Assembly (NCBI GenBank): GCA_951799445.1
Contig: OX637288.1
Coordinates: 3,102,501-3,166,500, forward strand
Length of the DNA stretch: 64,000 bases
Source of the DNA: Pseudisothecium myosuroides
Lineage: Eukaryota > Streptophyta > Bryopsida > Hypnales > Lembophyllaceae
Direction: 5' to 3'
Below, piece after piece: positions 1 to 64,000 of the stretch. The notes under the pieces were generated by a model, which made no database searches, had not been told where the DNA came from, and saw only the letters and a program-made list of their open reading frames with translations. The translations under genes and the position numbers were made by a program. The stretch's first letter is position 1; the number at the start of each line of letters is the position of its first letter.

Positions 1-515
1 ATTTCTATAATTTAAAAAAAACAAAAATTAGAAAGGGTTAAGTTTTTTTGCTAGAACAATCTTGCCATTGGAATTATTGTGTTTCAATTCCATCTTAGAG
101 CTATTAACGGTTTAGTTTTTTTTTAATCTTGAATCTGCTTCTACTTAACAATTTTTAATGAGTAAAAACTAAATGTATTTAAAAAAATAAATTCCATGAC
201 TCTCAACTCAATTCTTCATCATATAAAATTATAAATTCAAAATCATTAAAGCAAAAGTTTTAAGATAAAAAGGTTCAAAGCTAAAAAATGTAGTTGAGCA
301 AGGTGCAAAAAAACTTGTTTCTTTCACTTTGAATGTAAATATCTTGCAATCTATGTGGTCAAAAGGTTCTAAAATTTCTTCCACACATTCTTACACTAGT
401 CTAATACAAGATTCTACAGTTAAAAGAGCATTTAAAAAAAAATTGCTCTTTGCTATAGAAATGGCAATTTTGAATGGTTTTTGATTAAAAAAGGCCTTGG
501 GATTTTGGGGGTTAA
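1..515 (+). mobile_element. TTAA-flanked non-autonomous element, left-truncated by window edge
   Basis: AT-rich non-coding repeat. It ends in GGGGG followed by TTAA (512-515) and shares its inner text (the 'aaatggcaattttgaatgg' stretch near 460, the 'tatcttgcaatctatg' stretch near 340) with the copies at 25232-26151, 52765-53691 and 57779-58707. The left end lies outside the window. TTAA target sites are known for piggyBac and Kolobok elements; assigning this family to either is inference. No coding frame is seen. Confidence 0.6.
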
Positions 516-884
516 GGTAGAGCAGCCCAATGCCATCAATCACCCAATTCAAACATCTTTAATGCCCTCCAATTTGCGCCAATCTCCTTTTTATTTCCGT
601 AGAGTGTGTAAGTAATTTTTTTGGGGCAAGCAATTAGGTGCTATTGTCACATAATGATATCAAGTTTACATCTCTTTATAGATGGTTTAAGGTTGAGAAA
701 AGTTATAGTTCAATAACTGTTGGTTTAGATGGGCTTGGTTGGGAATAAATGTTTGTAAAAAAAAATTGTAACTTCATCCAATCTCGCATCCAATAAAAGA
801 GGTGCTATAAGAATGTTGAACTTGTGTTTTTAAAACACTCATCAAATGGGATGAGGGTGGTGGGTTACTCATTTTGAACCTTCT
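516..884. other. Intergenic, nothing recognised
   Basis: AT-rich sequence with short poly-A runs. I see no gene, inverted repeat or other feature. Confidence 0.5.
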
Positions 885-1534
885 TTAACCCCTAAGTAAA
901 TGCCCAAGGCCTGTTTTGAGCTTCCTGAAATTTGTTCTAAATTGAACAAAAAGCCAACATTTTGATAAGTTGTATCAGGTTTTTTTTACTTGTTACTGTA
1001 CAAATTCAAACTAGACATGTTAAAGATCATATAGGAAAAGAAAACACAACAATATCACTTATGAATTGAAAGATTATAATGTTTGAACATGAGGGTGTTA
1101 AAACTAAGAAATTCTTTTAATCCTTTTTTCACATGTCAAATCTAAAAAGTTGGTCACCAAAAAAATATGAGGTTAAAGGGCCTAACATGCATAACCCCAA
1201 TCATTTTATGGCTTCTCAAAATCTACTCTACAATTTTTTTAAATGAATTTCCAGTGTGATTTTTTCTCCAAGATCTAGTGTATTTGAGGCTCATTTCCAA
1301 GAGCCCTCAACACTACGGAAAGTCAAGATTGCAATGGGTACCCTTGCACAAAATCTTGAGTAGAAAAATCATAATCCATCATTTTCAAAATCGGACTTTT
1401 AAAGCTAAAGCTAGACTTCAAAAAGAATTTTACAAAAATATAAACTACTAAAAATAGCAACTTGGTTGTTTTTTTATTTAACTTCAAAGTATTGCCGACA
1501 CCAGAATTTGGTGCCTCAGGCATTTAGGGGTTAA
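885..1534. mobile_element. Short TTAA-bounded MITE-like element
   Basis: Starts TTAACCCCTAAGTAAATGCC and ends with the matching inverted end (GGCATTTAGGGGTTAA), so TTAA flanks a CCCCTAA-type terminal repeat of about 15 bp. It is about 650 bp and has no coding capacity. Its ends match the other TTAA elements here, but the interior differs, which suggests a separate subfamily. Confidence 0.6.
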
Positions 1535-2796
1535 GATGGTCATGATCCACCACCTACTATCGGTTTCATATTCTTGCACCAGATATTCAAGTTCTTATAA
1601 CATTAATATGACTAGTGTGCCTTGTGTCGTTGCCATAGTCAAAACAAAAGTAAAAGTGATTTTCTAATTTTTCCATTCAATAAAAAACTTCAAACTTCAA
1701 TAACTTTCACATGGTGAGTCGGAACACCACAAAACAAAGCCCATGCATCCCTTCTCGCCAAGGGCTTTCCGACAATACCAAGCCCGCCACCGGGGGACGC
1801 ACAGCCTGGGACATCTCAACGTAACAAACAAACAAACAAACTTAAGGTATGGATTCTACTTGTATTTCAGTCAACTCAACTAATTCTTTCTCTCTCTCAA
1901 AATACAGACAACAATAAGCACATTGCACAAGATATTTACAGTAGATTGCAAATCTGGGTGGTCATATATAGGCTGTTCTACCGTACCTCCCATGCCCTCC
2001 CAAACCAGCGCCGACTACCTACTGTCCTTCGCATACTGACGCCATTCGACACCTCTGGTTTCGTCATTCGCTGCTCATTTTGGAAATGCTCAGTGAATGA
2101 CTGAGTCATTGCTGATGTTGGTCTGCTTCGGCTGCAGTTTCGCAATGGCAACCAGTGGCTACTTTCACGTCATCACGGGATCATAGGATCTCTGCTCCCC
2201 ACGCCACTTTATACGTTAGTACGGAGCAGTAGTATTACAGTATTAATATAACTTCTTTATTTATCAAAATATAACTTCTTTATTATCAATTATCAAAGTT
2301 GCCATGCCCATGTCCCAAGTCCCAAGACCCAGGTTCCCATCACCTGCCTGCACCTCCACTTGTCCCTGGAATTCGGCACACGCAGGTCGGTTCGGGTCTT
2401 CGAACTTCGCTGTGAGGTTCGGGACACCCCGGCCACTCCTGTCAGGCACCGCCAGAAGTTCGGGAAGCTTACTGACTGCAGTTGTTATTGCCGGTAACTT
2501 AACTGTAGAGCTTACGAACTACAATTCGTGTGATCGCAGTATCGCGCTGTTGTACGGGGAAGTTGATCTCATTCGTTGTACTGTAGGTTATGGAACTGAA
2601 AGTCTTGGCCTGGCCGGGAGGGTTGGCAGGAGACAAGCTGCAGGGTAGTGCCAATTCCGCAGTATGCTGATTGCTGAAGTCGTTGGCAAGCGTGTAGGAC
2701 AAGCCAGCTGGTTGAATCATAGTGTTGAATCTGCATTATCTTGTAGTTTCTGTGACGTTCAAGTAATGAATGTATGTTCGATTCTGCACCAGGATA
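1535..2796. other. Intergenic; partly shared with 54.3 kb
   Basis: No gene recognised. The stretch at about 1640-1840 (reduced 'culled' words such as 'ccaagggctttccgacaatac' within 1760-1785, then an AAC-rich run) is similar to 54300-54500, so it belongs to a dispersed repeat. The rest (about 1980-2700) is more GC-rich and open in short frames, with no recognisable product. Confidence 0.4.
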
Positions 2797-2798
2797 TA

Positions 2799-4338
2799 CA
2801 GTGACTCCAAAAACTGAGTCTATACTTCATTCAATTTCACTCCGTACACCATATGTTGAAAAGAAGTGGACAAAATCCAAGTGAGCAAACATGAATAATA
2901 TAGTGTTCATTGTGTACTACAATCCTGAAAAAATTTGAAGCAAAAAGCAATTATGGTTTGGAAGTAAATGAATTCCAAAGCTAACCACCCCATAGACTCA
3001 GTTTTTGCGGCAGGGTTCGTAACCACTCTAAAAATTGCCTATGCATCTTTCTTGAGCTTCAATGGCTTGGATATTTTATTGCATGTTGTTGTACACCATT
3101 TAAGACTCACTCCCATTGATATTGTAAAAATTTGACATATGTGTACTTCAAAAAATTTATAAATAGAAAAAAATGTAGGTAGTACTAATTTGAATGGAAT
3201 TTGAAGATATTCAATGAATCAAAGACTTGAGATGTCATTTACTTTCATAGATGATCTATAGGTTGCAATTTGAACCGTTGTTGCATCTATTTTGACTAGA
3301 TTTAAAAATATTTGTCTTAATATACTATAAATACAAATCATATGAATTTGAATTTAGCAACAAAAATAATTATTTAAACCGTAATCTTTTTGAATCCAAC
3401 ATATTAGTTTATAAGGGTTGTATTTAGTCCATTTTTTTGGATTGTAGGTGATTCAATATGATATGACAACAACAAAAGTAAAACCAGAATATTGAGTTAT
3501 TTGCAATAAAATCCTTTAATTGAAATACAATAATGTATTAATGCATTAAATTTATATATCTTGTATGTTATAGAATAATAAAAATATATATGACAAAATA
3601 TTGACAATTGCAATTGATAAAAATAAAAATAAGGCATATTGTCAATATTCTGGTTTTTCTTTTGTTGTTGTCATATCATATTGAATCACCTAAATTCCAA
3701 ACAAATGGACTAAATACAACCCTTATAAACTAATATGTTGGATTCAAAAAGATTACAGTTTAAATAATTATTTTTGTTGCTAAATTCAAATTCAAATGAT
3801 TTGTATTTATAGTATATTAAGACAAATATTTTCAAATCTAGTCAAAATAGATGCAACAACGGTTCAAATTGCAACCTATAGATCATCTATGAAAGTAAAT
3901 GGCATCTCAAGTCTTTGATTCATTGAATATCTTCAAATTCCATTCAAATTAGTACTACCTGCATTTTTTTCTATTTATAATTTTTTTGAAGCACACATAT
4001 ATCAAATTTTTACAATATCAATGGGAGTGAGTCTTAAATGGTGTACAACAACATGCAATAAAATATCCAAGCCATTGAAGCTCAAGAAAGATGCATAGGT
4101 AATCTTTAGAGTGGTTATGAACCCTGCTGCAAAAACTGAGTCTATGGGGTGGTTAGCTTTGGAATTCATTTACTTCCAAACCATAATTGCTTTTTGCTTC
4201 AAATTTTTTTAGGATTGTAGTACACAATGAACACTACATTATTCATGTTTTCTCACTTGGATTTTGTCCACTTCTTTTCAACATATGGCGTACGGAGTGA
4301 AATTGAATGAAGTATAGACTCAGTTTTTGGAGTCACTG
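2799..4338. mobile_element. Large fold-back (hairpin) element with TA target duplication
   Basis: Two long arms, 2799-3495 and 3642-4338, each 697 bp, are near-perfect inverted copies around a spacer of about 146 bp. The outer ends read CAGTGACTCC...GGAGTCACTG, flanked on both sides by TA (2797-2798, 4339-4340). TA duplication with CAGT-type ends is typical of Tc1/mariner-related MITEs. No transposase frame is present, so it is non-autonomous. Arm identity is high, with only scattered mismatches, which points to a fairly recent origin or to gene conversion between arms. Confidence 0.85.
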
Positions 4339-4412
4339 TAGAATACAGTCACTGAATCGGCAAGCTTGGTCAATTATGGCTAGCAAAATTGGCGGTCTAC
4401 GGTCTACCTTGA

Positions 4413-4668
4413 CTACACTAAATAGTGAAATTAGGTTGCCTTAACAATTAGGTTGCCTTACTTCAAGAAAATCACTTTACAAGCCAACCAATCAACAAAT
4501 ATGTCTACTGTTTTTTCAGTTTGTACACATAGAGGTTCATGAGTCCCACATGCATAAATTTTTAATTCAAAAAAGTAGTAAATTCTTGTAAAGAAACAAT
4601 GCATATTTATATAGTGTAGAATGTCGAGAAATTAGTGTGGGGCAACCTAATTTCACTATTTAGTGTAG
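4413..4668. mobile_element. MITE with perfect 28-bp terminal inverted repeats
   Basis: 4413-4440 and 4641-4668 are exact reverse complements (outer end CTACACTAAATAGTGAAATT). If TA is taken as the target duplication, the element proper starts CACTAAATAG. About 256 bp with no frame. Diverged relatives occur at about 33448-33690 and 39150-39415. Confidence 0.8.
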
Positions 4669-4722
4669 CGATTTTGTTTCAAAATATGGCTCACAAATAT
4701 GCAAAATTGAACATATAGTACT

Positions 4723-5586
4723 TTAACCCCTAAAATTCATTGACTATGTTTTCACCAGAAATGCTCCAAAACTGCCATTTCTAGTACAAGTACCAAATTT
4801 TGGAAAAAAATATTTTTGGACACATATAACCATAGGATCTTGTAGTAAGATGGTTTGAGAACATGTGGAAAAAATTTCAGAATTTTTCACCATATGGATT
4901 GGAAGATATTAGCATTTGAATTGACAAAAAACCCTTTTTGGGCCCTGCGAAAAATTGGGCAGCTACACTTCACAAGCTCACTTTCCTATGACAAGTTGGC
5001 TACATGCTTGAAAAAATTTCATTTCATTTGGAACTGTACAACATACATGAAAATAATAGTAAGTAGAAGAAATAGAGAATCATTCAAAACACTAAATTGT
5101 TAAGAAGTTAATTATGGAATTGAAAAATGCCAATCCCAATGGTTGTAATGTTGTAATAAACTATCTACATTCTAAGATTTTATTTTTTTCCAAAAATATT
5201 GAAAATTGAATGAAAAAAAGGACTTCAAAGTTTATTTTAGAATATAAATTTCATAATTGCCCGCAAACTAAAATTCCTCATAACTTTTGACTTATCGATC
5301 GAAATGGTGAATGATTGAAAGCTTTCCACTTATATATAACTCTAGAAAACCAATTTCAAATTTTTGTTTATGAAAAAAGTGATTTTTTCTAATCTACCCG
5401 GACTGCCCAATTGAAAAAAAAGTAAGATATTAGGCCATAACTTTTAACTCATATTTCCAAATATTATAAAATTTATTCACATGAAAGATATTCCTTGTCC
5501 AAAACTTGTATTAAAGTTTGGGCCTAAAATATGCAAATTTTTGTCCAAAATTGCTAAAAATAGCAGGCTGGTCCTTTAGGAGTTAA
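4723..5586 (-). mobile_element. TTAA-flanked element, reverse orientation
   Basis: Starts TTAACCCCTAAAA and ends CCTTTAGGAGTTAA. Inside, the sequence is the reverse complement of the interior of the copies at 25.2, 52.8 and 57.8 kb (for example the block near 4895-4925 matches the reverse complement of 25955-25985). About 864 bp. A short open frame at 4855-5103 is not shared in the other copies and is not considered a gene. Confidence 0.7.
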
Positions 5587-7300
5587 CATTGTATAAACAA
5601 AAAATGGTCCTCTCCATGCTCAAAAGGTATTATACTTTGTTAGGTATTAGCGAGGGATTTATCAGTTTATTTAAAGATTGGAGTTAATTGACAAGCCATA
5701 TAAGACAATTTCGTTATTATAGGGATTCCCTTTTTAAAGATGCAAAATGGGCTAGCTCCTGACTCCCCTATTATTCTCTATAAAGTCCAGTTCCAAACAT
5801 TAGATGAGATTTCAGCCTCCTGGAGGGCTGCGTGTTCCCAGCTGTGGGAACTGCCAAATTCAGGGCTGCGGCAGCTCGCTAACGTGGCCGAACGACTGCC
5901 ACGTCGGAAAAAAAAAAAAAAAAATTCAAAAAAAAAAATGAAATTTTTTTTTCTGTTTTTTTTCATTTCAAGACTAAATTTTTTTATTTTATTTTATTTT
6001 ATTTTTTGAATTTTTTTTGTCGGGAACAACCGTTCCCTGAAACTGCAGGGGGGACCAACGTCGGGAACGGGCCTGAAACGGCCCTCCCGACCCCCCAAAA
6101 CCCATCTAATGAATTGTCCTTCAAAATGACATTTAAGCCTAGACTTTGTTCTTTACAAAGTGAAAGGTATCAACAATTTTTGCCCTTATCATTTTAACTA
6201 AATATAAATAAAAAAATTGTCAAGTAAAATGTATAACTTGAAAAAATGCTTTGATTTATGCGGTCATGAGAAGGTGCCTCCTTCTTGATATATTAGTACT
6301 TCCTTCTTGGATATCTCAAGGGTATGAGGGAAGTATCAAATAAAAACCTTATAATTTCACAAAGGGTGCTTAACATATATGGCCTATGTTTAAGTGTTGA
6401 TTTTTTATGTCTTAAATTTTGGTGGTATGTTATGTTTAGAATTATACTAATTATAGGCCAAATTAAGCATACCACCAAAATTTTAGACTTAAAATTATTG
6501 TACTACAAATTATAAATTAAATTTCTTTTATATTGAAGAATTGAGTTAGAGTTCAGAAAAAAATTCACCCCTCTTCTTGATTTTTATTTAAAAAAAAATT
6601 GTTAAGTCAAAATAGGTACAAGATTGAAGGAAAAACTAAATTGTTGATAGATGCACGTGGTTTAGTTTGCCTTTTAGAACAATCTCATAGTGGGATTTAG
6701 TATGGTTCAATTGCATCTTTTTTTTGAAAGATTGTTTAAATTGAATTCATTTATGGATCCAATACATTATTTTCTCAAGATTTGCTAAGAAATCCTACAA
6801 AATAAGAAGTTTCATAACTTTGCATCACTTATCTAAATGGGGTGAAACAAATCTTTCCGCGAAAACAAAAATACAATCTATAAGAATTGAATGAATAAAT
6901 AAATAAATTTCAATTTCAATTTATTTTTTTGCTACCTGCCTTTGCTTGTTTTGGGCATATTGTGGCATATTTTTTACTCCCATGCAATGATTGAAGTAAA
7001 AGTTATGTTCCAAGAAGCTAATCTTTTTTCCTATCTTGAAAACAAGTTCTAAAAAATCTTTTCAAAAATTAAGATCATAGGTACTTGCATGAACCTTCAA
7101 GGTCCTGGAGGGGATTCTTGAGACTTTAGGGGTTAAATCATTCATAAGTCATCCAATGATTTGTATGGATAAATCTTGAAAGGTCAAGATCTAATCATAC
7201 CAAAATACTTTGTCAAAAATGATATGATTTATGGACCAATAGATGAATTCTTCATTTCTTTAATAATCTTGAAAGTCATCTATTGGACACTTGTCTGCCC
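5587..7300. other. Intergenic with homopolymer tracts and a hairpin
   Basis: No gene. Long A and T runs lie at about 5908-6010. An inverted repeat (arms about 6409-6429 and 6468-6488, GTCTTAAATTTTGGTGGTATG type) could form a hairpin of about 80 bp. A TTAA end (CTTTAGGGGTTAA, ending 7136) suggests the right end of another TTAA element whose left end I could not place. Confidence 0.4.
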
Positions 7301-7319
7301 AGGATATGATGTACATGGC

Positions 7320-7490
7320 AACGCAATTTGACAACGGTCACAGCTACGTGTACTTATGGTAACTTATATATTGACTACCGTACGTGAAGGTCTGATCCGG
7401 TAGTCAAGTGCCGGATCTGATATTTCCACGTCAGATTCTTAGGGGTCCACGTCACTTCAAACCATTCACATGATGACACGTGTCACTTTT
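7320..7490 (+). promoter_or_regulatory. Cluster of ACGT-core boxes upstream of the PDR gene
   Basis: Within about 150 bp there are several ACGT cores: TACGTG near 7345, TACGTGAAG at 7380, CCACGTCA near 7426, CCACGTCAC near 7447 and the palindrome GACACGTGTC near 7475. These are G-box/ABRE/C-box types bound by plant bZIP factors. The cluster lies 1.5 kb before the start codon at 9020. A role in stress or ABA control of the transporter is inference. Confidence 0.45.
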
Positions 7491-8944
7491 TTTCAAAAAT
7501 GACTTAATTTCTGCCGAATCTGACCTTTGCGTAGGGTAGTCATGTATGTCTGGAATGAAACATTAAAGGCCTGTTCAAAAGAAAAGAAAAAGGTAAAGAA
7601 AAAAGCCAAAGAAAAAGAAACATTAAACCTGTCTCATTTGTTCTACTGTAGAAGAAAGAGGGTAAAAAGGACAATTCCATTGACTGCTGCTGCAAGCAAT
7701 GAAACCTCACTCATCCGTCTGTCAATCTGCTTTGTGTGGACCGAACTCCATAAGAAATAACTGCAGAACCTCTCTCATTTCTTCTACAAAGAAAATCCTG
7801 AACATTTATAGATTCTCCCTATCGAAACAAACACAATACAATAGAATATAAATCTACTGTTCATGGCGGATGAAACAGTAGAAAAGGAACCAATGCGAGA
7901 ATGTGGGAGCAGTGAAGATGACGATGTGGTCATGTGGTGCCTGGTCCACTGGTGTCCTCCTCCGAAGTGTCCAAGGGAATTACCTGCAACAATCCTCCTT
8001 TGTATTTTCAATATTTTTGTTTCCAAGGCTAGCCCAGAACAGAAAATTTCATTGCCAAAAGAGAAAGCTTTTGACCTTTATTTATGAGGAAACATGCCAT
8101 AGCCGTAGATCTTGCAGATATTAACTTCCCCAGGAAGTGAGTAAACAACACTGCTGTACTGCAACTCTTAGAAACGACTGTCAACTGCTTTTGGATCCGT
8201 TGGTATGGTATTACGGGCAGGTACAGTGACGAGAGGGGATGACCATGTCGGCTTCCGCAGCTGCTTCTCAACGAATCTTCCACCTCCCAAAAGCGATTCC
8301 GAGTTTGGCGCAAGCTCGAAAACTCTGCTGCAATTTGCAAAAAACGGGGAAGGAACAGACCACCAGAGCTGGCGACGGAACCCGGCCAGGCCCAGCCATG
8401 GCCTGGCGTCATTAAGCTTATAATATTGTGCATATTTACGTACTCTTCGCTTATGGTGTCTGCACAGAAAAGAGAGGTACGCTGGGTTTCGGTATTGAAG
8501 TTCCGAAGTGGAGACTGCAAGCTCACTTGGGTCTCGTCCTCTCTTCAATTCCTCACTCACACATTTAAGTTAGAACTAGAATCGCTTGCATTCTGTTTGG
8601 AAACAGAGGATTTCGTCTACCATGTGAGTTTTGTTTGTGAATTTGACGTAACTCTGTTAAGTTTCGTCCCGTACGTACTTCTGTTAGTGTCAGTTTGACT
8701 TAATGTTTTGTGTCATAGTTTTCGTCCGACAGGAAGCTCCATCGTAGTACTGCTGACTGCAACACCTGTAGATACAATTAGCTTACCTGTGGAGACAATT
8801 AGTTTACTTGTAGATTGTTGAACTAACATACCCATTAGACTTGAATGACAATGGTCTTTGCAACAACACTACTCTTCGTCTCTTCCTCTCCCGCTTGAAT
8901 TTCAAAATGAGGAATGCGGTCTTTGTGTTTCGTTTGCAGGGGCC
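7491..8944 (+). promoter_or_regulatory. Promoter and 5' leader region of PDR gene 1
   Basis: No recognisable protein in either strand despite some open frames (one of 165 codons on -, 8029-8526). A pyrimidine-rich stretch ending TTTGCAG (to 8939) looks like a splice acceptor, so a 5'-UTR intron just before the leader is possible. The transcription start cannot be placed from sequence alone. Confidence 0.4.
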
Positions 8945-8974
8945 ATGAGTAACCACGGCAGCAACCCGGAATAG
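8945..8974 (+). promoter_or_regulatory. Upstream ORF (9 codons) in frame with the PDR start
   Basis: ATG at 8945 reads MSNHGSNPE and stops at TAG 8972-8974. It is in the same frame as the main ATG at 9020, with no further stop between. It could act as a translation-damping uORF, or mark a lost N-terminal extension if the TAG is a mutated sense codon. Confidence 0.5.
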
Positions 8975-9019
8975 AGGTCCCAAGTGGGCACATTGAAGCA
9001 GAGCTTTGAGGCAGCAGCT

Positions 9020-12000
9020 ATGGCGGAGACGAATGGGAAACTCGCGAAGGCGGAGGACGTCGAACTCGGCGATGAAGAAGACTCAAGGAAAATCTCCCGA
9101 GAGGGTCCTTCGTCAAAGGGAGGTTCACGGCGCCAGAGTCTCAACCTGTCTAGCAGTTTTCGAGGCTCCAGCAACCGATTCTCGGACAGCTTGTCGCGGA
9201 CAGCTTATGGCTACTTCGGAGGCTCCAACCCTTTGGAGTCGCAGGCCATGGGATCCTCACGGGAGGATGATGAGAATGATTTGAAGTGGGCGGCGCTGGA
9301 GAAGCTGCCGACTTTTAATCGACTGCGGACGTCGGTGTTTGAAAAAGATACGGGCAGTGTGAGGCATATGGATGTGAAGGACCTGTCGACGAAGGATTTT
9401 AATCATTTGTTGGGGAAACTGTATCGGCCGACTGACGCTGAAGATGAGCAGCTCCTGGCTAAAGTGCGAAAACGTCTCGACAGGTGAGGGCCATGTCCGT
9501 CTTGAGAGGAAGTCCCGTTTTCAAAAATAGTCCTCAGATTATGAAGTTGATTGTTCAAGTCTTATTTGGGAATTGGCAGTTTTCGCAAAGTCTGAAACTT
9601 CTTTTTTCTGTTTGTTGTATTCACTATTGGAGAATTTTTGTTTGGTTTGCATGACGAGTGATGTACAATGTGACAAACTTTTTGGCATAGATTTTGAAAA
9701 CTGATATAAGGGTATCACTTGAGATGCATGGATGGTCAACTCCTTGGGACGTGAATGGAGCTTAGACAAATCTGCAAAGCCTTGAGGGTGTTTTATTGAA
9801 CTGCAAGATACTCTCCTTTTTTCCATCGTGTTGAGTTCTCTGCATTTTGAGCTTGAAATTCTTGTCTAGAAGCAGTAGAGTTTTAAAGTTCTGTTTGAGG
9901 ATTGCCCATTTTCGCAAGTCTGTTCGTTGTTTCCACTATTGCGCAATTGGTGGAGTTTTTTTTTCTGGTTGCTTGATAGAGATGTACTATGTGACAATCG
10001 CTGTTTGGCGTAGATTTTGAATATCGATAATGGTGTTACTTTTGACGCGTGGATATTCCACTACTTGGGCATGATTGGAATTTGGAGAAATCTGCGAAGT
10101 TTTAAGTGTGTTTGATTCCACTGCAAGATTATCCTTCCCCCCACCCCCACCCATTTTGAGCTCGCTGCATTTTTGAGCTTCAAATTCTTGTCCAAGAGCA
10201 ATAGAGTTTTCAAGTCTTATTTGAGACTTCACTCTTATTGCAGAATGCAAGTCTTGCACGCTGGAAGTGAAGATACTACAGTAATGAGTTCATTTTGATA
10301 GTGCTTTTGAATTTGAGGTTCTATATCTGGGGTGTGATGTAGAGTTGGAATTGATCTGCCCACGATTGAGGTGCGGTACGAGAATCTGACGATTCAGGCG
10401 GACTGTCATGTGGGGAATCGGGGTTTGCCGACGCTTGTGAACGTCGTGCGAGATATCGTTGAGGTGATCACTCTACCATGTTGTTAATTCTTAGTACAGC
10501 TTGCTCGTCGTTTTTATCAGCTAATGTTTCATTCAACCTCCAGAACCTTCGTTCACGCTTGCCGATGATGAATTGTGAGATTTTCAACTTTTTTGCTGAC
10601 TTTTGGTGTCAATTGATCAGAGCTTCCTCAACAAAGCGTATCTGCTTCGATCAAAGAAGCAGAAGATCACTATTTTGGACAACGTGAGCGGCTCCCTCAA
10701 ACCTGGCCGGTAAGATTTCACATTAGGCGGAAACATAGTCGTTAGTGAGGTTCTGTTTCCCACACCGTTTAGACATTTTAATCAATACGAAGGAGTGTAC
10801 ACTAATTGGGAGATCACCCAAACAGAGCTCACTGGAGAGCTCACTTTGGGTACAACGAAACTCAAACTCTTTCTTGCGGTCAATTGTTCCTCACTCAATA
10901 CCTGGGTATATTTTCTTATACAATCATACAGAGTGGGAGGTGGAAGGGTCAGTTGACAACTCTGTGCCCATCCACCAATTTAGCCAAGCCTTGCTTACAC
11001 CTGTTGCTAATTGAAGCCTAATCAAGTGTTTATTGGAAGAGCGGAGTTGCTGTTGGTAACAGTGGTTGGTATAGGAGACATAACCAGGTTCCTAACGGTT
11101 TTAATATTCTCTACCTTAACTGTTTGAATGATTAGTTTGAGATGAATTTTTGTGTGGTAATGCAGAATGACATTGCTGCTGGGGCCACCAAGCTCAGGAA
11201 AGACGACGTTGTTGCTAGCACTGGCCGGGAAGCTTGACCGGGGCCTCAAGACGGAGGGCAAGGTGACCTACAACGGCTACGGCTTCGATGAGTTTGTGCC
11301 ACAGAAAACGGCAGCTTATGTCAGCCAGCATGACCTTCACGTCGGTGAACTTACTGTTCGCGAGACGTTGGACTTTTCTGCGCATGTTCTGGGCGTTGGA
11401 TCCCAATTCGGTATTTTTCATCTTTCGTGATTTCACCTAAATTGAGTTGAATCAGATGAAGTTTAGTTTTTTCTTAGCTCAATAGATTGACCCAGATTGA
11501 GTATTGCATAACATTCTTTAGCCTATCCTTCACGGGCTGATCATGATCCTATTTCTGATTCTCTCCTGTCCCAGTTCTCTAGTATCTTCCGTTTAGGAAG
11601 ATATTTCATCCAGGAATTTATACTGGTTCCCAGTCGAAGTTTGATAGCTTTAGCTATAAAGAGTGTTGTAATATTGTGACGGTTCAGAAATTTTGGAGGA
11701 GGTTACGAAGAGGGAAAAGCAGGCGGGGATTAGGCCTGAACCTGACGTGGACACGTACATGAAAGTGAGCAATGCATTCCAATTTTGATCTGTAGTTCGG
11801 TAACATATGTACTTCAAAGCCTTTTTAGTGGAAATCTGACCTTAATATTGACCGAGCTTGCTTTGGACTGCTGGGTTTGTAATGTTTGAGGGTGTACAAA
11901 CTATTTTGATTGGTTTTGGAAGTTCTGTTTTGAAATCCCTAGCTCTCTTCCCTATTTGAATGCTTGTATGCGTTTCTCATTTGATCTGGTTACTGTTCTC

Positions 12001-15000
12001 CAGGCAACAGCCCTGCCAGGAGCTAATGGAAGCCTTGCTGTCGAGTACAACTTGAAGGTGTGTTTTCTTATCCCCTTGTATTCGCTGATGTAGTTTAATG
12101 AACTTGCTGGATTCAAATCTTCACTCTTATTCCTTTGCACTTCATCCCTATTCTCTTGGCACGAGAATCGGAGCATTTGGCTACAAGTTTAGTACTTTCT
12201 CTATGCAAACTTCTTTGTCTCTCTCTTTTTCTTTAATGCGCTATAAATATGGGTTTCAGCCAGTTCGTTGAATGCGCGAATTGGTCAGGTCCCGTTGAGA
12301 AGGCCGGAGGAGTGCTCCGCTTTCTTTTGTTGAAGTGTGCTCACTGTGCTTACTTTTGCAGATGCTTGGCCTCGACATATGTGCAGACACCATAGTCGGC
12401 GACGAAATGCGGCGAGGTATTTCAGGAGGCCAAAAGAAACGCGTCACCACAGGTGCCCCACTGGAATGTCACTCTAAAAGAACACATTGTGTATAATTAG
12501 GCAGTAACTGCCTCTTTTCAGTGCATTGTAACGAATATTACCCTACAAGGTCCAATCACCTTCTGTTAGATTACTAGTGCGTATGTTCAGAGAATCTTCA
12601 GTTGATTCCTGGAACCTGCAGTGACTCAGTATTCCGCGGGGCGCACAGTTCATGGAGATATTCATGAAAATGGCAGAACTTTTCCCAATTGCCAAAACTG
12701 AGATGCGCAAGCAGTTCTTCCGTAGATATCCAGGACAAAGCTAGATTTCAGTCCTGCACAGTCGCACAAACTTTTACCAAAACCACTCGAGACGCCCGTC
12801 ACTAAAATCTGTTCATTCAAACGAATTTTTGGTGATAATTTCTTACGTGGAGTTGCATTGTTTCCCGCTGTGCAGGAGAATTGATCGTGGGTCCTATGAA
12901 CGTTTTGTTCATGGACGAAATTTCTACAGGGTTAGACAGCTCCACCACATTCAGCATCGTGAGAAGCCTGCAGAGGTACACTCACGATATGTCAGCGTCC
13001 GTGATGATCTCGTTGTTGCAGCCAGCGCCCGAGGTCTTCAACCTCTTTGACGACGTGCTCTTGCTCTCCGAGGGCCAGGTGGTCTACAACGGGCCCATCA
13101 CACGGGTCGAGGAGTTTTTCGAGTCTTGTGGGTTCAAGTCTCCGGAGCGGAAGGGTATTGCTGATTTCTTGCAAGAGGTACGTCACTTGGTTCAATGCCT
13201 GCATTATTGGGTTTTAGATTTTGTCGAATGCAACGTTACAGTAAAACTTGCAACAGGTCGTATTAACACACAGAACTGAATAGAGCAGAACAGAACAAAA
13301 CTTTTATAAAACAGAAACAAAACAGAACAAAGCAATACTTTATAAAGCAAAAACAAAGCAGAATAAAACTAATAAATGAAATGGTGTTTAATGCAGCAAT
13401 TATATAAGAAGAGAACCTGTTGTGTTCTTGTACTGTTCTACAGTATCCTTATGGCAGCTTAAAAACAATGTATTGTGAATCCAAGTGATCTTGGTTTTTG
13501 TAACTTCAGTGGAATGTGGTGTATTCCTCAGTGAATGCCCATGTTCAAGTGGTAGTATTTGAGAGTGCACACTAAAGTTCTCAATCCTAAACTTGCTTTT
13601 CTAGCTCTCCCACTTCCGGTGACAACCATAAATTGAGTTGAACATTATTTTGGCCTGGGCTTGTAGGTGACTATAGTACCTGGTTCTATTGTGGATCAGT
13701 ATTCAATTTGACGAGTACTGATTGGAATTCTCAAAGTATTTATTATTGTTGATTGATTGGTCAGTTCCTATGTCAACTGCATTCTCTTTCTACGGGCATT
13801 CCTCAAGGTCTAAAACCCTCTATGGGTTACCCTATCAGACAGTAATTCAAGAATATTCAATGTGGTCTCCTCCTGCAGGTAACTTCCCGCAAGGACCAAG
13901 AGCAATATTGGATGGATAAGCGCAAACCGTACCGATATGTTCCCGTGAAGAAATTTGTGGATCTTTTCCAGAAATTCCCTGTGGGTACTCAAATCCAGGA
14001 CGAGCTTGCGGACCCATATCCAAGAGAGAAGTGTCACCCGGCAGCTCTAGCAAAGCAGAACTACACAATCTCCAAACTGGAGCTTTTCAGGGTTACCTTC
14101 GACCGGGAGCTTATTCTTATGAAACGGAACGCCATCGTCTTCATCGTCAATGTGTTCCAGGTATTCATACATGACTCTCCACCTTGCAAATTCAAATGAC
14201 TTCAAGAAAGAAAATTCAGAACTATCCTCTTATTACTAAAACTGTGCATTTCAGTGAAACTGTGGCACTATCAGTTACCCGACTGAATCCATCTAAGATG
14301 CTCCAATTTCAGACATTTGGCAAGTTTCTACGCTTTTGTCTGAAAAGTCAGTCCTAGTTTTCAGAGTTTTGTCCACTTGAATCCCCCAATTCTGTCACTG
14401 AATTGCCTAATATAACGAATTCGATGTTACTCTTCTCGGCACTTATTACTGGTTTCAAGATAACATACTCTCTTATAGTGTTTATAGACTATTAAGAATG
14501 ATGATATAGCAAGCTGGTTTAACTTCCCAATATTGATTCAAGAGGGTTGTTTACTTGAATGTCATCCTCAGAATGCTTCAACAATATAAACTTCCTAGTC
14601 AAGCATAACAAACCCTGCATTCACGTGTCTGTTTTGAGATACTATGCTCTCGTATAGTGGTTGATATTAAGAAAGATGATATTTTCTTCGCTGTTTTAAC
14701 CTCCCGATATCAATTCGACAGTTCTTTTCCCATGACTGTCAACCTCAGAATGTCTCAACACTGATTGCCAAAAATAAATTTCCTAGTCAAGCATAATCAA
14801 CCCTGCTCCCCCATTGCCTGTTTTCCAGATCACAGTAGGCGCCTTCATCTCCATGACCGTCTTCTTCCGCACCCGCCTCAACCAAGACTCCATCGCCTCC
14901 GCCTCGCTCTACTTAAACGCCCTCTTCTACGCCGTGATCGTGATGATGTTCACAGGCTTCGGAGAGCTCGCGGGCACCATCGGTCGCCTCCCCGTCCTCG

Positions 15001-18000
15001 TCAAGCAACGCGACATGCTGTTCGCCCCTGCGTGGGCGTACTCTGTCTCCGCCATGGTGCTCGCCATCCCACTCTCACTTCTCGAGTGCGGGATCTTCAC
15101 GTGCATGACTTACTATGTCACTGGGTATGCACCAGATGCTAGTCGGTTTTTCAAGCAGTACTTGCTTCTGTTTATGATCCAACAGCAGGCGGGGGGGATG
15201 TTCCGGTTTGTCGCTGGGGTTTGCCGGACCATCACCTTGGGTTTTACGTTGGGGTGGATCCTCATTCTGCTGATTTTCATGCTGGGCGGGTTTATTATGC
15301 CGCGCCCGGAGCTTCCGATTTGGTGGAGGTGGGGGTATTGGACGAGCAGCTTGAGTTACTCGGTGAACGCTATCTCTGTCAACGAGTTTCTGGACAATCG
15401 TTGGGATAAGGTCAGACTCTCTCCAACTTTGTTGAGAAATGGAAGTTCATGGATCCTGAAATGTATCTAATGTTCGAACAATTTAGATTCTCTCCGTTTC
15501 GCCTTTTGTGAGAGCTCACGTGAAAATAATTTCTGAGGGTCTTGACGAACGATTGGATAAGGTCAGGCTCTCTTCAATGTTGTTGGTAGAATTAAGGGTT
15601 CGTGGATTTGATGCAATTGTGTGTAATGTCGTACCATTCTAGATTTTCTCCCTTTCGCATTTTGTGAGAGCGCACTTGAATATCGGGATTTTGCTAAACC
15701 TGTCTAGCAGGGTGCATGTTTTTATGAAAGGCAATGGGACTTTGCTTGAATCGGTTATGCTTTGTTCTCTTTAATATGACTGTCCAGGGTCTCAACTCGG
15801 GTCTCAAGGAGATGACTATGACGTAGTATTAGAATTATGCTTCAGTAAATGATATTGGACGATTGTGCAGGATATTCCTGTACCGCGCTGTAGAGAAGTT
15901 TTTAATGAAGAGTTTAAGGCTGTTCTGATTTCTCTCATGACGAATTGGGTTTCATTTTTGCCATGCAGCCTATTTCTGCGAGTAATTCCCAGAGCATTGG
16001 AATTGGAATCCTGAAATCGTATGGGCAGCATGTGGAGGATTATTGGTACTGGCTTGGCATTGCCGCTCTCATTGGGTTCTACATCCTGTTCAACCTCGGC
16101 TTCACTATTAGTCTGGGCTACATGCCAGGTGAGTTTTCTTTAGCTTCCACATCATATCATTAACCTTCTCAGGAAGAATATAAGCCTCAACTACTGATGT
16201 TCCAAATTACCCCTCGTGATTCTCAAACCTCCCGTGACCGTTTCCGACTGTTTTTGAATTCAGCGTTGGGCAAACCGCAAGCCATTATGTCGGAAGAGGA
16301 GCTAGCTGAGAAGGAAGCCAACAGAACCGGTGACATTAGCTTGGCCAGGTCCAAGTCTGGAATGTCCAAGTCGCGCAGATCAAATGCGAGCCAGACGCGG
16401 TCGCTAGCCACCATTATGGGATCCAGGAAAGGCGCTGCAACGCCCAACAGTCAAAGCAGACGGACGTCCACAGGCCAACGGAGCGAGTCGGATGTGGAAG
16501 ATGTGGAGGCCGTGGTTGAAGATGGGAAGGAGCAGCGAGGCATGATTCTTCCGTTTGAGCCTTTGTCCATCTCCTTTGACGACATCAGTTACTTCGTCGA
16601 CATGCCTGCTGTAAGTCTCGCCTCACTTTTCATCAATTACTGCTTCCGCCAGCTGTAGCTTTGTTACCAAAATGGACTTGATTCCTCAAGTGTACTAGTC
16701 CCCTTGTAGAGCTTTGAAATGTGATTCTGAAATTGCCCTCTTTTGCATTCCTGCTCTGACATTCCGTAGTATTCCGGGCAGAAAACTTTGCAGTTATGGT
16801 CTTTTAGTAGCTTTGAGTTCCGAAGTAGTCCCGCAAGTAGTTAGACTATCCATGTTTTAATATGTCTTACACTGATCTAAATTTAGAATTTGTTGCAGCT
16901 AGTATTTTCTAGCATTAAGTACATCTACCATCAGGGTAAGCCAAATTTCTGTTGGGATTATGTTATCATGAACACAGGGAACTGAGAGATGTGGGCCCCC
17001 CGTGACTCTGGATCAAATACTTTTTATGTGAGTGAAGTTTGAGCCGAGAGTGGAATCCGAGATCCCCGTCAACACCTTATTATCAAATCATTATATTCTT
17101 TTAGATGGAAAACTTTCAACCACTTGTCACGGTTCCAGCCGCCTGTTTTTTTAATATTCTCTCTGTTTTTTCTGAGGTCTGTGCACTCGAATATTACACT
17201 TTTGGTGCCATATTAACGAATACCGTGTGACCTTTCAATGATTTGTTCTACAGGAAATGAAGTCAGCCGAAATGACAGAGACAAAGCTTCAGCTACTCAA
17301 CAAAATCACTGGTGCTTTCCGACCAGGTGTACTGACGGCTTTGGTGGGAGTCAGTGGGGCTGGGAAGTCGACTCTCATGGATGTGCTCGCTGGACGAAAG
17401 ACCGGGGGGTACATTGAAGGTGACATTCGGATCTCAGGATACCCGAAGAACCAAAAGACATTTGCACGAATTTCAGGTTACTGCGAGCAAAATGATATTC
17501 ACTCTCCGCAAGTCACAGTTCGGGAGTCTCTCATTTACTCCGCGTGGCTTCGTTTAGCGTCCGACATTGACGATGAACAGAAAATGGTCAGTTCGCAGCC
17601 ACCAATCTCTTCGTTTCTACGATGCTATCAGTTTCTATGGCTATGGTTGGGGTGTAACTATTCAAGACTTGTGCTTCGAGAATGGAATGATTGTGAGACA
17701 AGAATCTGGGGCCGAGAATCGCGTGGGGTTGGTTTTGGAAACTAGCGATTGGATCGAGTCGCTGAAATTGACAGTCCCTATTCTTAATTGAATTTAGGCA
17801 TTGGTTTTGTAGCTTTGAGGCTGATGATGAGAGCAATGTCTGCATGTTGGCAGGCTTTCGTGGAAGAAGTGTTGGACTTGGTGGAATTGAAGCCACTGGA
17901 GAAGGCGTTGGTGGGTTTGCCAGGCATCTCGGGGTTGTCAACCGAGCAAAGGAAACGGTTGACGATTGCAGTGGAGCTGGTTGCCAACCCGTCCATCATT

Positions 18001-21000
18001 TTCATGGACGAGCCGACGAGTGGTCTGGATGCCCGAGCAGCTGCCATTGTGATGCGTTGTGTTCGCAACACGGTGGATACCGGACGAACCGTCGTGTGCA
18101 CCATTCATCAACCCAGCATTGACATCTTTGAGGCCTTTGATGAGGTAAAGCTTTTTCGCCTAATCTTTTCGTTAGTAATCAAGGCTCATCAGATAGAGGA
18201 ATGGCATTGAAGAAATGACAGTAGTCTAGCAAAGCAAATGGCTACCCTACTAAAAGAACAACAAGAGTGTTTGAGAAATCCTTTTCTTATTTTGACATGC
18301 GTTGGGCATCCTATATGACACATGAACGACGACATGATAATGAAGTAGCAAGTGTTGCTTGGAAGTCTATGAAATGTAGATAAGATGAGCTTTTAAAAGT
18401 AATTAATTTCATGTTGTATAGACCGGGCAGAAGTAGTACTGATGTTGTGCGTTTACGCTCGTACGCTTATTATTGCTTACCCATATGTATATACTTGCAT
18501 TTAAGATTCTCAGTTTCTGTGAGGTTTTGTGTTTTACTTGTTTCTTTGACCAATGTACTGTACAGCTCTTACTGTTGAAGCGAGGTGGACAAGTCATCTA
18601 CGCAGGCGAATTGGGTCACAACTCCGGCAAGCTTGTTGAGTATTTTGAGGTACTAACTTCATTCAATTACATTCTTGTATTGTACATCATTTGGAGTGGT
18701 CAATTACAGCTCACAGCATAGCTGGAAGACTGATGCACAATGCAAGGTTACGTTACTTTGATGATCTCTCGTGTTAATCAAAGTTGTTCTTGGCTTCTAG
18801 TTCATAATCATACTTGGTGCATTTGTTGTTCTTAACCTGTGACTCTGTTCATGTGAAGGCGTTGCCTGGAGTCGCTAAAATTACGGATGGATACAATCCT
18901 GCAACGTGGATGTTGGAGGTGACCACTAATGAAGAGGAGATAGCTCTTGGAGTGGACTTCGCTGATGTTTATCAGAAGTCGGAGCTTTACCAGTATGAAT
19001 CCTGCTAACCCTTGTCATTTTGGAAACGTATTTGATCTTTATGTCCAAATCTTGGAGATAAAGCTTATTGAAAACGGGCAAACATGTTCAGTCTTTTTCT
19101 CTATCCCAAGAGCTGCAAAGCCTCCTAATCGTCTTTACTCCACAAATTCGTCATATATTCATTACATTGTTTCAATTTTACCGCTCTTTATTAGAAAGTT
19201 ATGGCGCTCATCTAAAATCTCAGTTCCATATCTGTCTTAGATTTTAGAACCCTGGTGTTTTAGTTTGACAACGAAACCTCATAAGAGCATTTCGAAGGCC
19301 TAATTTTCAGCACATTTTGGCACACTGAATTTTCCCGAATCATCGAATAATATGAGATTCTACTGTACATCACTAACTGGACATTTGTTGCTGTTCTTGC
19401 ACAGGCGCAACAAAGCTCTTGTGCACGAACTAAGTGTACCTGCGCCAGGCTCAAAGGACTTGTATTTTCCTACGGAGTTTCCTCTGTCACCCCTGCAGCA
19501 GCTGCGGTGCATCCTCTGGAAGCAGAACTTGACGTATTGGAGGAGCCCAGACTACAACCTTGTTCGGTTTTGCTTTACTTTCTTCACCGCGCTCATTTGT
19601 GGAAGCGTCTTCTGGGGCGTTGGACAAAAATTGTGAGCTCCAAATCTTATGCACGTTTTGCTCTGATCATCTGTATATGGTCTCTGACAAGAATACAATG
19701 TCTTCCAGACGGTGCTTGTTCTTATGATGAGTTCGCTTTGGTTGATTGCAGTTCCAAATCATCAGAGCTAATTATCACAATGGGTGCCTTATATGGTTCA
19801 ACGCTCTTCATATGCTTCAACAACGCCGGCACAGTGCAGGCCATGGTGAGCATTGAACGAACTGTGCACTACAGGGAGAAGGCAGCTGGGATGTATTCCT
19901 CCATTCCTTATGCATTGGCACAGGTATTTCCGTTTCCATCAATTTTCTAGTTATGGTTTAGATATAAGTCACACTTGATGTTAAGTTGACACATATCAAG
20001 ATTTCTTTGGTTGAGAGGGAGAGGGGTCTTATCCTATCCTCAGTGTTTAATGTACCAAACAGTACACTCTTGACTCAAGAGTACCACCTACCATTTTGTC
20101 ACAGAAGCTTTTCAAGCCATGTGTATGTAGAAGGTTATATAGTCCATGTTAGCTGTGAAGACTTATTTAAATATGTCGTGAACAAAGGTATGTACCTTCA
20201 TGGGTGTTGAACAGGAGTTGTCACAGAGTTTCCACATGTGTTCATACGAAGAGACTATGGATTCTGGCGGCGGGAAACATGTAGGATTGGGGTTCTTTGT
20301 GTGGATGTTTTGGAAATTCTAACACCAGACTCATCTGTGAATTTAATCAGGTTTTGATTGAAATTCCATATGTGCTGGCGCAAGCAACTATGTATGGTCT
20401 CATCACATACTCCATGCTGCAATTTCAATGGACTGCTGCGAAGTTCTTCTGGTACTTTTACTTCTTGTTCATGAGCTTGCTCATCTACACATTCTACGGC
20501 ATGATGATGGTGGCCATCACACCGAACTTTATTCTGGCTTCCATTGTTAGCGCTTTCTTCTACACGCTCTTCAACCTCTTCACAGGATTCCTGATTCCAC
20601 GCCCGGTAAGCATACCTGACTTCCACACCAATTTCAAGTTCTTAAAAGATATTGTAGTGGTTTTGAGTTCCAACCTCCATAAATTTTTGTGAAATTCTAT
20701 TTAAGAAATCATCAACATACTACTTATGTCATGATTAATGCTTGAAAACCGCCCCACAAAATCCTGCATCTGTTACAAGTATTCCATGTTCAAAGTGGTT
20801 GGACTGGTGAGCAGGGCTTTTGGGGGGGGGGGGGCTTTATAGTGCCAGATTGCACTAGAAAAAATCGTAATGTTTTTCTCCAGAAAACTTCAAATTTAAA
20901 ATATAAAAATTGGATGAAATAGCCAGATCATGGATGAAAACATAATTATGGACATGTGATATCTGCCCGCTAATGTGATATTTTCTATTCAATATGTGGA

Positions 21001-21613
21001 TGAATATTGAAATTTGGAGCACCACTATAACATTTTGTATAGCCACTTTGGCACTTCATAAAAAATGAAAAAAAAACTAAACTGCTGGTGAGTGACGGGT
21101 CAACCACTAAAAGAGTGCGGATCTCTTTTGGGTTTAATCGTACTTGACTTTTTCTTGTGTCTCCCATACCTTTGAAGAGTTTTATTGTCAGATAAATTTT
21201 TTATAATAAGCAAGTGTAGATTGGAAGAAGAGAATCTTGTTTTTACACGTTTATTCTACGTTTACTCCAAGTATGATGTGAAAAACTGCGTGTACGAAGA
21301 GAACCTCGGCAAAACTCTAACGCTGATACGGTTTGTGTGACAGTCCATTCCGCCATGGTGGATATGGTACTACTGGTTCTGTCCCTTGGCATGGACCATA
21401 TACGGGCTCGTGACTTCGCAGTTTGGCGATTATACAACGCAACTGATTATAGTCGGGGCTGAACCGACAACTGTGAAGGAATATCTTCGCCACACTTTTG
21501 GATTCCGGCATGACTTCCTGGCTGCCGTTGGCCCTGTTCTCTTCCTCTGGATGCTGTTTTTCGCTGGCATCTTCATCTTTGCCATCAAGTTCCTCAATTT
21601 CCAGCGTCGGTGA
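9020..21613 (+). CDS. Full-size ABCG/PDR transporter (gene 1), 20 exons, 1526 aa
   Basis: Predicted plasma-membrane ATP-driven transporter of the plant pleiotropic drug resistance class (NBD-TMD-NBD-TMD); the substrate cannot be told from sequence. Exons by splice signal and phase: 9020-9483, 10343-10463, 10621-10709, 11166-11410, 11688-11764, 12004-12057, 12362-12452, 12876-13177, 13879-14160, 14829-15410, 15969-16128, 16264-16610, 17254-17586, 17854-18144, 18566-18649, 18859-18992, 19405-19632, 19752-19923, 20351-20605, 21344-21613; all phases agree. NBD1: Walker [10 protein letters not shown] (about 231-239), signature ISGGQKKR (370-377), Walker B LFMDE (391-395). NBD2: Walker [10 protein letters not shown] (970-978), signature LSTEQRKR (1077-1084), Walker B IIFMDEP (1097-1103), switch region TIHQPS. 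Membrane segments lie in exons 9-11 and 17-20. Exon 12 adds a Ser/Arg-rich linker. The start was chosen as the first ATG after an in-frame stop and precedes the conserved WAALEKLPT motif. Looks intact. Confidence 0.93.
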
Positions 21614-22619
21614 TTAATGAAGCCCGTATAGTGGCTTGTATATTGTTGTTGGCGATTTGCTTGTCACTCATATGGCTTGTAGGATATATTATCCTGTTGT
21701 AGGATGCATTGTGCCGTCAAGATACAGGGTTTCTGTACAGAATACAGAGTAAGACAATACCTGAGATGCCACAAGCAAGCAAGCAAGACACTGAGGCTTC
21801 ACCTGTGGATTAACCTTCGAAGTTTACCTTAATGAGAGGTTTTTGCAGCAGTGTAGGTGATGAATAATGAGCTTGAGTCGAGCACTGAGTTTGCCAGTGT
21901 ATTTTAGATGTAACTGTATTCAACTGATTCTGAATGTTTCAATTTTCTCAACAAAATTAATCTTATTGTCAGGAGACTTTGCTGGGGAGCAAGGGTCTGT
22001 CTCTACGATGCACCGAATTGGGTGCGTTGGGTGCATTGGCACGGTTGATATATTTAGTTGAAGCGTTGCATATTTCCTTGTAACTAACTTATGTGTCAGA
22101 ATTTAGAGAGCCCTGAGCAGGAAGAATGGCTGCCTTACCCCTGTGGAGGATGAAATTTTATTTTTATTTTTTTCACCTATGCCAATTGGAATAATGTTTT
22201 TTGGAGGAAGTATGAGCTTGTTGATTTCTTATTTTTGGAAGTATGCTACACACATTGCCGGGTAGTGCCATGTGACCCTAGATTTTTAACATAAAGTGTA
22301 TCCATTTTGGTACGTATCCATTACGCATGTGTAGTGGTAAGGTATTTACGCCCATTCAAATGTCTTTTTAATCAAAAGTGTGCAGGATGTGTGGTTCCGC
22401 CAAAGCATTCTCATTGGCAAGGCAAATATGCAATTCTTGCCATTGCTTTGCAACTGAGTCAGATGCTACTATTTATCTACAAAATAGTGCATCATGAGTG
22501 ATGAGATTCTTTTGCTTTTGCATACTCAAAGACTTGTCATTGGTTGGAAGTAAAAAGAGTGAGTTGCACATGCAAGTAAATGTTGTAGACAAATGACCTA
22601 GTCTCCTAATCTTAGACAC
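21614..22619. other. 3' region of PDR gene 1, no gene
   Basis: Follows the TGA of PDR gene 1 and probably holds its 3' UTR. AT-rich stretches give several possible polyadenylation sites. No coding region is recognised. Confidence 0.4.
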
Positions 22620-24320
22620 GGTGTCATGATGAACTTTTTTTTCTTTTTTTCTTAACAAATGGAAAGAACCAATTCATTCAAAAAAAACAAATACAAAACA
22701 GCCACGATACAAAGGCTGGTCAATGAAGAGATAAGAGCAAAAACGGAAAAGGAAAAACAAAGAGAATAAACAAGATGGGGACCCTTCTTGTTCCAAAGAA
22801 TGCTAGTATCATTCCTGCTAGCGAGAACTAGAGATTTAAGCTACATATGGTCAAATTTGGCCTAGATATTTGCCGCATCTTGTGGGCGTTGACAAGCCCC
22901 GAGTTGAGCTTTCAGTTGGGTAGCACTGCCAGAGTCAAGGAGAGTATCCCAGATCTTTGTGTGCGTGAAGTCTAGAGGCCATTAATTCTGAACAAAAACC
23001 TTGTTATTCCAAGAGATCCAGATAATCCAAAGTAAAGAGCGACAGAGTAAGGTCCAAATAATCTTAAGGTCTTAGAAGTGTCTAGGCGTCCAAGAGCCAA
23101 ATATGCATTGTGAGAAATCTACTCTATCATGAATTCCTATGATAGGTTGCACCCCTCGTAAATGAAAAGTATATATAGACTAAGCATAATCCCAAACTTC
23201 TAGGTACAAGTGCTTGTACCTATGAAATGGGGATTCTTTGGTGTCTAAGATGTAGCAATTGCAATTTATGTCAATGTCTGGGGCAATCATGACTCTCCAA
23301 GAATGAACTGCTACCGCACTGTGCCAAAGTAAATACATGAAAGTAGCTTCTTTCAAGGATCTAGTTTAGTGCCATAGCTCCTTCCAATTTGATAAGAAAG
23401 TGATAGAAAGGTGTCTATACCATTTAGATGGGATTGATCTCTTTAGTAGATAATTGTCGTTGAGAAACTTGCGCTTGATAGAAGTCATATACTCTATAAG
23501 TTGAGATTCATTCCTCCAACACCACCTCGCGGGATAAAAAAAAAGAGATGAAATCGCACCAACAAAACGAAAGTATGGGGTATCGAGGTGACCCTTCTTA
23601 ATTTGCAAAATATGCAGTCTTCGAACAAATCCAGAGAGCAAAATGGGCTTAGATAAGGCTGAGATGAAGGAAAGCTACCTTAAAGAGAGGTCTATACTCA
23701 CTCTAGAGACACCTCCAGTTAGCAATATTAGAAACTAAGTATTACACTAAGTATTAAGCAATAGAATACAATTATTATGAACTAGATTTTTCCACTCTAG
23801 GGTGGGTACAAGGTCCTCCATATGAAAAAATATGCCTTGATTCATTTTGCATCCTCAACTTGTTCATAATGGTCTGCAAGTAAACTAGCCACTCGGGTGG
23901 AATACTTAATACTCCGTATAAGGTGAAACCAATGATGCCTCTCAAGGTCAGAGAAGGGGAACTTGGCCAATATTACTTCCTATAGAATGAAGTTGTGGGA
24001 TAAAGGATCCCATAGGTCTACAAGTGTTTGCATATTGTTCTGAGTCAACTTTCTAGCTCTATCAACTGTGAAGTTGAAATTCGACCCAATGAAGCTAGTG
24101 GACCACCAAATATTTCATCTACATTGGAAGGTGGAATGAGGTCAATATGCTTCGCAGTTTGTCTCTAAGCGGTCGTGATTCTGTGCCATATCCTAGATAC
24201 GTGTGTAATAAAGGGTTTGTGAACCACAAACAATGCTTGGGTGGGAAACCAATATCCACATTTTAGATGAGGTTTTATTCTATGTATCCTATATCTGAGA
24301 AGAATGAACTTTTAACAAAC
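22620..24320 (-). pseudogene. Decayed LINE-like remnant (zf-RVT / RT C-terminal region)
   Basis: Minus-strand translation, broken by many stops and frameshifts, reads like the C-terminal part of plant non-LTR retrotransposon polyproteins: a NWKELWH-type segment near 23366-23400 and, near 22980-23020, a WIIWISWNNKVF stretch that resembles the WxIWxxRNxxxF motif after the zf-RVT zinc domain. The minus-strand 3' end is A-rich (plus strand T-rich at about 22630-22655), as expected for a LINE tail. No catalytic RT core was seen. Family assignment is from pattern memory only. Confidence 0.5.
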
Positions 24321-25231
24321 CATTGGATGCTCTAAAATGGTTATATCATCTTCTTAAAACATTTACAACTTCAAAATCCTAAAATAATCACTCTGTGATG
24401 TTTTGTATCCAAACAATTGAAGTTTCGTTTGTGGCCACACAAACACATTCCATTATTCTCACTCAAAGTATTGATTGTAGCTACTATTCATCCTCTTATA
24501 GCTTTAATCTTTATGAGAAGGTAGCATCCTTTTTTTATTGGCAAAATTTTGCTACCTTTGGCACATTAGGTATTGGGACCTTTCATATCATTCCAAATGT
24601 TCTTCAATGAAGTGGGGACAATGAAGGAATTATTGTCTTTTATATTTTTTTTTAAGTGTAGGAAGGTAGAAGATCTACAAAAGGCTCCAACTTTATATAA
24701 TTTTAATTAAATTTTTCTTATAAGAAGAAAATGGAATCATTAAGTTATTTGTATATTTTAGAGCTTTGTAGAAAGAATTGTGATTTTTCATAGTTTATTG
24801 CCATAATATGATATTTAGGGGTACATAGATGGGAGCAAAAACCACCATCCACTTGGTCCTTTGATGAACTTTGAGAGACTCAAATCAATACTAAAGTATC
24901 AAAAAGTGACTCCAAATAGTTTTATATGATGTGCTTGTATCTTTAAACCTTGTCGTACACTTGCTTAAATAAAAGTATAAGTTTTGAACTCAATCAAATT
25001 GTTTATGTGAAATGATCTAAAGATAATAAGGTCAATTTTAAAAGTTTGTAATAAATAATCGTGGCTCCTTCAAAATACTTGAATCATTGATTCATATAGA
25101 ACACTCTTCCTTCTATACCTTATTATTAACTAGATAATTTTTGTTAAAAACTCCATAATAAATAATAGTTGAATGAAATGTACTTTTCAAATCATTCATC
25201 ATTCAATGAGTGGTTGGTTGAACATTTAGGG
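24321..25231. other. AT-rich intergenic, nothing recognised
   Basis: Only short open frames (longest about 71 codons), with no recognisable domain or repeat structure. Confidence 0.45.
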
Positions 25232-26151
25232 CTTCACCCGTAAAGGCCCAAAGTCCCCTCGGAGGACACTTGGGATTTCAGGCAGGCTCGTGAGACCTGA
25301 AATTTTGACCTGATTTTTTGAATTTTTTTTAAGATAGGAAATCACATTAGCTTTCTAAAAATATAATTTTTTTTTCAATTGGTGCCGGGGAACAAAAGTT
25401 ATGCCACCAAAAGTCAAAAAAACAGTTCGCCGGGCAGAAAAAAAAACTTTAAAAGATTGATTTTTTTAATTTTTTTTTCTCAAAGATCATATTTTTGTTT
25501 ACATTTGAAGCTTTGATTCATTCTATTTGGACTCAGAATGAGAAAGTTATGAGCAATCTTGTTTTTTGGGCAATCTAAGCGTCTTCTTCAAAAAACAACT
25601 TACAGAATTCATTTTTAAATGCAATTTTCAAATTTTTTCAAATTTTTTTTTGACAAGGTTAAGTTTGTTTGCAAGAACAATCCCACCGTTGGGATTATGG
25701 TGTTCTAATTCCATCTAAGAGCTATGAACGATTTAGTGTTTTGTTCAATTTTGGACCTACTTCTACTTAGCAATTTTTTTATATGTGAAAATCAAGTTTT
25801 GACATTCTGAAATTTTTTTTCCCAACTTTTAACTCAAATTTTCAACATAAAAAAATTTAACTTTATGGTGTGTAGTCCAAAAAAAATCCACAAATGGCCG
25901 TCAAAGTCATCTGAAATTGCAGGCCACATTTTAAAAAAACCTTGTTTTTCCAACTTCAAATGCTAATATCTTCCAATCCGTACTATCAAACTTCATGAAA
26001 TTTTTACCACATGATTTGAGACAAGTGAAGTAAAAGATCCTACGGTTAGAATCTAAAAAAAAGTTTTTTTGGTTTAGGAAATGATCGCAGTAGAAATGGC
26101 AATTTTCAGTGGTTTCAAAGTCAAAAAATGCCTCGGGCCTTTAGGGGTTAA
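25232..26151 (+). mobile_element. TTAA-family element copy (left end degenerate)
   Basis: Right end CCTTTAGGGG-TTAA (26148-26151) is intact. The left end (ACCCGTAAAGGCCC near 25236) is decayed. The interior aligns by eye with 52765-53691 and 57779-58707 (the CTCATAGATTATATTTTTGT-like block, the CTACTTCTACTTA block, and the AGATCCTA block before the 3' end). Non-coding. Confidence 0.65.
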
Positions 26152-27694
26152 ACCACCCAAGCAAGGGAGGTCGCTTTCCAAGCATTCACTTTTGCTAGTG
26201 TATAAGCCTAGAAATGCAAGCCTACGAGCCTTGAGCTTAGGTTTGGTGAGCCTAAAGCTTGAGATTTCAAAAATATAATTTTGGAGTATATCTTTTTGAA
26301 TTTTGAAGAAGAAGCTTATATTTTAGGAAAAAATTCTATTTATAGAACAATTTGATACCATAATTAATTTTTAAAAATATTTTTGGAAGTATAAATTCAA
26401 TGGAATTTTTCAAGGAACAATCAAATTGCATTCAAAAACCAAAAGTCCTAAATCTAAATCCTTCTAAAGTCAACTTACGTATGTTGGTCTCAAACTATTA
26501 AAAAGTACACAAATATTATTGTAAGCTTACAATATTACATACTACAGAAGCAACTTTGAATATCAAAGGTCATATCTTCTAATATATTTATAATTTATTT
26601 TTTTGTTTATGTATATTAGATATTTTTTTGGATGATTCCACTAAGACCCTCATCAAATCCGACGAGGGTCCAAGGGTCCTAGCTTCAACATACCATTTTA
26701 TTTGTTTGTAAACTTTTTGCATTTTTTTTTTGTTTCTTCACATTTGAGGACTTTGCAAACTATAATCCTTGAAGATGAAGAATGAGTGATTGGACGTTGA
26801 CGAATATTACATTGGCATTTTGTCAATGTTGTTCTAAAAGCAACTCTTGTGTAGTTTTCTTTGAATACTAAGTGACCCATTTTTTGTTTGTGTCTTTCAA
26901 AAAAATTGGGATTGTTCAAGGAACAAACATCTTTCATCTTGAACTGTTAATCTCGGCCTCAAATCCTTGATATACGCCTTAAATCTATAAAAAAAAAACC
27001 CACACTTGTAAATCACAATCTCCACAAACATAAAAATCTAGTAGATTCACAAGTTCATATATTAGCAACCTTAGTTTCAAATCCTTACAAACAAATCCAA
27101 AGAGGTATAAACTCATAGAAAGTGTGTGATTTCATTCATCAAATTAAACAATTAACAATTTTTTTTAATGAAAACGAATTTTTCAATGCTCTAAAGTATA
27201 GGAGCAAGCACATCATTCTGCTTAGAATTGAAGTCAAAGTTTATGTTGTTGTCATTTACTGTAACAAACCATTTAGCAGGCCATTTAGCCATACATTTGA
27301 TACTTGAGTTTGAAGAACAAATAGTGTAGATAGATGAAAAAAACATACAAAAGGTATGAAAATGTAATTTTTAAAACTTGAAGCCAATCAATTACAAACA
27401 CATGTTGAATCTTGGGTGGATTCTAATATTTTGAATAGATTAAAAAAATTACTAACTTACTAACTTTGACATCTTTTAAGTTTTTTCATTTTTTCATTTT
27501 GGACCCACTTTCAATTGATTAATGTTAATGAAAATTTTATGGCTCATGCAAAAGTGTGTATCATGCTCATTCAAAAAAAACAATATATTTTTAAGATTTT
27601 GTAGCAATTTAGCAATTTCATCCCCCAAGAAAAGGAAAAATATATCATCCAATTTTCCTTCAAGAATTTTTATCTTTTTAAGATTTTAGGGGGG
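26152..27694. other. AT-rich intergenic flank left of the giant transposon
   Basis: No gene recognised. It ends in GGGGGG (27689-27694), the last four of which match GGGG right of the transposon. Confidence 0.5.
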
Positions 27695-27718
27695 ATGCCA
27701 TATTTAACTACTTCTGGA
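27695..27718 (+). repeat. Left terminal inverted repeat (24 bp)
   Basis: Exact reverse complement of 50054-50077. Starts ATGCCATATTTAAC. It overlaps the subterminal hairpin at 27710-27737. Confidence 0.9.
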
Positions 27719-27737
27719 CTTTCAATAGTCCAGAAGT
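27710..27737. repeat. Subterminal hairpin at the left transposon end
   Basis: ACTTCTGGACT and AGTCCAGAAGT form a perfect 11-bp stem around the 6-nt loop TTCAAT. It begins inside the TIR. The right end lacks an equal hairpin (only a weaker GGAC/GTCC pairing near 50021-50040), so the two ends differ. Confidence 0.75.
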
Positions 27738-27996
27738 AAAGAGGCGGTGAAATCCCCTGATGTTTTTCTATGGATCTGGAGATCTCCTGAAATAGGAACG
27801 CTTTGCATGCATCCAATTCAGCACCCACAAGTATGTCGGGGAATGCTTCATGTGCTTGGAAATGAAAGAAATCGTGTAGTTGTAACATAGCGGATCCGTG
27901 GTAGACTGAGTTCACATGATTGTATTGGGAGATCTGTGGACCGGGTTTCCGTAGTTTAGGCATCCAATTTACAGCACAACTGAAGTCTCAGAACCT

Positions 27997-29140
27997 ATCG
28001 AGAGATCCCCCGATGACCACCACTTGTTGCAAACAGGGCTCCCATCCCATATTAATCCCTCAGTGAGCGCTGATCTTCACATAATTCTATCGGGAGATCC
28101 CCTGACGGGGTGGTAGAATATGAGTCGGCTTCACTGACAATCTTGGTGTCGAAGTGGGGTACAATTTGATTCCTGTGCTAAAGTGCAAGTGATATCCGAG
28201 TTCATCAAGAATGATTCACAATAAGGCACGAGGGGGGCGATTCTTTCAAAGATATATGGTATCCCGAGAGTTCAAAGGAAGTACACACAAGTGGATTTGA
28301 AATTCAAACATCAGTTGACAATTACCAAATGAGCAATTGCTCTTGGGAATAAGGAGTCCGGTTCTAGGATTCACCGGGAGATCCCCCGACGGACTGCTAA
28401 TATAGTGGAGCTAAGGTAGTCAGGATATGACGAAGTGACAGGGGCATATCACAGTAACTTACTCACAGTGACATTTGAAGAACTGTAGACCACTGAGTCA
28501 CAGGTGCTCAGACGTTCATCATACATCTGAAGATGAATAACGACTAAGTAAACATAATATTCCATCCGAAATAATGACAGTAGTTTTAGTTTGTGTAAAG
28601 AACATCAAGGTTCTTTCACTACAAAAAATAGATTCGTACTTGGTTGAATGTCCGCTATATAATTGTGAAGATGCAAAACCTAGAAGACTAGAATTCCAAC
28701 AGTGTAATTGTGAGAGAAAAGAAATGCATTATTCAGACTCATTTGAGTGCATGTGTGACCCGAGCAATGTATTCTGTTCCGGACACAAACATAAACCACT
28801 TCCATTTCAGGAGACGAGAGGAAGAAAGACATCCCGCGCTTCTGCTATCAAGTCATTGCCCCCGTGCCGCACGCAAAGAATAGAAATCATAAACATATTA
28901 ATATATTCATACAGATTTATTTTACATATACAAGTCACAAAAAGCAGCTCTGAAAAACTAATCGAAGAACAGTCCTACTGACTCAACGGACTGTACTTCG
29001 AAACCCCCACTTGCGGCTGCGCTTACTGGATGTAGAATGCGTCGTGCAATATCACGATGGCAGTCGCGCCCCGCAGAATGCATCGTGACATCTCACGATT
29101 GCCGCGACGACCGACACAGTGCGTCGGGAGTTCCCACGAT
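27997..29140. repeat. Palindrome cluster at the left end
   Basis: 18-bp dyads start at 27997, 28089, 28373, 29041, 29082 and 29123. The outer three are the G-rich type (ATCGGGAGATCCCCCGAT-like). The last three are spaced exactly 41 bp apart, forming a triplet just after the transposase stop codon. A 135-codon open frame at 28574-28981 in this stretch has no recognised domain and is not called. Confidence 0.8.
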
Positions 29141-31193
29141 GGCAGTAGCGACCCCGGACTAGGCACTCAGTCATGGGTCCACCACGTTTGCCCGATTCAA
29201 ATTCACTAAGGCAGCCTCCCTACTCTTCTGAGGAATCGTCCGTGATTTTTGATCCACTCTCCTGGACCAATTCGCATACACTGCAGCACTCGCTTCCACC
29301 CAGGTGGGGGGACTTTTTTCAACAACCCATTTACCGTACCAGCAATTCCGATAAATCAATTCCAGACTTGTTTCGGAGTTATCGGGTCGCCAGTACTGAA
29401 GCAAGAACTTCCCGTTATTCACATCTCCTTCCAATCTGCATACAGTAGACAATGCTCTTCCCTGCCAAACAGCACATGATTCCGGGACTTCCGGTCTGAC
29501 AAGTACCCAACAGCTTGGTCGTATGTCTAGCCATGGATTACAGCTTTCCCTTAGCACTTCATTTGCAGGGCCGCAGTAAGGCTCCGGCTCCTCTTCTTCC
29601 TCCGGAATCACGTCCATGGGATTCACCGTCGATCCTGGGCGAGGGACTCCATTACGCGCCACCCTCCAATCGTGTTGTGGCCAGAAGCCTTCCACCAACT
29701 CCGGAGGACACTCGGGTAATGGTTCCTTCAGCTCATCGAGAACACACTTCCAGTAATCCACGTATGGACCGAACGCAGTTGCAAATCCCTCGCATCTAGA
29801 AATATCGTGTTGCCAGTACTGAATGTATTTCTCGAGTCCTACCAGCATGAAACCCTTGTTCAAGGTAGCTTTCCGCGCCGCTTCCCTTGCCTTCTCTTGA
29901 TTTCCATGCGGTATCGGAACCTCGCTGCCCCACATGGGCTTAAACGGAACAGGCTTTGGACAGCCGTGAGGGAGCATGGGCCGACCATTGCTGTCTGTCT
30001 TCCAAATGCGTTCAGAAGGTTTCTTTGACGTTAACCAGTTCGAATCAACTGCTGACCTTTTGAAGTTTATGACGGGGACCCCATCAGTGTCCACGTAGAA
30101 CTTGAACAGGTGCATCTCCCCCAATCCAATTAATTTTTCCCCGCGATCGCATTGGTAACCCTCCACGAACGACTTGAAATCCCCCACCTCTTATATGAAC
30201 TCCGGCATAAATGACAGTTCTTGGGACTGCATGAAGGCTTTCATGAGGTCAACGACGACAAAAGTGTTCTTGGTCTTCAGGGCTTTGGAAAGGTGGTTGA
30301 AATATGCATCGATGTCCTCGTGAGTGTGTCTGACTAGTAGAAACCCAACCTGAATTTCCTTGAATACACCTCGTGCAATGAGCAAGGATAAGAACGCCAT
30401 CAGATATTTGTTCTTGTTATCCTTGGCAGAGTTGTCAAGCTGAAGATATAAATTTTCAGGAAGAGGGGTACTTCCGACCCGAGCTCCAGGTTCGGTGAGG
30501 GTTAGGCTGTCCATACATCTAGACTTCCCTCTAAGTAGTGCCTCGAACAATGAGTTAGCCGGCGGATATGGAAAGAGGTCGCCTGCCTCTCGAATAGGTG
30601 GACCCTCCAGCCGGCGCAATAACCTCGCCAAAGACGAAATGGTGAAGTTGGAGTCCGCCGGCCAGCAAGATGGAGCATAATGGGCGTAAGCACCGTCACC
30701 ATGGCCATGAGCTACCATTCCAGTAACGCTCATCGGAAGCTGCCCCAAACCGGCCGTGGCCTTTGTTGTCACCCGGAGTCTGGGTAGAGCCGTCTTGGAT
30801 GTATCCATCTTATCGTGAATTATACATAAAATTCTTCGAGGATCTCGTTTGGATTCCTCACGCCAAGACGCATACAAACGACGGCAAGAAGCTTGGTGAT
30901 TCAGATGATGAGTCCGCTGCTTCACGAACTCCACGTACTCAGGGCTTCCTTTCGAAGACTTCAGAATAAACTGCTGTAGGTCGTCGCATGTAGTACATTT
31001 TGCAAACGAACTTCCGACAGGCTAAATAGAGACGTTGTTGAAGTGCTCCCGCTTGAGTCTACTAATAGTCGACTGGCTCACGGGCGGCAGACCGTAGTCG
31101 GCATTCAACTGCACATCCAGAATTGGTACGCTTAAGCATTGGTACGAGCAAAGGGGAAGGAATGCAAATGACAAGCAATGCACCATAACAGTG

Positions 31194-31239
31194 ATCGTGA
31201 TATCTCACAATCATTGATCTCGTCGGGAGATCTTGCGAT
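31194..31239. repeat. Two palindromes in the transposase intron
   Basis: Dyads at 31194-31211 (ATCGTGATATCTCACAAT) and 31222-31239 (GTCGGGAGATCTTGCGAT) lie inside the 165-bp intron (31273-31109), so they do not touch coding sequence. Confidence 0.7.
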
Positions 31240-32170
31240 CAATAAAGCAGTGACAAGAGATAAGGGGCACTACCTCGTTGGCGTCTGCTCGGACTCGTTT
31301 CCAATTTCTTCCGGGAGGAAGGAATTTTAGAGTGTCCGTTCGCCCGTTCCCGATGCCGCACATTTGGTGGGGCATTTGATCAGCATTCTCGTCAATAATG
31401 GCTTTCATAGTCCCAGCGACCTGAACAGTCCAAGCCCGCGGGCACTTAACCCCTGTGTTTCCGTGCGTCCCTGATACGACGCCGTCGTTGTACATCTCGA
31501 TGTAACTGTGGTAAGTGGACTTCGGGATGCCGTGAATTATGTGCCACGCCTTGCCACAAACATCAACTCCCTCTAGCGTGACGTATTTCCGCTTCCGCTC
31601 CCCGTACCTTTCGTGTAGTTGTCCTCCCACTCCAATCCCATATTCACGGCGCTCGTCAAACGACTTCAAGTAGTACTTCTGCCTTACTAACAGCGTGAAC
31701 TCCTGGTTATAATGCTGACAACACAGACGTCTGCAGCAATTCTCCGAGCTGACTTTCCGAATCTCCTCGTCTGCCGTTTGCGGGAGTACTGCGATTCCTT
31801 CAGTTCCAGATTGGGTTTGCGAACTATAAACCGGTATGGTGCTTTCATTCTACCTCCGAGGTAAGCAAGAGGGTCGTCCATATCGGGAATGGCGGCAAAA
31901 TGATCCACTGTCTCCTTCAACGAACGACCATTGGAAAACCAGCACTCCGAAATTGGCCACCTGTCGTGAGACATTATGGCTTCGGTGTCACCCACAAAAA
32001 CATCGAGGACTGTCACACCTATGAAACCTTCACCAAGTGTCTCCTCTTGGAAATGATCCTCCGGACTCCAACAAATGATACGACCCGAGGAAACGAGGAG
32101 TTCGTCGGCGTCCTTTCAATGCACATCAAGTCCAAACCAGGCTCCTTGACGAATATACGGACATGGATCC

Positions 32171-32188
32171 ATCGGGGGATCCCCCGAC
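32171..32188. repeat. Palindrome inside the transposase coding exon
   Basis: ATCGGGGGATCCCCCGAC lies in transposase exon 1, where the minus strand reads SGDPPMDP. This is the same SGDP-type peptide that the motif gives in exon 6 of the + strand gene. Confidence 0.7.
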
Positions 32189-32713
32189 GCTCTAACAACG
32201 TCGGCGGCTCTCCACAACACTACATTCTCTTGAACATCCTCTAATGTGTTCATACCCCTCTGACAAGGAAAGCATTTCAAATCCTGGAATTTTAATTTGA
32301 TAGAATGAGGTCGCACCAGAATGTAAATCCAAGGCTCAACAGGTATGGGCACACCCAGCCACTGGCCCTGGGGACGAACCTCTTTAACTATTCCTGATCC
32401 AACTTCACCGAATCCAGGCACAAACAGCTTAACCCAATCACCATTCACAAACGCTTCACATCCACCGGTGGAATCCTGTGATTCACCCTCTACATGCGTT
32501 CCGTCCACATACGGAACTATCGCGTCAGCAGCAGACTCACAGAATGAATCCATTGTCAGAGTGAGCTCTATCGAATCCCGTGGACGAGATTAAAACAATC
32601 CGTAAAACCTGTACATCATACATTCAAGGAGTTAGGCATGTCTACAGAAGAGCGTTGCATTCATGGCATTGTAACCTCACGACATGAAGGACAGAAGCAT
32701 CAACGTCTGTACA

Positions 32714-33394
32714 GTCGTGGGAACTCACGATCACACGGCAACGCAACATGAACAAGTGAATCTAGTTACTGTCAACAAGAAGTTTGAAAGCCCAGACGCG
32801 ATAGTGCGATCTCAAGAAGGCCGTCCCACAACCACTTGGAAGAAGCCAAGGCATCCAGGAAAACGTCGCAGAAGTTTAGAAGACATTAACCAAAGAACGT
32901 TCAGTACATCGTGGGATCCCACAACACTCTTGGCGCTTAATCACTTAAACCAGAGATCGCGGTATTCCAAGATCCTCCTAAGGGATCACATAGACCGCTA
33001 CAGAAATACAAATGAAGTAGTGGGTCAAACTGAATCACTCTGATGAGTCCCCGACATATTATCAATCAATCGTGGGATCCCACGAGTTCGGTATCCTGTA
33101 AAATCCGGAAGAGTGTTTGTGAACCCCCCCGAGTAGGAGAACCTGGTGCCAACCGAAAATGTGATCGTGAGATCCCACGATGCTTATACAAGATCGACAA
33201 GGAGTATGACGGTCATCGATAAGTAAGGCACCTAGACGTACACCAGGAAGGCCACAGCCAAGGTTCAATCGATCGTGGGATCCCACGACGAAATGATAGA
33301 ACATCCCTCGACTACCAGACCGCGATATCTCTATACTCGAAGACTGAGAGGTCTCGCCCACGCTCAATAAGCGGAGATCGTGGGATCCCACGAT
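32714..33394. repeat. Palindrome cluster upstream of the transposase gene
   Basis: Six dyads start at 32714, 32908, 33069, 33164, 33272 and 33377. The last four are perfect or nearly perfect (ATCGTGGGATCCCACGAT type) and are spaced 95-108 bp apart. The cluster lies just 5' of the transposase start on -, where it could control that promoter. An open frame of 119 codons at 32684-33043 is not considered a gene. Confidence 0.8.
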
Positions 33395-33447
33395 GCTTAC
33401 ATATGTTGGATATATACACGTATTCTACTGTCGTAGACCGACGTATT

Positions 33448-33690
33448 TACCGAAGATCGTGAAATTAGGTTTCCTGTCACTGTTTTCATGACATTCGACA
33501 CTCTATAACTATTCTCAGTTACTGTACAAAAATTCTCTACTTTTAAAGTGAATTTTGTTGTAATTCAGACTCCTGAACCTCCATAGGTACAATAAGAAAC
33601 ATTCTTAGAAGTAGTTGAATTTGATGGCTGGGTTTTCCTCATGTAAGTCCGCCTAATTTCTAACGCAACCTAATTTCACTACTTTGTGAA
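33448..33690. mobile_element. Diverged copy of the 28-bp-TIR MITE
   Basis: GTGAAATTAGGTTTCC near 33456 and GCAACCTAATTTCACTA near 33664-33681 match the ends of the MITE at 4413-4668 in inverted orientation. It lies at the left border of the palindrome-free block. Confidence 0.5.
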
Positions 33691-34730
33691 GATGTTCTGA
33701 CCGGTTGTCATCCACGTACAAGGTTCTCATATCAACTTGCCCTCAGGGCAGTGCCGTCCCGCGATTCAAAAGGAACCTTGATGTCACCACAGCATGGTGA
33801 TCCCTTAAGCACATGAGTTTTTCGCAAAATGAGACCAATGCGCGAAGAAAATTATCGCAGACTCCGTTTCACTTTCAATCTACGACATCCTCAATTTGTG
33901 ACAGAGTGCAGTGGCGTCAATTCGACTACAAAATCCTCAACATTCGGAATCGCATAACACTTGCAAGGGATGCATTCTTACCTTGCAGCAACTGGCTCGG
34001 TCAGAACTTCGTGCGCCTCCATGCCCACTCTGTCGCCAACGCCGGCAGACACCCACTCGCCACTCCGCAGCCTGCTTCGCCTGTTCACGTGTGCAATCGA
34101 AAAGAGCAAGCTCCAGGTTCTTTTCGGGTTATGAACCAGGTGGCTGGTTGGAATTCTTCAGCTCTGAATTCCCGCCGCGAATTTTGAAATCACCAAGCGA
34201 TCCTTGATTTCGAATGTTGGATGCGTTCTTGAATGCCGTGCCACAATCAACAACGGCTGGGGGGTACGTGCGGTCCTTCACTTCGGAAGTTGATTGCATT
34301 CTCGAATTCCGTGCATCTCCGACTACAAGGAGGGAGGGCGTGGGGCTCTTGACTTTCTGACTGGAACTTCGCAAATCCAGGCTTCACTGAACTTCCGATT
34401 CTTCACTGAGATTTTGAAATTCGCCGCATTCAAGGATGGTATCGTTGCACCGTTTTCTAGGAGTCAATGATGCTTTGACCAAAGCGGATCAAACTCTGAA
34501 GACTTTCACTTGACAGAATGTCACACGCTTCCCCGATCAATACTCGGAATTCTTCCCCTACACGACCTGATTATACGTATCCTACAGAAACGAACTGTAC
34601 CAAATCTCGTGAACCCAAAAGCTTGAGCACCTGAAACATGTGGAACACCTCACTTACAAAAAGAATCAACAAAAATTTTGAACTCTCGAATGTTCATATT
34701 TGTTATTTTCTATTCCAATGAATGCAATCT
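33691..34730. other. Interior of the transposon, no gene recognised
   Basis: Moderately GC-rich. Repeated short words (GAATTCCG/GAATGCCG types) occur around 34160-34310. Open frames of 98-124 codons on + (33813-34207) carry no recognisable domain. No palindromes of the 18-bp class. Confidence 0.4.
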
Positions 34731-34930
34731 TAGGGTCTAGGGTCCACAGTCCACGGTCATAGGGTTTAGGGTACATGTTGTAGTGTAGTGTTCACGGTTT
34801 CAAGGTCATGGTTCTTGGTTTCAGGGTTCAGGGTTTAATAGGGTTTAGGGTATACAGTGGCAGCGCTTTACATTAATGTTTTCAGGGTCTGCAGTTCATG
34901 GTTTACGGCTTTTAGGGTTTAGGGTATTAT
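34731..34930 (+). repeat. Degenerate telomere-like TTTAGGG patch
   Basis: Several TAGGGTTTAGGGT units, with many GGTTT/GGTC variants between them (for example at 34768-34780, 34836-34850 and 34912-34925). The plant telomere unit is TTTAGGG. This is an interstitial, decayed array and may reflect break repair or an inserted repeat. Confidence 0.6.
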
Positions 34931-35183
34931 GAAAAATGAAAATGATGCTGATTATTTGTTTCCAATTTTTTCCTCAATTAAGTTTACGTCATCTCAGACT
35001 GGGAACATATAAACTTAAAATTCAATCTAACTCAATATTGCTAATTAAAAATGTCAGTTAACAGATTGATTTCATATATAATTCTTGTTATGTAGTACAA
35101 CATCCTATGGTTGAATATGGGACTTTACGGATTAAACAATGATTGACACAATTTTTATTTCATCTACGAATTTTTAAATAAAG

Positions 35184-35344
35184 CACGAGGGGCTTTTTTG
35201 CGTTTCCCTCTCTCATTTTTTCCTGCGTAAACAGCAATCCATGACTTCTCCTTGTGTCACAATCCGTTGACACAATGAAAAGTCATAAGATTGTTGTTTA
35301 CATAGGGGAAAGTAAGAGAGGGAAACGCAAAAAAGCCCCTTGTG
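35184..35344. mobile_element. 161-bp hairpin MITE
   Basis: Ends CACGAGGGGCTTTTTTGCG and the inverted CGCAAAAAAGCCCCTTGTG, pairing for about 30 bp, with further pairing inward (GACTTCTCCTTGTGTCA with TGACACAATGAAAAGTC). AAG is found directly outside both ends, so a 3-bp target duplication is possible (PIF/Harbinger-like), but that is weak evidence. Confidence 0.65.
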
Positions 35345-35689
35345 AAGGACTTTGGATGTGCAATCATGATGGAACAAATAACAAACTGAACCATTTATTT
35401 ATTTTGTATTTTAAATCTCAGTCTGAATGATTTAATGAGTTAAATGCTTTCAAATTTGTTAATGCACTTTGACGGGTGATGAATGCTTAAACCTGGAATC
35501 ATGTCATTCATGAGAATATTGTAGGTCATGCAATCTTCATCTGGATTTTTGAAATGATCAAACGTGGTATACATCTACATCATTATTTGACAACAATGTA
35601 CGTAATATTGTTATTTGTTATTGTTATTTGAACAATCTCCACCGATGTGAAACAAAAAATCGGGAATGAAATGCGTGATGGCTTGAAAC

Positions 35690-37965
35690 GGCTTAAATAA
35701 TATTATTTTAAAAAGTCAGGAAATTTCATACATGCATGCATAAAATTTGATTTAGAAAAATGTAATTGCTCCAACCTTAAATTCCACCACTATTTTCTAG
35801 TCTTGCCCGTTGAAAAATTCTAATTCACATGAAAATAAAAAAATTGGGAATGAAACGGGCCTTGCCATTGAACTATGGCTTCATTTTAAAAATGTCATGG
35901 AATTTCACACGTGCATGCATAAAATTCTACTATGGAAGTTGGAATTGCTCTCAGGATTTAGATTCCACCACTATATTCACTTCTTGCCCATTGCAAAATT
36001 CTAATTCACGTGAAGAAAATAAAATTGGGAATGAAACAGTCAGGCCCTGCCATGGAATGGCTTCATTTTAAAAACGTCATGGATGGTTCATACATGCATG
36101 CATAAAATTCTATTGTGGAAGTTGGAATTGCTCTTATAATTTAGATTCCACCACTATAATTATTCACTTCTTGCCCATTGCAAAATTCTAATTCACGTGA
36201 AGAAAAAAAAATTGGGAATGAAACAGTCAGGCCCTGCCATAGAATGGCTTCATTTTAAAAACGTCATGGATGGTTCATACATGCATGCATAAAATTCTAT
36301 CGAGGAAGTTGGAATTCCTCTTAGGATTTAGATTCCACCACTATAATTATTCACTTCTTGCCCATTGCAAAATTCTAATTCACGTGAAGTAAAAAAAATT
36401 GGGAATGAAACGGGCCTTGCCATGGAAATCAATGGCTTCATTTTAAAAATGTCATGGATGGTTCATACATGCATGCATAAAATTCTATCGTGGAAGTTGG
36501 AATTCCTCTTAGGATTTAGATTCCACCACTATAATTATTCACTTCTTGCCCATTGCAAAATTCTAATTCACGTGAAGTAAAAAAAATTGGGAATGAAACG
36601 GGCCCTGCCATGGAAATCAATGGCTTCATTTTAAAAATGTCATGGATGGTTCATACATGCATGCATAAAATTCTATCGTGGAAGTTGGAATTCCTCTTAG
36701 GATTTAGATTCCACCACTATAATTATTCACTTCTTGCCCATTGCAAAATTCTAATTCACGTGAAGTAAAAAAAATTGGGAATGAAACGGGCCCTGCCATG
36801 GAAATCAATGGCTTCATTTTAAAAATGTCATGGATGGTTCATACATGCATGCATAAAATTCTATCGTGGAAGTTGGAATTCCTCTTAGGATTTAGATTCC
36901 ACCACTATAATTATTCACTTCTTGCCCATTGCAAAATTCTAATTCACGTGAAGTAAAAAAAATTGGGAATGAAACGGGCCTTGCCATGGAAATCAATGGC
37001 TTCATTTTAAAAATGTCATGGATGGTTCATACATGCATGCATAAAATTCTATCGTGGAAGTTGGAATTCCTCTTAGGATTTAGATTCCACCACTATAATT
37101 ATTCACTTCTTGCCCATTGCAAAATTCTAATTCACGTGAAGTAAAAAAAATTGGGAATGAAACGGGCCCTGCCATGGAAATCAATGGCTTCATTTTAAAA
37201 ATGTCATGGATGGTTCATACATGCATGCATAAAATTCTATCGTGGAAGTTGGAATTCCTCTTAGGATTTAGATTCCACCACTATAATTATTCACTTCTTG
37301 CCCATTGCAAAATTCTAATTCACGTGAAGTAAAAAAAATTGGGAATGAAACGGGCCTTGCCATGGAAATCAATGGCTTCATTTTAAAAATGTCATGGATG
37401 GTTCATACATGCATGCATAAAATTCTATCGTGGAAGTTGGAATTGCTTTCAGGATTTAGATTCCACCACTATTTTTACTTCTTGCCCGTTGAAAAATCCA
37501 TCTTAACGTGAATTAAAAAAAATGGGGAATAAAAATATTGGGCCCTGCCATGAAATGGCTTCATTTTTAAAATGTCATGGATGGTTCATACATGCATGCA
37601 TAAAATTCTATCGTGGAAGTTGGAATTCCTCTTAGGATTTAGATTCCACCACTATAATTATTCACTTCTTGCCCATTGCAAAATTCTAATTCACGTGAAG
37701 TAAAAAAAATTGGGAATGAAACGGGCCCTGCCATGGAAATCAATGGCTTCATTTTAAAAATGTCATGGATGGTTCATACATGCATGCATAAAATTCTATC
37801 GTGGAAGTTGGAATTCCTCTTAGGATTTAGATTCCACCACTATAATTATTCACTTCTTGCCCATTGCAAAATTCTAATTCACGTGAAGTAAAAAAAATTG
37901 GAAATGAAACGGGCCCTGCCATGGAATGGTTTCGTTTTAAAAATGTCTGGCAATTTCATGCATAA
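35690..37965 (+). repeat. Tandem array of ~188-bp units with CACGTG and CATGCATG boxes
   Basis: About 12 units. The central ones repeat at exactly 188 bp (CATGCATG at 36280, 36468, 36656, 36844, 37032, 37220, 37408); edge units are 177-190 bp and more diverged. Nearly every unit holds TTCACGTGAA (G-box palindrome) and ATACATGCATGCAT (RY/Sph box palindrome). A 71-codon open frame recurs in each unit, but 188 is not a multiple of 3 and the frames overlap end to end, so it is not taken as a gene. Central units differ by only one or a few bases, so the array has been homogenised or expanded recently. Confidence 0.9.
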
Positions 37966-37973
37966 GACAATGC

Positions 37974-39146
37974 ATGTCGATATGGAAAAAAAGGTACAAG
38001 TTCAAAATACTCCGCTCATGAAGTGAAGAGGCATGAGCGGGAGAAGTCCATGCTACGTTTTTCCGAACTTACCACGTAACCTAAAAAGGTCCTCCTCCGC
38101 CTGCGGTTCATTCAAAGAACTCTCATTCCACAAATCATACATAAAACATTACATGTCGGTATCAAAAAAAGAATGTATAAGTTTTTAATCTTCCGCTCAT
38201 GAAGTCATGAGCAAGAAAAGTCCATGGTACGTTTTCCAAAATTGCGATACATATTACATGTCGATTTAAAAACAAAAAATTGAAGTTGTAACTTAATATT
38301 AATTTTTTTTTCATAAATTGAAGATCAATTCTGAACGTCCTTTGTTTGACATTTTTTTTTAATTTCCATTTTTTGCAAGTAATTCCAAGATCATGGGCGG
38401 CTGGGCTTGGTCACGTACTTTGGAGAACTGTCTCTAGATATGCTCCAAAACACAAGTAAATTAAATAGATTAACACCTAGTATGCCCCTAAAACCGCGGG
38501 CAATCACGCTCTTGTCCACATCTATTCAATGATCATTGCAAGACAATTAATATAGAAGACAATAAGATAATTTAGATATTATTTCTTCATTACACATTTG
38601 CCAATCATGTTGATTGTATACATGAAAATGATTGCCTAGGAGATGAATGAGAAAGAATTATATAGGACAATCATCAACAATGTTCCCTGTACTTATGTAA
38701 TCGTTACAGTCATCTCTATTTAATTAAATAATTTGGACTAATCATTTTCTAGAAAAATGACACAAGTGCAAACTAGAAATCAAAGTTCATTATGTTAAAG
38801 GCATATTTAGCGGCTTGAAAAAAAAAAATAATCATCGAAACCAAAGGTTAAACCTAGAAATCAATATAGCAATCTATGAAATTAAACCGTTCATGATTCG
38901 TAACTAATGTTTGCATGGGCAGAGTATTTAAAATAGTAAAACTACATTTTTTTTTGTTAAAATTAACTCGTACAACATCATGCATGATTTATGGAATGAA
39001 GGGTCTTTGAACCGCAAGACCGAGGGTTTTTTTTAGGTTACGTGGTAAATTTGGGAAAACGTAGCATGGACTTTTTCCGTTCATGACTCTTCACTTCATG
39101 AGCGGAGTATTTACAACTTGTACATTTTTTTTCCATACCGACATTT
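37974..39146. mobile_element. Inverted-repeat element next to the tandem array
   Basis: Left arm about 37974-38118 and right arm about 38998-39146 are inverted copies (shared blocks: CTCCGCTCATGAAGTGAAGA, CCATGCTACGTTTTTCC, CCACGTAACCTAAAAA, GCGGTTCA). A third, direct, partial copy of the left arm is at about 38150-38270. No coding frame. It starts where the last degenerate array unit ends. Confidence 0.6.
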
Positions 39147-39149
39147 AAA

Positions 39150-39415
39150 ATAGTAAAACTAGCTTGCCTTATTTCAACAAAGTTACTTTACAAGCCATCA
39201 AAGTAATTAAATAAACGTTTCTACAATTATTTTTATTTGTAGACATGGAGTTTCGAGAGTTCCAATAGCAACAATGTGCATAAAAACGAATAATGAATAA
39301 ATAACGAATAGTGCATTCTTATAGAGAAACAAAAAAAATGTTTGTAGTAATTATTGAATGTCATGAAATTAGTGAAGTGCAAGTGTGCGACCTAATTTCA
39401 ACATTTTGTGTAATG
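39150..39415. mobile_element. Diverged copy of the 28-bp-TIR MITE
   Basis: Shares the GCCTTATTTCAACAAAGTTA-type start and the ACTTTACAAGCC block with 4434-4480, and ends in GCGACCTAATTTCA. Marks the right border of the palindrome-free block. Confidence 0.5.
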
Positions 39416-39447
39416 AGTGATTATTTAGCTTAAGACTTCTAGTCAAG

Positions 39448-39480
39448 CCCTCCTCATGATGTCAGTAATCATGAGGAGGG
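39448..39480. repeat. Perfect 13-bp hairpin upstream of the + strand gene
   Basis: CCCTCCTCATGAT and ATCATGAGGAGGG pair around the 7-nt loop GTCAGTA. It sits just before a GC-rich, pyrimidine-rich region that looks like the promoter/leader of the gene starting at 40719. It is not of the 18-bp palindrome class. Confidence 0.6.
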
Positions 39481-40718
39481 TGGGCAGTCATGACCTGCAC
39501 CGTCTTGCACCTGACAGCGCCACGTCAGCAGACTCCCCCGCCGGTTTCCTCTCCTCTTGGTCTCCTTTCCTCCCCACGACGTCTGCTTGCCACCCTTTTC
39601 TCCCGACATCGTGTGCTTCTCCGTCTTCCTGATTTCGTGCGCTTCTCCGCTTTCCTTCCTCGCGAGTTCATTCTGGTTGTTGCAGTCCGTTAGTTTGGTT
39701 GTCTGAAGCTTGGCATTTGGAGTGAGTTGGGTTGTGTGGAGTTTCTTTGGTTGGCGGGGCGTTGAACTTCTGTTTGCGGAGTCGAGCGCGGCGAGGGACA
39801 TTAGAGGAGCGTATTCAAATTTTGCTGGCGGAGTGTGTGTGCGCGGAGAACGAATTTTTGTGGCGGAGTGCGGTAGTGCGTGAAGCATTTCCTAGCGAAG
39901 GCGGTGCGCAAGTGTCCGGACCTGTGCGTGAGAAAAACAACACGGTGCGGGACTTCACCCACCTCATTGAACAGGTTAGTTCATCGTAGTCCAACCTCAA
40001 AACCTGCATTTTGATTTTGTAGTTCTTTGGCGGTGAGGTTCAATTATTATTTGACTTCTTCGTTGTAGAATTGTAATCGCATGGAGGTGTGCATTTGCTC
40101 TGGAGTTTAGCTTCTAGGCTTGGAAAGAATTGATCCCATTCAAGCTTGTCAAATGAATCTAGTACATGGATACAATGGCTGTATGGCACTCGCCCTCCTT
40201 GCAGGTGTAGGCTCTCCTCACGCATTGTAGTTCACGGTTCATCACTGTAGACCCTAGAATGGTAACCTTGATGTAGTTCACGAACTAGAGTTCAATGTGT
40301 ATGGACTGCTGTGAGTGTTTGAATTGAAGCAAAGTGAAGTAAGGAACGGGAATGTTGCTCCCAAAGAGGAATGGAGCAAAGATTCATTGTATATTATTTA
40401 GTTAGACAGTCCTCGTTTGTGAATGATATTAGGAACATGGTTTGTGCAGGGATTTTATGACTATGATCAGACACGCTTGTTTTCTGTGCGATAGGCTACT
40501 TAGTCCGTCACTTTAGATTTAAGTTTATCTTCTCTTCAATTAAATTCACTTGGCTAGTCATGAAGAAACAAGTTAGGAGTTTGTGATTCTCAGTGAATGT
40601 CTGATTGAAGTTACAATTTCTTCTGCATTTGAATTTCATGCAGCAGTCTTTCGAAGAGCGGAAGGGCATTTTCGTAGTAGCTGAAAACAAGGCCGGACCC
40701 GTGCAAGCGGAAGCTACG
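39481..40718 (+). promoter_or_regulatory. Promoter and 5' leader of the ParB-like/HAD gene
   Basis: GC- and CT-rich from 39481 to 39980. A frame open from 39726 to the donor at 39974 (CAG-GTTAGT) joins in phase to the exon at 40644, but it has no ATG after its upstream stop (TGA 39723-39725), so it is read as 5' UTR unless a further 5' exon exists. The acceptor at 40641-40646 is CAGCAG (NAGNAG), which allows two isoforms differing by three bases. Confidence 0.5.
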
Positions 40719-43700
40719 ATGGCAGCAGCTCCATCCCAGCGTACAGCAGACCTCCCAGTTTGGAAGGACCCGTAAGTTACTTTGAACTGTATTCTCATTA
40801 CTTTCCGTTTCTTGCTTGCAATGTCTACGTTATAAACAATGCTAATAATTAGGGTATGGCTGTTTGCAATTGCATTGGTACGCACTTTGCTGAAAACGAG
40901 GGTAGTAGAGCCTCTGTCATAGTCGCTGTTATAAACATGGCCGAGAAATACGGTAGTACATATGCCGAGAAGAATACACGGTAATGAGTACGTGACTCTG
41001 TTACCGCGGATAGTGACCCTAAAACCGTGCATCGTGGGATCCCACGACAGGGCAGTCCCTGTGTAGATTTGAGCATCGTAGGATCCCTGACTTGAAACCC
41101 TAGCCGCCCACCACTGCGCGGCCACACGAGTTTTAGGGTTTGTAGCCCATCGTGGGATCCCCCGATGATAAGATGTGAAGACGCAATCTAAACCCAGACC
41201 ACATATTAGGCACAGACCAGGCAGCGGATTAGTAACCCATCGTGGGATCCCCCGATGGAGGATAGTAAAGACCGCGCCTGACCTAGACTTAACAATTAGA
41301 AGGCCACCTACATAGAGCATTCAAGTACTAAACCGTCGTGGGAAATCACGACGAGAAAGTCTAGCGTGGGTAGAGAAATTGAGATGCAGGCAGGTTAACA
41401 AATAGCGCTGATTATGTGAACAATCAATCTTGGGATCCCACGACAGACAGTAGTTTCACAGATCATCACCGATCACCTTCTAAGATATTCCAATATCCAT
41501 TCTATGTTATTTGTTGCTGTCGTCATATTCCGGGACGCCTTCAGTTAGTGAGTTGAGATGCAGTAACCTCCTGCCCACTACTGTCCGTAAATGTAACCGA
41601 TCGTGATATCCCACGACAACGGTAATTTGTGAAACCAGGTCATCAAAATGATCACGAAACCATTCCTTCTCTTTCATAACATCCGTCGTGGGATCCCACG
41701 ACTAAGAATAAAAATTAAAGTTAGAACGGGAATAATATCGCACCACCATCATTCTGCTCTATCGAACAATGTGGAAACTAACATCTCTTTCTACCATGCT
41801 GCAGTGAAATGCAAGTCGTTGAAGGTCTTGAAGAACTGACACCCAGGAAGCTTGGTACCTTCATCGACTGCTACATTACGTCTTTGGAGTACACAGGTCC
41901 ACATCCACCACAAGCCTTTTTCCGATGCGACGAGCAGATTACGCATTGGGGAATCGCCTGGAAAGCAGAGAGTGACGGCTCCGCCACTATTCTTCCCACG
42001 CTGGTGAATGGGACAATGGGGCACCCAACTGCCGGACTGAAGGTACTAGAAATGAAGGGGCTTGACGACGACACAGCGCTCCTAGTTGTAGAGGAGAAGG
42101 TTCCCCTTTCCGGAGAGATCATAACGTTTGGGCTGATCCTTGACTACGCGAAGTTCAGCCTCACTCTGTGCGAGTCTGTGACTGCAAGGTCACATCTGAT
42201 GTGCAAAGACACGTCTAAGCCTCGGTGGAAGCCTAAGGAGCTCAAGAACCAGTGGGACATAATCCTGGAAGACTTACGAGATACGAACGCTCCCCCCCAA
42301 GCCGTGACAGCGGTTGCTCCCACGCCGTCCCCCAAAAAGAAGACCAGGAAGAGGAAGTCTGCAGTTGGTGCTCCCGGGGACGAAGTTGAAGCCGCAGCTG
42401 GGACATTTGGAAAGAAGAAAAAACCGGATACCCCGCTTCTGCTTCACAGGGCTGTGGCTCTAGGGGAGGCAGACGTGAAGAAGATGACACCGGAAGAGAT
42501 GAATAAGATGAGGACCCTGTACGAGAACTCTTTCGGTGGCCTGTACAAATGGGGCAGGAAACCAGTCTGTGACAGCAAAGGAGAGCTCATCCGCGTGCAC
42601 TATGACTATCTGCACCAGGCACCTGTAGCACTGCTCGTGTACAGGGGAATTCAGGCAGAGCGGCTTGATGCACTGACGAGGAAGGCACGAATCACACCTG
42701 ATTATGACTCGGAGAACAGAGTCATAATAGTGCTTCCCCTTAAAGCGGGACCCTACGGCCCGGCGAAGGTAGTGTCGCACTATGAGAAGCAAGCGCTGAA
42801 GAAGGAGATCTTTGAAAACCCCAAGACACACTACTACATTATAGGGGGCCAACACACTGTCCAGGCATTCAAGGACCTGATTAGGCTTGGTGTGATTCCC
42901 GAGAAGGACAAGAAGCTCGCCTCCACCTTCAATATTTTACCTGTGTGGACGGACAAAGATCACCACGGAGACCTAGTGCACTTCTCGCGAGCACTGAACC
43001 AAGATGTCGTTGGCGAACAGAAGGAGCAGAACTTCACGAAGCAGCTGCTGAACGCAAGAATCAAGTGGCGGAGTATGGGAAGTCCACAGCCAACAATATT
43101 GGGCAGATCACACTCAGTAGAGTACAATGTAAGAATGCTGCTGGAGTTGACATATTTTTTTTTAGGGGTCATCAGAGTGCGCTCTACCTAACCATCGTGG
43201 GATCTCCCGATGGTCCTGCACTACACCTTTGACCTTCACTACGTTAGAACCTCCTCATCGTGGGATCCCACGACTAAGTCCTGGCTTTGAGATACGGGAT
43301 AGTTCTACGTTAGAATGAGGAGATCGTGATATCCCACGACGTTAAGTTATGAAATACCAGATGTCGCTAGTTTAGTCTTTTGTGCTGGGGGTTCAGTGCG
43401 TGGTGTTTTCAAATTGTGCATGTAGAAGATAGTGGCTCATCGTGATATCCCACGACTTTAAGTTATGAAATACCAGATGTCGCTAGTTTAGTCTTTTGTG
43501 CTGGGGGTTCAGTGCGTGGTGTTTTCAAATTGTGCATGTAGAAGATAGTGGCTCATCGTGATATCTCACGACTGCCTGTTGCCTAAACGACTTCCTCGTG
43601 GTAACTGATTGATCATGGGATCGCACGACTGTTTATTGGACTTCTTGTGTTCACGTGGTCTGTCTACGGATCGCGTATTGACTGTTACTCCTTTGGTTGG

Positions 43701-46700
43701 CAGGCGTTTCAGCCGTCGGTGGCATCAATATTTGCGGGAGCAAAGGCAAAAGACATCGCCGAACTGAGAATCCCTCTACTCTTCCTGGAGAACGATGCTG
43801 ATGTTCAGAGATGGATCAAGATAGAGGAGAGATTCATGGCAGGTCTTCTTCCCGACGCGGCGGGGCTGGTCGATGTATCGGGGAGTACGGATCGCAAACC
43901 GTTGGCGGCAAACGACTTCAAGCCCCTTTACGGACTTAGACCGGAGGACATCAATTTCCTTGCGGATCAAGTCGAAGCCCAAGTTATTAGCATGAAGACC
44001 TCCGTCGCAAAGTCGAAATCACAGAGAGGTGGAAAATGCATTATCTCTCTTGCAGACGCCGGCGCCAAAATTCGGTTGGTCAGGGCGATGAAGAACGAAC
44101 TCTTGTCACACTACAAGGTTCATCTGCTGTCGGCGAGGAGGGTGGAGTGCGAGCCTTACCCGGACTCTTTGTGGGTCGAGTTTGCGACGGAAAGGAACAT
44201 TGAGCACGAGGATGTGGAGATGTGGGTGAACAAGGCAATGGAAACCCCTGCTGGAAAGAAGTGGTTGCAAGATCGGACGAAAAATCTCAACAGGACATCC
44301 GACCCAACTGACCTTCCGCAGTCGGTGATCCAAATGTGGGAGTCGTATTTCAAGCTGATGGCGGAGGAGGAATCGGTGCAGGCAAATGCACGTGGTTTTT
44401 CAGAGCACTATCTCTGTAAAACCATGGACAAAAGCAGCTGGGACATCAGCGCCACCTTGGCGGCAGGGGACGTCATAGCGTGGAGGGGAAAGAAGAAGCA
44501 GCACCTCTACATCTGGTTCATGTTCGAGTCAACGTCCTGCGGGTGTCGCGCCAAAATTCTTGAAGAGCGGAAGTTGAAGAGACTCTTTGACGCTCTGGAG
44601 TACTATGATCCGCAGGACCAGACAATCGTAGCCCGCTCTGCCGCCGTTCTCCTCACAGATGCCGAAGGGTTCCATATGATTGTGGCTCACATAGAGAGAC
44701 GAAGGATGGAAGTCAAAGCTAGGTTGTGGGACTGGCACGTTGTGAACTACATGGCAGGGCCCGAAGACTTCTTCCCTCAAGCTCCGGCCGGAGACGGGTA
44801 CAATGTCTTTGTTGTCTTCATTTTTGGGCACAACGAAGAGCACGAGCGGCGGACTTGCTTCAAAAGCTTCTTCCCGGGATTGGACCGCCTCACTCAGGTG
44901 TACAAGGCGGAAGATATGCCGGACGACTACCCTTACTGGCGTCGGCAGCAGATGCCGTATCTGAAGATCAGCAGTGCGTTGATTCTATTCGAAGGACTAG
45001 CTTGCAGCGACTATGTCTTTGTGAATGTCAACGGGGGTCCGGAGTTCACATATCTGGGCTTGGTATGCACTACAACGATTGTCTTTTCTTTTGTTCTTCT
45101 GATAATCTCATTTTGATTTCGGGGATTTGAATGTCACTAATTTCCGGTTGTTGTATTTCAGTATTCGGAAGGTGGTAAAGTGCTGGAAGTTGTCGATTCA
45201 GCGGAAGCGAAGACGTTAAGTCAGGTCTTCGCCAAGCAGATTTGGGATGACAAACATGCGCAGGTGGCACCCCTTCCTCTTCCGGAGGCCGAACACGAGG
45301 ACGAGGAAGTTGAGAGTGATGATGAAGATGCTGTACTCGAAGACATCACCCAATACAGACCGGGCTTAGGAACAAGGTCGGTTGAGCACCCTAACGTTAG
45401 TGTGCATTATTTGCTGAACCATCGTGATATCTCCGGACGTTGGGCAGCGTATATCTCTCACATGCTAATCTGGGAGGGCAAACTGAGCTCAATTGTGGTG
45501 GGATATTGCCTTTCTCGCAGGCGAAATCTCCGACTCCCTCCCCCCGGCGAGAGCAGCTGATTGATCCACCAAGTGCAGCAGAGGATGCAGAGGAAGTTCC
45601 CGAAGTTCATTCGGCGCAGGCGGAGCTGGCAGATCTGACAGAGGAGCATGAGAGTAGTCCAGAGCCGTTACCAGCCGAACAAATTGTAATTCCAATATCG
45701 AGCGGGTCGTCAGGCGAAGTGAATTCAGGGATCCAATTAACGGACCCAAAGATATCCAAGAGGAAGCCGCTTAAGATGCCGGTCAAGGAACCCGACACCG
45801 CAAAGGATACTGGGAGCACAAAGGCGGCCAAGCAAGCGCGGAAGACAGCAGGCGAGAATCGGAAGGGGGGGACCTCCAAGTGGACTCCAAGTAAGTCGTT
45901 GGTGCAGTGCAAACAGTCGCCAGCGAAATCGACTGAGAGTCCCAATCCCGAAGCATCAGTCGCGGCAGAAGCGCTTCTGACTTGTGCCTTGGGACCGTTA
46001 CCATCAAGGCCTGACAAGTCGACTCAGCCGCAACAGGAGGATGCGCAGGCATCTCGTGCTTCAGGAGCTGACAGACAGCTTCCGGACCTCGACTTATTAA
46101 CCCTGGAAGACACTCACCGACCAGCATCGGGGGATCCCACGATGACGATCGAATCACTGGTCAAGAGCGGGGAGGATGCTGCCGACCTCAGCGAGGGGAG
46201 GAAAGAGTCGAAGGGGGATGATGACCACCTCGGATCGAGGGATCCCACGACGAGCCATGCATTACCTGTGGAGACTGTGTTAGCTGTCTCTCGACGTGGT
46301 GCAGGGAAGGATGACCAAGGCCGAACACCGGGACCTGAAGGATCGGGGGATCCCACGATCTTTGAAGAGTCAATGGTCTCAATTCATCATGGCGATCCGG
46401 CAGAGAGCGAGGGGGGTGAACACCAGGAAGGAGTGGTTGCATTGTCTTCATCAAGGGATCCCACGACTGTGCCAGAGCGATTGCTCCCGCCGATGGGCAT
46501 CACGGTTGCTGTACTGAACAACACCCTTGTTGACTTGGTCCCCCTGAGTCCCAAACCTGTTCCTGGAAGGAAGAGTATACCTGTCATAGGGCGGGCGAAG
46601 ATTGTCGACATTGCTTCACTGGCCTCCAGTGTTCCACTGGAGGTTGCAGGAGAGGTGGTTCCTGATGACGGTGAGTGCAATTCTGACGAAGTGCTAAAGG

Positions 46701-47943
46701 CCATACCTTACGAGGCCGAAGAAATAATGAAGTTCTGTCTTGTTGATCGTATGAGAGCATTTGGTCATTTACCGAGTCTAAACCACTATGGGAAGAAGCG
46801 TCTCAATACCAACAAGGAAATTCATTTGGAATCCGTAAGGCGAGCGAACCGTTTCCTTTACAAGCCCGTCTTTAAATGGATATTTCAGGATGGTCCGCGT
46901 GCAGTGTATGATGGAGGGGATCCACCTGATGCAGACGAAGAGTGGGAGGCAGTGGAAGGCGGCGTTAGAGGGAGGAGGGTGGTGGTGCCTTCGAGCGACG
47001 ACGAGCTTGAGCCGGGATCTTTGAGTGGTGACCAAGGGGAAAGAGGACCAGTGAGCGCCGACGAGAGAGGAAAGGGGCAAATGCTCGTTGAGAGGAGGGG
47101 GGAAGGATCAGTGAGCGGTTGCGAGAGGGAAAGAGGACGATTGGGCGACGAAAGGAGGGCGGAAGGGTCGCCAGCTTGTAGCGTCCGAGCTCCCGCAGGT
47201 AACATGCCTACATTATTGTCAATGTACATACGAGATAACGAATCTTGAATTGGCCGGTCACTGACTCTGTGCTTCTCTTGTATTCTGCAATTTTTCGAGT
47301 GCCTGCTGAACCGGTGGCGAAGTCGTCGAATCAGGTAGAAAGGCGGTGGTATTATGTGGTCCTTGACCTTAATGGAGTTCTTGTTCACAGGTCATTCAAT
47401 GAGTTGAACAGACGCGTCGTAACACTTCGACCGAATGTTGGTCAGTTACTTGACTTTGTACACAGACATGCAAACATTGCATTCTGGAGCAGTATGACAC
47501 CGGCAAATGTGACGAAGGTATTGAATCAAATGCTGCCGGGGACGTCTGTTAAGGCGAAGGACGTGCCTGTTCTCACGCAGGAAGACTGCACAAAGTTGTC
47601 CTACAGAGACCCCAAACACCCGGATAGGCCCTACTTCCTCAAGGATCTAAATCACTTCGCCACTAAGCTGGGTTTGAGGTCAACCGAGAATGTTCTCCTC
47701 GTTGATGACGATCCACTTAAGAACCTCCTGAACGATTGTCATAGCGCCATTTTCCCCCGCAAATTTGAAGGGGACTGGAAGGACCAGTACCTTGTGGGGG
47801 TGCTCAGTCCTTGGCTCGGAGGTCTATTTAAGTCACAGGAAGCTGTGCCGGCGTATGTCAAGAAGCATCCGCTCCACAATGGTCTGCCACCGGCGGTCCC
47901 GTTGACCAGACCGGGGTCTGACATTTTGAGGGCAGTAGTTTAG
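40719..47943 (+). CDS. ParB-like / acidic linker / FCP1-type HAD fusion protein, 1763 aa
   Basis: Exons: 40719-40771, 41805-43128, 43704-45062, 45162-45395, 45521-47198, 47300-47943. All junctions are GT-AG and all phases agree (5292 nt). Residues about 270-370 resemble a ParB/sulfiredoxin-like fold: ALLVYRGIQAERLDAL, then VIIVLPL, then YYIIGGQHTVQA (GGQHT at 365-369, comparable to the DGQHR/GERR active-site loop). A basic KKKTRKRK stretch (195-202) may be a nuclear signal. Exon 4 (453 codons) is not recognised. Exon 6 is acidic, low complexity, with four DPT motifs 36 residues apart. The C-terminus (about 1566-1740) is NIF/FCP1-like: DLNGVLVH (nucleophile D1572, but N1574 where classic enzymes have D), WSSMTP, FLKDLN, VDDDP (1684-1688). 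The DLNG variant also occurs in plant NIF-like paralogues, which suggests capture of a host domain. Function inferred: DNA-binding/processing protein of the transposon. Confidence 0.78.
41031..41702. repeat. Palindrome cluster in intron 1 of the coding region
   Basis: Eight dyads start at 41031, 41075, 41149, 41239, 41335, 41427, 41600 and 41685, all inside the intron 40772-41804. Several are perfect (41685-41702 GTCGTGGGATCCCACGAC). Spacing is mostly 74-96 bp. Confidence 0.85.
43194..43629. repeat. Palindrome cluster in the next intron
   Basis: Six dyads start at 43194, 43257, 43323, 43439, 43555 and 43612, inside intron 43129-43703. Three are the GATATC-centred type. Confidence 0.85.
43323..43554 (+). 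repeat. 116-bp tandem duplication carrying one palindrome per unit
   Basis: 43323-43438 and 43439-43554 are almost identical (one clear difference near the palindrome). Each begins with ATCGTGATATCCCACGAC, and a further palindrome starts at 43555 exactly where a third unit would begin. A very recent local duplication. Confidence 0.85.
45421..45438. repeat. Palindrome in the intron 45396-45520
   Basis: ATCGTGATATCTCCGGAC, a partly decayed dyad in the 125-bp intron of the + strand gene. Confidence 0.6.
46126..46467 (+). repeat. Four palindromes at exact 108-bp spacing inside coding exon 6
   Basis: Dyads start at 46126, 46234, 46342 and 46450 (each ends GGGATCCCACGA[T/C]). Spacing is 108 bp each time, that is 36 codons. 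They encode SGDPT, SRDPT, SGDPT and SRDPT. The sequence between them is not visibly conserved, so the shared part is essentially the palindrome. Confidence 0.9.
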
Positions 47944-47971
47944 TTTTGGTTTCTCTTCCTCGACGGACTTC

Positions 47972-50015
47972 ATCGTGATATCTCACGATCTCCTTTTGGC
48001 GTGCATATTATTGCTTGTAGCTTAAAACTCTTGAACATACTGTAAATATTGTAAATGCATTTTCGAAATACTGGACATTCTTTGTTTGTAGGAGGCATTG
48101 ATTCTGCCTCGGTAGTAGATGTGAAAATAAATTTTTTTCCTAAATGCCTTTGATTAAGATAATTATGAGTTCGAAGGGATCACCTCGACCTTGACTATTA
48201 ATCCGCGTGCATGCACATCTAGAGATCTAATGGTATACCGTGGAAGTAGATTCTATCGGTAGATCGGACTGTTCTGGACATTTATCCTTGTCTTTTAAAT
48301 CTAATGTGAATGCATTTCCGGTGCATGACCCTCACTTAGAATTGTTTTCTTACTCTTCGTTCGCAACTTTAATCTAAATTTGGTTTTGAAATTGTTTATC
48401 ATATTACTCGGAAGAGTGGAATTTTTTGAACACCTCATTAGATTTTAACACTGGGCGTCATCATCTTGCGCGGCAAGCTTCATCAGGAGATCGCACGATA
48501 CGACGTGACGTGTGAACATTGAAATGTCGTTTCCGTCCTTGTATTGTCTCGTGATATTGTTTTTGTACTTGTGGATGACAGTGAAGTTGTAGTTGTGCTT
48601 CTACTGTTTGTTTGGGAGTTCTCCTGCAGTTCCGGTTTGGTGAAGTACGGATTTGAAATTGATAATTTTGTCCTGTGTCTTCGGCTTGATCGGAAGATCT
48701 CACGATCATTTTTCCTTGCATGGAATTATTAGTCTTAGGCGGATTATGTAATGTCCATTTTTGTTGCTTCAATCGAATGCAATTGAATTTCTGCTGCGTA
48801 ACTTCCTTTGCTCGAGTATTTTCGGTCTTCTAATATGTCACCCTAAACCTTTTTTTGTATTTGACGCGAATTCTAAATCTGCATCCCTTGTTAGTGCTGT
48901 ATTCTGGGCTGCAGTGACACCGTAGAAATATTGCTAATTTCCTTGCACTATGCAGGAAATAAGACATTCAGTCGCTGTTCTTCAAATAACTACCCATGCG
49001 TATTTTCAATTAGCGGTTCTGTTGTATTGCATATTGGTCGGGGGATCTCACGATCAATTGACGTCGTTTCTGTATGTACATGTCTGCGTACTGAGGCTTA
49101 CTTGGTCTTTGCAGAAGGCGATGCTCTTAGTACTAACAGAGGATCTCTGCGTAAAGGGCGGTGTGGTGGATCTCCCACAGAATATCGTAATTCGGACCGG
49201 CTTCCGTGGTCTTCTCCGACATTTCGTTCAAGAAACTCACTGTGGTTTGTGGTCCGCAATGCAACCTTCAACACTGGCCGCTCTTCTTCGACGTATTCTA
49301 CCGCCGGAAATTCTGTCAAGGTTTCTATTTTTTGCCAGGTCTGACAATCCACGGAAGAACCAGGTGTATCCCCATCGTCGTGCAATAATGAAGACTGTCT
49401 TGAACATTCCTCGGACGCGCAGGGTACTCTTGAATAACAGTGTTGTAATGCTTGTCCTAGATCCTCTTGATTGGGAACGTCCGCACTTGCTTCGACCGGC
49501 GTTGCATGTGAGGGATGATGTAGATCCTGTAGAGTTAGATCGTCCGCACATTATAGCACCGCCTTTTGATTGGTCTTGGGCCCCCAAAAACATGTAGTTG
49601 GAAGTGGACTAGCTGGGTTATATATCACCTGTTTGTTGCATCCAAATGATTATATAAGTGGCGAATCCACCTTTTCTATCTGATTGTGATTACACCTTAC
49701 CAAATGTCTGTAATTGCATTATGTTGCTTCATCCATTCTTTTGTGTTATGTGATACTTTGGGAAGTATCTTCTGAGCTCTCCCGATCTGTGATGTGGCAT
49801 ATTAATGCAACCCCGGATACAAATGTACCGCTTACAGCAAATGTCGGAGTTGACATCATCTCAAATTCATTGATTTGTTCGAACACTCTATCCCGAAGGA
49901 GTATATTTCCTTGCATCGGGAAATCTCCAGACCACTTAGCATCCCAAAGCGATTTAAATCTCCTTTGAACGGCATTACGGACTCATTGTACATACCATCG
50001 GGAAGATCTCCCGAT
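47972..50015. repeat. Palindromes in the right part of the transposon
   Basis: Dyads start at 47972 (ATCGTGATATCTCACGAT, perfect or nearly so), 48482, 48689, 49037 and 49997 (ATCGGGAAGATCTCCCGAT, 19 bp, odd-length centre). The outermost is only 39 bp inside the right TIR and is G-rich, like the outermost left copies. Confidence 0.8.
48950..49597 (+). pseudogene. Decayed second FCP1/NIF-like domain
   Basis: Frame open from ATG 48950 to TAG after 49597 (215 codons). The convincing part starts after a TTTGCAG acceptor-like site at about 49117: MLLVLTEDLCVKG resembles the FCP motif 1 segment (LLVLDLNGLLV) with the catalytic Asp gone; GLLRHFVQETHCGLWSAMQP parallels the QLLDFVHRHANIAFWSSMTP segment of the neighbouring gene; LVLDPLD sits where VDDDP would be. 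It is either a partial duplication of the C-terminal domain of the upstream gene or an independent capture, now probably without phosphatase activity. The first about 55 codons of the frame, including a palindrome at 49037, may be intron or leader. Confidence 0.5.
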
Positions 50016-50053
50016 GGACAGGACCTTCACAAAGTCCAGAATTCCCCGTAAAT

Positions 50054-50077
50054 TCCAGAAGTAGTTAAATATGGCAT
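50054..50077 (-). repeat. Right terminal inverted repeat (24 bp)
   Basis: Exact reverse complement of 27695-27718. Followed by GGGG (50078-50081). Confidence 0.9.
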
Positions 50078-50081
50078 GGGG

Positions 50082-51600
50082 CATAGAAAAAAATCCCTAC
50101 ATATTCCCTTTCAAGAATCACCACCCCGAATCAATTTCATATCTACATTTGGCAAGACTTCTAATTTCAATTTTTTGGTCTTCCATATTTGCATAATAAA
50201 TGTAACCTAAAAATAATAAGATATCCAATCACAAGTAGAACAATGAAAATAGACTAAGATTTGCCATGTCTATCCTAGACAAGATATGGTAGAATGCTTG
50301 GTGAATATTTGAAGGAGCTTGAGGCATTTCTTGTCTACTTTGGCCGTTTGTTAGTCTTTAATAATGTTGAGGTGGAGATGCTTTTACATGTGGACACAAA
50401 ACCTTGAATGAACATGTTCTTCCAATTCAAGTCTAGACTTTATACATAACATTCTTGAATAGGGAGTTTGGAAGTCCTTTTACAATGTCACTACATTAAG
50501 AATAATTTGTATTACAATGGCCCACAATTCTTGATCAAATTTGCATTTAATTCCTAAAAGACCAAATGGTAGTTGAACAACCAATTGAAAATTTGAACAA
50601 ATTCCTACAAAGTCAATTTTTAATGGATTAAAAAAAATTGGACACAAAGAGAGAACATGTACCTCCTAGACGGGAATACCACCTAGACGAGAATACCATT
50701 TTTTTCCCAATTGGGTTCCTGGATCAAAAGTTACATTGCCTAAAGTTTTTTATGAAAGGTGGGCAACTTTGGTTAGTATATGCAAAATTCCTCCTTTGCC
50801 TCTAAAATGTGGTAGGCGCTAAAATCATATGATATATAGTGGAGGCACCAATATTCAACCATTTAATCAATTCTGGACATGATTTGGAATAGATATTTTC
50901 CTACGTGCAAAGATAGAAATGATGGGGATTGCAAAAAAAAATTGGTAATTTCATTTGCTTGACTTGAAATCACCATGAATTTTGAAAGCCAAAAGTTGGT
51001 CTAGACCCATGTCCAATGTCTAGACTATTCCAAAACCGCTCATTTAAAAGATTGGTTCTTGCTTTTTTTGGCTTTCCAAACCAAGGACATGTGTTGTGAC
51101 AAGAATGGAGGAATTGATGGTCGAAAACCAAAAACTGATGATTGGAAATTTTCCCCAACGTCTCCTGAATTTCAAACACCCCATTGATTGCCGATGGGGC
51201 GGTGCTTGGTAATGGGTGCTTCCACCTTAGGATGCAAGTATCCAAAAACCAACCAATGTGTAGTGCCAAAGTCTCACCCTAGACAAGTTTACTTTAAGTT
51301 TGTTGACCATCATTGGACAACATTGAAATCAAAAAAATTCTTCCCAACTTCAAATGCTATAATCTTCCAATCCATGCTCATGCTGTTGAAGTTTTTGAAG
51401 AAATTTCCACACATTCCTACAATAGTCTAGCACAAATTTGTTGATGGTTGAACTTCTCAATACATTGCAAGCAAAGGCTCCCCTAACACACTTCCCACAA
51501 TAGTCTAGCACAAATTTGTTGATGGTTGAACTCCCCAAAACATTGCAAGCAAACACACTTCCTTGTCTCCCAAGTTCAAGAATGTTATGCAGTAAGTTAA
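50082..51600. other. Right flank, degenerate repeats, no gene
   Basis: AT-rich. Parts of 50640-51400 resemble a decayed TTAA-family element (AACTTCAAATGCTATAATC block near 51348). At about 51414-51560 a unit of about 75 bp (CAATAGTCTAGCACAAATTT...) is tandemly duplicated. Confidence 0.45.
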
Positions 51601-51639
51601 AGGGTCTTCTTTTGCCCTGATTTCCTTTCCTTTCTGGTA

Positions 51640-51720
51640 GCCCGCCCCTTCCCTTTGATTACGTCACCGTGACGTTGGGCTCGTCCTCAGCTGACGTCAC
51701 ACATGAACCACTTCCCATAA
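51640..51720. promoter_or_regulatory. TGACG/CRE-like box cluster without an obvious gene
   Basis: TTACGTCACCGTGACGTT (imperfect dyad around 51659-51675) and CTGACGTCAC (around 51691-51700) are as-1/CRE-type bZIP sites within 40 bp. No intact gene follows, so this may be a stranded promoter fragment. Confidence 0.35.
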
Positions 51721-52001
51721 TCCCGTCAGACCTGTCACACTCTCAACTAAAATAACGTACCACTCTGGCTTCCCTACAGGAAGTTGCCACGTTCTCTAAT
51801 TAACTGACACAATAGAACCTTCTTGGCCCTGTAGCTTCATAGCCTCCAGTAGTAGGCTGTTGTCAGTACTTCAGTATTCCCAGAATCCCAGTACTATAGT
51901 ATTTATAGAATTTTTTTATTTTTTTTATTTTTTAACAAATGGAACTATTCCATTAATGAGGAAAAAGCACAAGGATATTTATAGAATTTAAACATTTCCC
52001 T

Positions 52002-52275
52002 TTTCTGAGGAAAGCCAAAGATCGAGGACCCATCATTCGGCCAATACATGAGAATTTTATTTAAGAAGCAGGAATCACGGGCCCGGATCCTCAGGAGCTT
52101 GATCCGGGGTGTGTGTGTGGAGTTTTCGAACTGCCACCTCGGATTTATGGCCGGTGCAGCGAACGGAATTGGCGGACGGACACGAACAGAGATTCGGTGG
52201 GGTGGGGGTGGCCCGCCAGGGTAGCAGCCCGTTGGCGAGGTTTTCCAGAAGCCTGCTAAAAGTGGATGAATGATT
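52002..52275. repeat. Dispersed GC-rich repeat, copy A
   Basis: Similar to 54547-54810 over its length (shared GAACGGAATTGGCGGAC, ACGAACAGAGATTCGGTGGG, TTTTCCAGAAGCCTGCTAAA). The minus strand of both stays partly open with similar peptides (PPIPF...NPRWQ). Not recognised; could be a gene or element fragment. LINE-like A/T tails border it (about 51905-51945). Confidence 0.55.
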
Positions 52276-52764
52276 CTAATGCCACGTCTTCTTGTTACTA
52301 CCCGACACAATGGAACCTTCTTTGCACAGTAGTTCTAAGTTTTTTTTTTAAATTTGAAACAAATGGACGATTTCCATTGCAAGGGAAACAGTACATCGAA
52401 CCAGAGGGTCGAGCTTATAGTTGTGCAACGAGCTTCTTGCGCAGGCCGTTTTGCCCACCCCTTATACTCTTGGGGAAAACGCAGGCATGATAAAATTTGC
52501 AAATTCTGAGTTCATATTTGCAATCAGAGGCCCCAAATTAGCTAGGAGAGGTCTTGAACATACCCTAAAGATGGCACAAAATAGGGGGTAGTTTTTTTTA
52601 CATTGACCCCTTGCTTTACCTCCAAAAGAGGCTCGTTGCACAACTATAAGCTCAATCGAACTAGAGAGACCAGCCCTCAACAAATTTTATTTTTTTTGAA
52701 ACACATTTCCACGACTAAAAGGCTGGGCAGTAGTTCTAAAGTTGAACCACCCATTCCTAATCAC
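52276..52764. other. Intergenic with element tails
   Basis: T-rich runs near 52335 and 52685, each followed by 'aaac(a)...ttcc' words as in the LINE-like tail at 22.63 kb. The block near 52500-52550 recurs at about 60640-60690. No gene seen. Confidence 0.4.
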
Positions 52765-53691
52765 TTAACCCCTAAAGGACCATTGTCCGTTTAGGGGACA
52801 AATGGGACTTGGGGCAGGTACCTACGGGCTGAAATTTTCTCCTAATTTTTTAAAACTTTTTGTGAATGTGAAGAATTGAGAGAGGTACGTGGCAGGAAAA
52901 AAAAATTTGAAATTGGACCTTCGAGTGAGAAGTTATGCCATTTCTTGGAATGCGTGGGGACGGGGGGTAGCAAAACAAATTTGCAAAATTTTGAATTTTT
53001 TTTTCAAATATTTTTTTTCTCATAGATTATATTTTTGTCTATCTGGAAAGCTTTGATTCATTTCATTTGACTTTGTTATGAGGAAGTTATGGACATTCTT
53101 GTTTTTCGGGCAGTTAGAGCATCTTCTTGAAAAAAATAACTTGTAGGATTCATTTCTGAATGCTATTTTTGTAATTTTTCAAAAAAATAAATTCTTATGG
53201 TTTAATTTACTTGCTAGAACAATCTCACCATTGGGATTAGTGTATTTTAAATCCATCTAAAATATATAAATATTTTAGATTTTCCTTCTATCTTGTACCT
53301 ACTTCTACTTAACAATTTTTTGAAGAATGATAATTAAGTTTTTTTGAATTTCTTTTTTTTCCTAGACTCTCAACTCAATTCTCCACTATAAAGATTTAAA
53401 GCTCAAAACGCTGTAGTGCAAATATTTTAAGTTAAAAATGTTCAAAGTCAAAAAATCCAGTCTCGCAATGTGCTGAAAAACTTATTTTTTCCACTTTAAA
53501 CGCAGATATCTTGCAATCTATGCGGTCAAAAATTATGAAATTTTTTCCACACTTTTTAATACTAGTTAGGTGTAAGATCCTATGGTTAGATGTGAAAAAA
53601 AACAATTAAATTTTTTTTTACTCTTTGCTATAGAAATGGCAGTTTTGAGTGTTTTTTGGCAGAAAATAAGCCTCGGAACTTCAGGGGTTAA
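52765..53691 (+). mobile_element. TTAA-family element, complete copy
   Basis: TTAA-CCCCTAAAGG at the left end, and TTCAGGGG-TTAA at the right end. 927 bp. Closely similar to 57779-58707. Non-coding. Confidence 0.75.
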
Positions 53692-54546
53692 GCAATTTCA
53701 GCATAGATGAAGAGCAATGTGAGGCAGAGGAAATTTTTCTCTTGTAGAGACATAAGAAATATTGGGACTCCAAATTTTTCATAATTTTATCCCCAAAATT
53801 GAAATTACTCTGAATTCCGGGAGCCAAAAAGTGTTCCGAACCCATTACCAATCACTAGAGTCTTCTAAATCTAATCGTAGCCAAAACTACTTTCCCACTC
53901 AGTATTTTTCATATATTTTATGACACTTTCGGACATGTGTCATGACCTTATTAGTCCCAACCTTGAAAAAAACAAAACATTCTAAACCTTGGTTGGAAAT
54001 AGAACACCCTACAGGTTGGGAATTGGCTCCTGGTTGGTAATGGGTGGTCCGACCTTAGTGTGCCCCTGTGCCATTGCCGCAGCCAAAGTTTTAATAAAAT
54101 AATTTTAATTTTTTAATTTGAAGAAACTTTGAAATTTTTATATCTTTTATGCATAAAGGAGTGCAAGGACTTTGCTACTATATGAGAGGTTGTGTTCTTG
54201 ATACATATAGAAATCTTTACGCACAAAGGAGTGCAAGGGCTTTGTTTTGTGGCGCTTGGACTTGCATTGTGAAAGTTATGTTTTTTTTTAAATAGAAGTT
54301 TATTTTATTTTATTTTATAATTAGTTTTAAAATCCATAACTTTCACACCGTAGGTCCCTATGCCATGAAGCAAAGCATGTGCACCCTCCTTGCGAAGAGC
54401 TTTCCTACGATACTAAGATTTTCATTGGGAGACTCAAGATTTCTTAGATCTCAACGCATCAAACAAACAAAACAAAAGGATCAAACAAAGGAAAAACAAA
54501 ACGTGCAAAAAAACAACCTTATAGATTTATACAGTTCCCTTTACTC
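53692..54546. other. Intergenic; partly repeated sequence
   Basis: No gene seen. The stretch 54300-54500 resembles 1640-1840. Two versions of a 'cgcacaaaggagtgcaaggg' type phrase lie at about 54160 and 54220. Confidence 0.4.
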
Positions 54547-54860
54547 AGGAGAAGCCAAAGATCGAGGATCCATTCGGCCACTACTTGAGAATTTTAATAC
54601 TAAGCTTAACCAGAAATCACGGCCCCGGATCCTCAGAACCTTGATCCGAAAGGGGGGGTCGAGCTGCCACCTCGGATTTGAGGCCAGTGCAACGAACGGA
54701 ATTGGCGGACACGAACAGAGATTCGGTGGGGCCGGGGCCGGGGCCACGGTACTGTAGCAGCCACTGGCGAGCTTTTCCAGAAGCCTGCTAAATGCGAATG
54801 GATGATTCTAAAAGTGGATGGATGATTCTAAATGTGGATGGATGATTCGAACCAGCGAAC
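54547..54860. repeat. Dispersed GC-rich repeat, copy B, with short tandem tail
   Basis: Partner of 52002-52275. It ends in three copies of a GTGGATGGATGATTCTAAA-like unit (about 54785-54850). The + strand frame 54365-54757 runs into it but has no recognisable domain. Confidence 0.5.
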
Positions 54861-55507
54861 TGAACAAAAGTGAGTGGCCCCAGTGGCCTCAGTCAACAGG
54901 GGCCAGTCAACTGTACAACAGCCTTTTAGGATTTGGAGGTATGGACTACTGCTTCTAGAACAACGCTGCATACGTGGCAATTTCATGCTGCGATTCTATT
55001 TCATGGGTTGGAGTTCCGCTTAAGGTAAGTTACGTTATGTGCCTCTGGAATTTTGATATCTAACTTAGAACCGGAGAATGTATTGTAGTAGTTGTGGGCG
55101 TGCAGTGTAAAAGGTGTTTGTGTGTTGGACATTGAATGGGCCTTGGAATTTCATAGCCAATCACAATCCTGCACACCTATACTCACCTTCGTGTACTTAC
55201 CCGAAGAAAACAACTTCCTAGAATTTTAGTTAACACTTAAAAGATGGAGTCTCCCATGATCAAGGTAGACAACATAACTTGTTTTGATTATTAGACTAAC
55301 ATGAGCATTTTTAGTTTGTTTCTACAATGAACAATGAAGCCATATGTGGACCACGTTTCAGCCTCAACATCCGTCAAAGGTTAACCCTAAAGTTCGAAGG
55401 TCCCTTGTCATTAAACACACACACACTCAAAACTATCATTTTGATTGCAAAGAGCAAAAAATACTTACAGATTGTGTGTTTTTTGCGTATCTAGTCATAA
55501 AATCTTG
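54861..55507. other. Intergenic, nothing recognised
   Basis: No open frame with a recognisable product and no clear repeat. Confidence 0.4.
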
Positions 55508-55509
55508 TA

Positions 55510-56635
55510 TAGTGGGGTCCCAATCAAAATAGCATTTTCAAAATTGTAGGAAAGGAAATTTTACATCTGCCAACTTTGACAGCCTCTCGAGGGCTCAAAA
55601 ATTGATCTTTGACTATGAAATTTTTACCATAGCATCATCTTTAAGTTAATTATATGTGTACCAAATTTCAAGGCCAGATGGTTTACAAAAGAAAAGATAT
55701 TTGAAATCTCCCAACATGTGTAGCCGTGAAAAAAAATTCACTACTGCCAACTTTGACACCCTCCCAAGGACTGAATTTTTTTCTTTTTCTATGAAAATTT
55801 TGGCATAGGACCATCTATATGTTGATTACATGTGTAAAAAGTTTCAAGTCCAAAAGACCCCCACAAAAATAGATATTCAAAATCTCCCAACACGTGTAGT
55901 TGTGAGAAACAATTTCACTACTACCAAGTTTGGCACTATCCCAAGGGTTGAAAAATTGTTTATTTACCATGAAAATTTTATGATGAAATGATCTCTATGT
56001 CAATAACATGTGTGCCAAATTTCAAATTCAAAAGCATCACACAAAAAAATATAACTATAATACAACTGTATACATTGGTAGAATTAGCATATATTTTTTT
56101 GTGTGATGCTTTTGAATTTGAAATTTGGCACACATGTTATTGACATAGAGATTATTTCATCATAAAAATTTCATGATAAATAAACAATTTTTCAACCCTT
56201 GGGATAGTGCCAAACTTGGTAGTAGTGAAATTGTTTCTTACAACTACACATGTTGGGGAGATTTTGAATATCTATTTTTTGGGGGGTCTTTTGGACTTGA
56301 AACTTTTCACACATGTAATCAACATATTGGTGGTCCTATGCCAAAAATTTCATAGAAAAAGAAAAAAAATTCAGTCCTTGGGAGGGTGTCACAGTTGGCA
56401 ATAGTGGAAAAAAATTCACGGCTACACATGTTGGGAGATTTCAAATATCTTTTTTTTGGTAAACCATCTGGCCTTGAAATTTGGTACACATATAATTAAC
56501 TTAAAGATTATGCTAAGGTAAAAATTTCATAGTCAAAGATCAATTTTTGAGCCTTCGAGAGGCTGGCAAAGTTGGCAGATGTAAAATTTCCTTCCCTGCG
56601 ATTTCGAAAACGCCATTTTGATTGGGACCCCACTG
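55510..56635. mobile_element. Fold-back element with TA target duplication and internally repeated arms
   Basis: Outer ends TAGTGGGGTCCC / GGGACCCCACTG, flanked by TA (55508-55509, 56636-56637). Arms of about 545 bp pair around a spacer of about 37 bp (56054-56090). Each arm contains three diverged tandem units of about 176 bp (CTGCCAACTTTGACA-type starts near 55568, 55744, 55920). CAGTGGGGTCCC-like ends with TA suggest the Tc1/mariner class. No transposase. Confidence 0.8.
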
Positions 56636-56637
56636 TA

Positions 56638-57778
56638 CTAGAATAGTATAATTATGCGGGAAAGAAATTTCAAAAACCTTCACCATGTAAATTGCAAGAT
56701 ATTTGAGTTTACCCCCTAAAGGACCGGACGTTTTATAAACAACATATGAATGCAAACACATCCCAAGCATACAAAAATGTATGTTTTCATCCATAGGTTT
56801 TTGGAAGATTTATGTATTGGTTCTTTAACATTTGCACTATATAGATTTTGAAGAGTTTGCTTTGCAAATGTTCTATTATTCAATAGGACAAATCAGTGTA
56901 GTTGCTTATTTCATTTACTTTGGGTAATGTAAAAAAAGTTCAAACTGCATGAAGCATGCTTGAGTTTTATGTTTTGTTGGCCTTGTCCTAAAGACCAAAA
57001 CTAAGTTAAGGGAGGCAACCCATTTCTAACCACTTAAGCAATTACATGTATCCGTAGGGCGGGTTTTTTTAGTGGGGAAATTTTTCCATGTGGAAAAATA
57101 GAGTTTGGAAGGTTTCTATAATTTTCCATATCTTTATTTCTCAAAACATAATTATTGTGAGTTTTTCAACAGAAAAAGATTCTGTTCCTTCCATGTTGGT
57201 GATATAGGGCTTGATATAGGACAATGGGTTGAAAACAAAATCGACCAAGGGGTGGTTGTAATATTGAGAATCTTATAGCCAATCAAAATGTGCCTTAGCT
57301 GGGTTGTGAACCGCGCTATAGTTAGTGGTTGTTCATCTCCTCATGCACAAAAAGAGAACATGCTATATAGCCAGAATGGAGGGGAAGGATTGATGAGGAA
57401 TGGATTGCCTCCTATATGGCATCAACTCTGGGTTTCAAAATCTCATCAATTTCCCAATCCTATCTACAACCACTTTCACACTACACACAACATGGTTAAG
57501 GTAGGAGGCTCATAAGTCGACCATCTAAGCAAAAACAAAGGTCTGGAGAGAGCTGACTGCACCAAAACTTTTGCAAATTTTTTTGTCCGAAAGAGAAGTG
57601 AGGAAGACATGAGTTGGGGATTTTTCCAAAATTTTCAGAGTCGACATGCATTAACGAGGAATTTGCAAACAGAAACACATGTAGGTCGCTATTCTTGTCC
57701 GTAGGTAGCACCTGTAATCAATACCAGTACGCGTTAAAACTCAAAAAGCTAGTCCCAAAAGCGATAACTTGTAAGTCC
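56638..57778. other. Intergenic, TTAA-like end fragments
   Basis: CCCCCTAAAGGACC near 56709 looks like another TTAA-family left end, without a clear partner. No gene recognised. Confidence 0.4.
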
Positions 57779-58707
57779 TTAACCCCTAAAAGCCCATTGT
57801 CCCTTCGGGGGACAAATGCATCTTCGGGCATGTACCTTTTTGCTGAAATTTTCTCCTGATTTTTTTGAAACTTTTTGTGAACATGAAGAATTGAGAGAGG
57901 TACGTGGCAGAAAAAAATAATTTGAAATCGGACCTTTGAGCAAGAAGTTATGCCATTTCTTGGAATGCGTGAGGACGGGGGGCAGCAAAAAAAATTTGCA
58001 AAATTTTGAATTTTTTTTTAAAATATTTTTTTTCTCATAGATTATATTTTTGTCTATCTGGAAAGCTTTTATTCATTTCATTTGGATTTGTTATGAAGAA
58101 GTTATGGACATTCTTGTTTTTCGGGCAGTTAGAGCATCTTCTTGAAAAAAATAACTTGTAGGATTCATTTCGGAATGCAATTTTTGTAATTTTTCAATTT
58201 TTTTTTTGTGAATGGTTTAGTTTACTTGCTAGAACAATCTCACCATTGGGATTAGTGCATTTTAATTCCATCTAAAATATATGAATATTTTAGATTTTCC
58301 TTCTATCTTGTACCTACTTCTACTTAACAATTTTTTTAAGAATGATAATTAAGTTTTTTTGAATTTTTTTTTTCCTAGACTCTCAACTCAATTCTCCACT
58401 ATAAAGATTTAAAGCTCAAAACGCTGTAGTGCAAAAATTTTAAGTTAAAAATGTTTAAAGTCAAAAAATTTGGTCCCGCAATGTGCTGAAAAACTTGATT
58501 TTTCCACTTTAAACGCAGATATCTTGCAATCTGTGCGGTCAAAAATTTTGAAATTTTTTCCACACATTCTCATACCAATAAGGTGTAAGATCCTACAGTT
58601 AGATGTGAAAAAAAACAATTTGAATTTTTTTGTACTTTTTGCTGTAGAAATGGCAGTTTTGAGTGTTTTTTGGCAGAAAAAAGGCCTTGGGGGCCTTTAG
58701 GGGTTAA
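57779..58707 (+). mobile_element. TTAA-family element, complete copy
   Basis: TTAA-CCCCTAAAAG left end and CCTTTAGGGG-TTAA right end, 929 bp, highly similar to 52765-53691 (tracts of tens of identical bases with small indels in A/T runs). Confidence 0.8.
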
Positions 58708-58999
58708 ACCATGTTGTTCCTGTCCAATAATAGTGGCCACCCATTTAAAAGCCTCTGGATTCGCTACTGGAGTGTGATTTGGGTATAACTTTATCACAAG
58801 TCAATTATAGACTACATATCTTCTAAAACTGTTCATAACAATATCACTTGCCACCCTCACCAGTACCCTATAATCACGCACTGAGGATGATGATGTGCTT
58901 TCAAAAAAACTCTCTTCCATTTAGCCTGCGAACTGTTCTGTTCATGACACTATTATAGGGGCGGTTGAAAATGCCTGGTCGGAGTTCGAGCCTCCTACC

Positions 59000-59131
59000 T
59001 TAGGGCCTCCTTCCATGTGAGCATCGGGCGGGTGAAGCCCACCGATAGTTGGTCAGATGGGAGTTGCAGAAAAACGGGACTCTCCATCTGACCGACTATC
59101 GATGGGGCTTCGCCCGAGGAACGAGGCCCTT
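59000..59131. repeat. Hairpin MITE, about 130 bp
   Basis: AGGGCCTC...GGGCGGGTGAAGCCC...CGATAGTTGGTCAGATGG pairs with CCATCTGACCGACTATCGAT...GGGCTTCGCCCG...GAGGCCCT. GC-rich compared with its surroundings. Confidence 0.65.
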
Positions 59132-60066
59132 AGAGTTTGGTAGGAGTGGGGATGTCTGTGTGGTTTGACTGGTCAATAAATCAACCGCTACGACAAGAGC
59201 CTCACGGCTATTACTTACCCCATTCTCTGTTTTGTTCACTCTTTCAGTCCTGGGAATCTTGGCTACTACTGCAACATAGTCCAAAGACACTCCGACTAGG
59301 AAAGATTCCGACACCTGTTTGCGACTGTTGAAGCTTGCAATTGCATTGCATTGAATTGAATTTTCCATTTTTTAATTTGTAAAGGTCCCTTGTTGGCCAC
59401 TTTTCTTGGTGCATACTTCATCCCTGGCTCTGCCAACCCCCTCGAGCAATGAGCGGACAGCTTCGAAGGACAATAGCACATGGCCGAAGGAGGATCTATC
59501 ATATCATGATGTCTGTTTCTCTGATATTTCAATCACGTCCCTCAGTCCGTTCCCAAAGTTCCCAAAGTTCCCAAGAATGGAACCTTCCCTCACCCACCGG
59601 CACCCAAATCTGCAGCTGCCGTCCGTTTGGTCAATTGGCTTGCCGCCGTAAAAAACTCCGCAGGGAGAAAAGTTAAAAGGCTGCCTCAATGGAGCCGTTA
59701 CTAAGTTACCCAGTGCCCACGAAATCCAACTTCAGTTCACAGTGCCGGTGCTGTCCAGGTGCGTGGATCCAGGATTGAAATCCAAAACGACGGACTCCGT
59801 CTTCAACGCAGGACGTTAACCCTTGAACGATGCGGCGGACGTTTTGAGCCGATGAATGACAAGAGAATCTACTGTGTAGGACAGAAATGCAACTATTCAT
59901 CCTCTAAATTTTGTCGGGAAAGGGAAGATAATCTGCAATTGTTTGACTTCCAATGAGTACTTTTGCATTATTTTAATCCAACAATCCACATGGTGACAAA
60001 ACAGATGATTTCCACGGTTAAGAGCCCGTCGTTTAAGGGTTAAACCCGTTCAACAAAGTGGAACTA
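59132..60066. other. Intergenic, no gene recognised
   Basis: Mixed-composition sequence with open frames below 82 codons on both strands and no recognisable domain. The CCAAAGTTC unit is repeated near 59552-59572. Confidence 0.4.
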
Positions 60067-60256
60067 TAGTAGAACCTCTCTAAGTTGATCGGTCCCGGAC
60101 CGGTCTGACAGATTGGTTTATAGAGGTTTATTGACTTAGAGAGGGTCATTTTTAGTCACAGCCTTTGTTATGTGGCCTAGTTTGGGACCAGTTTGACATG
60201 ATTAGTTTACAGAGGTTTATCAACTTAGAGAGGATCAACTTAGAGAGGTTCTACTG
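60067..60256. mobile_element. Emigrant/pogo-like MITE (190 bp)
   Basis: Ends TAGTAGAACCTCTCTAAG and inverted CTTAGAGAGGTTCTACTG (24-bp arms 60067-60090 and 60233-60256), flanked by TA. The CAGTA(G/A)AACCTCT start closely resembles the ends of the Arabidopsis Emigrant MITE (pogo/mariner group), from memory. An inner partial repeat of the end sequence is seen near 60210-60232. Confidence 0.75.
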
Positions 60257-61000
60257 TAGCAGGGTGGAAACGTAAGGAATTTTACCCCTAGAGCAGGGTT
60301 TTTTTTTGTTTTTGAGAAGTGCTAAAGTAGCAACATACGAGAAAATGATGTATCTAAATATTTTAGTATTCATCTATATTTTGGATAGAACTATCTTTTC
60401 ATCCACATATTTGGATGAGTTTAATTTAAAATTGGCAATTTCATCCAATTTTTTTAAAAAAAATGGAGCAATTTGGCATTATCATCCAATTTTTCTTCAA
60501 TTTTTTCCTATAGGCTTGATGCAACCCATTTTTTTAGGCATTTGGGTCTTATGAGGCCCCCCCCCCTAAAAAAAAAATTGCCTTGGAGAAGACGCAAAAT
60601 TTTTTTATTTGTCACACATGAATTTTTTTGCAAGTTCTGGAAAGTTCTGGATTCATATTTGCAATTAGAGGTCCCAAATTAGCTATGAGGTGTGTGTGTG
60701 TGTGTGTGTGTGTGAAAAACATAGGACTAACACGGCACAAAACATGGGACTTTTTAGTCCATGCCCAAACCAAACATCAAAAAAATGAGCTATAAACTAG
60801 ACTACATTGCTAAACTTTGAAAAATTCCACAAGGTGGAGTTTCACTCGGAATTTGATGAAACCACTGCCATTGGATTTGTAAGAAAGTCTATTTTCTAGA
60901 AATAAATTTCAGTTTTCAAGAAACTCAAAATATGAGAACGGGCAGCTCAAAAGACAGGGGCAGCGACCAACAAATGGTCACTTGGGTCCTTAAGGGTTAA
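60257..61000. other. Intergenic with (TG)n microsatellite
   Basis: A (TG)12 run at 60691-60714. GTCCTTAAGGGTTAA (ending 61000) looks like the right end of a decayed TTAA element. No gene. Confidence 0.5.
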
Positions 61001-62444
61001 TTGAAAAATTTGGTGAAGTATTGACTATGTGGGGAATAATATTTTTTTATTTGGAACACTGGAGTTGTGCACGCCTTTCTAACAGTGGAGAATATTTTAA
61101 AGGAGTCATCCGTGCATTCATTGAATTCCTTTTACAAGAGCAATGTATGACGTGTATCGCTCATATTGCCCGAATAAAAAATGGTGGAGAAGCTTCTGAA
61201 TGAGGAATGGATCTTTTTGTCCCCAACTCTTCTCACACTGGCAATGAAGTCCTCAATCCAATCCTGCAAGTCAGTACCGTACAACAGTCTGTTGTTCACA
61301 GAAGTAATAATACTACTCGTAATACTTGCGCATCAAGGTGAGAGCGAGACGGACCGTGCGCACCAAGAGTCTCCATAAGTGAGATTCGTCGTGGCTTGGA
61401 AAACAACATTCCTTTCCGAAGCTCCCATAAGACCTTCCGCCGAAACCTCGCCGAAGGCGTCGTCATTGTACGGTACTACGGTAGGCGTGAGCTTCCCCTC
61501 GTGGACAGTCAACAGGAATGTCGTGAGCTAGAAGACTGAGACTGAGAAGCTTGAGAAGCTTGCTTGGATTCACGAGCCTTGAGAATATAAAAGTTTGAGG
61601 AGGGATTGGTTGGGAGAGTCGTGGGCTGCTTGTCATTCGGTCCTGGACGGACGGCCAGGGCTTCGAGCTGCTCTCTTCTTGGTGGGAAGACTGGTCAGGC
61701 TCGAAACTGAATCTCTGCAATGTGATGACTGTGGTTTGGAATTGGGTGAGGGTGGGAGTCAAAACTGAAACGGTTTTTGTGGAAGTGGTCGAGCTTTGGC
61801 CTTGGGATACATGTTCTGGAACACTCCTGGTTTGACGCTGAATTTGCTTTGAATGCGGAAGGGAGATTTCCTGGATTCCATTACTCTAGATTCTAGTGCA
61901 AGTTTGTACTAGGGTTGTGAGATTCCTGCAGTTTTCGAAGGCTAGCGTCTTGTCGCTCTTCGTCGTTACGAAACCTTGAGCTTGCGCTGAAATAGCATAA
62001 GAAGTAAATCTACTAGAGCTAGAACTCAATGACTTCAAGTCGAGAGATTTCTTTGCCCCAGTAATTTTTGTGTTGAAGAGTTACTGGTTAACCAGCGTCT
62101 CATGTGCTGTACTCGGTGCTCAGTGGCTCTAGAATGCGTTCGATTGTCGTGTTTAATCAAATGGCTTCTTTCAGAGCGCCACAATTGTGACGTTGAGGTG
62201 CACAAAGCTCTTAGAATCGGCGTAGATCTGAGATTCCTCACGAGTTCCTGGAAAAGTGCTCAAACTATCCTTGAATTTATCGAGTACGACGACGTAACTG
62301 GCCCTTGTTGTTTGAGTCTTGTAAATTCAGAAGCGGTAATGGTAACACAAGCGCGTGTGATGTTTGTTCAGTACGCAGGGACAGAAGAGCAGTTAAGAAT
62401 TTGAGGCGCCGCGCATGCAGTGAGACCGAGAGAATCCAGACGCA
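61001..62444 (+). promoter_or_regulatory. Promoter and 5' leader region of PDR gene 2
   Basis: No recognisable protein. A very short uORF (ATG CAG TGA, 62415-62423) lies 22 bp before the main ATG. A 100-codon open frame at 62102-62404 stops before the start and is not considered a gene. Confidence 0.4.
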
Positions 62445-64000
62445 ATGGACAACAATGACCCGGAGAAGGATTTGAGGGACCCTGAGCGTGGCGGTGGGGA
62501 GCCATGGAGCCTGACTCAGTCAGGAAGCTCGGGCCGGAGCTCCAGACGCCACTCGGCCCGCATGTCGCGCTCGGCGCGCGACCTCAGCATTGGTCCGTCG
62601 CAGTCGTACGGCCTGTTCGGCACGGGAGCCAACCCCTTGGAGTCCACGGCGCAGGCTAACCACGATGACGACGAGACCGACCTCCGATGGGCGGCGCTGG
62701 AGAAGCTGCCCACGTTCAAGCGCATCCGGACTTCCATGTTGCAGAAGGAATCCGGGAGTATGCGGGAGGTGGATGTGAAGCATCTCTCCATGGCGGATTT
62801 TCATCATTTGTTGCAAACGCTGCACCGACCCGTGGATAATGAAGAAGAACATCTTATGGCGAAAGTGAGACAACGGCTGAATCGAGTGGGAGTGGAGCTT
62901 CCGACTATTGAAGTGCGTTACGAGAAGTTGACCGTGAAGGCGAGTTGTTTTGTTGGGAATCGGGGCTTGCCGACGCTGTGGAATTCGTTTCTTAATATCT
63001 TGGACAGTTTTGCGAGTTTCGTGCACTTGTCGCCGACGAAGAAGCGGGTCCTCACCATTCTTGATAACGTGAACGGCGTCATCAAACCTGGAAGGTAATG
63101 GCCACCTTTGCAGTAGTCGCTGGGTTCAACCCTGAGTGCTCTCAATGTTATCAATTGGGGGATGAATTGCAGGAGCCAAACTGCTGTATACTTTGCAACC
63201 CCATTTTCTAGTTCGAGATAGAGGAGTCTTCGGCATTGAAACATGAATGTGAATCTTTAGTCACAAAGCTTGAAGATTGATTCTTGACATTGAAATCCTC
63301 GGAAGAGTCTCTGAATAATGCAAGTATGGCCAGCTCTCTTTTCTGAAACCCACGATTGAAGGTTCCGCGGCTCAGGTACGAGAGATTGAATCGTGTGCAG
63401 AATGACGTTGCTGCTTGGGCCTCCTGGGGCGGGGAAGACGACGCTGTTGCTCGCGTTGTCTTCGAAGCTGGACGCGAGCTTGAAGGTGAAAGGGAAAGTC
63501 ACGTTCAATGGGCACACTGCGGATGAATTCGTGGTGCCGAAGACAGCTGCGTATATTAGCCAGCACGACTTGCACGTCGGCGAATTGACAGTTCGGGAGA
63601 GTATGGAGTTCTCGTCTCAGGTGCAGGGCGTCGGGCCACAATACGGTAACCATGCTTTCCTCTCATCACTACTCTAGTATTGATATCTGTGCTCATGGTA
63701 AAAATTTTCATGCGAGAGTAAAGACTTGTAGCATTTTCAAATCAAGTAGTGTAAGTAACACAAAATTTCATTATAAGATTACTGTAGTGCAAATCCCATT
63801 ATGAATTTACATAAATACACTATATCAATCTTCTGTTGTCACTGGGTTTTTTTTAAAAGAAATCTTTGCAGATTTGCTTACTAAGTTCTATTGAATTCCC
63901 AAGTTGTTAACCATCAATGTGTCAAAAAGTGAATTCAGTTGTCAAAATTCATAGTCTGTATTAGCAAAGTACATTTTTGTGAAGCAGTACATCTATCATT
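62445..64000 (+). CDS. Full-size ABCG/PDR transporter (gene 2), 5' part only
   Basis: Exon 1 62445-63094 and exon 2 63401-63645 are visible; from 63646 the sequence is intron to the window end. The protein opens with an Asp/Glu- and Ser/Arg-rich tail, then [21 protein letters not shown], the HVGNRG-like [10 protein letters not shown] block and NBD1 Walker [10 protein letters not shown], then [19 protein letters not shown] (Q-loop). It matches gene 1 throughout. Exon 1 equals exons 1-3 of gene 1 fused (650 versus 674 nt), while exon 2 has the same 245-nt length and phase as gene 1 exon 4. Same orientation as gene 1, so most likely a tandem duplicate. Plasma-membrane export/import role inferred from family; substrate unknown. 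Confidence 0.9.

What the first reader, a model, noticed from the sequence alone, without database searches (positions are those of the whole stretch)
27997..50015. About 39 copies of one 18-bp palindrome, all between the TIRs
The consensus ATCGTGGGATCCCACGAT recurs in intergenic sequence, introns and coding exons of this element only. Both arms vary together (TCGTGATATC, TCGGGGGATC), as if the symmetry itself is kept. This looks like a binding site for a dimeric protein encoded by the element.
Basis: seen in the sequence. Interest (0 to 1): 0.93.

Follow-up and report, generated by a model that had tools for sequence, protein, structure and literature searches.

The report
Palindrome-studded transposon with ParB-like protein
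A large jumping gene, probably of a plant, carries dozens of copies of an 18-letter mirror-image DNA site that look like docking sites for a protein the jumping gene makes itself, perhaps one whose predicted shape resembles bacterial chromosome-partition proteins.

The parts
27691..27694 (.). left copy of the 4-bp target-site duplication (GGGG)
   Evidence: read; 4-bp TSDs also in 5 of 5 MITEs and exact in 13 of 20 more
27695..27722 (+). left terminal inverted repeat ATGCCATATTTAACTACTTCTGGACTTT
   Evidence: I15, 28 nt, 96%
27774..28390 (.). left subterminal palindromes at 27774, 27997, 28089, 28373
29041..29140 (.). three palindromes 41 bp apart, just 3' of the DUF7869 gene
29171..32589 (-). 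DUF7869 (PF25273) gene, likely the transposase, several exons; broken in this copy by three in-frame stops (ending at 32116, 31022, 30191) that 0 of 13 other copies share
   Evidence: E 2.3e-38 for ORF 30191-31021; splice sites by eye
31194..31239 (.). two palindromes in an intron of the DUF7869 gene (intron about 31109-31273, by eye)
32171..32188 (.). palindrome inside the first ORF of the DUF7869 gene
32714..33394 (.). cluster of 8 palindromes upstream of the DUF7869 gene (32714, 32801, 32908, 32956, 33069, 33164, 33272, 33377)
33395..41030 (.). central 7.6 kb without sites, including a 188-bp x 11.4 tandem array at 35801-37926; region matched in L005, L011 and L016
41031..41702 (.). cluster of 7 palindromes upstream of the ParB-like gene
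41809..43127 (+). exon 1 of the ParB-like gene; ParB/sulfiredoxin-like domain at residues about 259-410 of ORF 41782-43191, motif IIGGQHTV
   Evidence: start and donor site by eye
43128..43702 (.). intron 1 with 6 palindromes (43194, 43257, 43323, 43439, 43555, 43612); 43323-43573 is a 116-bp tandem repeat of 2.2 copies
43703..45062 (+). exon 2; its C-terminal half is modelled with an N6-adenine methyltransferase-like fold; no DPPY-type catalytic motif seen in the aligned members (by eye)
45421..45438 (.). palindrome in a predicted intron
45521..47199 (+). exon 4, a long exon holding four palindromes exactly 108 bp apart (46126, 46234, 46342, 46450); the intervals between them are only 31-42% identical
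47301..47943 (+). exon with NIF/SCP-type phosphatase domain (PF03031)
   Evidence: E 2.1e-15
47972..49054 (.). palindromes at 47972, 48482, 48689, 49037
49915..50015 (.). right subterminal palindromes: 49915, and 49996-50015 with one extra central base
50050..50077 (-). right terminal inverted repeat
50078..50081 (.). right copy of the 4-bp target-site duplication (GGGG)

Best explanation
The 18-bp palindromes are binding sites for a dimeric protein encoded by the transposon, most likely its ParB/sulfiredoxin-fold protein. Near the TIRs, and in MITEs that hold little more than TIRs and a site array, the bound protein would help pair the ends for the DUF7869 protein to cut. At the clusters upstream of both genes and in intron 1 it would regulate the element's own expression. 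This is the job TnpA does for En/Spm, done here by an unrelated fold. Shown: sites confined to the family in what was sampled, presence in MITEs, positions kept and arms changed symmetrically between families A and B, a ParB-like fold prediction. Inferred: that this protein binds the sites, that it dimerises on them, the end-pairing and autoregulation roles, and that DUF7869 is the transposase.
Confidence: 0.58

Rival explanations
1. The palindromes are bound by the DUF7869 protein (the likely transposase) itself, and the ParB-like protein has another job.
For: Eight sites lie upstream of the DUF7869 gene, three just behind it and two in its intron. Many cut-and-paste transposases bind their own subterminal repeats (general knowledge).
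Against: In families B and C arrays lie upstream of and inside the ParB-like gene, but those loci were fetched around that gene, so this is partly by choice. No DUF7869 gene in the 10 kb read left of one B copy. The DUF7869 protein was not modelled.
Confidence: 0.27
2. A host factor reads the palindromes, for example a transcription factor that the element recruits or a silencing protein.
For: Clusters sit upstream of genes and in intron 1, where host regulators would act.
Against: Families A and B in one genome carry different symmetric variants; one host factor would be expected to hold both to one variant. No sites outside elements in the window or beside the 20 sampled MITEs except next to L048.
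Confidence: 0.08
3. The sites are a partition, centromere-like or replication device that keeps the element during division, not a transposition device.
For: The ParB-like fold and arrays of palindromes resemble parS clusters.
Against: The element is inserted in chromosomes with TSDs, and MITEs of about 220 bp carry the sites. A ParA-like gene was not specifically searched for.
Confidence: 0.05
4. The sites are neutral repeats spread by tandem duplication or gene conversion, kept by descent.
For: 43323-43573 is a tandem repeat; the family B array has a period of about 75 bp and partly conserved flanks; young copies and MITEs show no extra conservation at sites.
Against: Conservation is highest in exactly the 18 bp of diverged B arrays, at 108-bp spaced sites with unrelated intervals, and between A and B at fixed positions with random flanks.
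Confidence: 0.04

Closest known systems
CACTA (En/Spm) elements with TnpA/TnpD (PMC2613891, passages read)
   Same: Large TIR transposon with two products; short motif repeated subterminally; cis motif also in non-autonomous derivatives; TNPA binds the repeats, is required for transposition and regulates the element in both directions.
   Different: TIR ATGCCA, not CACTA; 4-bp, not 3-bp, TSD; DUF7869 and no Tnp2 domain found by Pfam; an 18-bp near-palindromic motif, placed also upstream of genes, in introns and in exons; candidate binder has a ParB-like fold.
Bacterial ParB-parS, Noc-NBS and KorB systems (structures matched; PMC12704722, found passages and section 7)
   Same: ParB-like fold; short palindromic sites in multiple copies, clustered near the gene.
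   Different: Eukaryotic transposon; GGQH in place of GERR; HTH and dimer domains not shown; methyltransferase-like domain downstream; sites in MITEs; ParA not searched for.
Phage and archaeal ParB-fold/methyltransferase fusions (PMC12704722, section 7)
   Same: ParB-CTPase fold joined to an N6/N4 or MT-A70 methyltransferase.
   Different: Here the methyltransferase-like part lacks a recognisable catalytic motif (by eye) and the gene sits in a transposon. A profile search returned 19 proteins at E<=0.01, covering 30-96% of the query at 33-63% identity, none named as ParB (only the 7993 best-word candidates were scored).
Sulfiredoxin (Arabidopsis and human)
   Same: Same fold class; GG-x-H motif (the sulfiredoxin motif is recalled, not from a call).
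   Different: Small stand-alone enzyme (general knowledge), not tied to DNA sites.

Membership tests
ParB (canonical CTPase clamp) | ParB/Srx N-terminal fold | tested here: met
ParB (canonical CTPase clamp) | GERRxRA box | tested here: not met
   the nearly invariant motif is IIGGxHTV; the GERR form is recalled.
ParB (canonical CTPase clamp) | helix-turn-helix DNA-binding domain behind the fold | tested here: inconclusive
   exon 2 is partly helical with modest confidence; 2 of 10 members hit an ASH2L-like winged-helix model at E 0.006; the spliced protein was not modelled.
ParB (canonical CTPase clamp) | NTP binding and clamp sliding | not testable with these tools
   needs biochemistry
ParB (canonical CTPase clamp) | short palindromic cognate sites near the gene | tested here: inconclusive
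   palindromes near the gene are there; that they are cognate is not shown.
CACTA / En-Spm | TIR beginning CACTA | tested here: not met
   ATGCCA in the window and in 5 of 5 palindrome-sampled MITEs.
CACTA / En-Spm | 3-bp TSD | tested here: not met
   4 bp: window, 5 of 5 MITEs, exact in 13 of 20 more.
CACTA / En-Spm | Tnp2-type transposase | tested here: not met
   only DUF7869 above its cut-off among 5 ORFs of that gene.
CACTA / En-Spm | subterminal repeats present in non-autonomous copies | tested here: met
   17 of 20 MITEs carry the motif.
DUF7869-protein family | PF25273 domain above its curated cut-off | tested here: met
   132.1 bits against a cut-off of 26.
DDE/RNase H transposase | catalytic fold and acidic triad | not tested

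The most novel reading that the evidence does not exclude
A eukaryotic DNA transposon runs a ParB/parS-type machine: a nucleotide-switched ParB-fold dimer loads at arrays of palindromes, spreads along the element, gathers both ends and represses the element's own promoters, and the protein and its sites diverge together in each family.
Probability: 0.2. Interest if true: 0.93.

Novelty: new variant of a known kind. Interest (0 to 1): 0.76.

Why it matters
It ties a ParB-like fold to a eukaryotic transposon and gives the candidate its DNA sites, with natural variants for specificity-swap tests. The ParB-fold survey of which I read passages and section 7 (PMC12704722) covers eukaryotes, but 'plant' and 'transpos' occur 0 times in its main text. 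Families A and B in one genome are a ready experiment on how a transposon's DNA-binding protein and its sites co-evolve, a question raised for CACTA subterminal repeats in PMC2613891. It also hints at a role for a branch of DUF7869 proteins; a search of the held library for DUF7869 found 0 papers.

Tried and rejected
Constraint at sites among 13 young copies plus the window: no signal. Conservation of site columns among 24 MITEs (L038 left out): none beyond the rest. Arm covariation: weak in the window alone, none in family B alone. Helical phasing of spacings: no clear period. Phage records: no match to the ParB-like ORF. Viral contigs: no relative of the ParB-like family or of the DUF7869 ORF, no exact 16-bp core. 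PDB sequence searches: best E 0.11 and 0.14, none for the profile. The idea that the central 7.6 kb is a private nested insertion was dropped because L005, L011 and L016 match it. TIRs of family B were not found in the stretch read. The central ApT as a general methylation target was dropped, because several family C sites lack it. In one search I had picked 12 of the 20 family B sites of L027; one search repeats the comparison with every upstream site above 13 bits. In one search the slices start one base late; one search gives the exact register.
Full report
Observation. The window carries 26 matches to ATCGTGGGATCCCACGAT with up to 3 mismatches, where shuffles give 0.02. A matrix built from the sites finds 41 places above 12 bits, all between the 28-bp TIRs at 27695-27722 and 50050-50077 and none elsewhere; the best outside scores 8.0, and the matrix read backwards finds 1. 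Information content falls to background outside the 18 bp. In the 387.9 Mb genome the pattern with up to 2 mismatches has 2389 places against 4 for the reversed pattern.

Anatomy. The element is 22.4 kb with GGGG on both sides as a 4-bp TSD. On the minus strand lies a gene with the DUF7869 domain (E 2.3e-38). In this copy it has three in-frame stops that 0 of 13 other copies share, so intact stretches exist elsewhere. On the plus strand, from 41809, lies a multi-exon gene (splice sites by eye). The two genes point away from each other; eight palindromes lie upstream of one and seven upstream of the other. Six more are in intron 1 of the plus-strand gene, two in an intron of the minus-strand gene, others near both TIRs. 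Five of 41 are in candidate exons; four of these, in exon 4, are exactly 108 bp apart while the intervals are only 31-42% identical. The central 7.6 kb has no site and holds a 188-bp tandem array; L005, L011 and L016 match this region. The host is taken to be a land plant from the look of its flanking ABC-transporter exons (ABC transporter hits; the plant assignment is my recollection of such proteins and comes from no call). The organism was not identified.

Copies. The ParB-like exon gave 434 first-look candidates in the genome, of which 91 were scored, at 92-100% identity; 48 of the 91 have no stop (counted by hand). Of 20 loci fetched around perfect palindromes on C1-C4, 13 hold DUF7869-gene matches with sites at corresponding offsets, L011 holds parts of both genes, L014 a ParB-like exon, and 5 are MITEs of 202-247 bp with TIR ATGCCACATTTAACTACTTTTGGA and 4-bp TSDs. 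Among 13 young copies and the window, sites change about as fast as other noncoding DNA (0.0102 against 0.0126 per base), as expected for copies no longer under selection, so their positional agreement proves little. At several sites the commonest form among copies is more symmetric than the window's (31194, 31222, 32908).

Sampling from the other side. The MITE TIR with up to 3 mismatches has 606 plus-strand and 593 minus-strand places, control 0 and 1. The listing shows 24 elements with a perfect TIR on C1; I fetched the 20 not fetched before. All 20 are 204-408 bp; 17 carry at least one palindrome above 12 bits (23 sites), 3 (L042, L050, L054) do not; flanks have none except two sites beside L048; the TSD is exact in 13 of 20. 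The 25 sites compare with 0.03 in shuffled loci. The 4 left out were L006, L008, L010 and L012, which carry it. These MITEs are relatives of one another, and in an alignment of 24 of them (19 of these and the first 5) the columns of the two L008 sites are no better conserved than the rest (0.74 against 0.80; TIRs 0.95, raised by the sampling). So MITEs show that TIRs plus the array make up what moves, but not that the array is needed. The first five MITEs carry half-sites and full sites mostly 20-24 bp apart.

Sister families. Searching the genome with a distant relative (P0006; 107 of 520 candidates scored) gave rows absent; I fetched 6 of these, and all 6 are family B: ParB-like exon at 46-49% identity and, by blastn, no similarity to the window around it except about 230 bp in one. 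Above 13 bits they hold 87 sites, 38 distinct, of the form ACCGTGATATCTCACGGT, mostly in a ~75-bp array upstream of the same exon, plus two in the intron of each. With every upstream site counted in three copies (16, 18 and 19 sites), mean pairwise identity is 0.82-0.89 inside the 18 bp, 0.53-0.72 left and 0.44-0.57 right. Against the window, B changes pair 2/17 in both arms. Shuffling arms over A and B together, pair 2/17 matches in 66 of 79 against 39.6 expected, 7/12 in 63 against 44.1, 5/14 in 60 against 52.6. These sites are related by descent, so the real weight is that of few independent symmetric changes. Within B alone there is no excess.

Positions. The first intronic site starts at the 69th base after codon 448 in A and in 6 of 6 B copies, and the site behind the phosphatase exon at the 32nd (A) and 31st (B, one copy) base. 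At these two places A and B are 72% and 83% identical in the 18 bp and 17-30% in the 30-bp flanks. Locus C (L031, found through P0011; ParB-like exon 46% identical to the window's) has 7 sites above 10 bits, four upstream and three in the intron, the first at the 72nd base. Four of the 7 have G:C at pair 5/14 in both arms, three have it on one side only, and none pairs at more than 7 of 9 positions. G:C at that pair also occurs in the window (for example 32171). C supports the architecture, and a symmetric variant only in part.

Interpretation. Conserved position with random flanks, a family-specific symmetric variant in the same genome, and presence in gene-less MITEs together point to a dimeric protein of the element, with likely roles at the ends and at the promoters. 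Which element protein it is remains open. I favour the ParB-like one, because its gene is surrounded by arrays in families A, B and C (B and C were fetched around that gene, which biases this) and because its fold serves palindromic sites in bacteria. It works like TnpA of CACTA elements (PMC2613891, passages), but the element is not a CACTA element: TIR, TSD and transposase domain differ. It is not filed as a ParB either: the GERR box is not met and a helix-turn-helix is not shown.

Changes after checking.

Limits. Gene models are by eye. Copy counts are lower bounds. Literature was searched in one open-access library; the listings (titles and starts of abstracts of the listed papers) showed no report of this element. 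From papers I read found passages of PMC10045372, PMC2613891 and PMC12704722, and section 7 of the last.

Noticed in passing
35801-37926: A 188-bp tandem array of 11.4 copies in the middle of the element; the region is matched in L005, L011 and L016, so it travels with the family.
   Followed up: partly
46126-46467: Four exonic palindromes exactly 108 bp apart with unrelated intervals, all read in one frame (S/R-DPT).
   Followed up: partly
43703-45062: Methyltransferase-like fold without a recognisable catalytic motif, joined behind the ParB-like exon.
   Followed up: partly
47301-47943 and 48938-49597: NIF/SCP-type phosphatase exon followed by an ORF that looks like a second, degenerate copy (by eye; Pfam gave nothing for it). 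The phosphatase exon is also in the family B copy (46.6%).
   Followed up: partly
29171-32589: The DUF7869 gene of this copy has three in-frame stops that 0 of 13 other copies share, while the ParB-like exon is open.
   Followed up: yes
27700-27740 and 50030-50077: TCCAGAA repeats behind each TIR form short inverted repeats next to the ends.
   Followed up: no
55503-56711: Nested inverted repeats of up to 299 nt outside the element, another mobile-element-like structure.
   Followed up: no
26517-26534: Perfect 18-bp palindrome TATTGTAAGCTTACAATA outside the element, unrelated to the motif.
   Followed up: no
L048: Two further palindrome sites next to the sampled MITE, apparently a neighbouring element.
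   Followed up: no
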